Notes under the pieces: generated by a model
Database searches by the model: none
Seen by the model: the letters and a program-made list of their open reading frames with translations, nothing else
Told to the model about the DNA's origin: nothing
NCBI GenBank assembly: GCA_019113005.1
Contig: DXIE01000028.1
Span: forward strand, 97,747-161,746
Source of the DNA: Candidatus Butyricicoccus avistercoris
GTDB taxonomy: Bacteria > Bacillota > Clostridia > Oscillospirales > Butyricicoccaceae
Length of the DNA stretch: 64,000 bases
Direction of reading: 5' to 3'
Shown: piece after piece, positions 1 through 64,000 of the stretch
How the letters are laid out: each line of letters opens with the position of its first letter
Numbering within the stretch: position 1 is the first letter of the stretch
Program-made: the position numbers and the translations under genes

Positions 1-2
1 TA

Positions 3-509
3 ATAGCTTTTTTAAATGAAATTTTACATGATCATAAGGATAAAATTATTTCAGTTGAAACAAGAAATAAAGACATAGAGCCTTTAACAGATTCAACATT
101 GTGTATTAAAGCTACAACACAAAATAATCAAACCATAAATATAGAAATCAAAATTGATAATAATAGTAATAGTTCAAATCTAATACAACAATCAATGTAT
201 TACTGGTCTAAAGCCTATAACAGCCAGATAAAACCTCATAGTTCTTTTTCAAAGCTAAATACGGTCATATGTATTAATATTTTAGATTTTAATTGTATCC
301 CAGATACAAAAGATTTTCATAGCATTTATAGACTCGGAAATATGAATGGAACAGACGAATTAAGTAACCTTTTAGAAATACAATTTTTAGAAATTCCTAA
401 ATTAAGAGAACTTAATCCAAATGATAATAATAGCAACCTAGAAATCTGGACTGAGTTTTTAAGAAACCCAGAAAGTGAAGTTGTAAAAAAGCTGAATTAT
501 CTAACATAG
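3..509 (+). pseudogene. Rpn-family (PD-(D/E)XK, putative transposase) nuclease fragment, truncated by window start and frameshifted near its 3' end
   Basis: Open frame from base 3 reads IAFLNEILHDHKDKIISVETRNKDIEPLTDSTLCIKATTQNNQTINIEIKI..., typical of the PDDEXK_2 transposase family; C-terminal ELKKAKQEF-like residues follow in another frame. Confidence 0.65.
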
Positions 510-576
510 AGTTGAAAAAAGCTAAGCAAGAGTTTTATAAAATAATTAATCATACAAAGTCTTAAATAAAACAAGA

Positions 577-610
577 AACCGCTAACCTTAGTAGGAAAGC
601 GGTTATTTTT
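577..610 (+). terminator. Rho-independent terminator
   Basis: AACCGCT...AGCGGTT stem followed by T-rich tract. Confidence 0.65.
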
Positions 611-629
611 ATGTAAAAATATAAAAAAC

Positions 630-878
630 TTAATACTGCATATCTTCTGGTCTAATCTGAGATAGGGCTTTGATAAGCTCTAGAATAACGTCATATGATA
701 TTGTCATGCCTTTTAATGGTACTTTATCGGTTGAATTACCATTATTATTAGCTCAACAACAAATATCTACCTTTGGAATATTATTATTCCACTGAACAAT
801 ATTAATTTCAGTGGTTTTTCAATCATTAAATTTTGATAAAGCAGCAACTTCTTTTAAAATTTTATGTGTTAGTCTCAT
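630..878 (-). pseudogene. YdbC/PC4-like small protein ORF with two in-frame UGA codons
   Basis: SD (GAAAGGAGG) then ATG; MRLTHKILKEVAALSKFND*KTTEINIVQWNNNIPKVDICC*ANNNGNSTDKVPLKGMTISYDVILELIKALSQIRPEDMQY; UGA at 819-821 and 753-755. Confidence 0.5.
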
Positions 879-1124
879 AAGACTAACCTCCTTTCATCTT
901 ATATTTTAAATAATTATCTGCAAATTATTAAAACGTTATATAGCATTCACACATATAACTTAATTTCAATTTGCGTTTTAATTCATTTTACATTTTGAAA
1001 AAACTCCTTATTTTCTCTGTGATATAGTTGCCAAACTATAAAACACCATGGAGGTTTTATTTTATCAATTTTTTATTTAATCATATTAGAATGGAGAGGT
1101 TTATTAAGCCTAAATGCAAACAAA

Positions 1125-1164
1125 AGCTCACATATTCGATACTATTATACCGAATATGTGAGCT
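1125..1164. terminator. Bidirectional terminator
   Basis: Perfect 14-bp inverted repeat AGCTCACATATTCG / CGAATATGTGAGCT with flanking A/T runs. Confidence 0.65.
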
Positions 1165-1215
1165 ACTAAAATTTTTGCTAACAATATTAAATTAATTAAA
1201 TTCTATAAATAAGAG

Positions 1216-3579
1216 TTATTTATTAATTCCCATCATTTGAATGAAGGTGTTAATCATATCAGATAAGACAATCTGTCCCATATTTTGGCTGTTCCATTCT
1301 TGTAACATATCATATATGTTTTTCATTCTTGATATATATTCATCTTCACCAATATAATAGTTAACCATCAAAGTGAACGCCTGCTCCCATTTTTCTTGGT
1401 CTGATGCACCATAGGCTAGATATTTTTCAATCATATCAAAACCATCATCTATATTGCCATTCGAGAAATAATATTCTGCAAGTACAATCGGAACTGTGTT
1501 AGAATCAAGACTTTTAAGATGCTTTGCATATATATCCGCCTGCTTCTTTATCTCTGTTTGTGTTTCATCTATACCTATTGCACTATATACATAAGATGTC
1601 ATATAGTCAGCCCATTCAAAACGGTCAAGTTTTATTGCAGATACAAGTGAATCTAAACTCTGTTCTTTATCAACTTTATACCTCGCATAGATATTGCCAA
1701 GCATTAATCCAGCATATACTATCATAAGTATTGCAATAATTAATGTAATCCAGTTTTTAATATTATCACTTATCTTTTTTAACGACAATGTGTCGCCACA
1801 ACATAAAGTAATAAGTCCAAAAATACCAAATGCCATTGGCAAATAAGAGTACATAGAAAATATAACTTCAACAGCTGCATGTCCTGCCATAAATACCAAT
1901 GCACCGCCAAGGGCTGCGGTTAATGGATTACTTTGTTCTTCTGATTTACGTCTTGTTTGTACAACTGCCACTGCTGATGTACCTAAAACGCCAACAAAAA
2001 GAACCAAACCTATAACGCCAACTTCAACCAGTGATTGTATATAATGGTTATGAGCATATTTTGTTTCATAGAAAAATTCTTGAACGCTTACTACTGCATT
2101 TTCATATGCACCCATGCCTAAACCAATTACAGGGCTACGCTTAAATAATTTCATACCATCTTCAAAGAACACAGTACGTTGAATCGCATTTTGGTTTGCC
2201 CATAGACCTTGCATACGATTTGAAATAAAATCTGGCAGTAACTTATATTTTAATGGGAATGAGTACGAACCAGCATCACCATTAAATACAGCTTCTTCAA
2301 TAGTCACATTTGCATCAGAGCTAAAGTTTGCATAAATTACAATACTATCTTCTGGAACTTCAAATACTGCACCATCTGCAACACCTTGATAAATTACAGT
2401 ATTAGTATGCATCATAGTATCTTCTTTATTTTGTGACTCAATAGTAACATTAACTGGTGCATCAGATTTAACTGATAGTGTATATGTACCAGCATCAGGA
2501 TACTGAGAACGTCGAAATGTTTCACCTATATTAAGTGTAGCCTCACCTGTAACATTCATAGCTACAACTGCAAATACACCTAATAATACAAACATTAAAG
2601 CAATAATTATAGGAATTAATTTTATATGCTTTTGCAGTTTGCCAGCTATTTTTTGACCTACAAATTTATCTAATAGGCAAAGCATTACACACCCTACAAT
2701 CGCACAAATTAGAGGAACAGGTCTTGGTTCAGTCCATGCTGTAAAAGATGTTGCAGAAATCGCAAAAGCTGAGATTACTGACAAAATCAGTGTTTCAACC
2801 ATGAGTACAAGAGAAGAACCCCTGTTTCTATCTAAAATCAGATATACTATAAATCCAAGTAAAATCATACCACTTGCACCCATTGAAAATGCAAGTAAAA
2901 AGGCCATTGCGTTTAAAAACAAACAACAAATATGATATATTCTTTCTTTTTGAGTAGATGTAATAGCTAAACCAAGAGATAAAAATACACCAATACCCAT
3001 ACAACCAGCAAATACATTAGGATTTTGGAAGATAGATATCATTCTTATTCCTTCTTCTACTGGTGCTATATTAGCATAATCATCTGTAAACAATCCAAAA
3101 AAGCTTAATACTGGTGTACTGATAATATGTGTAGATAAAAAGTCAATGCTTACAAGACCTGCAACTGCTGATGCACCGCTAATAATAGATGCAAAGCCAC
3201 GACCTAACTTTTTCTTTTCACCGTTTGCAAATGCAAGAGCAAATATTACTATGCTAAATGATGTCAGCAATAACTCAAAACCTTTAAGAGCAAATTTACC
3301 TGATACAGCATATAAAGTTGATATACCATTCATCGTTATCCACAAGGTCAACACCATAAACGGTATTGATAAACGGCTTCTTATAACTGACCATTTCATA
3401 AAAATCACCACAATGGCACATAAAAGCATTAATATTGATACCGTTTTAGCTGTGGATGCGGTACTTAATACCATAACCGAAAAGTATGCCAATACACCCA
3501 AAATAAGCAAAATAATTTTTTTAGTCTCTATTATTTGCTTATCTGAGTAAATACTTGATGAATTTGGGTTTTGATTCAT
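1216..3579 (-). CDS. O-antigen ligase/polymerase family membrane protein
   Basis: 787 aa, many TM segments, Wzy_C-like loop (PVIGLGMGAYENAV...YAHNHYIQSLVEVGVIGLVLF), TPR-like C-terminus. Confidence 0.85.
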   Translation of the reverse strand: MNQNPNSSSIYSDKQIIETKKIILLILGVLAYFSVMVLSTASTAKTVSILMLLCAIVVIFMKWSVIRSRLSIPFMVLTLWITMNGISTLYAVSGKFALKGFELLLTSFSIVIFALAFANGEKKKLGRGFASIISGASAVAGLVSIDFLSTHIISTPVLSFFGLFTDDYANIAPVEEGIRMISIFQNPNVFAGCMGIGVFLSLGLAITSTQKERIYHICCLFLNAMAFLLAFSMGASGMILLGFIVYLILDRNRGSSLVLMVETLILSVISAFAISATSFTAWTEPRPVPLICAIVGCVMLCLLDKFVGQKIAGKLQKHIKLIPIIIALMFVLLGVFAVVAMNVTGEATLNIGETFRRSQYPDAGTYTLSVKSDAPVNVTIESQNKEDTMMHTNTVIYQGVADGAVFEVPEDSIVIYANFSSDANVTIEEAVFNGDAGSYSFPLKYKLLPDFISNRMQGLWANQNAIQRTVFFEDGMKLFKRSPVIGLGMGAYENAVVSVQEFFYETKYAHNHYIQSLVEVGVIGLVLFVGVLGTSAVAVVQTRRKSEEQSNPLTAALGGALVFMAGHAAVEVIFSMYSYLPMAFGIFGLITLCCGDTLSLKKISDNIKNWITLIIAILMIVYAGLMLGNIYARYKVDKEQSLDSLVSAIKLDRFEWADYMTSYVYSAIGIDETQTEIKKQADIYAKHLKSLDSNTVPIVLAEYYFSNGNIDDGFDMIEKYLAYGASDQEKWEQAFTLMVNYYIGEDEYISRMKNIYDMLQEWNSQNMGQIVLSDMINTFIQMMGINK

Positions 3580-3662
3580 TATATAATTCCCCTCCCATAC
3601 AATACTATATACTATGTCATCATATCACAATTTAACATATTAGTCCATTTATAACAAAATTT

Positions 3663-5045
3663 TTACGATAACTTTTCTTTATTTATCATGCCACCAAACA
3701 CTGTCATAAATAAAATTTTAATATCAAAAAATATTGTCCAATTTTCTATATAGTATATATCATGCTCTATTCGCTTTTTTATAGAAGTATCTCCCCTAAA
3801 TCCGTTTACTTGTGCCCAACCTGTAATTCCTGGGCGTACTTGATGTTTTACCATATAAAGTGGTATCTCCTCTTTAAACTTATCAACAAAGTGAGGAAGT
3901 TCAGGACGTGGACCTACCAAACTCATATCGCCTTTAAGCACATTAAAAAACTGTGGAAGTTCATCTATTGAGCACTTGCGAATAAAAGCACCAAATTTAG
4001 TTTTTCTTGGGTCTTTATTTTTACTCCAACCAGTAGTTTGAGTATTATTTACTCGCATTGAGCGAAATTTATACATTTTAAATTTCTTTTTATTAAGTCC
4101 AACACGTTCTTGCTTAAATATAACTGGTCCAGGAGAAGAAAGTTTAACACCAATAGCAGCAAAAATCATAATAGGAGAAGTTAAAATTATCAATATAATT
4201 GAGCCTATTATATCAACTAAACGTTTTAAAACTGCATTTAACCAGTTATCAAGCGGTATATGTCTAATATTCATAAGAGGTATACCATCTATATTATCAA
4301 ATTCAGGATTAGATGGCATATATTCCGCATAAAATGGTATAAGCGATAACTTAACACCTTCTTTTTCACATACATCTATAATATCTTTAGTATAAAATAC
4401 CTGTTCAGGTGAAAGTGCCGCTACAACTTCATCTGTATGATTTTTAGATACTATTCTTGATAAGTTATCTATTTTTCCATAGTACAATATATTAGCTATA
4501 AATGGTCTATCTGCAACATATCCATCTATTGTATATCCAAAATCTTTTTGTGTGCTTATTTTTTCTGCATAATCAAGTGCCATTTTACCATCACCAACAA
4601 GCACAACATGCTTTAAGTTATATCCTTTACTTCTATAATAACGAAGTGTATACCTTAAAGCCATTCTTTTTATACTTGATACAGTAAATGAAATGACAAA
4701 GAAAAGTATAAGAGTACCTCTTGAAAAGTGAACCTCTTTATAAAGAAACAATGCTGTTTGAATGAGTATAAAATCCAATACACATGCTAATAAGAGTCGC
4801 CATAATTCCCAGTGCAAACGCTTATTTCTAAGCGACTCATATAAACCCATAGTTGCTAATATTGCTAAATGAATAGGAATAACAATTAGAACTAATTTTA
4901 TATAACTATCAAGTGGAACGGTTACAACACCATTATCAAATAAATGAAATCGAGTCCAGAATGAAACAGGCATAGATATAAATAAAATAATTGCATCTAG
5001 GAATATATTTATATAATTTAATGTTTTTTGATTTTCCTTAATCAT
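3663..5045 (-). CDS. Polyprenyl glycosylphosphotransferase (undecaprenyl-phosphate sugar transferase)
   Basis: 460 aa; C-terminal bacterial sugar transferase motif FKQERVGLNKKKFKMYKFRSM...DELPQFFNVLKGDMSLVGPRPELP. Confidence 0.92.
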   Translation of the reverse strand: MIKENQKTLNYINIFLDAIILFISMPVSFWTRFHLFDNGVVTVPLDSYIKLVLIVIPIHLAILATMGLYESLRNKRLHWELWRLLLACVLDFILIQTALFLYKEVHFSRGTLILFFVISFTVSSIKRMALRYTLRYYRSKGYNLKHVVLVGDGKMALDYAEKISTQKDFGYTIDGYVADRPFIANILYYGKIDNLSRIVSKNHTDEVVAALSPEQVFYTKDIIDVCEKEGVKLSLIPFYAEYMPSNPEFDNIDGIPLMNIRHIPLDNWLNAVLKRLVDIIGSIILIILTSPIMIFAAIGVKLSSPGPVIFKQERVGLNKKKFKMYKFRSMRVNNTQTTGWSKNKDPRKTKFGAFIRKCSIDELPQFFNVLKGDMSLVGPRPELPHFVDKFKEEIPLYMVKHQVRPGITGWAQVNGFRGDTSIKKRIEHDIYYIENWTIFFDIKILFMTVFGGMINKEKLS

Positions 5046-6163
5046 ATATATTCTACCACCCTAATATCTGGTAATAACTTTTTATATTCATTCATAACAT
5101 CAGGCAAAACATTTTCTAATAAATATGGCTCTATCACCTTTTTGGCATGTTCACCTAACTGAATTTTCAATGCTTTATTATTATATATTCTAAGTATTTG
5201 CTCTGCACAAGTTTCAAAATCACCATAATTATATAACAATCCTGCACCTGTTTTTTCAAGCAAATCTGTGTGTCCCTTTATTTTGCTTGCTACTATTGGA
5301 AGTCCATTATACATTGCCTCCATTATATTAAAAGGTAAACCTTCGCTTTTACTTGATGAAACCGCCAAGTCAGCTATTGGATAATATAATGACATTTTAA
5401 CTTGACCTACAAAATATATTCTGTGTGCTAACCCTAAGCTATATGCATACTGCTTGCACTGCTCAAGCAAGTCCCCTTGTCCCGCTAAAATTAGTACAAT
5501 ATCTTCGGGAAGTCTTGTAAGTGCATCTATTAACACATGCTGACTTTTTCTTTTTGAAAATTCAGCTGCATATATTAACACAAATTTATCTTCACCTATG
5601 CCAAGTTCTTTTTTGATATTCTCACTTTGTTTGTGTGTTACAAGTTTTTTGCTATCTAAACCCATACCTTTTATATAACTCACACATTTGCTTAGCTTAT
5701 GTTTTTTTGCATAGTCTGTATCCCACTCATTCATAGTCATAAGCAAATCTGTAACTGGTGCAACAAATTTTTCTGCACTACTTAAAATTAAATTCTTTTT
5801 ATGTGTTTCTAACTCGTTAAATAGGTAGCCGTGTGCAGTATTTGCAACAATCGGACGATTTTTAATGCCCATAACTGCAAGACGTGTAAAAAATGATGCA
5901 AGCGATGTATGACAACTTACAAGCACATATTTATTTGTTAGTATAATCTTTCGAAGCTCGACAATAGCCTTTATATTTTGGGGTGATGTCATACTTTTTT
6001 CAAAAGGTACATGATATACATAATCTGCATATGGGATTTCCATTTTAGCTCCCCCACATGCAACATCTACTCTAAAACCCTGTCGTTTAAACTCTTTTAT
6101 ATATGGCAAGTGAAAATTTATAATATGCGAATATGTAGAGGCTGTAAATAAAATACTCCGCAT
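5042..6163 (-). CDS. Glycosyltransferase family 4
   Basis: 373 aa; LIYAAEFSKRKSQHVLIDAL and SSSKSEGLPFNIMEAMYNGLPIVASKIKGHTDLLE motifs; overlaps the next gene by 4 nt. Confidence 0.9.
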   Translation of the reverse strand: MRSILFTASTYSHIINFHLPYIKEFKRQGFRVDVACGGAKMEIPYADYVYHVPFEKSMTSPQNIKAIVELRKIILTNKYVLVSCHTSLASFFTRLAVMGIKNRPIVANTAHGYLFNELETHKKNLILSSAEKFVAPVTDLLMTMNEWDTDYAKKHKLSKCVSYIKGMGLDSKKLVTHKQSENIKKELGIGEDKFVLIYAAEFSKRKSQHVLIDALTRLPEDIVLILAGQGDLLEQCKQYAYSLGLAHRIYFVGQVKMSLYYPIADLAVSSSKSEGLPFNIMEAMYNGLPIVASKIKGHTDLLEKTGAGLLYNYGDFETCAEQILRIYNNKALKIQLGEHAKKVIEPYLLENVLPDVMNEYKKLLPDIRVVEYI

Positions 6164-7716
6164 AAACTTTTCTCCTTTTATGCTATATTTACTCTTATTT
6201 TTTACTATTTTCGATTATATCTGTGCTATTATATCATATTTTTATATAATATTAAAGAGCAAACAGTATTAACTAATTCCCTATTGTTAGCATTACTTAA
6301 ATATATACTTATAAGCCTAGACAAATATCACAAGATAGAAGAAAAGTAAAATTGAAATATTTATACTATACTTGATATTTTATTTCATACTTATAGATAT
6401 TATCAGTTTACTTCCTATAGCTTTATAAAACCACTTAACTTCCTTAATATAATTCAGTTTTTCAGTCAGTATACTATCATTAAACCAGAAAATTTTAAAT
6501 ATAAATATGAACTTTTAAATACAAAAAACATATTTTTAAATTAATAGTATCTATCACAAAACCAACAAAAAGCGACAATATATCTTTAAATTTAAATTTT
6601 GAAACAACTTAATCATTAGTTGTCATAATAAAATTATAAATTATATCGCCCGTTTTTTCAGTTCAAACAAATAACTCTATTTACTTTCCTTATAAATATG
6701 TATTAAAACTTCAAATTATAGCTATATGCTATTATTATAACTCATAATACCAAGTAATGTTTCTGATTCAACATAAGTAAATTATGAGAAATTATTTAAA
6801 TATCTAGTTATCAAGAATACTCTATAATAACTCTACTATTAACATATGTTTTTATTATATTAAGCTAAATTATTAAACATAAATATCTATCTGATGTCGT
6901 TGTTAGATGCTAGTTGAATGAATATTGAGAACTTTATTTGTAAATTATTACTTATTAAATCTATCACTTGGTAATAACTTAATTATATTGAACAAATGCT
7001 CTATAATATCTCTTGTTTTATATTTTTTAAATACCAATTATTTCAATGAAAACTCTATATAAATTCCACCATAAATATATAGTTTTATTTGGAGTTGCTC
7101 AGTAAGTTTATAATTTGTTAATAGTTATATATTTTATAATAAAATATATATTATGATACACATTGAGAATTAAAATATATTTATTATCAAGTGTATGTCT
7201 TATTTCACTAACCTTATCTATGTTTAAATTGACATTTAAATATAATGATTTTGCATTGTTTTTATATTGTCATTTTTTATACTATTTATGTACTTTTTAT
7301 ATATCATTCTTAGACATTAATTCTTACTTTTATACACTGTTTATTATTTATATTTTTTCATACATCTAATAAATACTTATCTTTTAAAAATTTATATTAA
7401 ACCGCTCCATTTCAATTTAAATCTTAAAGAATAATATTTTAATATGATTTATTACATTAAACCAATTTTTTTATATATTTATATTATTGCAAACCTAATA
7501 TCCTAAAGTAATTCATTACCTAGCCTACAGTTTGGTATTATTTATCCCATAATATTCCTATCAGCTTCAAATATAAAAATTTTTACAAGCAGTTTAAAAT
7601 TGGATTGTCAATTATTGTTTTCAATAAATATATATCTTATATAAATAGTTTAGATCATTAGATATAAATACATATAAATTTCTTAAATACCGAAGAAACA
7701 TAATATATCATTCAGA

Positions 7717-7995
7717 AAACTTGCATATAATAATATATAGCTTTTTTAAAATTTTTAATTTATACTTACATGACATTTCTTTCTTAGTTTGACTAAGGCT
7801 AATTGAGATATTATATTCATCATTATATACTCCTTAAAAGTTTTGCATACAATATAGTACAGGCTTTTCTAACAAATCAAAATTTTATACTAAAATGATT
7901 TTTTTAACTACTATAAATATAACCAATCTAACTGTGCTATAAGCTTCAATTATATACATCTCAAAATATTGCATATAATAAAATATAAATTTTTC
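7717..7995. repeat. Three degenerate direct repeats, ~120-126 bp apart
   Basis: TTGCATATAATAATATATAGCTTTTTT / TTGCATACAATATAGTACAGGCTTTTCT / TTGCATATAATAAAATATAAATTTTTCT. Confidence 0.4.
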
Positions 7996-8081
7996 TCAGT
8001 AATACAAGTTAAATAAAAAGTTGCTTTTTATAGATAAAGATATTTATTATACTTTAATTTTATTAGAAAGGATTGATAAAA

Positions 8082-8405
8082 ATGACAAATATTCTTAAAG
8101 AAGAAAAGTATAAAAGCATAACTATTAATGGAAAAGACTATATTATACAATTAAATAAAGATCAAACTTTATTGTCAACTTATTTATCTACATCATTAGA
8201 TATATCTGCCCAACATTTACATAAAATTCTTATGAAACTAGATATAGTGGACAAAATAGGACATCTTTATTTTCTCAAAGGTACACATAAGCACCCAAAT
8301 TATGAAACATTTAAGGGGTCTCAGCATTTATGGACTTTAGATGGTGCAATTTATCTTATAAAAATTTTAGTCGAAAATGATTATAAAAACATTAAAATCA
8401 ACTGA
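8082..8405 (+). CDS. Hypothetical protein, possibly winged-helix/KilAC-like
   Basis: SD AGAAAGGA then ATG; 107 aa intact ORF; weak resemblance to antirepressor KilAC domains. Confidence 0.45.
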   Translation: MTNILKEEKYKSITINGKDYIIQLNKDQTLLSTYLSTSLDISAQHLHKILMKLDIVDKIGHLYFLKGTHKHPNYETFKGSQHLWTLDGAIYLIKILVENDYKNIKIN

Positions 8406-8689
8406 TTTTGGAGTAGTTCTTCTCAAAACTAATATTTTTAGTATTATAATATTTCTTTTTTAATCTACTTGTAAATATATTACTATATAAAATTTCTTAT
8501 TTTCTATAAGAACTAATATCGAAATTTATTTAAAATTATATCTATTAAAATAACGCAAAATAATATAAACTACACAAAGGAAATCAGCATAATTTTGTCA
8601 CTAATTAGCAAAAAGTATTATACTATATTTTTATAATGATGGATTATAAAATTAAGTGCAACAAAAAGCCCACAAGTAAGTTGAAATAT

Positions 8690-9169
8690 AGTCAATAAAG
8701 TGGACACAAAGTTAAGATTTTTTGCAAATTTGTTTTTCAAATTGACAAGGGCTGACCCAACCAATAGCAGAATGTATTCGTTTAGCATTGTAATACAACT
8801 CAATATATTTAAAAATATCCATGCGGGCTTGTTCGAGATTATCATAATTTGAATCCTGAACAAGCTCTCTTTTTAATATTCTGTAAAACGATTACATCAA
8901 AGCATTGTCATATGGATTACCTTTTCTGCCCATACTTTGACGAAAGCCATAACGAATACACATTGACTGGAATCGTTGCCCCGTATATTGGCAACTGCAA
9001 TTTGTATTGATGATTAACCCTGTGGGTGGATGCCCCTACCGATTACTTGATTTAAGGCAGATAGTACCAAAGCATCACGAATTCGGGTATCAATAGCCCA
9101 ACCAAGTACCTTCCTAGAGAATATATCAATAAAAACGGCTAAATACAGCCAACTGAAATGATAAAATGA
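8690..9169 (-). mobile_element. Remnant of an IS3/IS150-group transposase (orfB C-terminal half)
   Basis: WLYLAVFIDIFSRKVLGWAIDTRI...CQYTGQRFQSMCIRYGFRQSMGRKGNPYDNALM*SFYRILKRELV...YYNAKRIHSAIGWVSPCQFEKQ with an in-frame stop where Glu is expected. Confidence 0.8.
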
Positions 9170-9232
9170 TGGTAGACACAAAAAAGTGTTTGCCATCATT
9201 TTTTGTTAATATAAAAATAGGAGATGAAATAT

Positions 9233-9592
9233 ATGGGAAGACCAAAAGGCGGAAAGAATATAAACCATAGCAAGGAAGAAAAGTTAATATTGGTTAGAAG
9301 AAATTTATCTGGTGAAAGTCTAAAAAGTTTAGACAGAGAAACTGGTATACATAATTCACAAATAAGTAAATGGACAAAACAGTATCTGGAATGAGGAGAA
9401 GAAGCACTTATAAATAAATGAAAACCAGGCAATCCACTTGCTAAATATTATAGGAAAAAGTCACTTACCACTATTGAAGAATTAGAATTTAAGATATTAA
9501 AGTTCGAAAGAGAATTGTTAAAAAAAGATAGTAAAATTTTAAGATTAAAAAAATCCATAGAACTAGAAAGGGGCGATGTAAGAAGAAAATAA
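9233..9592 (+). pseudogene. IS3-family transposase orfA with two in-frame UGA
   Basis: MGRPKGGKNINHSKEEKLILVRRNLSGESLKSLDRETGIHNSQISKWTKQYLE*GEEALINK*KPGNPLAKYYRKKS... Confidence 0.75.
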
Positions 9593-9861
9593 TACAGCAA
9601 ATATATGCGGAAATAGAAATTAAAAGTGAAAAATATTCAATTAAGGAACTATGTAGTATATATGGCGTATCAAGGTATGGTTATTATAAATGGCTTAACA
9701 GAAAAGGAAAATTAAATCGTTATGAAACATATCAAAATGAATTAGATAAATATGTTATGGATATACATATTCATTATCCATAACAGGGATATCGTACAAT
9801 AGTTAATACATTATTTAATCAATATGGTTTAGTAGTCAGTGATATTTCTGTATAGAAATCT

Positions 9862-10461
9862 ATGAAAAGATTAAACATTAGTGGATATATTAGAAAACAA
9901 AAATGCCCTGTAACATATGGTTCAGAGCATAGTAGATTTCCTAATGTGTTAAATAGAAATTTTAATTCAAATAGTCCAATGCAAAAGATAGTAACTGATG
10001 TTACATATATAAATTACAAAGGTAATTATTACTATTTGGCTTGTTTTCTTAATTTGTTTAATAATGAAATATTAGATTGGGAGTTGAGCAACACATTTGA
10101 TAATTTTCTTGTTATAAAACCAACTAAGAGAATTCTTGAAAAAATAAAAAGTACTGACACCCAAATCATTTTCCACAGTGACCAAGGTGTCCAGTACTCA
10201 TCTGTTGGTTATTGTAACCTGCTTAAATCTTACAATGTTATTCAAAGTATGTCAAGAGCTGGTACTCCAAGAGATAATGCTGTTATCGAATCCTTCTTTG
10301 GTACATTTAAAGATGTTATGTATTCTCACTTTGATTATAAACGTTGTAATGACATTAGGAAGGTCATTTCTGACACTATTTACTATTTTAATTACATTAA
10401 ACCGTTAAGAAAATTAAACAAAAAGCCACCAGTTCAATATAGAATTGAACTGATAGCTTAA
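9862..10461 (+). pseudogene. IS3-family transposase orfB, C-terminal part; the full reading starts near 9580 and is interrupted by TAA and TAG
   Basis: rve integrase core: MQKIVTDVTYINYKGNYYYLACFLNLFNNEILDWELS...HSDQGVQYSS...SMSRAGTPRDNAVIESFFGTFKDVM; upstream HYP*QGYRTI and DISV*KSMKRLN. Confidence 0.8.
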
Positions 10462-10504
10462 TTTCTTTTTTTGTGTCTACTAACTATTGATTATTTCATA
10501 TAAA

Positions 10505-10964
10505 AGAGCCAGTTTTTTTATTGTGAGTTCTTATAATTATTATACATTTCCCTAACAATCTCAACATTAAGATCATACTTCTCAGAAACCTTGTCAATTA
10601 TAACATCTTCCACAATATCAAGTTCAGATAATGATGAAAATAAGGCATTTATACCTTTCTCAATACTTTTCTAAATACCTTTCTGAAAAACACCCTTGCT
10701 ATAATTACACATATTAGCAGCCTCCGTTTCTAATTTATCAGTTGTTTTTATGCCAAAATCTTCGTTTAATAATTTGAGTTTTTCTTCTACTGAAATATCG
10801 TTTGCACTCTTATCCTCATAAATATTTCGCAAAAGATGCTTTTCTTGCAAATAATAAGTGTTAATCGTGCCTTGCCACTTTTTATCAGGATTTAAACAAA
10901 TCCATATAGAGTGAACTTTTTTCAAATTTGAATATTCAGAATTTCCAAAATCAATACCTTTCAA
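10505..10964 (-). pseudogene. Rpn-family nuclease/transposase, C-terminal fragment
   Basis: YSNLKKVHSIWICLNPDKKWQGTINTYYL...EEKLKLLNEDFGIKTTDKLETEAANMCNYSKGVFQKGI* then in-frame continuation. Confidence 0.7.
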
Positions 10965-11397
10965 ATCTACCAGCTCTAATTAAAGCGGGATCTAGATCAT
11001 TTGGTGTATTGATAGCAGCTATTACTAATACTCCAGATCTAGAGTCTATACCATCTAATGTAACTAGCAAGGCATTAAGAATGTTTCTGCGATCCGAATT
11101 CGAGTCAGGCATACTTCTATCCCCACCACTAGCATATACCTTATCAATAAGGACAACACATAGAGCATTCTCTTTTGCATTTTCAAAAAGATTGCTAATA
11201 TTCTTTACAACTAAACCTACATACACCTTATTAAATTGAATGCCATAAACACTAAAGAATAGCACACCTACCTCACCAGATATTTCCTTAGCAACAAAAG
11301 CCTTTCAAGTGCTAGGTGGACCACTAAACAGAATGCCTTTAGGTATTTTAACAAAAATATTACTTAGTTTTTGAGATTTTTTCAAATAAGACACCAT
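10951..11397 (-). pseudogene. FtsH-like AAA+ ATPase fragment with mutated Walker A
   Basis: MVSYLKKSQKLSNIFVKIPKGILFSGPPST*KAFVAKEISGEVGVLFFSVYGIQF...CVVLIDKVYASGGDRSM...[38 protein letters not shown]. Confidence 0.75.
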
Positions 11398-11605
11398 AAA
11401 CATTATAAATTTTTTGTACTTTCATAACCTGTATCATTTATAGCTTGAATGCCAGAAAGTGAAATTTCGATTCTATCATCACCATTTGTACTTTTGGTCT
11501 AACTTTTGATTCATTGTTCTTTATAGTTTTTGCATTAATTTCATGTTGTACTGTTGTCACTTATTTTGTAGTATCTTGACTTAGCAATTCATCTAATATA
11601 TTAAA

Positions 11606-11640
11606 AGTATAGTTAGCATCACTGCTAACTATACTTTTTG
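11606..11640. terminator. Hairpin terminator
   Basis: AGTATAGTTAGCA / TGCTAACTATACT perfect 13-bp stem followed by TTTTT. Confidence 0.65.
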
Positions 11641-11667
11641 TTTTTATACTCAGTCAATTTTTTTAAT

Positions 11668-12942
11668 TTATAATGATTTTAATAGTCCAAGTATATAAAG
11701 AAATTCTCCCGATTTTAATGTTAAATTTCTACCATAATCATCAAAAATTTTTACTACTGGATTTTCATTACCAATAATTTTTATAAATATCCTGTTATCA
11801 TCATGATAAATTAAACAAATATCATGATTAGTTTGGCTCTTTGTATAAAATCCTATTTTTATATTTAAACTTCTGTTTAGTTTTAAAAGATTGTGATATA
11901 TTGTAGTTTCAACTTGCATTTGTTTATTCATTGTAATACTATCTTTACAATAACAAAGTACAGCTTGTTGTATTGAATTAGATGTTAAATAAAGTTTATA
12001 GTGCCTATTGTTATCAAATGACATAACTTTATAAACTAAGTTATTGTCGACAAGATAATCTATATATTTTTTTCTGTAACCTTTATTAGTTATCAAAAAT
12101 TCTAAATTCGAGAATATGTCTGCTGAATTCCCACAAATATATACATATAAATATTTAAGCTTATCTATATGCTTTTGAGAAAATACCACACCCATATCAT
12201 CTGACATAATGGTATTTATAATTTGATTAATCTTTTTTACTTCTATAAAGTCAGCATCATTACAATCAATGTATGGAAATCCTCCATAAAACAGATAATT
12301 TTCAAATTCACACCCAACTCTTTTGAAATCTTTACACAAGCTATTACATACATCTGTTTGCATATTTAACAGTGAATATAAATTATCAAATTTTTTATCA
12401 TTATCAATGCACACAAGATCTAATATATTGCAGTATTCAATAAAGCTAAGTGGATAGACATTTATTTTAGATATATTCTTTTTTCTAACTTGTTTTACAT
12501 TGTTGAAAGACTGAGCAACCACAACCTTACTGCCATTAGTTAAATTAGAAATATTATTAAAATCCGATGTTTTTGATAGAAATAGCTCATCTATAAAATA
12601 ATAACTGGTTTCAGCCCTACAAACGTATTGTTGGTACACATTAATAATATTTTCTATTGTCAAACTAGATAGTAAAGAGTTCTCCAATGGAATATATAAA
12701 ATATTTGTAGGTTCAATACCATAATTAAGTAGTTTTTTTATTGCTTGTTTGATTATCACAGTCTTTCCTATACCTCTAATTCCTTGTAAGACTATAATAT
12801 CATCACTGTTTTTCAATAAATCTAATATTTTATTAACCTCATCACGTTCATAGTCATAGTCTTTAAAGAAAAAATCATGCCACCAAATATTATGAGCATA
12901 TAAAATTTCTAGAACGTCCTTCTTAATTCTTGTAAATACCAT
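11668..12942 (-). CDS. AAA family ATPase (AAA_14/DUF4143-type)
   Basis: 424 aa; Walker A LQGIRGIGKTVIIKQA; SYYFIDELFLSKT; PLSFIEYC. Confidence 0.8.
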   Translation of the reverse strand: MVFTRIKKDVLEILYAHNIWWHDFFFKDYDYERDEVNKILDLLKNSDDIIVLQGIRGIGKTVIIKQAIKKLLNYGIEPTNILYIPLENSLLSSLTIENIINVYQQYVCRAETSYYFIDELFLSKTSDFNNISNLTNGSKVVVAQSFNNVKQVRKKNISKINVYPLSFIEYCNILDLVCIDNDKKFDNLYSLLNMQTDVCNSLCKDFKRVGCEFENYLFYGGFPYIDCNDADFIEVKKINQIINTIMSDDMGVVFSQKHIDKLKYLYVYICGNSADIFSNLEFLITNKGYRKKYIDYLVDNNLVYKVMSFDNNRHYKLYLTSNSIQQAVLCYCKDSITMNKQMQVETTIYHNLLKLNRSLNIKIGFYTKSQTNHDICLIYHDDNRIFIKIIGNENPVVKIFDDYGRNLTLKSGEFLYILGLLKSL

Positions 12943-13545
12943 CTTTATATCTCCTTTACATTTTAAAGTTTTTATATTCTATTCTGAATTTATAAACTAT
13001 TATATGCAAAAGAAATTTTTGGTCTTAGTTTTTGTAGCATTTAATTATATTAACCACCAATATAGTCGTGATACATCAATACGATAGATGAAGGAACTTT
13101 CTAAAAATCTTATTCCTAAAAAACTAAATATGTCTTGACCGATACTGTGAATTTATAAATTTCAAAATGTAGTAAGTGCAACAACTTCAAGAAAATTGTC
13201 AAAGCTTTACACTTCTATTCTAGATGCTTTACCTTATCGGCTTAATTAAAAATAAATATACACATTATATACTTTTATATACTGTCAACTATTTTTAAAG
13301 AGTTTCTACACTTCCTGCACTACAAAAAATATATAACCAATATAGTCGTATCTTAACAACTAATATTATACTTTTAATACTTTTGAGTTGTAAATTTTTA
13401 AAAGTTATTACACCTTTCGCCTACACTATTATTTTATTTCATCTGTTGTAAAAACTAAATTTAACTGTTCTATGTATCCTATACCTATTCGTTGAAAGAC
13501 AAAAAGGTATGAGTTTATTGCCTCATACCTTCATTTACTTATAAT

Positions 13546-14601
13546 TTATTTAAGTTTAATGCCGTTTATAAAAACACCGTTTTTAGTTCTATTTTTCTTA
13601 AAATTTAGATTTGTAATATCTTCATAAAACTTGTTACGGGTTTTTGGATTTTCTGATATTTTGTTGCAGTAATTTCTATAAGCCTGAAACAAATTTTGTG
13701 AACCTTCTTTTACATCATCTTTTACGTCACAACACTCATCAATAAATCTTTCCAGACTATCTTTCTTATCTTTATAATAATCTATGTTTTTCTTTATTAT
13801 ATCTGGCATCTCAATGGAAAAATTTAAATTATATGCTTTTTTTGCTCCTTCAATTATCCAACGTAAAATCGCACCACCTGCCTTATTAACCAAATAGTCT
13901 GTATAATTCTTTATATCATTATATTCTTCTATAGTAGTCTCAAATGGTATTATAACTATTCTACGCCATGTACCTTTATCTTTTACATTAATTCTTGGTA
14001 AGTGATTTGTACACAATACCAATGTATGTGTTGGTTCAAACTCAAATGGATCCCTATACTTTTTCTCAGCCTTAATCTTATCAGTAGAACACAACTGTTT
14101 AATTATAGCAGTATTTAAGTCTTTTCCTTCTTCTAACTCTGAAGAAATCACCAATCTTTTACCTTTAAGCTCTGCTATTTCATATTTTGCATTACGTACA
14201 CTTTGTTTAGTTAATAAATCAGCGGATAATAATCCGCTATAAGAACCAAGTACCTTTGCAATTGAATTAAAAAACGTTGATTTACCGTTACAACCTGAAC
14301 CATATGCAATGAATAATGTTTCTGAATAAACTTTTCCAAAAACAATCATGCCAATGATTTTTTGAATATAATTAATAAGCTCACTATTATCTTGAAAGAA
14401 TAGTTTTAAGCATTTTTGCCAAACCTCATATCCCTCAGCTGATGGTTCAACTTTTGTGACTTTAGTTATTAAATCGTTAGGATCGTGATCTTTTCTTCCT
14501 TCTTCTATGCCATATCTCAAATCGTAAGTATATTGAGGTGTATTTAATAAATATGGAGACTTATCTAAATTTTCTATATCAAAAGAAATTTGGCTTTTCA
14601 A
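13546..14601 (-). pseudogene. Phage/plasmid primase-helicase D5/P4 family, C-terminal helicase part (frameshifted from 14688-15077)
   Basis: GSGCNGKSTFFNSIAKVLGSYSG...RLVISSELEEGKDLNTAIIKQLCSTDKIKAEKKYRDPFEFEPTHTLVLCTNHLPRI; reading continues upstream in frame to ~14697. Confidence 0.85.
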
Positions 14602-14687
14602 TCCTTCTGTTAGTGCATTTATTTTGTTTTGAGATCTGCATTTTATAATATGTTCTTTGTATATTCTAGCATTTTTATATTGCTGAA

Positions 14688-15077
14688 TTATATTTTTTCA
14701 TCGGAGTTACAATTATTATTTTTAACAGTAATATTGCCAATATCACCTATCAATTTTAGCTCTTCTAATGTACCTTGCAACTCTTTAATTTCAGTATCTA
14801 CATCATTTAATCTTTCTTGTGTAAAATCTTTTATATATTGCACTGCATACATTTTATTTTCAGACCAAACCACATCATCATATCTCAAAAATCCCGATGA
14901 GCATGAATATATGATCTTATTATTACATGTTTCAGCTATAACATTAGTTTCAGCAACATCTGTCAAATCGTTTAAGGGTGCTCTATAACATCTTAAATAA
15001 TCTAAATTCTTTACTGCTACTTTCTTATCAGTTTTTGATGATTTTATATAAGTTATATTCTGTTTTTTCTTATTCAT
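14688..15077 (-). pseudogene. N-terminal part of the same D5 primase/helicase
   Basis: IYSCSSGFLRYDDVVWSENKMYAVQYIKDFTQERL then frame break in a 6-bp A/T homopolymer (14693-14698). Confidence 0.7.
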
Positions 15078-15343
15078 AAAATTTTTACCTTTCCTTTATA
15101 GTCAAAAAATATCATTGGTATACATATTATACCATCTAAGCTTATTATTGCACATTTTATACAATAAATTTACATATTATATATTATATACAATCCACAA
15201 TAACTATATAAAAACTAAACATCTATATTATATTTATTAAAATTTAAAAAATTTACCTTAACTAGAGTTATTTTTAACTTATTGAAACATTTAATCCTTT
15301 TTATGTGTCTATATATATGACCGAGGTTAAAAGGAGGGGTTTT

Positions 15344-15898
15344 ATGAATGACTTATATTTGATAAAGAAATTAAAATCACATGATAAGAAAGCCTTTTAT
15401 AGTGTTATTGAAAAATATACACCATATGTCAGTGTGATTTTGTATCGTACATTAAATAAAACAGCTTCAAAAGAGGATTTAGAGGAGTTAACTTCAGATG
15501 TATTTATAGCTTTATGGTATAATATCGATTCTTTAACTGGCAATAACTTGTCTGGTTATCTTGCAACTATTGCAAAAAATAAAGCTAAAAATTATCTGCG
15601 TTCATTGTCACCAGTAAACGAAAATATAAATAATATTGAAATCTCGGTCGATGATAGCACATCTAACACTTCTATGTACAATGATAGACATAATCAGCTA
15701 TTATTTGCAATAAATAGCCTTGGTTTTCCTGATGATGAAATATTCAAAATGTATTATTTTGATGATTTAAAAACAAATGAAATTGCAAGAGAACTTGCAC
15801 TTTCACACGCAACAGTTAGAACAAAGCTTTTTAGAGGTAAAAACAAACTTAAAAAATATTTTAATGAAAGGGGTATCGGTTATGAGGAGCTTATTTAA
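15344..15898 (+). CDS. RNA polymerase sigma factor, sigma-70/ECF type
   Basis: SD AGGAGGGG; region 2 DLEELTSDVFIALWYNIDSL; region 4 NEIARELALSHATVRTKLFRGKNKLKKY. Confidence 0.9.
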   Translation: MNDLYLIKKLKSHDKKAFYSVIEKYTPYVSVILYRTLNKTASKEDLEELTSDVFIALWYNIDSLTGNNLSGYLATIAKNKAKNYLRSLSPVNENINNIEISVDDSTSNTSMYNDRHNQLLFAINSLGFPDDEIFKMYYFDDLKTNEIARELALSHATVRTKLFRGKNKLKKYFNERGIGYEELI

Positions 15899-17237
15899 TA
15901 AAAAACAAGCCCAAAATCTTACAGGCGTAAGCAGTGAGCGTGTAAAACTGCTTGTAAGTGAAAAGCTCGGAGATACAGAACAGGTATATGCAAAACCAAA
16001 ATATAAAAAAGCCTCTGTTGCAATTATACTTGCCGCCACACTTTGTATAACAACCGCCATTGCAGCTAATTCTTCATGGCTTATACACTATATTTTTAAT
16101 GACAAAGTACCAGATAAAATATTAGCTGAAATAGAAAATATAACTCAAAGTATGTCTTATAAAAATTATACAATCACAGTAGAGCAAGCTCTTTTTGGTA
16201 AATCAACTGCATATCTTATTGTATCTGTCGAGGCTAAAACCTCTGAGGATTTTCAAAAAATGGGCGATAACTCAGATGATTTTATTGAATTTATCTATGA
16301 TTTAGGTATAACATATATGTATGAAGGTGAAAAATCTGAATGGTCTATTGATTACGGTTTACCTGAGCTTGATAATGGCAGAAAAAAATATATAGCTGTT
16401 GAATATATGGACGAAAACCCTAAAAATTCTGATTTTCTCGTTTATGCTAACCCTAATGTTGAACCTGATTTATATATACGCATACCTGTTAAAAACATGA
16501 TTAAGACGGTAGATTTTAAAATAGACCAGAAAGTTTCAAATGCTGTTCTTGATTGCATAGGTTCTTATAATATGAAAAATTCTCTTGATGATGTAAAAAC
16601 CGATTTGATAGTAACAGATTTTTCTATATCATCTCTTGATTTTACAATGAATTATAAAACTAACGGTAAATTTGGTCAGCCTATCGGTTTAATAGCTTTT
16701 ATGATGAATGATGGCTCTATATACGGTCAAGGTGAGCTTTTACAGTGTAATATGTGCAAATTTCTTGATGATAACGAAAATTACTGTTATTTTAAATTTA
16801 ATAATCTTGAATTATCTAGCAATATTAAAGCTGTCATTATTGACAAAACCGTATATCCACTTGACAAAAGTAAACCATACAATCTAGAAGAAGATATATT
16901 ATTTAAACCTTTTATAGCAGATTATATACCTTTCCCTGATAAAAATTATGGTAGTGGACTTTCTATAAATGATGTATGTGAAAAAATAGGTGCTAACTTC
17001 TCATTTGATGAAAAGGCTCAAACTGTTTCAATAACATACAAAGGCAAAACAAGCATTTTAAATATAGGAACAACAAATATAAAATTCCCTCTTACTGGTA
17101 CGGAAACACAGGTTATAACTGATATTGTAGGAGAAGATATAGTTTGCGACCGCCTATCTCAAATAATCGGATTTGATACTGTATATATAAACTTTGATGA
17201 ACAAAGCAAAAATGGTGATTTATATATCGCCCCATAA
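15882..17237 (+). CDS. Membrane-anchored anti-sigma-like protein (DUF4179-like) with C-terminal stalk-like domain
   Basis: 17-nt overlap with the sigma gene; single TM near residue 50; C-terminal copper-amine-oxidase-like domain pattern. Confidence 0.65.
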   Translation: MRSLFNKKQAQNLTGVSSERVKLLVSEKLGDTEQVYAKPKYKKASVAIILAATLCITTAIAANSSWLIHYIFNDKVPDKILAEIENITQSMSYKNYTITVEQALFGKSTAYLIVSVEAKTSEDFQKMGDNSDDFIEFIYDLGITYMYEGEKSEWSIDYGLPELDNGRKKYIAVEYMDENPKNSDFLVYANPNVEPDLYIRIPVKNMIKTVDFKIDQKVSNAVLDCIGSYNMKNSLDDVKTDLIVTDFSISSLDFTMNYKTNGKFGQPIGLIAFMMNDGSIYGQGELLQCNMCKFLDDNENYCYFKFNNLELSSNIKAVIIDKTVYPLDKSKPYNLEEDILFKPFIADYIPFPDKNYGSGLSINDVCEKIGANFSFDEKAQTVSITYKGKTSILNIGTTNIKFPLTGTETQVITDIVGEDIVCDRLSQIIGFDTVYINFDEQSKNGDLYIAP

Positions 17238-17242
17238 TGCTA

Positions 17243-17275
17243 AAAAGGGACTGTTTTTTTAACAGTCCCTTTTAT
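17243..17275. terminator. Bidirectional terminator
   Basis: AAAGGGACTGTT / AACAGTCCCTTT. Confidence 0.75.
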
Positions 17276-17277
17276 CT

Positions 17278-18636
17278 TTATCTATCTCGCTTATCATAAT
17301 CACGATATCTTGCTTGTTTGGATTTCATCATCTTTTTACGCTTTTCCTTTTTATGTCTAACTCGTAAAACTAAGAATAAGAAATATAAGAAAAATAGCAA
17401 GATAACCGCAACAACTATAATTCTAAATGCATTGCTTTGGAAAAAATTCTCGATTTTATCAGCAACATATAAAACTTGTGACATAGAAATATCATTTAAT
17501 GCCACTAAATCAACACTGCCATATTCAACGCCATTATATGAAACAGTCATTGTGCCTATTTTTTGACCTTGTGTAATAGGTGCATTAACAGACTCAGGCA
17601 AATCTATTTTACGCTCAATCTTACTTTTATCAGCATCTATTGGCATTATACCTTTAAGCTTGCCATTTGTAACCACGACAAGGGTATCTTGCTGTGTAGA
17701 CAGTCTAACAGGTACTTCGGTTACAGTCTCATCTTTTGCAACCATATCTATTGTTTCAAAATTGTTAAAACCCCATCTAAACAAAGTTTTACTTGCTTCA
17801 AAGGTATTAGCATATGTTGCACCCGCTGGACGTTCACAACCTAACACTACTGATATAAGCTGACTTCCATCATATATGGCTGTTGACACAAGACAATAGC
17901 CTGCTTCTGATGTAAAACCTGTTTTTACACCCTTTGCATATGAATAATACTCTGGCTGATAACGGCTATATATAAGCATATTGGTTGTATATACCTTTAA
18001 TGGTTTTCCATCTCGCATAGGGGTCATATTGGTTTCACTCAAGGTCTTTTGAGCAGTATTTACTATTAAAGCAAATGTTTCATCTTTTAGAGCCTCTTGT
18101 GTGATTATGGCTAAATCTCTTGCTGTTGTATAATGGTTTTCATCATGCAAACCATTTGGATTGACGAAATGTGTATTAGTACAGCCAAGCTCTTTAGCTT
18201 TCTTATTCATCATATCAGCGAAATTTTCAATAGAACCACCTATATGACGTGCAAGAGTATTTGCAGCCTCGTTACCAGATGGAAGCATTAAACCATAAAG
18301 CAAATCAATAACAGGCACTTGCTCACCTACCATAAAACCTGCTTTTGATGCATCAGATGCAACACCTATAAAATCTTCTTCGGTTACTTCGACAAGCTCA
18401 TCAAGGTTTTCTGCATTCTCAAGGGTTATAAGTGCAGTCATAATTTTGGTTGTTGAGGCTGGATAACGTTTTTCATCAGAATTTTTGTCATATAACACAT
18501 ATCCACTATCTTTATCAATTAAAATTGCCGCTGCTGCCGCAGGGTTTGGGTCAGTCAGTGCATATGCATTAGGCACAAAAAATAATATAAACATCATAAA
18601 TATCGCTATAAAGCGATGTGTTTTGTTAGTCTTCAT
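17278..18636 (-). CDS. D-alanyl-D-alanine carboxypeptidase (DacF/PBP5 family)
   Basis: Signal peptide; SxxK YPASTTKIMTALI; SGNEAANTLA; KTGFTSEAGYCLVS; start at ATG after GGAGG. Confidence 0.93.
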   Translation of the reverse strand: MKTNKTHRFIAIFMMFILFFVPNAYALTDPNPAAAAAILIDKDSGYVLYDKNSDEKRYPASTTKIMTALITLENAENLDELVEVTEEDFIGVASDASKAGFMVGEQVPVIDLLYGLMLPSGNEAANTLARHIGGSIENFADMMNKKAKELGCTNTHFVNPNGLHDENHYTTARDLAIITQEALKDETFALIVNTAQKTLSETNMTPMRDGKPLKVYTTNMLIYSRYQPEYYSYAKGVKTGFTSEAGYCLVSTAIYDGSQLISVVLGCERPAGATYANTFEASKTLFRWGFNNFETIDMVAKDETVTEVPVRLSTQQDTLVVVTNGKLKGIMPIDADKSKIERKIDLPESVNAPITQGQKIGTMTVSYNGVEYGSVDLVALNDISMSQVLYVADKIENFFQSNAFRIIVVAVILLFFLYFLFLVLRVRHKKEKRKKMMKSKQARYRDYDKRDR

Positions 18637-18889
18637 TATTTTCCTCCAGAAAAAAATCGGAATCTTTAAAATTAAGGCGTAAAACCGCTGGTTTTGGCGG
18701 TATTCTACGCAGTGGGTCATATTTAAATGAACGGCATTTACCAGTTTGCTTAACTATACCACGTTTTCTACATGTCATATTCTCATCATCAAGTTTACTT
18801 GCATGCAGACAATAAAAACACCGTGGCTCTATATCTTTACGAAATAATCTGTTTTTAAAAAACAAGGAAATACCTCCTAAAATATACAA
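18626..18889 (-). CDS. Conserved small Cys-rich protein
   Basis: CFYCLHASKLDDENMTCRKRGIVKQTGKCRSFKYDPLRRIPPKP; four-Cys pattern. Confidence 0.7.
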   Translation of the reverse strand: MYILGGISLFFKNRLFRKDIEPRCFYCLHASKLDDENMTCRKRGIVKQTGKCRSFKYDPLRRIPPKPAVLRLNFKDSDFFLEENNED

Positions 18890-18894
18890 AAAAC

Positions 18895-18918
18895 GAGCTA
18901 AAAATATTATTTTAGCTC
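18895..18918. terminator. Hairpin terminator
   Basis: GAGCTAAAA ... TTTTAGCTC. Confidence 0.55.
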
Positions 18919-18936
18919 ATATGAGTGTAGATATTA

Positions 18937-19980
18937 TTATAACGTATTTTTTGTATGTTTGCTAGTAGTTAAAATATATAAAATAAAAATACTTAGAATT
19001 AACATATAATTTATAGGTATCATAGGGACACATATATTCATAGTCATAGTTGGCACAGCAATAGGTAAAAATGATGTAATTATAAAACTTAATATAAATG
19101 CAGTTATGCTATGTAAAATCTTACCTATAAAGCAATATTTAAAGGAAAGCCCTAACGGTTTTACTATACTAAATGCTTGACACATAACAGATAAACCACC
19201 AAAGGCTAATATTGCACTCATTACTGAAATCAATACATTAACAGGCATATAAACCTCATGCAAAATCATAAGACCGCAAGTAAGCTCAAAAAAGCTATAT
19301 AAAAGAGGATAACAAATATCTGGTAAAACTATATTTATGCGTCTTAAAAACGCTATTAAAACCGAGAAAAAAGTTAAAAATCCAGCTATTTTTATACTTG
19401 TTTGTGCAGCTTGTTCACAGCCATTTACTAAAGCCGACGAAAAGTCAATGTTTTGTGCTGGTTTACTTATTTTATCATAAGTATAACTGTTACTCACAAA
19501 AAATTTGCCACAAATCAAAGCTGAAACTATATGTATAAAATATAATAATAAACCGAGTTTTACAGAGCCTAAAATGCCTACGCCACAAATTCCAACTATA
19601 AATGCAGGTCCTGTATTATTACAAAAGCCTAATAGCTTTTCTGCTGTATTTTTGCTTATTTGTTTATTTTTATAAAGCTCACATGCAGCAGAAACGCCCA
19701 CAGGATAGCCGCCTGTAAATCCAAGCACAAGCACTCCCGCACATTCGCCTGACAAACCATATAATTTACGCATAACTGGGCTAAAAATCTTTCCTAAAAC
19801 CTTTATAACTCCTGTTTGACTAAGCAGTGTGCTTGCTACAAAAAACGGAAATAATGCAGGTATTGCCGTTCTAAGTGCTAGATTTATGCCGTTTAATGCC
19901 CCCTCTTTGGCTATATCCGCAAATAAAATAACAAGCACAAAGAACACAAATGATATAATGCCAGAAATCTTATTTATCAT
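18937..19980 (-). CDS. ylbJ: Sporulation integral membrane protein YlbJ-like (nucleoside recognition domain)
   Basis: FTGGYPVGVSAACELYKNKQISKNTAEKLLGFCNNTGPAFIVG. Confidence 0.85.
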   Translation of the reverse strand: MINKISGIISFVFFVLVILFADIAKEGALNGINLALRTAIPALFPFFVASTLLSQTGVIKVLGKIFSPVMRKLYGLSGECAGVLVLGFTGGYPVGVSAACELYKNKQISKNTAEKLLGFCNNTGPAFIVGICGVGILGSVKLGLLLYFIHIVSALICGKFFVSNSYTYDKISKPAQNIDFSSALVNGCEQAAQTSIKIAGFLTFFSVLIAFLRRINIVLPDICYPLLYSFFELTCGLMILHEVYMPVNVLISVMSAILAFGGLSVMCQAFSIVKPLGLSFKYCFIGKILHSITAFILSFIITSFLPIAVPTMTMNICVPMIPINYMLILSIFILYILTTSKHTKNTL

Positions 19981-20032
19981 TTTTATTTCCCCCTTTTTAT
20001 AAAGCTATATTATAAATATGCTTTTATTTAAA

Positions 20033-20061
20033 TCATATTACATATTTAAACTGCATATCAT
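20033..20061 (+). promoter_or_regulatory. Possible sigma-E-like promoter of yqfC
   Basis: TCATATT - 14 bp - CATATCAT upstream of the SD and ATG at 20085. Confidence 0.4.
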
Positions 20062-20084
20062 TTTGAGAAGGGAGTGTATAAATT

Positions 20085-20345
20085 ATGGGGCAAAGATTTA
20101 GTCAAACTGAAATGATTGATGATTTAAATATAACTTTATCAAGGGTAGAACTTATTGGAAATCATCGTTTATCAATAGAAAATCACAAAGGTATTCAAGA
20201 ATATAGTGATTTATCAATGAAAATAGCTCTGTCTGACGGTTATTTGCATATAACAGGTCAAAATATGGAGATTTATAATTTAACCCTCAAGGAGGTAACT
20301 GTAATTGGTACAATAAATTCACTTGAATATATCAAGGGGGTGTGA
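20085..20345 (+). CDS. yqfC: Sporulation protein YqfC
   Basis: 86 aa, precedes yqfD with 4-nt overlap; YqfC-like sequence. Confidence 0.85.
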   Translation: MGQRFSQTEMIDDLNITLSRVELIGNHRLSIENHKGIQEYSDLSMKIALSDGYLHITGQNMEIYNLTLKEVTVIGTINSLEYIKGV

Positions 20346-21574
20346 AAATGGTAATAAAACTTCTATCTTTACTTTTCGGCTATGTTCGTATAACTGTTCG
20401 TGGTAGTGCCATCGAGCGTTTTTTAAATATATGTATAAAAAATGAGATAAAACTATATAAAATAGAGCGTAAAGATGAAGTTTGTATGTGTGCCTCGCTT
20501 TCTATTTCGGATTTTCGCAAACTTATGCATTATATGGGTAGAACAGGTTGTCATGTGCATATAACCAGAAAAATCGGAATGCCTTTTTTCACTTATAAAC
20601 TGCGTAAACGTTATGCATTATGGTTTGGTACTGTAATAGCTATTTTATTATTTTTTGTACTAACTAACTGTATATGGGTTATAGATATTCAGATAAGCGG
20701 TAAAGTTGATTTATCAGAGCTTAGAAAAAATTTAAATGCAGCTGGTGCTTATACTGGTGTACCTATTTACTTTATAGATGAGAATAAAATAACTCAAACT
20801 GTTAAACATAATATGAAAACTCTTGATTATATATCTGTTAGCAGACTTGGCAACAGACTTATAATTCAAGCAATAGATGATAACGATGCACCAGAAATAC
20901 AAGATGATAAAGCAGTAACTGGTATTGTAGCCTCTTATGACGGTGTTATAACTAATATGGACGTAAAGGGTGGTTATCCGCTTGTTAAAGTGGGTGATGC
21001 GGTTTTAAAAGGTGATAAGCTTGTAACCGCATTAACTCCCCCTACAACTGAACAAGGCACTGGTCATATAGGGCATAGCATAGCAAGTATAACCGCAGAT
21101 ACACTAAGAACTGAGCAAAGTATGACATCACTTACTAGGCTAAAAAAGGAATATACAGGTAAAACTAAAACCCAATTTGCTATTTTAATAGGTAATTTTA
21201 GAATAAATTTATATCTTGGCACAGGTATTTCAGGCATAGGGTGGGAAAAAACTGTGTCAGAAACTCAGCTTCATATAGGAGAAGGTACTTACTTCCCTAT
21301 TAAAATCATAAAACAAGATTATAAAAAATATAATATAACAGAAATCGCTTATCCAGTGGAAGTTATAGAGCAAGAAATATTAGAAAACGCAAAAGCTAGA
21401 CTTGAAAACATTATGCTTTCGGGCGAGATAAAAACTCTTAGCTATACATCTGAAAAAAAAGATGATGCACTTATTTTAAATATAACCGCTCACTGCACTG
21501 AAGATATAGCATCAGAAATTTCTGAAGAAGGTCTTACATTACCACAAAAACAAACTGAAAATCCGTCAGAATAG
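20342..21574 (+). CDS. yqfD: Sporulation protein YqfD
   Basis: 410 aa; GYVRITVRGSAIERFLNIC...; one TM; followed by phoH. Confidence 0.9.
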   Translation: MKMVIKLLSLLFGYVRITVRGSAIERFLNICIKNEIKLYKIERKDEVCMCASLSISDFRKLMHYMGRTGCHVHITRKIGMPFFTYKLRKRYALWFGTVIAILLFFVLTNCIWVIDIQISGKVDLSELRKNLNAAGAYTGVPIYFIDENKITQTVKHNMKTLDYISVSRLGNRLIIQAIDDNDAPEIQDDKAVTGIVASYDGVITNMDVKGGYPLVKVGDAVLKGDKLVTALTPPTTEQGTGHIGHSIASITADTLRTEQSMTSLTRLKKEYTGKTKTQFAILIGNFRINLYLGTGISGIGWEKTVSETQLHIGEGTYFPIKIIKQDYKKYNITEIAYPVEVIEQEILENAKARLENIMLSGEIKTLSYTSEKKDDALILNITAHCTEDIASEISEEGLTLPQKQTENPSE

Positions 21575-21677
21575 CACCTTTTTTGCGGTTTGCTTGCTTA
21601 CAATAAATGCCCTGTGATATAATGAAATCGGATAAATAAAAAATCAGGGATTATTTCCTGAAAGGGGTTTTTAAAAC

Positions 21678-22661
21678 TTGTATAGTGAAAAAATATCTTT
21701 AGATGTATCTGTAATGCAGGATTTATTTGGTATTAGCGATAACAATATTCAGGCAATAGAAAATGGTCTTTCGGTTAGTGTTTCTACTCGTGACGGTTAT
21801 GTAAATGTATCTGGCGAGGAAAAACAAGTTAAACTTGCTATCGAAAGCCTAAAAACTCTTGAGAAAATGCATAAAAACGGTGAAACCTTAAATGATTTTG
21901 CTGTATCCCGTGCCATTGATATGGTCAAAGAGGGACAAGGCGATGAAATGGTTAATGCTATGACCGATACCATAGCAATTTCTCATAGTGGTACACCAAT
22001 TAAATGTAGAACTATCGGTCAAAGAAAATATGTCGATGCAATTAGAAATAATACTGTAACTATCTGTATAGGCCCTGCTGGTACTGGTAAAACATATCTT
22101 GCAGTTGCGTCAGTTGTTGGTATGTTAAAACGCAGAGAAATTGAACGTATAATCATGTGTAGACCTGCTGTTGAGGCTGGTGAAAAACTCGGTTTTCTAC
22201 CTGGAGATTTACAAAATAAAGTTGACCCATATTTAAGACCTCTTTATGATGCACTTGATGAGCTTTTAGGACATGAAACTGTTCAGCGTTACATTGAAAA
22301 TCGTACAATCGAAATTGCACCACTTGCATATATGCGTGGTAGAACGCTTAAAAATGCGGGTTGTATTATTGATGAATGTCAGAACATGACATTAGTTTCT
22401 CACAAGCTGATATTAACCCGTTTAGGTGAAGGCTCTCGAATGATTTTAACAGGTGATGTAACTCAGATTGACCTTCCAGAAGGTACACAATCTGGTCTTG
22501 CTAAATGTGCAGAATTACTTTCTGGTATTGATGACATAGCAGTTATAAAACTCAGTAGTAAAGATGTAATCAGACATAAACTAGTAGGTCAAATTATCAA
22601 AGCATTTGACAAATATGAAGAAAATAAAAAACCTAAAAAGTCTAATTTCCCTAAGAAATAA
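21678..22661 (+). CDS. phoH: PhoH family ATPase
   Basis: GPAGTGKTYLAVASVVGMLKRREIERIIMCRPAVEAGEKLGFLPGDLQNKVDPYLRPLYDAL. Confidence 0.95.
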   Translation: MYSEKISLDVSVMQDLFGISDNNIQAIENGLSVSVSTRDGYVNVSGEEKQVKLAIESLKTLEKMHKNGETLNDFAVSRAIDMVKEGQGDEMVNAMTDTIAISHSGTPIKCRTIGQRKYVDAIRNNTVTICIGPAGTGKTYLAVASVVGMLKRREIERIIMCRPAVEAGEKLGFLPGDLQNKVDPYLRPLYDALDELLGHETVQRYIENRTIEIAPLAYMRGRTLKNAGCIIDECQNMTLVSHKLILTRLGEGSRMILTGDVTQIDLPEGTQSGLAKCAELLSGIDDIAVIKLSSKDVIRHKLVGQIIKAFDKYEENKKPKKSNFPKK

Positions 22662-22664
22662 GCA

Positions 22665-22699
22665 AAATGCGTTTCCGATATTGGAAACGCATTTTTTTT
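22665..22699. terminator. Bidirectional terminator between phoH and the recombinase-spoVT fusion
   Basis: AAATGCGTTTCC / GGAAACGCATTT plus T8. Confidence 0.8.
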
Positions 22700-23144
22700 A
22701 CATAGTTACATGTTTTGATAAAAAGCTTGCAGCGGTTTGAGTAAGTTTTGATTCTACTTCGGTAGCGGTTTTTTCTTTATCTGACAAGAACGCTACACAA
22801 CCTGTTACATCACCATCAGATATAATAGGTGTTGCGACTACAACTGTATAATTATCCTGCTCAGACACATGAATATTTTCAGTTTCGCCAGTATACTGAT
22901 ACGCTTTACGGTTTTTCATAACTGTATCTATTGCATCTGAAACTGATTTTTCATAAACCTCTTTTTTAGCTGTGCCTGCCGCTGCAATAACTGAATCTCT
23001 ATCACAGATTACACATGACATACCTGATGTACGGCTAAGTGCATCTACAAGTTCATCTGCAAAACTGCCTAGTTCACCCATTGGCGAATATTTTTTAAAA
23101 ATTACTTCGCCATCTCTATCTGTATAGATTTCCAGCGGGTCACC
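22698..23144 (-). pseudogene. spoVT: spoVT 3' portion (C-terminal GAF-like domain), separated from its 5' end
   Basis: Reads GDPLEIYTDRDGEVIFKKYSPMGELGSFADELVDALSRTSGM... intact to stop. Confidence 0.9.
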
Positions 23145-24863
23145 GCTACTTATAACATTGGCATGGAAAACCTTGTCCATATGCTTGTTTGTTTGCTGAA
23201 CAATAGTATATTTTGTGATATCTTCCATGCCTAAATTAAAATTTACAGCTTTACCCACCAATCCGCAATTTAAAATCTGGTCAACATCGGATTTTAATTG
23301 TATTTCTAAACGGTTTTCATAAACCCAAATTTTTTCTATTATAAGCTGTAAATCTTTCTTTTCAAGATGTTCTTTCTTTAGCACCTCATCAAAAATATCT
23401 ATGGCTGTTTTTGCCATACGGTTTGTTTGAATAATAATATTTCGCTTGTCTGTTGCCATATTTATTTGAGACTGAATACCCTCAATTTTTTGCATGAGTT
23501 CGCTTTCCATCTCGTCATAGGTTTCTTCGAGAATTTGCTCCCTGTCTGGGTGTTTCATAATATCCCTTACACGCTGACGTTTTGTTGCTTTTAATTCCTC
23601 TTGCAAGTCTATTAAGATATCTTCAAGATTTGCCGCTGTCTGTTCGGTTTCAGCTATATCTTGTTCTTCGTTCTTTAAATCCTCATTAAGCCTTTCTATC
23701 ATACAGCTTGAGTTATCTCTAACCCTTTGAATATAAACCTTTATAAGCTCGTCTAGCTTGTCTACACGTATGTGATGGCTTGTACAGCCTGATAAGCCAC
23801 GCCTATGGTATGTACCACAAGTATAGGCTGGCTTTAAATCTCGCCTGCTCATAGCGAACATAGGACTACCACAATCACCACACACCATAATCCCCGAATA
23901 GACGTTGTCATTGATTTTTGTACCACGATAATTTGAGCGTGTGCGTTGCTCTCTAAGTGCTTTTGTAGTTGCAAATGTACGATAATCAATTATTGGCTGA
24001 TGATGATTTTCAATCACAATTTGTTCTATCTCATCACGCTTAATATCTTTACCATTGATTTTAGCACGGGTATATTTTCCCTGTCTAAGCGTACCAATAT
24101 AAAAATCATTATCCAAAATTCCTTGGACGGTTATAATAGCCCATGAGTTTCTGACAACTCGTTTACATTCTCCGCCTGCTGCTTCTTTACGCATTTTTTC
24201 TGACATTCTAGGTGTTGGTATACCTTGGTTTGTTAAATAATTTGCAATTTTTTTATAACCCCAACCCTCGTCATTATAAAGATGGAAAATCTGGCGGATA
24301 ATATCCGCTTCTGTTGGTACGACTTCAAATTGTTGTTGCTTATTGATAATATAGCCATATGGTGCGGCACAAATCCACTGTCCATCTTGTTGACGTCTAC
24401 GCACAACAGAACGCACCTTTTTACTTGTATCTGTGACAGGCATTTCATTGATAAGAAACTGGAACTGAATTTTAAGCCAATCATCATCATTTGGAAAGTC
24501 GATATTATCTCCTATGGAAATAATTCTTGCCCCAACATCACGCAAATCTTCAAGCTCTACGAGTCCCCTACTATTTCGACGAGAAAAACGAGAGAAATCT
24601 TTTATAATTAAAATATCTTTTTTATGGCTCATAAGCTCTTTTCTAAGTGCTTGATATCCCTCTCGTTGCTCAAATGTATAACCAGAACGGTCACGGTCTT
24701 CATAAAATGTTAGGCTTGAATTTGGAAAATATCTTTTCACATAATCTTCAATAATTGCCTTTTGGTTTTCAATGGAGGTATTATCTCTATCTAATTCTTC
24801 GTCCACTGAAATACGGCAATATCCAGCAATATCGAATTTTTCAGTCAATGTAATCAACTCCAT
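22698..24863 (-). CDS. Large serine recombinase fused in frame to the C-terminal 146 codons of SpoVT
   Basis: N-term YCRISVDEELDRDNTSIENQK...RDRSGYTFEQREGYQALR...IIKDFSRFSRRNSRG; recombinase and zinc-ribbon domains; C-term from 23144 down is GDPLEIYTDRDGEVIFKKYSPMGELG...LTQTAASFLSKHVTM (SpoVT). True start may be TTG near 24848. Confidence 0.93.
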   Translation of the reverse strand: MELITLTEKFDIAGYCRISVDEELDRDNTSIENQKAIIEDYVKRYFPNSSLTFYEDRDRSGYTFEQREGYQALRKELMSHKKDILIIKDFSRFSRRNSRGLVELEDLRDVGARIISIGDNIDFPNDDDWLKIQFQFLINEMPVTDTSKKVRSVVRRRQQDGQWICAAPYGYIINKQQQFEVVPTEADIIRQIFHLYNDEGWGYKKIANYLTNQGIPTPRMSEKMRKEAAGGECKRVVRNSWAIITVQGILDNDFYIGTLRQGKYTRAKINGKDIKRDEIEQIVIENHHQPIIDYRTFATTKALREQRTRSNYRGTKINDNVYSGIMVCGDCGSPMFAMSRRDLKPAYTCGTYHRRGLSGCTSHHIRVDKLDELIKVYIQRVRDNSSCMIERLNEDLKNEEQDIAETEQTAANLEDILIDLQEELKATKRQRVRDIMKHPDREQILEETYDEMESELMQKIEGIQSQINMATDKRNIIIQTNRMAKTAIDIFDEVLKKEHLEKKDLQLIIEKIWVYENRLEIQLKSDVDQILNCGLVGKAVNFNLGMEDITKYTIVQQTNKHMDKVFHANVISSGDPLEIYTDRDGEVIFKKYSPMGELGSFADELVDALSRTSGMSCVICDRDSVIAAAGTAKKEVYEKSVSDAIDTVMKNRKAYQYTGETENIHVSEQDNYTVVVATPIISDGDVTGCVAFLSDKEKTATEVESKLTQTAASFLSKHVTM

Positions 24864-24883
24864 TTATATTATTTATAGATAAT

Positions 24884-24912
24884 ATTGTAACATAGGAGTA
24901 AAAATTTTTCAA
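24884..24912 (-). promoter_or_regulatory. Candidate sigma-A promoter for the recombinase
   Basis: Complement: TTGAAA - 17 bp - TACAAT. Confidence 0.5.
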
Positions 24913-24921
24913 CAATAAATT

Positions 24922-24957
24922 ACCCTCTCGATTTCGCAAAATTGCTTTCGAGAGGGT
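24922..24957. terminator. Terminator after the glycan operon
   Basis: ACCCTCTCGA / TCGAGAGGGT. Confidence 0.7.
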
Positions 24958-24985
24958 TTATATATAATTGAAATATTATTAAATT

Positions 24986-26044
24986 TTAAATATTTTCATA
25001 CATTTTTGTGTAATAGTTTAGATAATCACCAGTTGTGATACGCTCTACCCATTCTACATTGTCAAGATACCAATTGATAGTTTCTTTTATACCTTGCTCA
25101 AATGTATAAACAGGTGCCCAACCTAATTCAGTTGTAATTTTTGTATTATCAATAGCATAACGACGGTCATGTCCAGGTCGGTCCTTTACATAAGTAATCA
25201 AACTTTCTGGTTTTCCTAGCTCTGCAAGGATTAGACGAACAATTTCAATATTAGCTTTTTCATTGTTACCACCAATATTATAAACCTCACCTATTTTACC
25301 TTTTTCTAATACTGTGGCAATCGCAGCACAATGATCAGATACATGAAGCCAGTCACGAATTTGCATACCGTCACCATATACAGGCAGTGCTTTATCATTT
25401 CTAGCATTATGAATCATGAGCGGAATCAGCTTTTCTGGGAACTGGTATGGTCCATAGTTATTTGAACAGCGTGTTATATTTACTGGCATACCATAAGTTT
25501 CGTGATATGCTCTTACAATTAAATCCGCACTTGCTTTTGATGCTGAATATGGACTGTTAGGTGATAGTGGTGTAGTTTCTGTAAACATACCTGTTTCACC
25601 AAGTGCTCCATATACTTCATCTGTGGATACTTGTAAGTATTTTACACCATCACGATAATCACAAGAATATTTATCATTAGGTTGAATTTTCCAATGACGC
25701 TTAGCAGCATCTAAAAGTGTTTGTGTACCAACAATATTGGTTGTTAAAAACAGTTCTGGTTCTTCAATACTACGGTCAACATGACTCTCTGCTGCAAAAT
25801 GCACAACAGTATCAAAATCATATTCACAAAACAGCTTTTCTACAAGTTCTTTGTCTCGTATATCGCCCTTTACAAACTTATAACGTTTATCGTTTTGTAC
25901 TTCAGTTAGATTTTCTAAATTGCCTGCATATGTTAAGGCGTCTAGATTTACTAAAAGTTCAATATTTTCCTTATTGCTTAGCATATACTGTACAAAATTT
26001 GAACCAATAAATCCTGCACCACCAGTCACCAATACTCTTTTCAT
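24986..26044 (-). CDS. rfbB: dTDP-glucose 4,6-dehydratase
   Basis: VTGGAGFIGSNFVQYML; VSTDEVYGALGETGMFTETTPLSPNSPYSASKA. Confidence 0.96.
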   Translation of the reverse strand: MKRVLVTGGAGFIGSNFVQYMLSNKENIELLVNLDALTYAGNLENLTEVQNDKRYKFVKGDIRDKELVEKLFCEYDFDTVVHFAAESHVDRSIEEPELFLTTNIVGTQTLLDAAKRHWKIQPNDKYSCDYRDGVKYLQVSTDEVYGALGETGMFTETTPLSPNSPYSASKASADLIVRAYHETYGMPVNITRCSNNYGPYQFPEKLIPLMIHNARNDKALPVYGDGMQIRDWLHVSDHCAAIATVLEKGKIGEVYNIGGNNEKANIEIVRLILAELGKPESLITYVKDRPGHDRRYAIDNTKITTELGWAPVYTFEQGIKETINWYLDNVEWVERITTGDYLNYYTKMYENI

Positions 26045-26916
26045 TAAATTTCCTCCTCAGCCACTGCTTTTAAATATACACCATATTCTGTTTTCATCAG
26101 TGGTTCTGCAAGTTTTAACAGCTGCTCTTTTGTAATAAATCCTTTGCGATATGCAATCTCTTCAATACATGATACATAAAGTCCTTGACGCTTCTGAATA
26201 ATACTAACAAACTGTGATGCTTCTTGTAGCCCCTCATAAGTGCCAGTATCAAGCCACGCCATACCACGATAGAATTTTACTACATTTAACTGACCACGCT
26301 TCAAATATTCGTTGTTAACAGCTGTAATTTCTAGCTCACCACGAGCAGATGGTTTTATATTCTTTGCAATCTCTACCACTTGATTATCATAGAAATATAG
26401 ACCCGGAACAGCATAATTTGACTTTGGTTTTTCTGGTTTTTCTTCCAACGAGATAACTTTTCCATCTTTATCAAATTCTACCACACCAAAATCTTTTGGA
26501 TTATAGACAGGATATCCAAAAATAACTGCCCCCTCTTCTAGTGCCGCTGCCTCAGCGAGGGTAGCTGAGAAATATGCACCATAGAAAATATTATCACCTA
26601 GCACTAATGCAACCTTGTCATTACCAATAAATTTCTCTCCAATAATAAATGCTTCTGCAAGGCCATTTGGTGCCTCTTGTACTGCATAAGAAAATTCCAT
26701 GCCATATTGTTTTCCATCACCCAAAATTTCCTTAAATACAGAAACATCACGAGGTGTAGATATAATCAAAACTTCACGAATACCAGCAAGCATAAGCGTA
26801 GATAACGGATAATAAATCATTGGCTTATCATAGATAGGCAGTGCCTGCTTTGATACACCTCTTGTAATCGGATAAAGTCGAGTACCTGAACCACCAGCAA
26901 GAATAATTCCTTTCAT
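26044..26916 (-). CDS. rfbA: Glucose-1-phosphate thymidylyltransferase
   Basis: [46 protein letters not shown]. Confidence 0.97.
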
Positions 26917-26926
26917 ATCATTTTCC

Positions 26927-27316
26927 TCATTTCTTTCTGAAGATAAACAATTTACTAAAAATATAATTTAATCCAATAATAATGACGTTAACAATACATT
27001 TTGCTATCATATCATTGACATTAAACCAAATTAAAAGCATCATACCACCATTATCAATCAAAATTGTTCCAATTCGCATTCCAATAAACTCACTAAAGTT
27101 TTTCCATGTACATTTTACACGAAAAACAAAAATACTATTTGTGAAATATGCATATAGAACTGATAACAAAAATGCCACTGTATTAGACACTAATTTGCCC
27201 CATACATATGTTGATAAAAGTTTATACAATACTATATTAACAATAACTGTTGAGACACCACAAACAAGATATCTAAATGTTTCTATGAGAAATTCACGAT
27301 TTAGAAATTTTCTCAT
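26927..27316 (-). CDS. GtrA family protein
   Basis: [21 protein letters not shown]; 4 TM. Confidence 0.85.
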
Positions 27317-28500
27317 TATAACTTCTCCAAATAATCCTTTACTTGGTCAAAATATGAAATCGCATGTTCAATGCAAATATCCATATTATAATACTTAAAC
27401 TCCGCTAAGCGTCCACATAAAAATAAACTTTTGTATTTCTTAACATCATTCAAATATTTTTGGTATAATTTATTACTTTCCTCTGTCATAACTGGATAAT
27501 ATGGAACATTTCCAATTTCAGCTTCTGGGTTATACTGTAAAGGATATTCTGTAGCAACAATACTGCCAACTACATTAGTTGTGTCTTTCATTATTTTATG
27601 GTATTCTGTTTTTCTTGTATAGCCATCAGCCTGAGGATAAGAAATAATTTCACTTGGTAATACACTTGTGCTATCAGAATAATATTCATACTTAATATCA
27701 AGCGAGCGATATGGGAGCAAACCATACTTTCTTCCAAACAACTCATCAATTGCTCCTGTATATATGAGACAGTCTACTTTCTCACCTTCAAAGAAAATCG
27801 AGCCTGTTTCTTCTTCCATACTCAAAAGAGGCAGTGCATCAGTATTAAGTCTAACCTCTATATTTGGATGATTAAGCATATTTTCAAAAAGCTTGGTAAA
27901 TCCTTCTGTTGGTAAATACTGAAAATCCTTGTTTAAGTAACGCTCATCGTAATTCATTGCCATAGGAACTCGTTCCAAAACATATTTATCAATCTGTTCT
28001 GGCTGAATACCCCACATTTTTGATGTGTAAGTACGATATGCCTTTTCAAATAATAAGGTTCCATAATCACTAATGTCTTTGTCATCATTATCGACTAGCT
28101 CTAAAATAGGTACTCGGTCACGCCCATAAAATGCCTTTCTCAGCTTTGCTAATAGAGATTCTGACTTTTCTGCACCAATAAGTTGCTGTACAGATAAAAA
28201 ATTAAATGGCAGCTGAATATACTGGTCATCAATATAACTCAGTAATTTTGTATTATGTTGATGTAGTTTTCCATACTGCATTAAAAAGCGAATTACATTA
28301 TAATGATTAGTATTAAGAAAATGTGGTCCATACCTTTGTACCAAAATTCCATGTTCATCTATCTCATCGTAAGCATTTCCGCCAATGTGGTTACGTCTTT
28401 CTACAATAATAACATTATGGTTTAGCTCTTCTGCAATTTTTCTGGCTAGAATGCTTCCAGAAAAGCCCGCACCTACAATTATAATCTTATTCATTTGCAT
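27316..28500 (-). CDS. glf: UDP-galactopyranose mutase
   Basis: IIVGAGFSGSILARKIAEELNHNVIIVERRNHIGGNAYDEIDEHGILVQRYGPHFLNTN. Confidence 0.95.
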   Translation of the reverse strand: MQMNKIIIVGAGFSGSILARKIAEELNHNVIIVERRNHIGGNAYDEIDEHGILVQRYGPHFLNTNHYNVIRFLMQYGKLHQHNTKLLSYIDDQYIQLPFNFLSVQQLIGAEKSESLLAKLRKAFYGRDRVPILELVDNDDKDISDYGTLLFEKAYRTYTSKMWGIQPEQIDKYVLERVPMAMNYDERYLNKDFQYLPTEGFTKLFENMLNHPNIEVRLNTDALPLLSMEEETGSIFFEGEKVDCLIYTGAIDELFGRKYGLLPYRSLDIKYEYYSDSTSVLPSEIISYPQADGYTRKTEYHKIMKDTTNVVGSIVATEYPLQYNPEAEIGNVPYYPVMTEESNKLYQKYLNDVKKYKSLFLCGRLAEFKYYNMDICIEHAISYFDQVKDYLEKL

Positions 28501-29410
28501 TCTCCTGTGATTTTAACCAATGAGCTGTTTTCAAAATACTTTCTCTTAAATCTGCTGTACATTCAAATCCAGTATCATTATATAATGCATCTAAATCTAT
28601 TTTGCTGTAATCCATATTAGACGTATCCTTATACTGACCAAACAATAAATTTATGCTTGGATTTACGATATCTCTTACCTCACAAAATAATTCTTTAAAA
28701 CGTTTCAATTTCCTATGTCCTACATAATACGACTTTTGATTATGTCCTTTTTCACCAATAGCTTGAAAGGCCTTTGCAACATCTTCTACATATATTAAGT
28801 CATAATAATTTTCTCCATCAATAAGTTTAGGCTCAATATTTTCCATAAGTTGTTTTAATATTATATTAGCAAGCATTAAAGAATGATTATTTTCACCATA
28901 TGCCATGCATACTAAACCTGCACTATAATCTATACCCAACTGGAATGCTAATGTTCGACACATCAATTCTGCTGAAAGTTTTGCAGTTGCATAAATACAT
29001 GTATATCTCGGCTGAAATGTATCATTTCCAATAAAATTAAGTATTTCAAATTCATTATATGTACCAGCGAACACAAACTTCTTGCACTTTATTAAATGTG
29101 CTTGCTCTACTGCCATACAAGCAAACTTAGTATTATCTAGCTGTAATTTATAAGACCGAAAAGCATCTCCAAAAACTCCATTCCATGCAAAATGATAAAA
29201 AACATCATAAGAAACATCTGGCAATATTTTATGCAAATTATCATAATCTTTGAAACCAGCTTTAATACCTGTGAAATTTGGAAATTTCTCAAATCTATTT
29301 ATATTTCCTGAACTAGATACACCATAAACATGATATCCATCATTCAGCAATTTTTGTGCTAATGCTCCACCTAAAAAACCACCAACGCCTGTAATAATGA
29401 CATTTTTCAC
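28487..29410 (-). CDS. NAD-dependent epimerase/dehydratase (putative dTDP-4-keto-sugar reductase)
   Basis: ITGVGGFLGGALAQKLL; YATAKLSAELM. Confidence 0.8.
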   Translation of the reverse strand: MKNVIITGVGGFLGGALAQKLLNDGYHVYGVSSSGNINRFEKFPNFTGIKAGFKDYDNLHKILPDVSYDVFYHFAWNGVFGDAFRSYKLQLDNTKFACMAVEQAHLIKCKKFVFAGTYNEFEILNFIGNDTFQPRYTCIYATAKLSAELMCRTLAFQLGIDYSAGLVCMAYGENNHSLMLANIILKQLMENIEPKLIDGENYYDLIYVEDVAKAFQAIGEKGHNQKSYYVGHRKLKRFKELFCEVRDIVNPSINLLFGQYKDTSNMDYSKIDLDALYNDTGFECTADLRESILKTAHWLKSQENANE

Positions 29411-29427
29411 TAATTATTCACCACCAT

Positions 29428-29979
29428 TCAAAAGTTTACATCACTATCTTTTAAAAGTGGTGCTACACTGTCCTTTGGAGAAACAATAATTTCGTCATCT
29501 CTCATTCCCCATGTAATTGCCAATTCAGGATCATTCCATGCTATTGCACGATCATATTTAGGTTCATAAAATTTATTAACTTTGTATTGTCCCTCTGTAT
29601 AATCTTCTAGTGAAATACAGCAATGTCCAAATCCTTCAGGAATATATATCTGTTTTCTATTTTCTGCACTTAAAATAACTGATACCCATTTTTTATATGT
29701 TGGGGAGTTCTTTCTCAAGTCAACCGCAACATCAATCATACTTCCCTTTGTACAGCGAACAAGTTTCGCTTGAGCATATGGATTATTTTGAAAATGAATC
29801 CCTCGCACGGTACCTCTTTTTAACGAAAAAAAGTGATTATCTTGTATAAATTCATCGTTAATACCATGTTCTTCCAAAGTTCGTTTTGAATAACTCTCAC
29901 AATAATAGCCTCTGTAATCTTCAAAATAAGTAGGTAAAATCAGTTTTACCTCTGGAATTACAAGTTGTTGAACAATCAT
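29428..29979 (-). CDS. rfbC: dTDP-4-dehydrorhamnose 3,5-epimerase family
   Basis: DDRGYYCES-like start; FIQDNHFFSLKRGTVRGIHFQ; VDLRKNSPTYKKWVSVILSAENRKQIYIPEGFGHC. Confidence 0.92.
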   Translation of the reverse strand: MIVQQLVIPEVKLILPTYFEDYRGYYCESYSKRTLEEHGINDEFIQDNHFFSLKRGTVRGIHFQNNPYAQAKLVRCTKGSMIDVAVDLRKNSPTYKKWVSVILSAENRKQIYIPEGFGHCCISLEDYTEGQYKVNKFYEPKYDRAIAWNDPELAITWGMRDDEIIVSPKDSVAPLLKDSDVNF

Positions 29980-30923
29980 TTATATATCACTCCATTCTGT
30001 ATATTAGATACTAAACTAGCCTGACTTTGAATTGCTATAGTAGTCGTATTCCAGACAAACTCCTCAATCGAATGTAAAAACTGATCATCAGCATCCAGTT
30101 CCATCTTACTTTCATCGAAAGATGTGCGCAAAATTAAGGTTGGTTTTATTCCATCACCAGCTGTAAAGATACGAGGTGCAATAAGTGTTGCCTTGCTTCC
30201 CCACACTTCAAGCTGACATTGGTAGGCATTGTCCATGCCAAAAGAAATCTGTGCTACCTCGCCCACGTCATTTTCCATGACTGCACTGCCATACAAATCA
30301 ACCTCAAAACCATTAGGCTGAACTAATTTGGAATGTACTACCTTTGCAGTATTACCAAGTAGCTCTAAAGCAAGACGAACTGGATATCCACCACAATCTA
30401 GCAGTGCACCACCACCTAGTTCTTTATTATAACGAAAATCTCCTTGCCCACGCATTGGAAAACCAAACGACATTTTGTAAAGACGAATATCACCCAAAGA
30501 ACCATCTGCAATCATTTCTTTAATTTTTGCAAGTTGACTATGGTACAGGAACATATAATTTTCATGTACTTTTAGTCCTTTTTGATCTGGCAATTCTAAC
30601 AGTTGTTTTGTATCGCTTTGCTTGGTTGTGAATGGCTTTTCCATAAAGAGATGCTTTCCTGCATTTAAAACCTTTTTACCCCACTCAAAATGCAAAGCTG
30701 GTGGCAATGGTACATAAACAGCATCTATGCTTTCATCTGCAAGTAGTGCGTCATAAGATTCATACACCTTACCGCCAAAATTTTCTTGAAATTTCAGTCC
30801 CTTTTCTGGTGTACGAGATGCGACACCCGCATATGTAATCTGTGGACACTTACTAAGTGCTGGCAGAAATCTGCGAAATGCTATATCAGCTGTTCCTAAA
30901 ATTCCTAACTTCATGTTAATCAT
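29976..30923 (-). CDS. Gfo/Idh/MocA family oxidoreductase (putative 3-ketoreductase)
   Basis: LGILGTADIAFRRFLPAL; VYVPLPPALHFEWGKKVLNAGKHLFMEKPF. Confidence 0.9.
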   Translation of the reverse strand: MINMKLGILGTADIAFRRFLPALSKCPQITYAGVASRTPEKGLKFQENFGGKVYESYDALLADESIDAVYVPLPPALHFEWGKKVLNAGKHLFMEKPFTTKQSDTKQLLELPDQKGLKVHENYMFLYHSQLAKIKEMIADGSLGDIRLYKMSFGFPMRGQGDFRYNKELGGGALLDCGGYPVRLALELLGNTAKVVHSKLVQPNGFEVDLYGSAVMENDVGEVAQISFGMDNAYQCQLEVWGSKATLIAPRIFTAGDGIKPTLILRTSFDESKMELDADDQFLHSIEEFVWNTTTIAIQSQASLVSNIQNGVIYK

Positions 30924-32314
30924 GCCTCCAAAAGAGAAAGTAAATTTCGAAGTTGAATATTTAATACATTATTAAACTGAACCATTTCATTCAGTGTATA
31001 AAAATCAAGTAAAAAATATCCATCTGGAAGTTGTGGAAGTTCATCAATATCTATCTTTAACAAAATATTTCTATTTTGCTCATGATAAAATCGTCCACCC
31101 TCCTCTGAAAGTAAATGGTCAAATATAATATTTGTTTTTTGTTCCAGTCTTTCCATAAAAAATCTGTCAATGATAGTTTCTTTATGCTCTGGCATTTCCA
31201 CTGCTTCTATCTGAACAGTAGGACCAAGTTCCACTCCATCAAAACAACCAATCTCTGGCATTGCTTTAACAACAAATTTGAGAATGCCATTTTCTTCACA
31301 ACAAATCAATCCAAATGTTGCAATTCCGATAGCTTCAAATAGAGGTTGCGTCCACTGTTTAACCTCTCTTCCTTCGATAGCTATATCGCAGAAAATTACT
31401 TGATAAGGATATGGTGTCTTACTTTTGATTTTATCATCTTCCATTGTCCAGCCGTCCAATTTATGTAATGGAACTAACTCTCCATTAGTATCATTGAACA
31501 TTTTATAATTGTTAATATACTGATATACCTGTGGGAATTGATTATTTTTCAAATAGAAAATTGAACGAAAAAGAGCTTGATTTGAAAAACATTCAGCTAA
31601 TTCTTGTCGCTTAATATCATTCATCTGTAATTTATAAAACGGAATACATGATAATACTGTTCTAGTGTCCATATTCACAAGATTATCCACTCGCATAAGT
31701 GCTTTAATCTGTCCGAGTGTCATCCATTTATGTGATGGCAAAACTTGAATATCATCTTCAACACGAATAAGAATATTACGATTTCTTTTTTTGTAAAATC
31801 TAGATGACTGTTCAGATTGTATTTGGTCTACTACAATTTCATACTTTGAAGCGTTTTCAAAATATTCAAGATAAGGTGGTTTTGCTCCGCCATGTTTTTG
31901 TGTAAAATTACTTTTTGTTGCTTGTATAGTAGGAGATAACTGAATTTTATTGATATTGCCTGGCTCAATTTTAGCTTGCATCAAAAAATGCATTACACCT
32001 TCGATTTCCTTGCAAATGATACCAAGAAATCCAATCTCCTGTTGCAATATAATCGGCTGATTAATAACAGTATCACTATCAATCTGTTTTTGAAATCCTG
32101 AGATTGAGAAAAAACTGTTATTTTTATTATGTATTGTGCCAGTTTGTTCATCATAAAACCAGAAAGTACTTTCAGAAAGTTTATTTTTTTTAATATCTAC
32201 TTCTACAGTTTGATTTCTGTCTTTCACCCATTCAAGAATATCCTCTGCTTTATTGACAACTCCCTCGTTTACTGTCCAGCTTTTTGCAATGGAATACAAA
32301 GTATCCTGTTGCAT
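30920..32314 (-). CDS. NDP-hexose 2,3-dehydratase family protein
   Basis: Duplicated domain; FLMQAKIEPGNINKIQLSPTIQATKSNFTQKHGGAKPPYLEYF and FVVKAMPEIGCFDGVELGPTVQ. Confidence 0.85.
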   Translation of the reverse strand: MQQDTLYSIAKSWTVNEGVVNKAEDILEWVKDRNQTVEVDIKKNKLSESTFWFYDEQTGTIHNKNNSFFSISGFQKQIDSDTVINQPIILQQEIGFLGIICKEIEGVMHFLMQAKIEPGNINKIQLSPTIQATKSNFTQKHGGAKPPYLEYFENASKYEIVVDQIQSEQSSRFYKKRNRNILIRVEDDIQVLPSHKWMTLGQIKALMRVDNLVNMDTRTVLSCIPFYKLQMNDIKRQELAECFSNQALFRSIFYLKNNQFPQVYQYINNYKMFNDTNGELVPLHKLDGWTMEDDKIKSKTPYPYQVIFCDIAIEGREVKQWTQPLFEAIGIATFGLICCEENGILKFVVKAMPEIGCFDGVELGPTVQIEAVEMPEHKETIIDRFFMERLEQKTNIIFDHLLSEEGGRFYHEQNRNILLKIDIDELPQLPDGYFLLDFYTLNEMVQFNNVLNIQLRNLLSLLEA

Positions 32315-32316
32315 AC

Positions 32317-33273
32317 CTACTTCACTTCCTCTTCTATTGGTTCAAAGTTTATTTTTTCTCCAATTACAACAAGTGGTCGTTTCATAGAGCGTGTATTTAT
32401 GCTCAGCACATACTCACCTAAAATACCCATGAAGAACAATTGTACAGCACCAATAAAGAAAATACCAATCAATGTTGAAGCTGTTCCTACTGGATAGGTA
32501 TCCCAGTTCAATAATTTATTAATAAATATAAAGATGGCCAAACAAGCACTAATAATTCCTAATACAACACCCATAAAAGTAGCAACTCTCATCAAAATTT
32601 TTGTATAAGATGTAATACCAAGCATAGCTACATCATAATATTTCATAAAGTTAAATCCAGATTTTCCACGATTGCTTTCTGCTTGTTCATACTGTACAAT
32701 TTTAATTCCCATACCAAATTCAGCAACTAAACCTTTAAGATATGGGTTTGGGTCATCAATTCGTTTCATTACATCAATAAATGACTTGTCATATAACCCA
32801 AAACCATTAAAATGTTGAATTTGATTTGAGTCCGATAATTTTCCAATTAAATTATAGTATATAGTTCTTAGAGTATACATAAGTTTTGATTCATTACTTT
32901 TGCGTTTTTGTCCAACAATTACCTTATGACCATTTTCCCACTCGCGTACGAAAACTGGCAACATTTCTGGTGGGTCTTGTAAATCACCAAATAGCATAAA
33001 AGTGGCATCTCCACTGCCATATTGCATAGTTGCAAAAACATTTCTATTAAATCCAAAATTACGAGCATTAAATACTGCTTTAACTTTTTTATCTTTTTGA
33101 CACAATTTACGAATTTCTTCTCGTGTATTATCTGGTGAATAATCATCTACGAAAATAATCTCATAATCATAATATGGTAGTTCTTCTTGAAATACTTTTA
33201 TAAGACGCTCGTACATTTTACAAACACTTTTTTCCTCTGACCAACAAGGAATGGTTACACTAATTTTTTTCAT
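32317..33273 (-). CDS. Glycosyltransferase family 2 (polyprenyl-phosphate sugar synthase-like)
   Basis: VTIPCWSEEKSV...IIFVDDYSPDNT...FGDLQDPPEMLP; two C-terminal TMs. Confidence 0.9.
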   Translation of the reverse strand: MKKISVTIPCWSEEKSVCKMYERLIKVFQEELPYYDYEIIFVDDYSPDNTREEIRKLCQKDKKVKAVFNARNFGFNRNVFATMQYGSGDATFMLFGDLQDPPEMLPVFVREWENGHKVIVGQKRKSNESKLMYTLRTIYYNLIGKLSDSNQIQHFNGFGLYDKSFIDVMKRIDDPNPYLKGLVAEFGMGIKIVQYEQAESNRGKSGFNFMKYYDVAMLGITSYTKILMRVATFMGVVLGIISACLAIFIFINKLLNWDTYPVGTASTLIGIFFIGAVQLFFMGILGEYVLSINTRSMKRPLVVIGEKINFEPIEEEVK

Positions 33274-33313
33274 TTTATCAAATTCCCTTTATCCGTTCAT
33301 GCATATTAATAAT

Positions 33314-33904
33314 TCATTTCAACTTTTTAGGATATATACTACTTTGATCTGTAACAGGAAAAATCTTTTCTATTAATCTAAACAATTTAATTAATCTTTC
33401 TCCTTTATCTGTTATCCTATAATTTTCTCCAATTTTCTCAATATTACCAATGCTAACTTGCTCATCAATTCGTTTTTGAGTCGCACCATTGTCTACATAA
33501 CCAATTACAAACTGATCTCTAATTTCATCATAAGAATATATATTATTATAATCTGTAAGATAAGCTAGAGAATATACCGTATATGATCTTTCTATAACCA
33601 TAGGACCTAATGAGAAAAATAGAGCCATGAATAATGAAGATATTCCTATGCATAATACACTTGTAGAGAATGTAAAATTAAATATTTTATTTGTTTTTAT
33701 GCATATAATAAAAGCAACAATAATTAAAATTACCATTGTTAAAAATAGCATTATATATAAACGGTAAATATATGTGCTAACTGATATAAACATGTTTAAA
33801 TGTAACATTATTGATACTGAAATTGAAATTGCCAAGCATATCATTATGCATAATAATATTTCAATTCCTATTTTCTTGAATTCATTCTTCATATTTGACT
33901 CCAT
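33314..33904 (-). CDS. Hypothetical membrane protein
   Basis: 196 aa, 4 predicted TM, abuts upstream gene. Confidence 0.6.
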   Translation of the reverse strand: MESNMKNEFKKIGIEILLCIMICLAISISVSIMLHLNMFISVSTYIYRLYIMLFLTMVILIIVAFIICIKTNKIFNFTFSTSVLCIGISSLFMALFFSLGPMVIERSYTVYSLAYLTDYNNIYSYDEIRDQFVIGYVDNGATQKRIDEQVSIGNIEKIGENYRITDKGERLIKLFRLIEKIFPVTDQSSIYPKKLK

Positions 33905-33911
33905 TTTTACG

Positions 33912-35783
33912 TTATTTTATTGTAATTATATTTGAAATGACACTATAATTCATACTTTGTTTTGTTTTATTTAATATATTATTTATTACCATAGAAGTAT
34001 TTTTATTAAAACAATTTTCATCTGTTCTTAATAGGTATATATAATCATCTTCATCTTCTATTGTACCTTCAATATATAATTTTATAGTGTAATCCTTATT
34101 TTTTTCTAGTCTTGCATCTGAAGTATAAAATATATATTCTGTATTATCTTGTAAATCATTAGCCTTCACTTCATAATCGTTTATAACATTGCCACTGCTA
34201 TTATCAACTATATCCATGCATAATTTTAAATCTTCTGGATATGTGCGTCCCCATGTAACTGGTCTAATAGATAAACTTAACATCCTATTACTATTCGAAT
34301 AATATGACGTTTCAAATATAGTATCGTTTGTAATAGGCTGTGCTAACATAGAATTTCCATATATTTCATTAGAAGTAATATCTATTCTTGAAATAATCAA
34401 GAAGAAAACACAAAAAACAATCATTGGTATACTAACATATATCTTAGTCAATATCTTATGATTTTCCACTATTTGAGTTACATTTTCATATTTGTTTTTT
34501 ATAAACCATAATAAAATAAATCCTACTACAAAAATAAGACTTCCTAGTAGCATTTGCACTATTGAAACCATATCATTGCCTGATTCTAAAGTTCTACTTA
34601 ACAACTCTACAATAGATGGAATATCATTATCTATAAATTTATTAACTAATCTAGAAGTATATCTTGGTGCTAAAAAATTCTGATCAAAGAATATTGCACC
34701 CAGTAATCTTGACATCTCAAAAATTGTCAGCATAATTACAAATCCATTTATTTGTGATTTATGCCTATTCTTTTTTGACAATGCAGCTATTACCAAAAAT
34801 GGCAAACATGTAACATATCTATAAAAATGCACCCATGATAATGTGCACATTAGTGTAGAAGCAATAGCTAAAAAATACAATAATGCATCATTTTTTTCTT
34901 CTTGTGTTCTATAGTTTATAAAATATGCTATTACATATATTATTACTAAAGCAATCAAATATATTGATATTTGGGAAATACCAGTTTGTATTACAGTTCT
35001 ATTTAGAAACCAATCTAAATAATTATCATGAGATTCCCAAATTATAGGCATACTTTTACTAATTATAGTATATGGTAAAATGATTATAAAACAATCTACT
35101 ATTATTCTCCATATTCTTTTCTCCATGAACAAAATGATAATTAGACCAAGTAACATCATAAAAGGTGCAAAGAATGTAGTAATCGTTAGCCACAATATAC
35201 ATTGTTTGTTTTTCCCATGGAAATAATATCTTAATGCAAGTAATATCGTAAATATATATTGCATTTCATCTTGCATAGAATATCCAGTACATATCCAGAC
35301 TGTACTCGCACCCCAAACCAATATAGCTGCTAATTTACCATTTTTTTCACTATTGGTAAGTAATTTTACAATATGATAACATTGCATACCTACCAATATT
35401 GCACCAATATACAAAAACAACTTTGTCCACATAAGACATAATGGTGTTAATACATCTGATATTTTTGGAAATGTATGGGTTAACCATATCGGAAAATTCC
35501 ATATTGACCATGGCAAAAAGATAAGTGCTCCCCCACCCATATTTAAACCTGCGTGTGGAGCTTGTCGCATATTTTCAATAAGAACTTGTGGAAGTTCTAA
35601 TATCCTACCTGAAAATAGTGCATCCCATATTTCTATTGAATATGCCATAAAAGATACACCATCTATATACTCAAAACCGATTAAACATATTAAACCAACA
35701 ACTGCAATTATACAGCTCTCTATTTTATATTCTTTAACAATATTAAAAAATAATTTAAACTCATTTTTTATCTTTTCTTTCAC
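33912..35783 (-). CDS. Large polytopic membrane protein (possible GT-C-like)
   Basis: 623 aa, ~11 hydrophobic segments, co-directional in glycan operon. Confidence 0.6.
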   Translation of the reverse strand: MKEKIKNEFKLFFNIVKEYKIESCIIAVVGLICLIGFEYIDGVSFMAYSIEIWDALFSGRILELPQVLIENMRQAPHAGLNMGGGALIFLPWSIWNFPIWLTHTFPKISDVLTPLCLMWTKLFLYIGAILVGMQCYHIVKLLTNSEKNGKLAAILVWGASTVWICTGYSMQDEMQYIFTILLALRYYFHGKNKQCILWLTITTFFAPFMMLLGLIIILFMEKRIWRIIVDCFIIILPYTIISKSMPIIWESHDNYLDWFLNRTVIQTGISQISIYLIALVIIYVIAYFINYRTQEEKNDALLYFLAIASTLMCTLSWVHFYRYVTCLPFLVIAALSKKNRHKSQINGFVIMLTIFEMSRLLGAIFFDQNFLAPRYTSRLVNKFIDNDIPSIVELLSRTLESGNDMVSIVQMLLGSLIFVVGFILLWFIKNKYENVTQIVENHKILTKIYVSIPMIVFCVFFLIISRIDITSNEIYGNSMLAQPITNDTIFETSYYSNSNRMLSLSIRPVTWGRTYPEDLKLCMDIVDNSSGNVINDYEVKANDLQDNTEYIFYTSDARLEKNKDYTIKLYIEGTIEDEDDYIYLLRTDENCFNKNTSMVINNILNKTKQSMNYSVISNIITIK

Positions 35784-36922
35784 TTAACTAGCCCCCAGTT
35801 AATTACTGTCTCCAAAATATTATTTACGCTAACATTCAAAACACATGGCACAGCACCATTTCTAACACAGTTTGGCTTACTTAAACCGCATGGTATACAA
35901 TTCATGCTATCTTTTTTCGCAATAGCCGCAATACTATTTTTAGGCATGCGTGAATTAGGATAAAATCTACCATATTCCCAGCAACCACATATAACAATAG
36001 TAGGTATTCCGCAAGCAATTGAAAAGTGAGCACTTCCAGAATCATTTGCTAATACAAGCCTACTTTTACTTAATAATTCTTTAAGCGAACTCAAGTCTGT
36101 TTTACCACAAATATTTTTTGCTCTAACTGTTAACATATTTAACAATTCTTCGCCAATTTTATATTCATTTTTAGTACCGCAAATCATAACATCATATTTA
36201 TTATCTTTACATATATTATTTAAAACGTATGCAAATCTATCTAATGGCCATTGTTTTGATTTACTTCCTCCAGCTGCTGGGAAAACTACAATGTACTCTT
36301 TTTTCACATGATTACTATTTCGTGAAAATTGAAAAATACTTAAGGATTGGTTTAAATTAAACTCTTTTGTTAGATACTGTTCATATCTTCTTAACTCATA
36401 TATAGCATCTACATAGATTAATTTTTCTATTTTTTTATCTATAATTTTTTTTAATGAAACAAGAGAACATGCTTGTAATGTATCTGGTAGTATACGACAT
36501 TTAGATGATATAGCCAATGCATATATATCACTTAGTATATGCCTTTCTGCTGGTGCTACTATAACTTTTTGTGCTTTAATACTCTCAAGTTTTTTTATAT
36601 TAAATATTCTATGCCGAAATTTTGTAGAAATAGCAATTACATTTTTAAAATATCCAGTTAATTCTGCAAATTCATCTATACCTGTATTGGCTCGACAAAC
36701 CAAAACTATTGATTTTCCATTCGCGCTCAACTCTTTTGCGACTGAGCAAAAAGTTATAAAATCTCCCAATGAAGCCATACATACAACAGCAACATCAAAA
36801 TCGAATTTATCTATTTCTTTTTTGTTGATTGAGTATAATATTATACGATAAACTACATAGCTAATACAAATTTTGAATTTACATAAAAGATTTTTTATTG
36901 TATAACTTACTGTTTTAACCAC
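35780..36922 (-). CDS. Glycosyltransferase family 9 (heptosyltransferase-like)
   Basis: VFPAAGGSKSKQWPLDRFAYVL; SRLVLANDSGSAHFSIACGIPTIVICGCWEYGRFYP. Confidence 0.85.
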   Translation of the reverse strand: MVKTVSYTIKNLLCKFKICISYVVYRIILYSINKKEIDKFDFDVAVVCMASLGDFITFCSVAKELSANGKSIVLVCRANTGIDEFAELTGYFKNVIAISTKFRHRIFNIKKLESIKAQKVIVAPAERHILSDIYALAISSKCRILPDTLQACSLVSLKKIIDKKIEKLIYVDAIYELRRYEQYLTKEFNLNQSLSIFQFSRNSNHVKKEYIVVFPAAGGSKSKQWPLDRFAYVLNNICKDNKYDVMICGTKNEYKIGEELLNMLTVRAKNICGKTDLSSLKELLSKSRLVLANDSGSAHFSIACGIPTIVICGCWEYGRFYPNSRMPKNSIAAIAKKDSMNCIPCGLSKPNCVRNGAVPCVLNVSVNNILETVINWGLVK

Positions 36923-38526
36923 ACAATAACACCATTTTCTTCTATTATACGCAACAATTCTTTTTTAGCATAAAGTTTGTTATTTTCTATAATATCATCA
37001 TTTTTACAAATAATAGTGTCAAAATTTGAAGATATTCTAGCAATATTTAAAGATGTTCCATACTCCACTATAACGTCCATTTTTTTAAGTTCTGTCCTTA
37101 ATGACACAATATTATCATCTAAGTCTAGTGGAATAAAAACTTCTACTTTTTTGCCTGTTTTTTTCAATTCTTTTATTTTTGATATAATATTAGTATCTAA
37201 ATTAGAAATAATACATATTTTCTTAGAATTACTGATTACATTATGTTCACATTCATTAGATAACTTGTTTATATCCAATTCATTATATTGTTTTATATTA
37301 TCCCAATTTTTAGAAACATGTAATTTTTCTATAATACTTTTTATACCATCAAGCAACATATCAGGAGTTATTGCTTTCATACATACAGGTACTTGCATAC
37401 CACGAGAGCAGACTTTACTCCATTGTGGAGTTGTTGCCATACAATCACTGCAAGCTGGTGATACAATATTTATATTTCTTTCATATCCATAATAATAAAC
37501 AGGAGTTGGACCAAATGATACAACACATGGTGTAGACATTTGTGCTGACATATGAACAAGCCCACCTTCACTATCTACATGACAAATAGAATTTTTCAGT
37601 ATTACTGCGGTTTCTCCCAATTTACAGTTAAATGCATAACGGTCAGCTCCAGTAATTTGCAAACTATTTTTTACACCAGTCTGCACAACCAATATTTCTG
37701 GATATGTTTGTTTAAATTTATTGATTAATTTTTCTATTGTTTCAAGTGGTAACACTTTTGTCTGTGCTGTACCACCCATATTTTTATCTGCACCATAATT
37801 AACGGTAATATATAATACATCTTTTATATTATATCTGTCCAATACAGATAAATCATCTGGATTTATTACTATATTAGAATATTTTTCAGACATATCAATA
37901 GCACCATTACAAGATAGCTTGGACCACTTATTTTCACCCAAAAATTTAGCTCGTCTAAGAATAACTGATTCTCTTTCATGCTGCTTCTCAATATTTATTT
38001 TGTTTGACTGTGAATATTCCACTATTTTACAAGCTGTTACATAAAAATCTGGTGACTTTTCACGTATATCACCCAAATTACAATGTTTTAATGTAAGACC
38101 ATGGTCTAGATGCACAGCCAAATCATATTCTTTAAAAGATGTATTGAATAAACAGTTATGTGCATCATGAATTATAGTAACATTTTTTCTTTGACCGTAA
38201 ACATAGTTAGCAAATTCAATCCTATCAGTAAACAAATCAACATTACATTCACAAATAGAACTAATTTCATCTACAAATCGCAAATAAACAATATAGTCTC
38301 CCAAAGCACCACCTAAATATATAGATATGCTTAATTTATTATCTGGCTGCAAAATACCCTGTAATTTTGCACGTTGATGATATCTTTCATTAAAATAACA
38401 TTCATGACATAGATTATCATATTCACCACTTATCTCTTTTTCAACCATATTCTGCATAATTTCTGCTTTTTTAAATACATATAAGGTTGAACGTATTTTG
38501 CTAAAAAATTTACTTAATATACTCAT
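36907..38526 (-). CDS. Glycosyltransferase family 9-like protein
   Basis: GGALGDYIVYLRFVDEIS; CHVDSEGGLVHMSAQMSTPCVVSFGPTPVYYYGYERNINIVSPACSDC. Confidence 0.75.
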   Translation of the reverse strand: MSILSKFFSKIRSTLYVFKKAEIMQNMVEKEISGEYDNLCHECYFNERYHQRAKLQGILQPDNKLSISIYLGGALGDYIVYLRFVDEISSICECNVDLFTDRIEFANYVYGQRKNVTIIHDAHNCLFNTSFKEYDLAVHLDHGLTLKHCNLGDIREKSPDFYVTACKIVEYSQSNKINIEKQHERESVILRRAKFLGENKWSKLSCNGAIDMSEKYSNIVINPDDLSVLDRYNIKDVLYITVNYGADKNMGGTAQTKVLPLETIEKLINKFKQTYPEILVVQTGVKNSLQITGADRYAFNCKLGETAVILKNSICHVDSEGGLVHMSAQMSTPCVVSFGPTPVYYYGYERNINIVSPACSDCMATTPQWSKVCSRGMQVPVCMKAITPDMLLDGIKSIIEKLHVSKNWDNIKQYNELDINKLSNECEHNVISNSKKICIISNLDTNIISKIKELKKTGKKVEVFIPLDLDDNIVSLRTELKKMDVIVEYGTSLNIARISSNFDTIICKNDDIIENNKLYAKKELLRIIEENGVIVWLKQ

Positions 38527-38533
38527 ATTATTT

Positions 38534-39013
38534 CTAATTTAATCCTTTTAATTTAATTCTAATATTTCCTGTCTTATCCCATTTATTTGCTATATCGTTT
38601 TCTTTTTCTTCAACACTAACTAATCTTTGTATTATTTCTGATGTTTTTCCATCTAATTTTTCCTCTACATGCATAAGTCTTTCTATCATCTCTGGTGCAC
38701 TACCATCTAATTTTTCCTCTACATGTATAAGTCTTTCCACTATCTCTGGTACACTACCATCTAATTTTTCCTCTACATGTATAAGCCTTTCTATTATCTC
38801 TGGTACACTACCATCTAATTTTTCCTCTACATGTATAAGCCTTTCCACTATCTCTGGTACACTACCATCTAATCTTTCCTCTACATGTACTAATCTTTCC
38901 TCTACACTTAATAATCTGTTTTTTATTTCTAGTAATAATTCAAAATTTTGCTTTTCTAAATTTTCAATATTACTAATTTTTGATAAATAATTTCTTATTT
39001 TTTTTAAAATCAT
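38534..39013 (-). CDS. Coiled-coil protein with tandem 18-aa repeats
   Basis: Repeated (I/V)ERLIHVEEKLDGSVPE(I/M); 54-bp DNA period. Confidence 0.8.
   Translation of the reverse strand: MILKKIRNYLSKISNIENLEKQNFELLLEIKNRLLSVEERLVHVEERLDGSVPEIVERLIHVEEKLDGSVPEIIERLIHVEEKLDGSVPEIVERLIHVEEKLDGSAPEMIERLMHVEEKLDGKTSEIIQRLVSVEEKENDIANKWDKTGNIRIKLKGLN
38649..38900 (-). repeat. 54-bp tandem repeat within CDS, ~4.5 copies
   Basis: ccatctaatttttcctctacatgtataagtctttccactatctctggtacacta repeated. Confidence 0.9.
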
Positions 39014-39024
39014 TTTACAATCCT

Positions 39025-39828
39025 CTAATGTTTATCTAATATTGCAATTAAATTTTTATTATCATTTAATAAGCTATGTATATCAATTTCAATTTCATTT
39101 GCCTTAAAATTTATATTTGATTCATTTGATAAATCTAATATAATTTCCTTTGTCTCTTCACAAGAATCACAATCATTGAATTTTTGAGAATCGAAAATTA
39201 ATCTTCTAACATCTATCTCATAATCTTTACCATACAAATAATAAAGTACACTTGCTCTGTGACCCCCATCTCTAATTACATTTGAATCATTAAATAATAT
39301 AATTCGTTCTTCATTAGATGGATATCCATATTGTTTTATATAATCAAGATTATAAGATACTCTTTCTGAATTTGTTTGAATATTAGGTAAACCACTACAA
39401 TAATAATTTATCTGCTCTCTTCTATCATTTTCAAAACTATTTCCTTCAAGTGCTTTTACAACTCTAGAATTTTCTAAGTCTTTTATACATGGTTTTCCAT
39501 TTTCATCTTGTGAAATTACTTTAAGCTCACCAAGTTTTATCCTATCTTCCTTGATTTCTTTCAAATAAGGTAATAGAGCTGCTAAACCAACAAGATTTAC
39601 TTTATCGAATTTATCACAAGAAAATCCTTCAACTGATATTAATTTTTCTATTATGGTTTCCATTGATTTAGCCAAATTAGAAAATTCATTTATTGTTAAG
39701 TCTATTCTAAAATCCTTATAATGAATGTGGATAGACTCACCTATGTTATCTTCAATATCAAATCTATACGGAAAATCTTCTAAAGTTTCTGTTAAAGACA
39801 CTAATTTTAAAACCGCAGGATTACTCAT
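39025..39828 (-). CDS. Hypothetical protein, ParB/sulfiredoxin-like C-terminal region
   Basis: RIILFNDSNVIRDGGHRASVLYYLYGKDYEIDVRRL; N-terminus resembles the 40510-40728 product. Confidence 0.55.
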   Translation of the reverse strand: MSNPAVLKLVSLTETLEDFPYRFDIEDNIGESIHIHYKDFRIDLTINEFSNLAKSMETIIEKLISVEGFSCDKFDKVNLVGLAALLPYLKEIKEDRIKLGELKVISQDENGKPCIKDLENSRVVKALEGNSFENDRREQINYYCSGLPNIQTNSERVSYNLDYIKQYGYPSNEERIILFNDSNVIRDGGHRASVLYYLYGKDYEIDVRRLIFDSQKFNDCDSCEETKEIILDLSNESNINFKANEIEIDIHSLLNDNKNLIAILDKH

Positions 39829-39840
39829 ATAATACTCCTA

Positions 39841-40497
39841 TCAATAGTTAGAAAATGTAATATAATCTTTGAAAATTTCATCATATCTGTTTTGTTGTAA
39901 CATATAAATAAGACGCTCAGTATATTTAAAAAACACTTTGCTTAATTTATATTTTACACTCTCAGATTTCAAATAAAATTTCTTTGATTCTATATCACTT
40001 ATATATTCTTGTTTAAAATATTGCTTATCAAAAATACTTCTTATAATCATATACACAAATATATCTTCATCTGACATAATCCACCAACCATTTTTTTCAT
40101 CAAATACTTTGTTTGACCACACTGATTGATTTATTGTCTCATCTAAAGGAATCCACATCTTAGGTGTTAAACTTTTACATGATAGTTTTTCAAAAACATC
40201 TATATATAAATTGAAATTTGTGTTTATATTTTGCCAAAATTGATATTCTTTCAATCCATATCCAAAGCTCCAACCATTCTTTCTCCCATTAGGTGGAACT
40301 ATTTTTTTATATCCTATTGAAACCATACAATTTTCAAAATCATATTGAGATTTAAAATGAACCAATATATCTATATCTTTTCCATCTTTCAATTTATATG
40401 GTAACTCATTTGCTATATTTTTTATTAAAACATAATTAATATTTGCATTATTTAATTCTGAAAAAAACTGTTTTATAAGGTTTGCATCAATATACAT
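39841..40497 (-). CDS. Nucleotidyltransferase-like protein
   Basis: NINYVLIKNIANELPYKLKDGKDIDILVHFKS. Confidence 0.5.
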   Translation of the reverse strand: MYIDANLIKQFFSELNNANINYVLIKNIANELPYKLKDGKDIDILVHFKSQYDFENCMVSIGYKKIVPPNGRKNGWSFGYGLKEYQFWQNINTNFNLYIDVFEKLSCKSLTPKMWIPLDETINQSVWSNKVFDEKNGWWIMSDEDIFVYMIIRSIFDKQYFKQEYISDIESKKFYLKSESVKYKLSKVFFKYTERLIYMLQQNRYDEIFKDYITFSNY

Positions 40498-40509
40498 AAC
40501 ATATACACT

Positions 40510-40728
40510 CTACTTATCTTTTTCTTTAATTATATCCAACTGTTTTTTAGCTAACACAATAGCAGATGCTATTTGCAAAAATTCATGCTCTGGCATAGCT
40601 AAACGCATACTTTTATTTTGAATATGTATCTCACGTTCTTCTGTAGAGTTGACCCCATGGTTCAACTCTACATCAAACTTTCCTCCTGCAAACTCTATTG
40701 TATCTAAAACTTTTATTATTTCTCCCAT
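40510..40728 (-). CDS. Small conserved-looking protein
   Basis: 72 aa; domain shared with N-terminus of 39025-39828. Confidence 0.55.
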   Translation of the reverse strand: MGEIIKVLDTIEFAGGKFDVELNHGVNSTEEREIHIQNKSMRLAMPEHEFLQIASAIVLAKKQLDIIKEKDK

Positions 40729-40741
40729 TATATATCACCAA

Positions 40742-41710
40742 TCAATATATTAAAAAGTCATGCTCTAGATAGTTTTGAACATAATCTTTAGCACCTTCTT
40801 CTAATGAATAAAAAGGCTTTGTATAACCTACTTTACGAAGCTTATCCATAGATGCCTCTGTGAAATATTGATATTTTGGACGTAATGTTTCTGGCATCTC
40901 AATATATTCGATATTCGTAGGGATATTTAATGCCGCAAAAACTGATTCGCCTAATGCTCTAAATGTTCTTGCATGTCCTGTTCCAAGGTTAAATAGTCCA
41001 TTTATATGAGGATTGTCCATCATATATCTAATAACACTACAAATATCTTTTACATATACAAAATCTCTTGTTTGACCACCATCTTCATATCCTTCTTTAT
41101 ATGATTTAAATAGCTTAATTACTCCTTCTTGCTTTACAGAACGATATCCATGCAAAATAACACTTGCCATACTGCCTTTAAAATATTCATTAGGTCCATA
41201 AACATTGAAGAATTTAAATCCAACATGTTGCAGAGGTGTTTTTTCTTGCTTTTCTGCCCAAATATCGAAAAGTTGCTTTGAATATCCATATCCATTTAAT
41301 GGTGCTAATTTATGAATATCCATTTCATCAGAGAAACCACACTGTCCATCTCCATATGTTGCAGCACTACTTGCATAAATAAAACTTATATTTTCATCTG
41401 CACAAAAATTCCAAAGTGTTTGTGAAAATTCTAAATTATTACGATATAAATAATCAAAATCACGTTCTGTAGTAGCACTACAAGCACCCATATGAATTAC
41501 ATGGCTTATTTTGCCTTTAAAAGATGGAAGTTTAGATAGAAATTCATCTTTATTTATATAACGTGTATATTTCTTATTTACTAAATTTCTCCACTTTTCA
41601 GTTTTTGCAATATTATCTACTACAATGATATCCTCTATTCCTGCATCATTTAATTCTCTTATAATGCAACTACCTATAAAACCTGCTCCACCTGTCACAA
41701 TAACACTCAT
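40742..41710 (-). CDS. hldD: ADP-L-glycero-D-manno-heptose 6-epimerase
   Basis: IIVTGGAGFIGSCIIRELND; HMGACSATTERDFDYLYRNNLEFS; FKFFNVYGPNEYFKGSMASVI. Confidence 0.93.
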   Translation of the reverse strand: MSVIVTGGAGFIGSCIIRELNDAGIEDIIVVDNIAKTEKWRNLVNKKYTRYINKDEFLSKLPSFKGKISHVIHMGACSATTERDFDYLYRNNLEFSQTLWNFCADENISFIYASSAATYGDGQCGFSDEMDIHKLAPLNGYGYSKQLFDIWAEKQEKTPLQHVGFKFFNVYGPNEYFKGSMASVILHGYRSVKQEGVIKLFKSYKEGYEDGGQTRDFVYVKDICSVIRYMMDNPHINGLFNLGTGHARTFRALGESVFAALNIPTNIEYIEMPETLRPKYQYFTEASMDKLRKVGYTKPFYSLEEGAKDYVQNYLEHDFLIY

Positions 41711-41734
41711 ACTGTTAGCCCTCCTCTATATTAT

Positions 41735-42307
41735 TTAGTCATTTAAAATTTGTTTTGCTGCATCTAAAATATTTTTTGCTTTACAACCATAATTATTTGG
41801 TAATTCTTCCTCTTTACCGTGACCAGTTGCAAGCAAATAACCATTTTTCATATTGGCATTTAAAGCAAATTCAACATCTATTTTTTTATCACCAATCATA
41901 TAACTCTCTGATAAGTCTATCTGATGTTCATTTTTAGCCTTTATTGCCATTCCGATATTTGGTTTTCTACATTCGCAATCTATGTTGTATCCTTCAACTA
42001 CTCCTTTAGGGTGATGTGGACAATAATATATTGCATCAATACAAGCTCCATCTTGTTCCAGTAATTGTTTTACCCTATTGTTTACAATTACTGCATCTTG
42101 TTCTGAAAAATATCCTCTCGCTACACCTGATTGATTGGTTACCATAATAATATAGAAATTATTTTGAGATAGTTTTTTTATAGCTTCTGACGCACCTTCT
42201 ATTAAAACTACATCATCAGGATTACTTAAATAATTTTTTTCTTCTATTATTGTTCCATCTCTGTCCAAAAATACAGCTTTTTTTCTCATATTATTTATTT
42301 GTTGCAA
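41735..42307 (-). CDS. gmhB: D-glycero-beta-D-manno-heptose 1,7-bisphosphate 7-phosphatase
   Basis: AVFLDRDGTIIEEKNYL; VTNQSGVARGYFSE; CPHHPKG...CECRKPNIGM. Confidence 0.93.
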   Translation of the reverse strand: MQQINNMRKKAVFLDRDGTIIEEKNYLSNPDDVVLIEGASEAIKKLSQNNFYIIMVTNQSGVARGYFSEQDAVIVNNRVKQLLEQDGACIDAIYYCPHHPKGVVEGYNIDCECRKPNIGMAIKAKNEHQIDLSESYMIGDKKIDVEFALNANMKNGYLLATGHGKEEELPNNYGCKAKNILDAAKQILND

Positions 42308-43766
42308 GGATTTTTTCTATTATTGAAGTTGTGGAAAGACCTTTTTCCAAATCTATAAATTTAACCTCTCCACCATTCTCTTTTAGAAAATCAGCACCTG
42401 CAACAGTTTTTCCCTCCCAATCTTTTCCTTTGACCAATACATTTGGCTTTATTGCTTCAATCAGCTTTTGAGGAGTATCTTCATAAAATGGAACTACATA
42501 GTCTATCATTTCTAAAGACTCTAAAAGTTTCATTCTATTTTCTAAAGAAACTATTGGACGTGTATCTCCTTTAATACGACGAATAGATTCATCGCTATTA
42601 ACTCCAACAATTAATATATCTCCAAAAGAACGTGCTTGTCTAAATGATGAGATATGTCCCGCATGTACTAAATCAAAACAACCATTTGTAAAAACAACTT
42701 TTTTACCACTTTCTTTGTTTTGATGTGCATATGATACAATTTCTTCTTGTGTGCATATTTTTTTTCTAAATAATTCTTTATGATAATAGCTAGATATAGT
42801 ATCATTTATTTCATCAACTGATGCTGTTTCTGCACCAAATTTTGAAACAACAATAGATGCTGCAATATTAGCAATTTTACAACATATATCAAGCGAATAT
42901 CCTAGACTAATACCAACAGCCATAGCAGATATCACAGTATCTCCAGCACCTGTTACATCACATACCTCTTTTGCAATTGCAGGAAAATCGCTTTTTTCCA
43001 ACTTATCTTTGCATATCAATGACATACCTTTTTCTGAACGTGTTGCTAGAATATATTGAATATTGTTTTCATTACAGAGTCTGTATGCCGAATTTAAAAT
43101 TTCATTTTCTGTTTTTAAGCTCTTAGCATTAACCGCTTCGGTCAATTCCTTTAAATTAGGTGTACATATAGTAGCACCACTATATTTGGTATAATCATTT
43201 CCTTTAGGGTCTACTAAAACTGGAATTTTTCTTTTTTGTGCTTGTGTTATAATCTCTTGTGCTATATTCTTAGTTAGAATACCTTTACCATAATCTGATA
43301 AAATAACAGCACAAACTCCATTAAATATACTATCTGACTTTTCTTTTATATAGTCTGAAAACTCATTTCCTACATCGGTCACTAATTCTTCATCATATCT
43401 TAAAAGTTGCTGATTTTGTGCAACAACTCTCGTTTTAATACTTGTTTTACGACTATTATCACGATAAATGAAATCAGTATCAACTTCTGCTTCCTTCATT
43501 TTATCTATTAACTGGTCGCCTACATTATCAGTTCCTATACAAGTTAATACTCTTACATTACTACCCAACGCTTTTATATTTAAAGCCACATTACCTGCAC
43601 CACCAACCTTTTGCTCAACATGAGAAACAGTAGCAACTGGAACTGGTGCTTCTGGTGAAATACGAGATACCTTGCTGTAAAGATATTTATCTATCATAAA
43701 ATCGCCAGCAACCAAAATTTTTATATCTGAGCGATTTTCCATTTTAAAATCTATCATTTTTAACAC
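42291..43766 (-). CDS. hldE: Bifunctional heptose 7-phosphate kinase / heptose 1-phosphate adenylyltransferase
   Basis: PfkB kinase (VTGAGDTVISAMA) plus FTNGCFDLVHAGHISSFRQARSFGDILIVGVNSDESIRRIKG. Confidence 0.95.
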   Translation of the reverse strand: MLKMIDFKMENRSDIKILVAGDFMIDKYLYSKVSRISPEAPVPVATVSHVEQKVGGAGNVALNIKALGSNVRVLTCIGTDNVGDQLIDKMKEAEVDTDFIYRDNSRKTSIKTRVVAQNQQLLRYDEELVTDVGNEFSDYIKEKSDSIFNGVCAVILSDYGKGILTKNIAQEIITQAQKRKIPVLVDPKGNDYTKYSGATICTPNLKELTEAVNAKSLKTENEILNSAYRLCNENNIQYILATRSEKGMSLICKDKLEKSDFPAIAKEVCDVTGAGDTVISAMAVGISLGYSLDICCKIANIAASIVVSKFGAETASVDEINDTISSYYHKELFRKKICTQEEIVSYAHQNKESGKKVVFTNGCFDLVHAGHISSFRQARSFGDILIVGVNSDESIRRIKGDTRPIVSLENRMKLLESLEMIDYVVPFYEDTPQKLIEAIKPNVLVKGKDWEGKTVAGADFLKENGGEVKFIDLEKGLSTTSIIEKILATNK

Positions 43767-43783
43767 CTATCAATTAACAATAA

Positions 43784-44443
43784 TTATTTTTCTTCGAAAA
43801 TTTCTGCCTCTAACATTGCACAAAGTGCATGATATATTGGTAAATGTAGTTCTTGAATTTTAAATGTTTCAATTTCATTAACACATATTGTTATATCAGC
43901 TATTTCTTTGCATTTTCCTCCTGTGCCTCCTGTAAGCACAATAGACTTTACACCTTTTGCTTTGGCAACCATCAAACTATATATAATATTTTTAGAATTT
44001 CCAGATGTAGTTATTCCTAAAAATACATCTTCTTTTGTTGATAAAGCATTAAGTGTTTGAGCAAAAGAAACTGATGGTTCTGAATCATTTGCAAATGCCG
44101 TATTTATTGCAGACATAGATGTTAGTGGTATGGCTGGGAATGCACCTTCAAGTGTATCTGCCAATTTTCTTCCTTCATCATCAAACATTAGACTTAAATT
44201 TTCTTTCAATCCAGAGTTAATTTTTCTTAAAAAAAGGAATGACTTCAACAACTCTCCTACAATATGCTCACTATCTGCTGCACTTCCTCCGTTTCCTGCA
44301 ACAAGAAGTTTACCACCTCTTTTATAACAAGATACAAGTTCGTCAAATGCAGAAATAATGTCATCTTTGCAGTTTTCTAATTGTGGATATCTGTTAAATA
44401 ATTCTTCACGAATTTCAGTTGTATTCTTCTCTTTCTTTTTCAT
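43784..44443 (-). CDS. gmhA: Sedoheptulose 7-phosphate isomerase
   Basis: SIS domain; GGKLLVAGNGGSAADSEHIVGELLKSF; HALCAMLEAEIF. Confidence 0.92.
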   Translation of the reverse strand: MKKKEKNTTEIREELFNRYPQLENCKDDIISAFDELVSCYKRGGKLLVAGNGGSAADSEHIVGELLKSFLFLRKINSGLKENLSLMFDDEGRKLADTLEGAFPAIPLTSMSAINTAFANDSEPSVSFAQTLNALSTKEDVFLGITTSGNSKNIIYSLMVAKAKGVKSIVLTGGTGGKCKEIADITICVNEIETFKIQELHLPIYHALCAMLEAEIFEEK

Positions 44444-44445
44444 TT

Positions 44446-45189
44446 CTAATTTTCACTTTCCTTTTTATATTGACTACAAATTTCATCAGCTTCTCCTAAT
44501 GCACGAACTTTACCATTTTCAAGCCAAACAACCCTGTCACACATCGTTCTAATCTGTTCTAGGTCATGTGATACAAACAAAACTGTGGTGCCTCCACTCA
44601 TCAGTTCTTTCATTCTTTGTTTACTTTTCTTTTGGAATGCTGCATCTCCAACAGCCAAAATTTCATCTACAATCAATACATCAGGAACAATAACAGCTGC
44701 AATTGAAAATGCTAACCTCATCATCATACCAGATGAATATGTTCTTATTGGTGAGTAAATAAAATCTCCTAACCCTGAAAAATCTACAATTTTTTGATAA
44801 TTTTCCTCTAAAAATTGTTTTGAATATCCTAAAATAGAGCCATTCAAAAAAATGTTTTCATATCCTGTTAAGTCTGAATCAAATCCGCTTCCAAGCTCTA
44901 ATAATGGTGCTATAGTACCATGGACTTTTACACTACCGTTAGATGGTTTCAATATACCTGAAATAACCTTTAAAAGCGTACTTTTACCTGCTCCATTTTT
45001 TCCTATGACACCAAATACCTCACCTTTATTTACAGAGAAACTTACATCATTCAATGATTGAAATTTATCAACCTTCAAGTTACCCTTTATAAAGGAAACA
45101 ACATACTCTTTTATACTTTTTATACCATTTCTGTCAATGATATATTCCATAGAAACATTATCTACACTTATTTGAATTTCTTTATCCAT
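44446..45189 (-). CDS. Polysaccharide ABC transporter ATP-binding protein (Wzt/TagH type)
   Basis: GVIGKNGAGKSTLLKVISGILKPSNGSV; YSSGMMMRLAFSIA; LIVDEILAVGD. Confidence 0.95.
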   Translation of the reverse strand: MDKEIQISVDNVSMEYIIDRNGIKSIKEYVVSFIKGNLKVDKFQSLNDVSFSVNKGEVFGVIGKNGAGKSTLLKVISGILKPSNGSVKVHGTIAPLLELGSGFDSDLTGYENIFLNGSILGYSKQFLEENYQKIVDFSGLGDFIYSPIRTYSSGMMMRLAFSIAAVIVPDVLIVDEILAVGDAAFQKKSKQRMKELMSGGTTVLFVSHDLEQIRTMCDRVVWLENGKVRALGEADEICSQYKKESEN

Positions 45190-45209
45190 TGTTTGGTAAC
45201 CTCATAATA

Positions 45210-46670
45210 TTACAAGTATAAAACGAACTTATCCTGTGATTTCTTAAAAATCCATGCACCAAATAATAACGGAATTAGTGCAGAAATAAAACAGAATAAA
45301 TATGCCTTAGGTTCTGGTGATACCCCATTTAATAAAACGGTTCTAAAAAATCTTATTATATGATATAGAGGGTTTATCTTCATTATATACGATAAATGTC
45401 CACTCACTATCGATTCTGGATAAAAAATAGGGGTCATGTACATCCATATCATATTAAATACATTCCATAAAAATTGTGTATCTCTAAAAAACACCATTGA
45501 ACAGGATAAAATCATTCCCATTCCAAGTGACAGCATCATCAAACATAATACTGCAAATGGAAGAACAAAAACAGACGTGGTTATATGCACTCTAGTTGCT
45601 ATCATTACAACTAATAAAGGTATTAATGAAAGTGCAAAATTTATTAAACTGGACATTGTTCTACTAATAGGATATATATACTTTGGTATATACACTTTTG
45701 TAATAAGAGAAGCATTTCCAACAATAGATGTTAAACACATATTAGTTACTTCACTGAAGAAGTTATAACAAACTATACCAGTTAATAAATACACAGCAAA
45801 ATTTTCAATTTCAGACTTGAAAATCGTTGAAAATACGATATATTGAACTGTCATCATAAGCATAGGATTTAGAAAACTCCAAAAAATACCTAATATACTG
45901 CGCTTATATTTGCTCTTAAAATCCCTTGAAACCAGCTGTTGTAACAAGAAACGATATTTTTTACCTGCGTTCAATAGTCTTAATACCAAAATATCTTTGC
46001 CTGATTTAAATGCTGAAATGATATAGTATGAAAAGCATAACAACACTATTGCAAATACTGTTACTATATGCCAGTAATAATGTCCAAACCAAAGTTCACG
46101 ACTTCCAAATATCTGATAACATATTATTCCATCTATTTTATTTCCATTAACAATGGCCTTTTCATTTTCTCTTAATGATATCTGTGCTTCCCCTCTAGCT
46201 AGTGAAATTGAGCTGCCATAATATAGCGATGGTACACTTCCATCACTACCATCTTTAGAGTAAATTCTTAAAATATATTGTTTATTAGGAATTATTTTTA
46301 TAGGCTTATCACTTCGTATTTCAACAATATTATTGTTTTGTGAAAACAATCCCATATCAATGTCTTTTTGCATAAGAACTTCATTTTTTTCATCTATTAA
46401 CGAAACCTCCATTGTTCCACCAATAGGTCTTTCAAAGTCAGTCCCTAGTAAACATATATAACTTATTTCTGTACCGTCAAACGAAAAAGGCTGTTCTATG
46501 GTTAAACCTGTTACCATTTCCCCAATTTCATTTGTAGCTTGAACCATATCACCACTGTCAGTTGATGCACTGTATAACTGCTCTCCACCAACAAAATAAA
46601 AAACTGTAGCAGAGATAACAAATATACCCCATACTAAACATAAAACCTTCTTAATGAATTTAAACTCCAT
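45210..46670 (-). CDS. Polysaccharide ABC transporter permease (Wzm/ABC-2 type) with extracytoplasmic N-terminal domain
   Basis: LVSRDFKSKYKRSILGIFWSFLNPMLMMTVQYIVFSTIFK. Confidence 0.92.
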   Translation of the reverse strand: MEFKFIKKVLCLVWGIFVISATVFYFVGGEQLYSASTDSGDMVQATNEIGEMVTGLTIEQPFSFDGTEISYICLLGTDFERPIGGTMEVSLIDEKNEVLMQKDIDMGLFSQNNNIVEIRSDKPIKIIPNKQYILRIYSKDGSDGSVPSLYYGSSISLARGEAQISLRENEKAIVNGNKIDGIICYQIFGSRELWFGHYYWHIVTVFAIVLLCFSYYIISAFKSGKDILVLRLLNAGKKYRFLLQQLVSRDFKSKYKRSILGIFWSFLNPMLMMTVQYIVFSTIFKSEIENFAVYLLTGIVCYNFFSEVTNMCLTSIVGNASLITKVYIPKYIYPISRTMSSLINFALSLIPLLVVMIATRVHITTSVFVLPFAVLCLMMLSLGMGMILSCSMVFFRDTQFLWNVFNMIWMYMTPIFYPESIVSGHLSYIMKINPLYHIIRFFRTVLLNGVSPEPKAYLFCFISALIPLLFGAWIFKKSQDKFVLYL

Positions 46671-46708
46671 ATTTTGTTCCTTTTCAAATAAATTTTACTT
46701 ATTTTCTT

Positions 46709-47509
46709 TTATGATATTTTCTTCATTTTCTTTATTATTTTTATTATATTTTCAGGCAATATACCGACAACTAGAGGTTTAAATATATATGGTATTGCAT
46801 TTGTCAAGCAACCTAATTGTTTAAATCTTCTATACCTTGTAACGGATTCATTTATTCTATGCTTGAATTTTCTATTACCCTTTATATTTGTAGAAAGCGT
46901 ATAATCAAACAAGATTTCTTGCAAATTAGCTCCTTTATATCCTTCAGCATATAGTCTTAAAAACAAATCATAATCTTCACATAGAATAGAGTATTTATCT
47001 TCTGAATATCCATTAACCATTTCTATAGCATCTCTACGAAATAAAATTGTTGGATGTATATATGGTTGTGTAAAATAAAAATCTTTAACTTGTGGATATT
47101 CTGGAAATTTTCTAGTACCTATGTTTTTATTTTCACAAACCAAATTAACATTTGTACCAACAAACGCTATTTCAGGATTTTTATCCAAAAATATCACTTG
47201 TTTTTCCAACCTTTTTGAATGAGAATAATCATCATCATCCATTCTAGCAATATATTTTCCTTTTGCCTCTTTAATACAAACATTTAATTTTTCAGCTAAA
47301 TGAAATTTATTTCCATAACGAATTAATTTAACTCTACTATCTTTTTTTGATATTCTATCCAAATAATCTTTAGCTTTATCATTTGAACCATCATCACATA
47401 TCAAAAATTCAAAATCATTATATGTTTGCGATAAAATAGATTCTATGCTAGTTTTCAATTTGGAAATATCCTGATTTCTATATAGAACACCCATCAATAC
47501 TGACACCAT
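46709..47509 (-). CDS. Glycosyltransferase family 2
   Basis: VSVLMGVLYRNQDISKLKTSIESILSQTYNDFEFLICDDGSND; ARMDDDD. Confidence 0.93.
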   Translation of the reverse strand: MVSVLMGVLYRNQDISKLKTSIESILSQTYNDFEFLICDDGSNDKAKDYLDRISKKDSRVKLIRYGNKFHLAEKLNVCIKEAKGKYIARMDDDDYSHSKRLEKQVIFLDKNPEIAFVGTNVNLVCENKNIGTRKFPEYPQVKDFYFTQPYIHPTILFRRDAIEMVNGYSEDKYSILCEDYDLFLRLYAEGYKGANLQEILFDYTLSTNIKGNRKFKHRINESVTRYRRFKQLGCLTNAIPYIFKPLVVGILPENIIKIIKKMKKIS

Positions 47510-47942
47510 AATATTTTCTCCAACACCTTTAACATATTATATGTGTATTAAATACTGGATTTATTGCATATTCTCGCCTTAATAACAAAGTCTAAATAAT
47601 AAAAAAATACATCTAATCAAGATATATTTTATCATAAAACGTATTTACAAACAACACATATTAAAACTTTACTTTAAGCGTCTATTTATTGCTTAATTAT
47701 AAAATTAATTTTTTTAAATAATTAAAATATATTAGCAATTTCTTTTTAACTCCTCAATTATGAAAACGCAGAATATCATACATAATAATATCTGTTTTTG
47801 GTAAAGTTAGTAATAAAACTATTGTATTAGTATATATACCAAAGTTTTTCTAATATTATTTAAATTTATCAATTTCCCATCAATTTTCGCTCAATGCAGA
47901 AAGAATACTTTCCTACTATAATAAATCCAAGGAGGTGAAACA

Positions 47943-48713
47943 ATGTCTAGATATATAACAAAGAACTGTACATTACCGCCGTATATGGCATTTCCAAGAT
48001 TTTTGTTAGAAAACCAAAATCTAAACGAAACCGCAAAAATTCTATACACTATACTTTTAGACCGTACAAAATTATCATTATCACATATGGACTGGATAGA
48101 CGAAATAGGACGAGTTTTTATATATTTCCCGATTAAATCTCTTTGTGAAATTATGCATAAAAGTGATATGTCAATAAAAACTGCACTGTCTGCATTAGAA
48201 AAAGAAGATTTAATTTATCGTAAAAGACAAGGTGTAGGACGACCTAATAGAATTTATGTAAAATTTCCATCTACTATTATGATAGAAAGAAAACCGTCTA
48301 CCATACAGAAAGAAAATGTTACTCAAGACAGAAAGAAAATATACCACGAAACAGACGATAAACTTTCTACCAAATATAAAGAAAACTTTCCATCAAGCAG
48401 CAATAAACCTTTACTTCCATCAGAAATAAAACTTTCTAGAAGTAATAATAATATAAATAATAACAATACTAATAAAATAAATGAGCAATATAACGTTTAT
48501 GGTTCATATAGAAATGTTTTTTTAACTTTAGATGAATATACTTTGCTGAAAAACGAAATCAAAAACTGTGATGAATATATCGAAAATTTGTCACGTTATA
48601 TTGCTTCTACTGGCAAAAAGTATACTTGTCATGCTGCAACAATACGTAACTGGGCAATGCGTGACACACAGAAAAAAAGAAGTTATGAATGTAGTGAGGA
48701 GGAAAGTCTATGA
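47943..48713 (+). CDS. Replication initiator, RepA N-terminal family
   Basis: LPPYMAFPRFLLENQNLNETAKILYTILLDRTKLS...IYFPIKSLCEIMHKSDMSIKTALSALEKEDLIYRKRQGVGRPNRIYVK; SD AGGAGGTG. Confidence 0.88.
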   Translation: MSRYITKNCTLPPYMAFPRFLLENQNLNETAKILYTILLDRTKLSLSHMDWIDEIGRVFIYFPIKSLCEIMHKSDMSIKTALSALEKEDLIYRKRQGVGRPNRIYVKFPSTIMIERKPSTIQKENVTQDRKKIYHETDDKLSTKYKENFPSSSNKPLLPSEIKLSRSNNNINNNNTNKINEQYNVYGSYRNVFLTLDEYTLLKNEIKNCDEYIENLSRYIASTGKKYTCHAATIRNWAMRDTQKKRSYECSEEESL

Positions 48714-49522
48714 ATACAAATTGTCTATCAAAAGATGAGTATTTTAATGAAATTGATGGGTTAATTTACTGTTCAAAATGCCACACACCAAAACAAACCC
48801 GAATTGAACTTGATAATAATTTACAAATCCGAAATATCAGATGTAAATGCAGAATAAAAGCATATGAAAATGAACAATCAGAACAACTTCAGCGTAAACA
48901 AATGATGAAAATTAAATTTCTTCGTGCTAACTGTTTGCAAGATAATACGCTCTATGATTATTCATTTGCAAATGATACTGGCATAAATCCACAAATGCAC
49001 TATGCACATGATTATGTAGATAACTGGGATAAAATGAAAACCAGTTCGCTTGGTATACTTTTATGGGGTGATGTAGGAACTGGAAAGAGTTTTTTTGCGG
49101 GTTGTATTGCAAATGCACTCATAGACAAAGGTATACCTGCTATGATGACCAACTTTTCAAGAATATTAAACACAATATCCATTATGAACCCTACTGACCG
49201 TAACAAATTTATTGATAGCTTAAATAATTATCCGCTTTTAATCCTTGATGACCTTGGAATTGAGCGAAGTTCCAAATTTGCACTTGAGCAAGTATTTCAT
49301 GTGATTGATAGCAGATATAGAAGTAAATTACCGCTTATAGTTACAACTAACTTAACATTGTCTGAAATGAAAGACACATCAAATATTGCAAAACATCGTA
49401 TTTATGACAGAGTGCTTGAACGCTGTGTTCCAATAAAAATAAATGGTGCAAACCTAAGAGAAGAAAATGCCAAAGCCAATATTAAAACAGTTAAGAATAT
49501 TTTCTCATCTCATACAGCATAA
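48710..49522 (+). CDS. DnaC-like ATP-binding replication protein
   Basis: GILLWGDVGTGKSFFAGCIANALIDKGIPAMMTNFSRIL; LLILDDLGIERSSKFALEQVFHVIDSRYRSKLPLIVTTN. Confidence 0.92.
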   Translation: MNTNCLSKDEYFNEIDGLIYCSKCHTPKQTRIELDNNLQIRNIRCKCRIKAYENEQSEQLQRKQMMKIKFLRANCLQDNTLYDYSFANDTGINPQMHYAHDYVDNWDKMKTSSLGILLWGDVGTGKSFFAGCIANALIDKGIPAMMTNFSRILNTISIMNPTDRNKFIDSLNNYPLLILDDLGIERSSKFALEQVFHVIDSRYRSKLPLIVTTNLTLSEMKDTSNIAKHRIYDRVLERCVPIKINGANLREENAKANIKTVKNIFSSHTA

Positions 49523-49572
49523 TAAAATCACCCCAGTTGATAGCATTATAACTAACAAATGGGGTGAAAATC

Positions 49573-49809
49573 TTATCTTTCTAAACCTATCGACTTTTTA
49601 GCCATACTTTCACGGTTTTTAAGTAATAAATCACGGGTATTCTCATAGAGGCTTTCTTTACCTGATTTAAAAACACCAATAAGATATTTTTTATCATGGT
49701 ATTCATTGCATATTTCATTTACTTTTTGTGATACAGCTTCATCTTTTTGGTCATCATTTGTAAGCCAAATTGTTACAAGCTTTTTAACATCATTTACTTC
49801 ATATAGCAT
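49573..49809 (-). CDS. Small mobile-element-associated protein
   Basis: 78 aa, intact, SD present; resembles small proteins found next to rep modules of Firmicutes transposons. Confidence 0.5.
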   Translation of the reverse strand: MLYEVNDVKKLVTIWLTNDDQKDEAVSQKVNEICNEYHDKKYLIGVFKSGKESLYENTRDLLLKNRESMAKKSIGLER

Positions 49810-50013
49810 TTATAAGTACCTCCCTAATAAAGTTATAATTTCCAATTAAAATGTGTTTTATAACACTTTATTTTATGAAATAAGAATAACAAATATTTAG
49901 GTTATATACATTGATTGCAAATTGACAGTAAATTGTGTTCGGCTACAAATTTCGACATCATATGTTTATATAAAGTTATATACTCAAATTATAATAAAAG
50001 TGAGGTGATTTGC

Positions 50014-52200
50014 GTGAAACGTTGTGATTTTTCAAATATTATGTCAATTATGAAAGAACATATTTCAGAGAATTTTCAAATATCGCAAATTAAATTTATA
50101 ACAGAATTATTTGAATCATTTTTAAATGAACCAAATTCAAAAGATTTCATGCTAGATGAGGGGCAAGTTTGTCGCTGGATAAATGGACAAGCAAAAATCA
50201 GTGTTAGCATTATTCAGTATTATTCTGAGCCTTTAAATTTAAAATTGCTTGCAAACACAATAGAAAATAAAATTTTTCCTTTATTTTATGATATTTATCA
50301 TGTAATACAGCTTATTTATGAACTTTTAACGAAAGATAATAGTATATCTGAGCAGAAAAAACATGAGCTTTCAAACGGTTATCCATTTAAAACACGTATT
50401 CAAATGGCTGATTTTATAGCAAATATGCTGTATTTTGGTATGAGTCGCACATTTATACCCCAGAAAGCATTAAAAGAAAAAAGTGGTTCTGCTGTTTTAA
50501 GAACACAAATTATAGGGCATGATATACCTAAACCGTGTCGCTGGTTTTGTGGCAGAGAACAAGAGATAAAGCAAATTGAAAAACTTTTACAAACCGAAGG
50601 TAAACTATTTTTAAGCGGAATTGCAGGCATAGGCAAAAGTGAACTTGCAAAAGCCTATGCACATTCTAAGCATTATAAAAACATGCTTTATATCGCATAT
50701 ACGGGCGATTTAAAGCATGATATTGCATCTATGACATTCATAGATGATTATGAGCAAATAATGCGTTTAAAGCGACATGAGATGGTTTTATCATCGTTAG
50801 AAGATGATAGCTTGATTTTAATAGACAATATAAATACAACGCTAGAAGATGACCCATATATTATGAAATTATTAAATTATAGATGTCATGTTTTACTTAC
50901 AACTAGAAGTCATTTTGAATATTTACCACAAATATCTATTAAGCCTTTTGCAAATACAGAGGATAGTTTAAATCTTATCTCATATTTTTACCCAATAGAT
51001 AATAAAGAACAAATAATTCCGCTTATAAACGCAGTACATGGGCATACCTTTGCAATAGAAATGATAGGTCGTTTGCTTAAATTTAGAAATATAACCCCAG
51101 CAGAGCTATATAATAAAATAAAAATTAAAAATATGTGGGTTAGTTTAAAAGAGAAAATACGTATGACAAAAGACGGTACAAGCAAAAAAGAAACATATTA
51201 TCAGCATATACATATGTTATTTTCACTATTTAAGCTAAATAAAGAGCAAAAATATATTTTATCTTCACTATCTCTTATGCCTTGTATAAACCAAGATTTT
51301 GAGCTTAGTATATTTGCTGAGTGGCTTGAGTTAAAATCATTTGATACAATAACATATTTAATAGATATTGGGCTTATACAGTCGGAAAACGGCAACGATT
51401 TAAAACTATCACCTATTGTTATGGATATCATATAAGCCGATTTACCCGCAAATACTAAAAATTGTAGTGTGCTTCTTGAGCATATATAGAATATATGTTT
51501 ATCTCATAACGCTGAATATGAACATTATGAAATTCTTTTTAAAGCGATTGACATAATTATAGAAAAAATTAATATTAAAGATAAAGAATACTTTATTCGC
51601 TTTTTAGATAATCTATATCCATATATGGATAAATACCAATATTATAGCGGTATTGAGCACATAAAAAATAAACTGCATGATATTTTCAAAGACAATATAC
51701 CATTTAGAGAACACGCTATTATACTAGAATGTGAAGCAATACTGGCTTTGGAGGTTGAGCACAATTTTATAAAAGCAAAAGAGCTTTGGAAACAAGCTGT
51801 TAATGTACTTCCAGAAACAGAAGAATATCTTTACTTGTGTTCTAACCTACATGGTAACCTTGGAAATATATATTTACAACTGAAAGACTTTAAAAATGCT
51901 ATGTCTCATATGGAGTATGCTTTCAAGCTACTAAAACAATGTAATATGATAAATAGCTACGATGCTTTTATTCAAGTGTGCAACTATTCTGAACTGCTAC
52001 TTCAAACAGGCGATCCGCAAAAGGTCATCGAGATTTTACAGCCATATGTTGAGGGTATAGATTATATACCACAGTCAAACGACCTTGCTATATTATTAAA
52101 TCTGATACAAAAAGCATATACAATGGTTGGAGATTTTGAAAAAGTCGAGTTTTATAATAAAACAATATCACATCACTTAACCCCCATTTTAAAAACTTAA
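50014..52200 (+). pseudogene. NB-ARC/STAND ATPase with C-terminal TPR, interrupted by two in-frame stops (TAA ~51433, TAG ~51487)
   Basis: WFCGREQEIKQIEKLLQTEGKLFLSGIAGIGKSELAKAYA; ORFs 50014-51435 and 51625-52200 share one reading frame with DII*ADLPANTKNCSVLLEHI*NICLSHNAEYEHY between them. Confidence 0.7.
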
Positions 52201-52371
52201 AATTAATGCTTATTTTTATAAAAGTGGTATGATGGACAAACGTGGACAAAGTATTAGCAAGCAACGAATTAGCCTGTACTAATTCAAAAAAGAGGGATGA
52301 TTTCCCTCAAACCCTTTTTATCCTCTTGGGCTTACACACTGCTTATTTATATAACAAAACAACATAAAATA

Positions 52372-52430
52372 AAACCGTCACTTGGTTTCGTTCCCTTTTA
52401 GGAAATCACCAAATGACGGTAATTTTTTAT
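52372..52430. terminator. Terminator downstream of spoVT 5' fragment / recombinase native 3' end
   Basis: ACCGTCA...TTGG / ...CCAAATGACGGT extended hairpin with T run. Confidence 0.65.
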
Positions 52431-52603
52431 TTAACGCCTATTCTTTGCAAAAAGTGTTCTAATGACATATAGAATTGTTTCCACCACACCAACATTATCT
52501 GCGACCGGTCACCCTCTCGAATACGCATAGTTCTGCGAATTTCCTTTGGTATAACTACACGACCTAAGTCATCAATTCTACGCACAATACCTGTTGCTTT
52601 CAT
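52427..52603 (-). pseudogene. spoVT: spoVT 5' portion (AbrB-like DNA-binding domain, 32 codons) followed by 26 element-encoded codons
   Basis: MKATGIVRRIDDLGRVVIPKEIRRTMRIREGD | RSQIMLVWWKQFYMSLEHFLQRIGVK*; SD GGAGGG. Confidence 0.93.
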
Positions 52604-52632
52604 ATTTTCCCTCCATATAATGAATATGAGTT

Positions 52633-52662
52633 TATTATGCTCATATATATGGAAAATATGCA
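52633..52662 (-). promoter_or_regulatory. Sigma-G/F-like promoter of spoVT
   Basis: Complement: TGCATA - 17 bp - CATAATA, 30 nt upstream of the spoVT ATG. Confidence 0.6.
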
Positions 52663-52771
52663 AAATATTAAATCATATAAATACTTTATAATCAATTATA
52701 TTTACAATAAATAGTGAGTCTGTTAAAATTGAATTATCAACATTTTATTTTATTAATGGGGTGAAGAAAAA

Positions 52772-53644
52772 ATGCGTTTTTACACTATTGAAAAAGATAG
52801 CAAACAAATTGTATGTGTCGGTTTTGGTGAAAAAGAAATTTATCCAGTAAGTGATTTTGGGGTTAATTTCCGAGATATGAACAGCCTTATTGACACACTA
52901 ACTTTAAACGAATGTAAAGAAATTTTCTGTGCAAAGAATGGCAAAAATCCGATTTCCTTAGATGATGTCAAAGTGCTTGCACCTATACCATATCCAAAAC
53001 AGGACATACTTTGTATTGGTGTTAACTACACTGAACACGCAAAGGAGTCACAAAACTTCCATAAAGAGAAATTCCATAAAACTCAAGATGCTATTTACTT
53101 CTGCAAGCGTACATCACCTGCAAACTATGACGGTGGAGTTATTCCATTACATAGTGAGCTTACCCAAAAAATTGATTATGAATGTGAGCTTGGTGTGATT
53201 TTAGGCAAAGATGCAAAAAATGTAACTCGTGAAAACGCTTGGCAGTACATTTTCGGCTACACAATCATAAATGATATATCTGCTCGTGATGTACAAAAAG
53301 GCAGAGGTCAATTCTACTTTGGCAAGAGCCTTGATGGTTTTTCACCTATGGGGCCTTGTATTGTTACCGCTGATGAAATTGGTGAAAATCCTGCTTTGTC
53401 AATTAAATGCTATGTAAACGGCGAGCTTCGTCAAAACAGCACAACCAATTTACTTATACATGATATTCCAGATATTCTTTGCGACCTCACAAGAGGTATA
53501 ACCCTTAGAGCTGGTACTATTATCGCAACAGGCACTCCATCGGGTGTAGGCATGGGCTTTGACCCTCCTCGCTTTTTGCAATCAAAAGACAAAATTGTTT
53601 GTGAGATTGAAAAAATCGGCTCTTTAACTTCAATAATGGCATAA
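52772..53644 (+). CDS. Fumarylacetoacetate hydrolase family protein
   Basis: DILCIGVNYTEHAKES; DYECELGVILGKDAKNV; FGKSLDGFSPMGPCIVTADEIG; GTIIATGTPSGVG. Confidence 0.93.
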   Translation: MRFYTIEKDSKQIVCVGFGEKEIYPVSDFGVNFRDMNSLIDTLTLNECKEIFCAKNGKNPISLDDVKVLAPIPYPKQDILCIGVNYTEHAKESQNFHKEKFHKTQDAIYFCKRTSPANYDGGVIPLHSELTQKIDYECELGVILGKDAKNVTRENAWQYIFGYTIINDISARDVQKGRGQFYFGKSLDGFSPMGPCIVTADEIGENPALSIKCYVNGELRQNSTTNLLIHDIPDILCDLTRGITLRAGTIIATGTPSGVGMGFDPPRFLQSKDKIVCEIEKIGSLTSIMA

Positions 53645-53672
53645 AAAAACCCCCTCTTCCGAGGGGGTTTTA
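53645..53672. terminator. Bidirectional terminator
   Basis: AAACCCCCTC / GAGGGGGTTT. Confidence 0.85.
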
Positions 53673-53708
53673 AATTAACTATTTATAGATTAAAAACCTT
53701 ACAAATAA

Positions 53709-56216
53709 TTATGAATCTGCCTGAACACCTAGACCGTTCCATTCGCCAGTTACATCAACTGCAATGAATACAACCTTATCACCAGCACTATTCAGAACAA
53801 CCTTAGCATTCTCATAGTAGTTTGCAGTTCCTGCTACTGGCTTAGCCTGTGCTAAATCGCCACCTGCAATACCCTGATAATTGCCATCTTCAGTGTTCAT
53901 ATAGATGAACTTAGCACTATCGAAGTCATAATCAGTCTTGCCCTTAACATTGTCATAGAATCTTACATAAGAAGATGTAGAATCCTTAATTGCAGCTTCT
54001 TCAACATTCAAATCAGATTCTGTCTTAACCTTAGCAATGTAACCATTTTCTGAAATCTCAAATCTGATTACATCACCCTTGTTAGCAGTCTTAAGCTCAG
54101 TGCCCTTAACCTTAACATCCATAGACTCACCATTAGATGTCCATACAGTGAATTCGCACTCGTCTTCGCCAACTGCTACTCTAGAAGTGATAACACCATA
54201 TAGCTCAGTTCCGCTAGTAACTGGGGACTCATTATCACCATTTTCTAGGTATACAATAGTTGCGATACCTTCATCAATTACAGCGTAACCTAACTCGTCC
54301 TTATCTTTAAAGTTTTCACTGAATGCAGTTAGCTGCTTACCAGTAATAACCTTGCTGCTATCCTTGTCAGTGATGTAAACGATAGCATCATCAGCTACAC
54401 GATACTTAGCGGAAGCAGATGTACCAAAACCTGTAACTGTGATACGGTCAGCATCAGCATCAAAACCATAAATGTTATTTACTACAGAATCGCCACCAGC
54501 GGTTTCGGAGCCCTTTACTTCCTTAAGCTCATATGCACCATCGCTGTTGATAGTATATGTTACAAGAGTATTTTCCTTTATACCGCTGTAATTCTCCTTA
54601 GCACCAACAACCTTGGTTGAGCCATCAGCAAACAGCATCTTAACTTGGAAGTTACCGTCAGCATCTAAGTTACCACTATTTACAAGCACAACAGCTGTAT
54701 CGGTAGAACCAGCCTGAGTCTTAGCAGCACCGTAAACAACACCATCAATTAAGTACATGTCAAATGTATCCTTAACCTCCAGTTCGTCCTTAGCAGAGCT
54801 GTCCTTGCCGTAAACTACCATATCTTTAAACTTAGAATCCTTAGCAGCAACCTTATACCAAGTATCATTTACCTTAACTTCCATATCAGTGCTAGCTGAA
54901 CCCTTTGTTGCAGTTACCTTACCAGTTACCTTCTCAGCCTTAACAAGCTTTGTGTTACCAGTAAACATATCTTCGTAAACAGCAACATAATCGCCCTTAG
55001 CTAGACCTTCTGGAATGATAGTGTTATCAGTATCATAGTTCTTGCCTGCTGCAATTACCTTGTCAGAAGAAACATAAGTAACCTTACCAAAGTTCTGTAT
55101 TGGGTTTACAAATGCAACATCAAACTTCTCATCACCATCGTTAGAAACGAATGTAATCTGGTCTGCAGAGTTGTAATAGCTAGTCTTTACTGGATTAATT
55201 GTTGAGTCCTTTGAAATATCATATGCACTGTTAACATCTGTACGATACTCAGTATCGCCAACCTTAACCTTGCCAGCAGTTGTTTCCTTTACATTAGATA
55301 GAGCTGAAGTAGCAACAGTATTCTCAGAAGAAACTGCATATACACCGTATGCATTGTTCTTATCATCAGATAGAACCTTTACATACTGCTTGTACATGCC
55401 AGTTACATCTGTCTTAAAGTTGAAGTTTGTATTACCCTTATTGTTGTCACGACCATCAACTTTTTCAACGTTTACCTTTACCTTGTCTTTACCTGCATTG
55501 AAGTCACCAGAACCTTCAAGGATACCTTCATAGATTGTCAGGTTCATGTACTTAGAGCCCATTGTTTCATTAGGGTTGTTGTCAACACCTAAATCAGTGT
55601 AAGCATTACCATCAGTAGACCAACGAACTGTTGGAGCCTGAATAGCATTGTACATCATCTGAGCAGCGTACTGACGTGGAAGACCTGCAGAAAGATCAGC
55701 AGAAACATTAGCAAGAACGCCATTCTCAGAAGCTAAAGAAAGGGTATTTGTAGCCCAAGTAGCACCTACAAGGTTAGCCTTGTTAGCATCGTAACCAAGA
55801 GTTACAAGCATCATCTTAGCTAGCTCAGTACCAGTTACCTTTGCACCTGGGTCAAAAGATGTTGCAGACTTACCAGCGATGATGCCGTTAGCCTGACAGT
55901 ACTTGATGTAGCCCTCAGCCCAACCGTAACCGTTAAGGTCTGTGAAAGTAGTTGGAGCATTCTTAAATGCATCAGCGTTGTCATTACCACCGTTACGGAT
56001 AGTAAAAATCATCTTAGCAGCCTCAGCACGAGTTACAGTGCCTTCTGGCTTGAAAGAGCCATCTTCGTAGCCCTTGATTACGCCAAGAGCAGACAGCATG
56101 TCAACAGCTTCAGTTGCCTTAATGTCAGCTGAATCTGTGAAAGCAGCACCAGCCATAGTTGACATTGTCAGAGAGAATGCCATGCCTAGTGCCAGAACCT
56201 GTTTTAGATTCTTCAT
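53709..56216 (-). CDS. S-layer homology domain protein (candidate major S-layer protein)
   Basis: Signal peptide MKNLKQVLALGMAFSLTMSTMAGAAF; N-terminal SLH repeats (DMLSALGVIKGYEDGSFKPEGTVTRAEAAKMI...); beta-rich remainder. Confidence 0.9.
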   Translation of the reverse strand: MKNLKQVLALGMAFSLTMSTMAGAAFTDSADIKATEAVDMLSALGVIKGYEDGSFKPEGTVTRAEAAKMIFTIRNGGNDNADAFKNAPTTFTDLNGYGWAEGYIKYCQANGIIAGKSATSFDPGAKVTGTELAKMMLVTLGYDANKANLVGATWATNTLSLASENGVLANVSADLSAGLPRQYAAQMMYNAIQAPTVRWSTDGNAYTDLGVDNNPNETMGSKYMNLTIYEGILEGSGDFNAGKDKVKVNVEKVDGRDNNKGNTNFNFKTDVTGMYKQYVKVLSDDKNNAYGVYAVSSENTVATSALSNVKETTAGKVKVGDTEYRTDVNSAYDISKDSTINPVKTSYYNSADQITFVSNDGDEKFDVAFVNPIQNFGKVTYVSSDKVIAAGKNYDTDNTIIPEGLAKGDYVAVYEDMFTGNTKLVKAEKVTGKVTATKGSASTDMEVKVNDTWYKVAAKDSKFKDMVVYGKDSSAKDELEVKDTFDMYLIDGVVYGAAKTQAGSTDTAVVLVNSGNLDADGNFQVKMLFADGSTKVVGAKENYSGIKENTLVTYTINSDGAYELKEVKGSETAGGDSVVNNIYGFDADADRITVTGFGTSASAKYRVADDAIVYITDKDSSKVITGKQLTAFSENFKDKDELGYAVIDEGIATIVYLENGDNESPVTSGTELYGVITSRVAVGEDECEFTVWTSNGESMDVKVKGTELKTANKGDVIRFEISENGYIAKVKTESDLNVEEAAIKDSTSSYVRFYDNVKGKTDYDFDSAKFIYMNTEDGNYQGIAGGDLAQAKPVAGTANYYENAKVVLNSAGDKVVFIAVDVTGEWNGLGVQADS

Positions 56217-56293
56217 AGGTTTTTCCTCCTTAAATTTCACGGGGGTCTCCCCCAATTTCGTTTGGGCGTCCCCGCCCCTTTAATTCGTGTATT

Positions 56294-56322
56294 AGTTTAG
56301 CACGTTCGCTCTTTTCGGTCAA
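56294..56322 (-). promoter_or_regulatory. Sigma-A promoter of the SLH gene
   Basis: Complement: TTGACC - 17 bp - TAAACT. Confidence 0.6.
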
Positions 56323-56378
56323 GATTTTTTTAAAATCTGAAATATTTATGTAATATTACGTTTTCTCTTGTAATACAG

Positions 56379-56415
56379 AAACTCCCCCAACACTAATTAT
56401 TGGGGGAGTTTTAAT
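56379..56415. terminator. Terminator of ppdK
   Basis: AAACTCCCCCAA / TTGGGGGAGTTT. Confidence 0.85.
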
Positions 56416-56416
56416 T

Positions 56417-59044
56417 TTATCTTGGATTTTTTACTGCTGCTTGAGCTGCTGCCAGTCTAGCGATTGGCACTCTAAATGGTGAACATGATACATAGTTTAG
56501 TCCTACATTATGGCAGAACTCAACAGATGATAAATCGCCACCATGCTCGCCGCATATACCAAGCTTGATATCTGGACGGGTTTTCTTACCGTTTTCTACC
56601 GCATATTTTACAAGTTTTCCAACTCCATTTTGGTCAAGTCTTGCGAATGGGTCAGATTCTAGTATTTTCTTCTCAAAGTAAGTGTCTAGTATTCTGCCAA
56701 CGTCATCTCTTGAGAAACCATAAGTCATCTGAGTAAGGTCATTTGTACCGAATGAGAAGAATTCAGCCTCGCTTGCGATTTCGTCAGCGGTTACAGCGGC
56801 TCTTGGAGTTTCAATCATAGTACCGATTAAATATTTCATTTTTATACCAGATTTTTCGATTAATTCATCAGCTTTCGCCTTGATTACTTTCTTTACGAAT
56901 TTCAGTTCATTGATTTCTGATACCAGAGGAACCATAATTTCTGGCACTATATTTAGACCATCATTTTTACATACATTTATAGCCGCGGAAATAATAGCTT
57001 CTGTCTGCATTTCAGCGATTTCTGGGTAAAGCACATCAAGACGGCAGCCACGAGTACCAAGCATAGGGTTAAATTCGTGTAGACTTTCAACAATACCCTT
57101 TAGCTTATCGAAAGATATACCCATATCATTTGCTAATTCCTTGATATCGTCCTCTTCTTGAGGTAAGAATTCATGCAGAGGAGGGTCAAGCAGTCTGATA
57201 GTAACAGGTAAACCACCCATAGCTTTATAGATAGCCTCGAAATCGCCTCTTTGCATAGGTAAAATCTTAGCAAGAGCAGCTTTTCTTTGTTCTACTGTTT
57301 CGGAAACAATCATTTCTCTTACAGCCTTAATGCGTTCAGGTTCAAAGAACATATGTTCAGTACGGCATAGACCTATACCTTCAGCACCGAATTTTCTAGC
57401 TTGAGTAGCATCTCTAGGGGTATCGCCATTTGTACGAACATGAAGTTGACGAATTTCGTCAGCCCAACCCATAAAGCGACCGAAGTCACCAGTTAGTTCA
57501 GCTTCTTGAGTATCAATTTTACCTATATAAACATTACCAGTAGAACCGTCAAGGGAGATAAATTCGCCCTCATTTATGACAGTACCATCACTAAATGTTA
57601 ATGTTTTGTTAGTTTCATCTACCTTAATGCCGTTTACGCCAGCAACACAGCAAGTACCCATACCACGAGCAACAACAGCCGCATGAGAAGTCATACCACC
57701 ACGAGCGGTCATAATACCTTCGGAAACAGCCATACCGTCAATATCTTCTGGTGAGGTTTCCTGACGGACTAGCACGACTTTCTCACCAGTTTTGTGAGCA
57801 TTAGCAGCCGCATCAGCGGTAAAGTAAACCGCACCACAAGCCGCACCTGGAGAAGCAGGCAGACCACTTGTGATAGGCTTAGCAGCCTTTAGAGCAGCAG
57901 GAACAAAAGTAGGGTGCAGTAAAGCGTCAAGCTGTTTAGGTTCTACTTTCATCATAGCTTGCTGCTTTGTGCAAACGCCCTCATCTACAAGGTCAACAGC
58001 GATTTTCAGAGCTGCTTGAGCTGTACGTTTACCGTTACGGGTTTGAAGCATATAGAGTTTACCATTTTCGATAGTGAACTCCATATCTTGCATATCGCCA
58101 TAGTGTTCTTCTAGCTTGCTAGAAATATCAACAAATTGCTGGTAAACCTCAGGCATAGTATCAGCCAGAGCGGAGATAGGCTGAGGGGTACGAATACCAG
58201 CAACAACATCTTCGCCTTGAGCGTTCATGAGGAACTCACCGTAGAGTTTCTTTTCACCAGTTGAAGGGTTACGAGTAAAAGCAACACCAGTACCAGAGGT
58301 TTCGCCCATATTACCAAAAACCATAGATTGAACGTTTACAGCAGTACCCCAAGAATGAGGAATATCGTTCATACGACGATAAGTATTCGCACGAGGGTTA
58401 TCCCAAGAGCGGAAAACAGCACGAACAGCTTCCATAAGTTGCTGTTTAGGGTCTTGAGGAAAATCATGACCGAGTGACTTTTTATAATGAGCCTTAAACA
58501 TATCAATTAAAGTAGACATATCATCAGCATCTAGTTCATTATCAAGTTTAACGCCCTTTTTGTCCTTAACTTCATCAATGAATTGTTCAAAAGAGGACTT
58601 AGGCAGTTCCATAACAACATCAGAGAACATTTGAATAAATCTTCTGTAACTATCACGAGCGAATCTAGGATTAGCAGTTAACGTTTCAACAGCCTTACAG
58701 ATTTCATCATTCATACCTAGGTTAAGTATAGTATCCATCATACCTGGCATGGAGGCACGAGCACCAGAGCGGACAGAAACAAGCAGTGGGCGTGCTGGGT
58801 CGCCTAAAGTTTTTCCAGTGATTTTTTCGAGTTTATCTAAATACTCCATAATCTGTTCTTGAATATCAGGGTAAATAGTTTTACCGTCTTGATAGTAACG
58901 AGTACAAGCTTCGGTAGTAATAGTAAAGCCCTGAGGAACAGGCATACCAAGACTTGTCATTTCAGCGAGGTTAGCACCCTTACCGCCGAGCAGCTCTCTC
59001 ATGCTGCCATTACCTTCAGAGAACAGATATACAAACTTCTTCAT
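56417..59044 (-). CDS. ppdK: Pyruvate, phosphate dikinase
   Basis: 875 aa; GGKGANLAEMTSLGMPVPQGFTI; GGMTSHAAVVARGMG; GICGEHGGDLSSVEFCH. Confidence 0.97.
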   Translation of the reverse strand: MKKFVYLFSEGNGSMRELLGGKGANLAEMTSLGMPVPQGFTITTEACTRYYQDGKTIYPDIQEQIMEYLDKLEKITGKTLGDPARPLLVSVRSGARASMPGMMDTILNLGMNDEICKAVETLTANPRFARDSYRRFIQMFSDVVMELPKSSFEQFIDEVKDKKGVKLDNELDADDMSTLIDMFKAHYKKSLGHDFPQDPKQQLMEAVRAVFRSWDNPRANTYRRMNDIPHSWGTAVNVQSMVFGNMGETSGTGVAFTRNPSTGEKKLYGEFLMNAQGEDVVAGIRTPQPISALADTMPEVYQQFVDISSKLEEHYGDMQDMEFTIENGKLYMLQTRNGKRTAQAALKIAVDLVDEGVCTKQQAMMKVEPKQLDALLHPTFVPAALKAAKPITSGLPASPGAACGAVYFTADAAANAHKTGEKVVLVRQETSPEDIDGMAVSEGIMTARGGMTSHAAVVARGMGTCCVAGVNGIKVDETNKTLTFSDGTVINEGEFISLDGSTGNVYIGKIDTQEAELTGDFGRFMGWADEIRQLHVRTNGDTPRDATQARKFGAEGIGLCRTEHMFFEPERIKAVREMIVSETVEQRKAALAKILPMQRGDFEAIYKAMGGLPVTIRLLDPPLHEFLPQEEDDIKELANDMGISFDKLKGIVESLHEFNPMLGTRGCRLDVLYPEIAEMQTEAIISAAINVCKNDGLNIVPEIMVPLVSEINELKFVKKVIKAKADELIEKSGIKMKYLIGTMIETPRAAVTADEIASEAEFFSFGTNDLTQMTYGFSRDDVGRILDTYFEKKILESDPFARLDQNGVGKLVKYAVENGKKTRPDIKLGICGEHGGDLSSVEFCHNVGLNYVSCSPFRVPIARLAAAQAAVKNPR

Positions 59045-59255
59045 AGCTAAGAATCCTCCGTTTCGTGCTTTTTACGATTTACCTAAATATTTTATTTAAT
59101 CTCTGCGATAATTATAACATATTGACAAATAAATTACCATATCGGTAAAATCACTTTTTTTGAGTAGTTGAATTTGTATAATTTATACAATAATTTATGC
59201 CAATTTTCTTGTGAAAAATGTCACAATCTTAACGCACGCTTAACAGAGCAAAAAA

Positions 59256-59290
59256 ACACAGCAAAGGTTTTAAACCTCTACTGTGTTTTA
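59256..59290. terminator. Terminator of uxaC
   Basis: ACACAG..AGGTTT / AAACCT..CTGTGT. Confidence 0.65.
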
Positions 59291-59298
59291 AAAAGCAA

Positions 59299-60705
59299 TT
59301 ATTTATCCATGCTGATATAATTCCAAACATTATTAAAGCAGATATCAGAAATCACCTTACCGATAGCATCATAATCAGCAGGAGCTTTACCATCAGCAAT
59401 CCAACCACCAACAAGTTCACAAAGAATTCTGCGGAAGTATTCATGTCTTGGATATGATAAGAAAGAACGGCTGTCAGTTAACATACCGATAAAACGGCTT
59501 AATACACCGATACTAGCTAAAGACTTCATCTGGGTTGTCATGCCGTCAAAGTGGTCATGGAACCACCAAGCAGAACCAAACTGAATTTTACCAGCGGTCT
59601 CAGAGTCTTGGAAACAGCCAGCAATAGATGCAAGCTTATCATTATCAGCAGCATTTAGTGTATAAAGAATAGTCTTTGGCAGACAATCACGCACTGCAAG
59701 ACGGTCAAGCAGAGCCGCAAGAGATGCAGCAGAGATGGTATCACCTATGCTATCACAGCCGATGTCTGCACCTAAAAGGTTAAATCTCTTAGTATTTAGG
59801 TTACGCAGAACACCAATGTGTAACTGCATAGCAAAATTCTTTTGTGCGTAAAGCTCGCCTAGGTAATCCATCATAAAGGATTGGAAAGCAGAAACTTCAT
59901 AATCAGATGGAGTTTCACCGCTTATAGCCTTATTCATAGCGGTTTGAGCTGCCTTTTCGTCCCAGATAGTGAAATCAGGTGCACCAAATGAATGGTCAGA
60001 AATACGACAGCCTGCCTTTTCAAAGTATTCAACACGACGCTTTAGAGCTTCCTTTAAATCGTCAATGTTTTTAATCTCGACATCAGCAGCATTACCTAAT
60101 TTTTGCATATACGCTGCAAAAGTAGGCTTTTCTGGAGAAAGTGCCTGTTCTGGACGGAACGTAGGCAGAACCTTAACATTAAAGCTGTTATCTGCTGCAA
60201 TTAGCTTGTGATATTGTAAATCATCAGCAGGGTCATCAGTTGTGCAAAGAGCCTTTACATTGCTCTGCTCAATTAGCTTACGAGCACAGCCATTTTCACC
60301 CTGTAATTTAGCGTTAGCTGTATCCCAAACCTGTTTAGCAGTTTTTTCGCTTAGGCTAACATCAAGGTCAAAGAAACGCTTTAATTCAAGATGTGACCAA
60401 TGATAAATTGGATTACCAATAAGAGTTGGCATAATTTTTGCAAACTGATTGAATTTTTCTTCAAAAGAAGCGTTACCAGTTACAAACTTTTCATCAATAG
60501 CATTTGCACGCATTACACGCCATTTATAGTGGTCACCTGCAAGCCAAGCCTCACCGATATCAGAAAACTGCTTATTTTCATAGATTTCCTGAGGATTTAA
60601 ATGACAATGATAATCAAAAATAGGCTGTTTTGCAGCATAATCTGCATAGAGTCTGCGAGCAGGTTCGGTTGTTAAAAGAAAGTTATCATTTATAAAGCCA
60701 TTCAT
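59299..60705 (-). CDS. uxaC: Glucuronate (uronate) isomerase
   Basis: PIFDYHCHLNPQEIYENKQFSDIGEAWLAGDHYKWRVMRANAIDE. Confidence 0.96.
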   Translation of the reverse strand: MNGFINDNFLLTTEPARRLYADYAAKQPIFDYHCHLNPQEIYENKQFSDIGEAWLAGDHYKWRVMRANAIDEKFVTGNASFEEKFNQFAKIMPTLIGNPIYHWSHLELKRFFDLDVSLSEKTAKQVWDTANAKLQGENGCARKLIEQSNVKALCTTDDPADDLQYHKLIAADNSFNVKVLPTFRPEQALSPEKPTFAAYMQKLGNAADVEIKNIDDLKEALKRRVEYFEKAGCRISDHSFGAPDFTIWDEKAAQTAMNKAISGETPSDYEVSAFQSFMMDYLGELYAQKNFAMQLHIGVLRNLNTKRFNLLGADIGCDSIGDTISAASLAALLDRLAVRDCLPKTILYTLNAADNDKLASIAGCFQDSETAGKIQFGSAWWFHDHFDGMTTQMKSLASIGVLSRFIGMLTDSRSFLSYPRHEYFRRILCELVGGWIADGKAPADYDAIGKVISDICFNNVWNYISMDK

Positions 60706-60859
60706 TTAAAAAATACCCCTTTATAAAAAATTTATTTAGTTTAATTATAACTTTATCATAAAATTTTTGCGTGGTATTTACTACTCTAAAACTGGTAATT
60801 ATTACGCTCACAATTTAATGTACACAATATTTAAAAGTGTACTTTATTAAATTTATACA

Positions 60860-60896
60860 AAAAAAGTGCAGGTCTTATTAAAAGACCTGCACTATA
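60860..60896. terminator. Terminator
   Basis: GTGCAGGTCTT / AAGACCTGCAC. Confidence 0.8.
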
Positions 60897-60900
60897 AATC

Positions 60901-63072
60901 TTATAGATTATTTACATATCTAGTAATCATAGTTGCAACTTCTGCTCTTGTAGCAGTGCTTGTAGGGTTTAGCTTACCGTCTGAACCCTTTAAAATACCG
61001 CTATTTACACAGTATTTAACAGCATCAACAGCCCAACTTGAAACAGTGTTGCCATCTGCAAATGTAGATAGGTCTATATTTGCACCATCGGTTGATTTAC
61101 TATATTTATAGAGCATATAAGCTAGTTCTTCACGAGTGATATTTTCGTTTGGGTTAAATGTAGTACCAGCATTGTTTAACAAACCTTGCTCAGCACTCCA
61201 AATAGCACCCTTTGCATACCACTGATTGTTATCAACATCTGTAAATGGATTGCTTGCAACATCAACACTTGGAGAACCTGCGATACGATAAAGAACAGTT
61301 GTCATCATACCACGAGTCATAGTGCCATTAGGTGTAAAAGCGGTTGCACTTGTGCCGTTTAGGTATCCACTCTTAACACATTGCATTACAGCGTCTTTAG
61401 CCCAGTGCTTATATAAATCTTTAAATGGTGTGTCATAGATTGTAGAGCCAGTTAAATCATAAGCACATACAGAGCGATAAGTTGTATTGAATACAACTTC
61501 ATATTCACCATCATAATCTATATCTTCAACCACTGGAGCTGATTTAACACCATTTGTCTGAGCATTAGAGCCTAGATATCCAGTATAAGTTTTTGGAAGC
61601 TGAGTTCTAGAAATAAGGTTCATATTACTATCAAGGATATATAATGAACCATTAACACCAGTATTTTCACTCTGAGCATCATTTGTAAGTATTACCTTGC
61701 TGTCAGTCCAAGAACCAAAGATTATTTCCAGTTTTCCATCACCATTAATGTCTTTACATACTGGCTCTGATGCATATTCTGCAACAGTGCTTGAAGTAGC
61801 TGGCAGACTGAAAGTTTTCATTTGCTTGTCCAGTGTGAAGCAATATAATTTACCATCATAAGAGTTAAATAATATTTCTTTATTTCCATCACCGTCAAGG
61901 TCGGCTGCTACTGGTTCAGCAAGTACCATAGCTGATACAGAAGTTTGAGAATCCTTAATCTTTCCGCCTAACCCGCTTGGAATAGAAGTCCAGTCAAATC
62001 CTTTAGCCACATTTTGATATCTTGTGCGGTCACCATTAAAAATAGCAACGCTCATACATTGGCTCTTTAACCAGAAAGCATTGGAAACATCATTTGTATC
62101 CATTATAATGCCCGTTGCAACGATTTCATTTTTACCGTCACCGTCTAGGTCATCAATTACCGTTCCTGCATGACCGAACTCCATGCAAAGTCTTTCTTTC
62201 ATGTCGGTTTTGCCTTCGTCAGTATCCCAACCACGCTGAGAAACCATTTTTTCATGGTCATAATCAATATATGTTCTTACATAGCCCCAAGGGTGGTCAC
62301 CAAATGTATTATAATCAGCCTTAACAAGTGAACCATCATATTCATAAGCCTGAATACATCTGTTATCAGTAGGAGCTATAATTTCTGGCATACCATCATT
62401 ATCTATATCGCCAGTTGAAATACCATTTGCGAAAATACCATAACTTTCAGCGATATCCACATTAGCACCAGAAAGCTGTGGCCAGTTGTTACAGATATTA
62501 CCCTTATAATCATATACCCAAACACTAGCCTCTGATGTTACACCGCCACCGATAATAATTTCACATTTGCCATCACCATTTAGGTCATCAACTGCAAGTG
62601 AACGTATCTGACCTACCGCTGGCATTGTTTTTGGCCAACCTGCTTTAAAATATCCAGTGTAATCTAAAACAGATATCATTCCATTATGTACAGATATAAT
62701 TTCCTGCCAACCATCAGCATCAATGTCCTTAACCACAGGGTCACACCAAGAACCGCCAAAATTACCATCAACCGTTGTGATATACGCAGATGAACGGTCT
62801 TTGCCTGAGTTAACTCGCCATTCAGTCGCACCAGTTGCAGTATCTGTAACAGTGATTGCAAATGATACACTTATAACTTCTAATCTGCCATCTTTGTCTA
62901 TATCAGTAACAATAGGTGAGGAATAAGTTACCTCATTTGTATACTTACTGTGAGATGCACCTGAATATAAATACTTAGTATTTACAGACAATGCATCTGC
63001 TGACATTGGGCAAATACCAGTTATAAGTGCAAAAGCACTAATACCTGCCACTGCTTTTTTAATGTTTTTCAA
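60901..63072 (-). CDS. FG-GAP/VCBS-repeat protein with three C-terminal SLH domains
   Basis: Repeated DIDGDGxxEI (calcium-loop) motifs; C-terminal FKDLYKHWAKDAVMQCVKSGYLNGTSATAFTPNGTMTRGMMTTVLYRI... Confidence 0.9.
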   Translation of the reverse strand: MKNIKKAVAGISAFALITGICPMSADALSVNTKYLYSGASHSKYTNEVTYSSPIVTDIDKDGRLEVISVSFAITVTDTATGATEWRVNSGKDRSSAYITTVDGNFGGSWCDPVVKDIDADGWQEIISVHNGMISVLDYTGYFKAGWPKTMPAVGQIRSLAVDDLNGDGKCEIIIGGGVTSEASVWVYDYKGNICNNWPQLSGANVDIAESYGIFANGISTGDIDNDGMPEIIAPTDNRCIQAYEYDGSLVKADYNTFGDHPWGYVRTYIDYDHEKMVSQRGWDTDEGKTDMKERLCMEFGHAGTVIDDLDGDGKNEIVATGIIMDTNDVSNAFWLKSQCMSVAIFNGDRTRYQNVAKGFDWTSIPSGLGGKIKDSQTSVSAMVLAEPVAADLDGDGNKEILFNSYDGKLYCFTLDKQMKTFSLPATSSTVAEYASEPVCKDINGDGKLEIIFGSWTDSKVILTNDAQSENTGVNGSLYILDSNMNLISRTQLPKTYTGYLGSNAQTNGVKSAPVVEDIDYDGEYEVVFNTTYRSVCAYDLTGSTIYDTPFKDLYKHWAKDAVMQCVKSGYLNGTSATAFTPNGTMTRGMMTTVLYRIAGSPSVDVASNPFTDVDNNQWYAKGAIWSAEQGLLNNAGTTFNPNENITREELAYMLYKYSKSTDGANIDLSTFADGNTVSSWAVDAVKYCVNSGILKGSDGKLNPTSTATRAEVATMITRYVNNL

Positions 63073-63156
63073 GATAAATACCCCCTATTTATAGTATTTA
63101 AGACCATGATATAACTGAGATAATAAAATGTCAAGTTAAGGAAATATTAAAAAAAT

Positions 63157-63190
63157 GAGCCATTTTTTACAAATAGCTCATTTTTTAATG
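63157..63190. terminator. Terminator of clp gene
   Basis: ATGAGC..TTTTTTACAAATAGCTCATTTTTT. Confidence 0.6.
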
Positions 63191-63200
63191 GTTTATAATA

Positions 63201-64000
63201 TTATTTTAATATTAATTTTTCATTTTCCTCATCAAGAGTTACATTCTGACCACGTTTAATTTTGCCACTTAAAAACTCCTCAGCTACTAGGTCTTCAACT
63301 TGTGACTGAATAGCTCTGCGAAGTGGTCTTGCACCATAAACAGGGTCAAAACCAGCTTTTGCAAGATGTTTTTTAGCATTATCTGTCCATGAAAGGGTGA
63401 TTTCCATATCTCGCATACGGTCTGCAACATTTTTCAGCATACCTTCTGCGATTTTTTCAATTTCTTCCTCACCTAATCTATGGAATACAATAATCTCATC
63501 AATACGGTTTAAAAGTTCTGGCCTAAATGCCTGTTTAAGTTCGGTCATTACCTCGTTTTTAATCTGCTCAAAGGTCTGAGTTTGTTCAGTCTTTTCACCC
63601 TCGGCAAAACCTAAGGACTTTCTGCCTTGACCTGTAATTTTGTGAGCACCTATATTAGAGGTCATAATAACAACAGTGTTCTTAAAGTCAACTTTTCTGC
63701 CTTGACCGTCTGTTAACACACCATCTTCAAGGATTTGCAGTAACAGATTAAATACATCAGGGTGAGCTTTTTCGATTTCATCAAGCAGAATTACAGAATA
63801 AGGTTTTCTTCTTACCTTTTCGGTTAGTTGTCCGCCCTCATCATAGCCAACATATCCTGGAGGAGAACCGATTAAACGTGAAACGCTGTGTTTCTCCATA
63901 TATTCGGACATATCTACACGAATCATAGCGTTTTCATCGCCAAATAGTGCCTCTGCAAGAGTTTTACAAAGTTCAGTTTTACCAACACCAGTTGGGCCAA
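63201..64000 (-). CDS. clpC: Clp ATPase (ClpC-type), C-terminal portion; gene continues beyond the window
   Basis: [80 protein letters not shown]; reading continues to base 64000 through a Walker A ([10 protein letters not shown]). Confidence 0.93.

Follow-up and report, generated by a model that had tools for sequence, protein, structure and literature searches.

In the genome of Candidatus Butyricicoccus avistercoris a large serine recombinase (LSR) gene runs in frame into the 3' part of spoVT, and the 5' part of this gene lies 29.4 kb away. The arrangement raises the question whether the recombinase exchanges its own C-terminus whenever the element that encodes it changes between an integrated and a circular state. 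We examined the window (the whole stretch of 64,000 nt that was analysed) together with related recombinases in GTDB genomes; coordinates are collected in Table 1.

Structure of the fusion gene and its junctions

The ORF at 22698-24863 on the minus strand translates without a stop, also between the two domains where the earlier note had named one as decisive, into a protein of 721 aa. Codons 1-575 make up the LSR and the other 146 correspond to SpoVT residues 33-178 in the same frame. A Pfam search assigned the regions Resolvase (12-163), Recombinase (183-307), Zn_ribbon_recom (322-378) and SpoVT_C (597-719, E=1e-36), with the resolvase catalytic, recombinase and zinc-ribbon domains all above the Pfam cut-off. 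The NCBIfam recombinase models matched by the LSR were CcrB, CcrC and XisF, all far under cut-off. The distant spoVT 5' fragment encodes MKATGIVRRIDDLGRVVIPKEIRRTMRIREGD, followed in frame by a 26-aa tail, RSQIMLVWWKQFYMSLEHFLQRIGVK, and a stop codon.

GGTGACC is the sole sequence common to both junctions. Exact joins in silico at this site give a 29.4-kb circle encoding a recombinase of 601 aa and, on the chromosome, a SpoVT of 178 aa with restored reading frame. An uninterrupted SpoVT, likewise of 178 aa, is found in a congener (G004), where 156 of 178 residues are identical to the rejoined protein and the upstream neighbours are the same. Junctions, frames and exact joins bear out the proposal of the earlier note that the crossover lies inside the recombinase ORF and that integration exchanges C-termini, including a circle form of about 601 aa whose 26-aa tail stands in frame after the spoVT 5' fragment. 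The length it had given for the fusion was also correct, but its start of the SpoVT part at residue 31 has to be moved, as residues 31-32 (GD) belong to the shared core and SpoVT-only sequence begins at residue 33. In silico, attP is thus contained in a coding gene whose product has a state-dependent C-terminus, with 601 aa from the circle and 721 aa from the integrated copy. The locus combines a split sporulation gene with an encoded LSR, as is characteristic of sporulation gene-intervening elements. The hairpin terminator claimed after the tail is supported by a strong predicted fold, but was not listed by a strict terminator scan.

Table 1. Features of the element and of the split spoVT gene in the window.
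Feature	Position	Strand	Basis
SpoVT residues 33-178 and stop, C-terminus of the integrated recombinase	22698..23138	-	Pfam SpoVT_C; PDB 2w1t match; modelled as folded domain
LSR residues 1-575, common to both forms; last ~13 codons form one attP arm	23139..24863	-	Pfam domains; frozen synonymous codons before core
Core GGTGAC, recombinase/SpoVT_C junction (named attL here)	23139..23144	-	Shared GGTGACC
Sigma-A-like promoter before recombinase, TTGAAA-17-TACAAT	24884..24912	-	Consensus match alone (10/12); region has 3 sites, 1.8 expected
Cargo: deoxysugar and polysaccharide genes, ABC exporter	24986..47509	-	Sampled ORFs searched with Pfam and NCBIfam
RepA_N replication initiator of the element	47943..48713	+	Pfam PF06970
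IstB/DnaC-like ATPase, adjoins RepA_N	48710..49522	+	Pfam PF01695
78-aa protein, characteristic companion of the family's recombinases; candidate directionality factor	49573..49809	-	tblastn 47% identity; HMM E=2e-26
Hairpin with U-rich end directly 3' of tail stop; likely terminator	52355..52428	-	RNA fold -26.2 kcal/mol, z=-5.2
26-aa native recombinase tail and stop, in the integrated state joined to SpoVT 1-32; codons 1 to ~10 form the other attP arm	52427..52507	-	Conservation across 34 elements; codons 11-24 under coding constraint
spoVT codons 1-32, AbrB-type DNA-binding part	52508..52603	-	Translation; match to intact spoVT of G004
Core GGTGAC, spoVT/tail junction (named attR here)	52508..52513	-	Shared GGTGACC
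Sigma-G-like spoVT promoter, GCATA-17-CATAATA	52633..52661	-	2 matches in window vs 0.27 expected

Occurrence in related genomes

Scanning of GTDB genomes with the recombinase part yielded 315 relatives, of which 80, mostly from Oscillospirales, were kept. Together with family-level hits these gave 86 fused LSR-SpoVT_C frames, a few of them from near-identical genomes. The break falls at the same GD/GE codon pair in all 86 frames, and SpoVT_C is of full length (136-153 aa) in 85, the remaining one being cut by a contig end. Within the genus, G001 and G006 carry the same fusion at 96-97% identity and the G005 copy is cut at the contig end; these congeners and the 86 frames exclude chance. Several genomes hold both halves on one contig and on the same strand, 12-36 kb apart (12 kb for the element of G015, ~15 kb in the single-contig genome G427, and 17, 22 and 36 kb elsewhere), which together with the 86 frames rules out an assembly artefact or a lone accident. 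At order level 27 of 396 genomes gave matches, always either recombinase-to-core or SpoVT_N plus tail, and a contiguous recombinase with tail was found in none of the 396. Many of the genomes compared are MAGs, and sporulation ability was gauged by SpoIVA alone, which is present in the genome of the window and in 69 of 87 genomes of its family. These comparisons point to an apparently undescribed, widespread class of spoVT intervening elements.

Homologous recombinases align through to the core within this family, as had been anticipated; the expectation failed only in a more distant subfamily (G002 and G003, 48% identity), whose members of 531 and 544 aa end before the core. Four related recombinases, L093, L140 (G014), L253 (G302) and L255 (G244), are followed by other sequences after the core, in L255 by a frame that enters a different protein for ~80 aa, and these cases apparently represent off-target integrations elsewhere. 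Longer recombinases of other kinds (L013, L017, L021) were rejected as host fusions, as their ends look native coiled-coil or basic by eye.

In G002 (L040, L048) and G003 (L041, L049) the split in spoVT falls on the same codon as in the window. The halves are ~240 kb apart on opposite strands in G002, where rejoining would take a large inversion, and on different contigs in G003. The unfused recombinase lies near the spoVT 3' half in the same gene order, and no intact spoVT copy was found. Their spoVT 5' half shows 11 synonymous and no other changes, and the 3' half a dN/dS of 0.02. The 3.3-Mb genome of G002 gave 33 matches to the 721-aa query, mostly other serine recombinases, several of them adjacent near C2:743885-750500.

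Attachment sites

Synonymous codon usage varies little over the final ~13 codons of the recombinase before the core and is relaxed past it. The attP sites reconstructed for 37 elements form an inverted repeat centred exactly on the core GA, with a symmetry of 72% compared to 25% (SD 10%) at other centres, whereas the symmetry of attB reaches 41%; an attP symmetric about its central dinucleotide and a differing attB are what is expected of a serine integrase. In the attP of the window alone the palindrome is not significant and becomes so only in the family alignment. Because the two attP arms are situated at opposite ends of each element, the symmetry is independent evidence that these ends were once joined as attP. 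In length this agrees with the attP half-site of a Listeria phage integrase, which measures 25 bp (PMC3783163). Our search pattern, which fits 34 of 36 reconstructed sites at ≤2 mismatches, detected no circle or joined attP at this threshold in 47 element-bearing genomes (attR alone was matched, at 3 mismatches), and no intact attP was found in viral contigs. The 601-aa form is therefore a predicted one.

The detached 26-aa tail

A search with the spoVT 5' fragment plus tail gave a match in 32 of 40 other genomes with this recombinase, nearly all of them extending through the tail. The 34 distinct tails roughly share the pattern PSQMTLxxWExFCFxMLDLAKRxGW. Changes in codons 11-24 are mostly third-position (identity 0.64/0.72/0.48 by codon position), with a pN/pS of 0.35 compared to 1.1-1.3 in the other frames, while codons 1-10 lack the third-position pattern, as expected of a DNA site. 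By these measures the far half of the tail shows coding constraint and the near half, toward the core, constraint at the DNA level; judged from this pattern the tail is part of a gene and not debris. The tail first read from the window alone has hence proved to be a real, conserved peptide. In a model of the 58-aa peptide of SpoVT 1-32 and tail, made without alignment, residues 30-54 form one helix over the tail (tail pLDDT 72-90, overall mean 66.4). Run against other reading frames in the collected set, the tail profile found no recombinase ending with the tail. It is not required by every such enzyme, because the distant 531-544-aa relatives of G002 and G003 lack it. Within the region upstream of the recombinase, at L088:6176, lies a further peptide that resembles the tail (KTTQWEVLCFAMDVLAKRNGWE) and may be left over from the end of another element.

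Companion protein and element content

In 52 of 66 loci the gene of a companion protein (~78-95 aa, MEINVRDDxKIVEIWLT...) precedes that of the recombinase and shares its strand, usually lying just upstream. The relatives tested had no Pfam or NCBIfam match. The 72-aa CD1234 (PMC5025042) offers the analogy on which we consider it a candidate directionality factor. No relaxase or mobilization genes were found among the window ORFs scanned, which contain RepA_N and the DnaC-like gene instead. The elements of relatives carry a relaxase, NikA/MobC and an AAA_25 ATPase, so that the family looks mobilizable rather than phage. A prophage was rejected, as the scanned ORFs include no phage genes. Relatives are encoded by just 5 viral contigs, and those extending past the core run into SpoVT.

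Within the cargo, an NDP-hexose 2,3-dehydratase gene at 30920-32314 (minus strand) and its neighbours belong to a deoxysugar cluster, and 54-bp tandem repeats occupy 38549-38904 of a 159-aa ORF (38534-39013, minus strand). In G004 rml-type genes lie directly 3' of the intact spoVT.

Movement, selection and the spoVT promoter

The histories of recombinase and SpoVT_C are incongruent: in the pair L125/L131 the recombinases are 97% identical and the SpoVT_C parts 57%, and in L054/L133 the values are 87% and 42%. Resident spoVT genes were consequently entered repeatedly. Within the genus, dS is 0.23-0.26 for the recombinase and 0.47-0.57 for SpoVT_C in the same pairs, and neighbouring host genes of G000 and G001 (the latter a congener) range from 0.42 to 0.62; the lower recombinase value is suggestive of transfer. 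Recombinase and SpoVT_C have a dN/dS of 0.03-0.14 and the spoVT 5' half shows synonymous changes only, values that place the recombinase and the two parts of spoVT under purifying selection, although these rates do not date the integrations and the selection may partly predate them.

A Sigma-G-like promoter scoring at least 10/12 precedes 37 of 41 split spoVT genes, compared to 9% of random-stretch controls; on this prediction the spoVT 5' half keeps a forespore-type promoter. Little or no enrichment of such promoters was noted before the recombinase or the companion gene.

Proposed mechanism and alternative readings

We consider it likely that the locus is an LSR element that has its attP within its recombinase gene, at the 3' end, and its attB in spoVT, and in which the recombinase form is locked to the state of the element, the 601-aa form integrating and the 721-aa form excising. 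attB would be the region around spoVT codons 31-33, and crossover at GGTGAC would join recombinase residues 1-575 to SpoVT 33-178 and SpoVT 1-32 to the 26-aa tail. From the gene structures of the two states, a cell with the integrated copy only would make only the fusion, and the circle only the tailed form. Integration would then fall to the 601-aa enzyme and excision to the fusion, except where a second copy acts in trans; a directionality factor would presumably assist excision, and the conserved companion of 78-95 aa is our candidate for it. Excision would restore the 178-aa SpoVT behind its forespore-type promoter, and the element would thereby also be a sporulation-gene intervening element. 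Sequence comparison has shown the gene structures of both states, the conserved tail, the attP symmetry, repeated integration and purifying selection; the proposal further supposes that both isoforms are made and active and that excision takes place during sporulation. Speaking against it are the lack of a circle in the 47 element-bearing genomes and the viral contigs, the distant relatives of 531-544 aa that do without the tail, the chance that selection on the tail acts in the SpoVT_N-tail peptide, and a target gene of the forespore, where excision would be inherited.

In an alternative reading, to which we give slightly less than an even chance, attP overlaps the recombinase 3' end by chance, the fused SpoVT_C has no role in recombination, both forms work alike, and SpoVT_C is kept only since spoVT is needed after excision. 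An AlphaFold model of the 721-aa fusion (29 sequences, mean pLDDT 73.7, pTM 0.40, at which relative domain positions are unreliable) has long helices at 386-437 and 439-496 in the LSR C-terminal region, a low-confidence, poorly ordered linker at ~535-590 spanning the junction, and a confident SpoVT_C domain from ~590 with pLDDT mostly 82-92. The linker between enzyme and SpoVT_C accords with a passive overlap. So does the host-derived SpoVT_C itself, which differs widely from host to host among similar recombinases; such variation speaks against a specific contact. Restoration of spoVT accounts for selection on SpoVT_C equally well. Set against this, the tail lost on integration is conserved as protein, so that exchanging the C-terminus probably matters to the enzyme, provided that it is not the SpoVT_N-tail peptide on which this selection acts.

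A more far-reaching suggestion, a stronger version of the one in the earlier note, is that the GAF-like domain of SpoVT either responds to a signal or brings the integrated enzyme into oligomers and in this way gates excision or sets direction, which we hold to be unlikely. SpoVT is tetrameric, with a GAF domain for which ligand binding is possible (PMC5061766). Fusing an RDF to the C-terminus of an integrase can alter its direction, as engineered proteins show (PMC5737554), and the model of our fusion has SpoVT_C as a well-folded domain; an effect of SpoVT_C on the enzyme through oligomerisation or a ligand is possible. The host-to-host variation of the domain and the flexible linker, however, do not favour a specific contact. 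Equally doubtful is the complete form of this idea, a self-switching recombinase whose 601-aa form integrates and whose host GAF domain, gained on integration, responds to the state of sporulation by gating or driving excision.

Selection on the tail could also concern the 58-aa SpoVT_N-tail peptide of the integrated state, e.g. as a truncated DNA-binding regulator, and not the recombinase. The tail follows SpoVT 1-32 in frame behind the conserved forespore-type promoter. But in the circle this frame is the continuation of the recombinase, the tail DNA is an attP arm, and the tail is absent wherever spoVT is uninterrupted, which leaves this explanation quite improbable. That the fusion is inactive and the element a fixed insertion that ended spoVT function would fit the assemblies, which show integrated copies only, but is highly improbable given a dN/dS of 0.03-0.05 for integrated recombinase genes, purifying selection on both spoVT parts, and movement of elements between distant hosts, for which excision or copying out is needed.

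Relation to known systems and significance

The skin element of C. difficile (LSR CD1231, directionality factor CD1234, target sigK) likewise splits a sporulation gene that is restored on excision, with a small separate protein giving direction, for which we have a candidate only; in contrast to spoVT its target is a mother-cell gene, and an exchange of the recombinase C-terminus is not described for it (PMC5025042). The gin element in gerE of B. cereus is similar in size (28.6 kb), a non-phage LSR element in a sporulation gene with inverted-repeat att sites, but has three recombinase genes and belongs to the mother-cell side programme, and the accessible part of the report describes no recombinase-host fusion (PMC5595907). 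The SPbeta prophage in spsM of B. subtilis also interrupts a sporulation gene by way of an LSR, and the gene is rejoined during sporulation, but it is an active prophage, again with no recombinase-host fusion in the accessible part of the source (PMC4191935). In the integration-dependent immunity of mycobacteriophage BPs, attP lies inside a coding gene and integration changes the C-terminus of a protein and also its behaviour; there a repressor is shortened by 33 residues (PMC4557955), whereas in our element the altered protein is the recombinase, to which a host domain is added. Engineered integrase-RDF fusions, in which a C-terminal fusion alters serine integrase directionality (PMC5737554), are man-made with an RDF as partner, unlike the host transcription factor domain switched by integration in the present case. 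In a literature search outside which most subscription journals lay, we found no paper combining spoVT with 'serine recombinase' and no description of a C-terminus exchange between recombinase and host. Known are LSR elements splitting sporulation genes and an attP in a coding gene; new is the state-dependent exchange of the recombinase C-terminus.

If our preferred reading of two state-locked isoforms is true, the element is a natural case of one serine integrase in which integration and excision are carried out by two isoforms chosen by the position of the element. With matched natural pairs from many species, it becomes testable how C-terminal extensions and fused domains set the direction of serine integrases. 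Should the GAF domain indeed act as a sensor, a domain of a host regulator would serve as sensor or directionality module of the very enzyme that split its gene. In Bacillus SpoVT belongs to the forespore (PMC5061766), and excision in this compartment, unlike in the mother-cell precedents, would therefore be inherited and pass to the spore.
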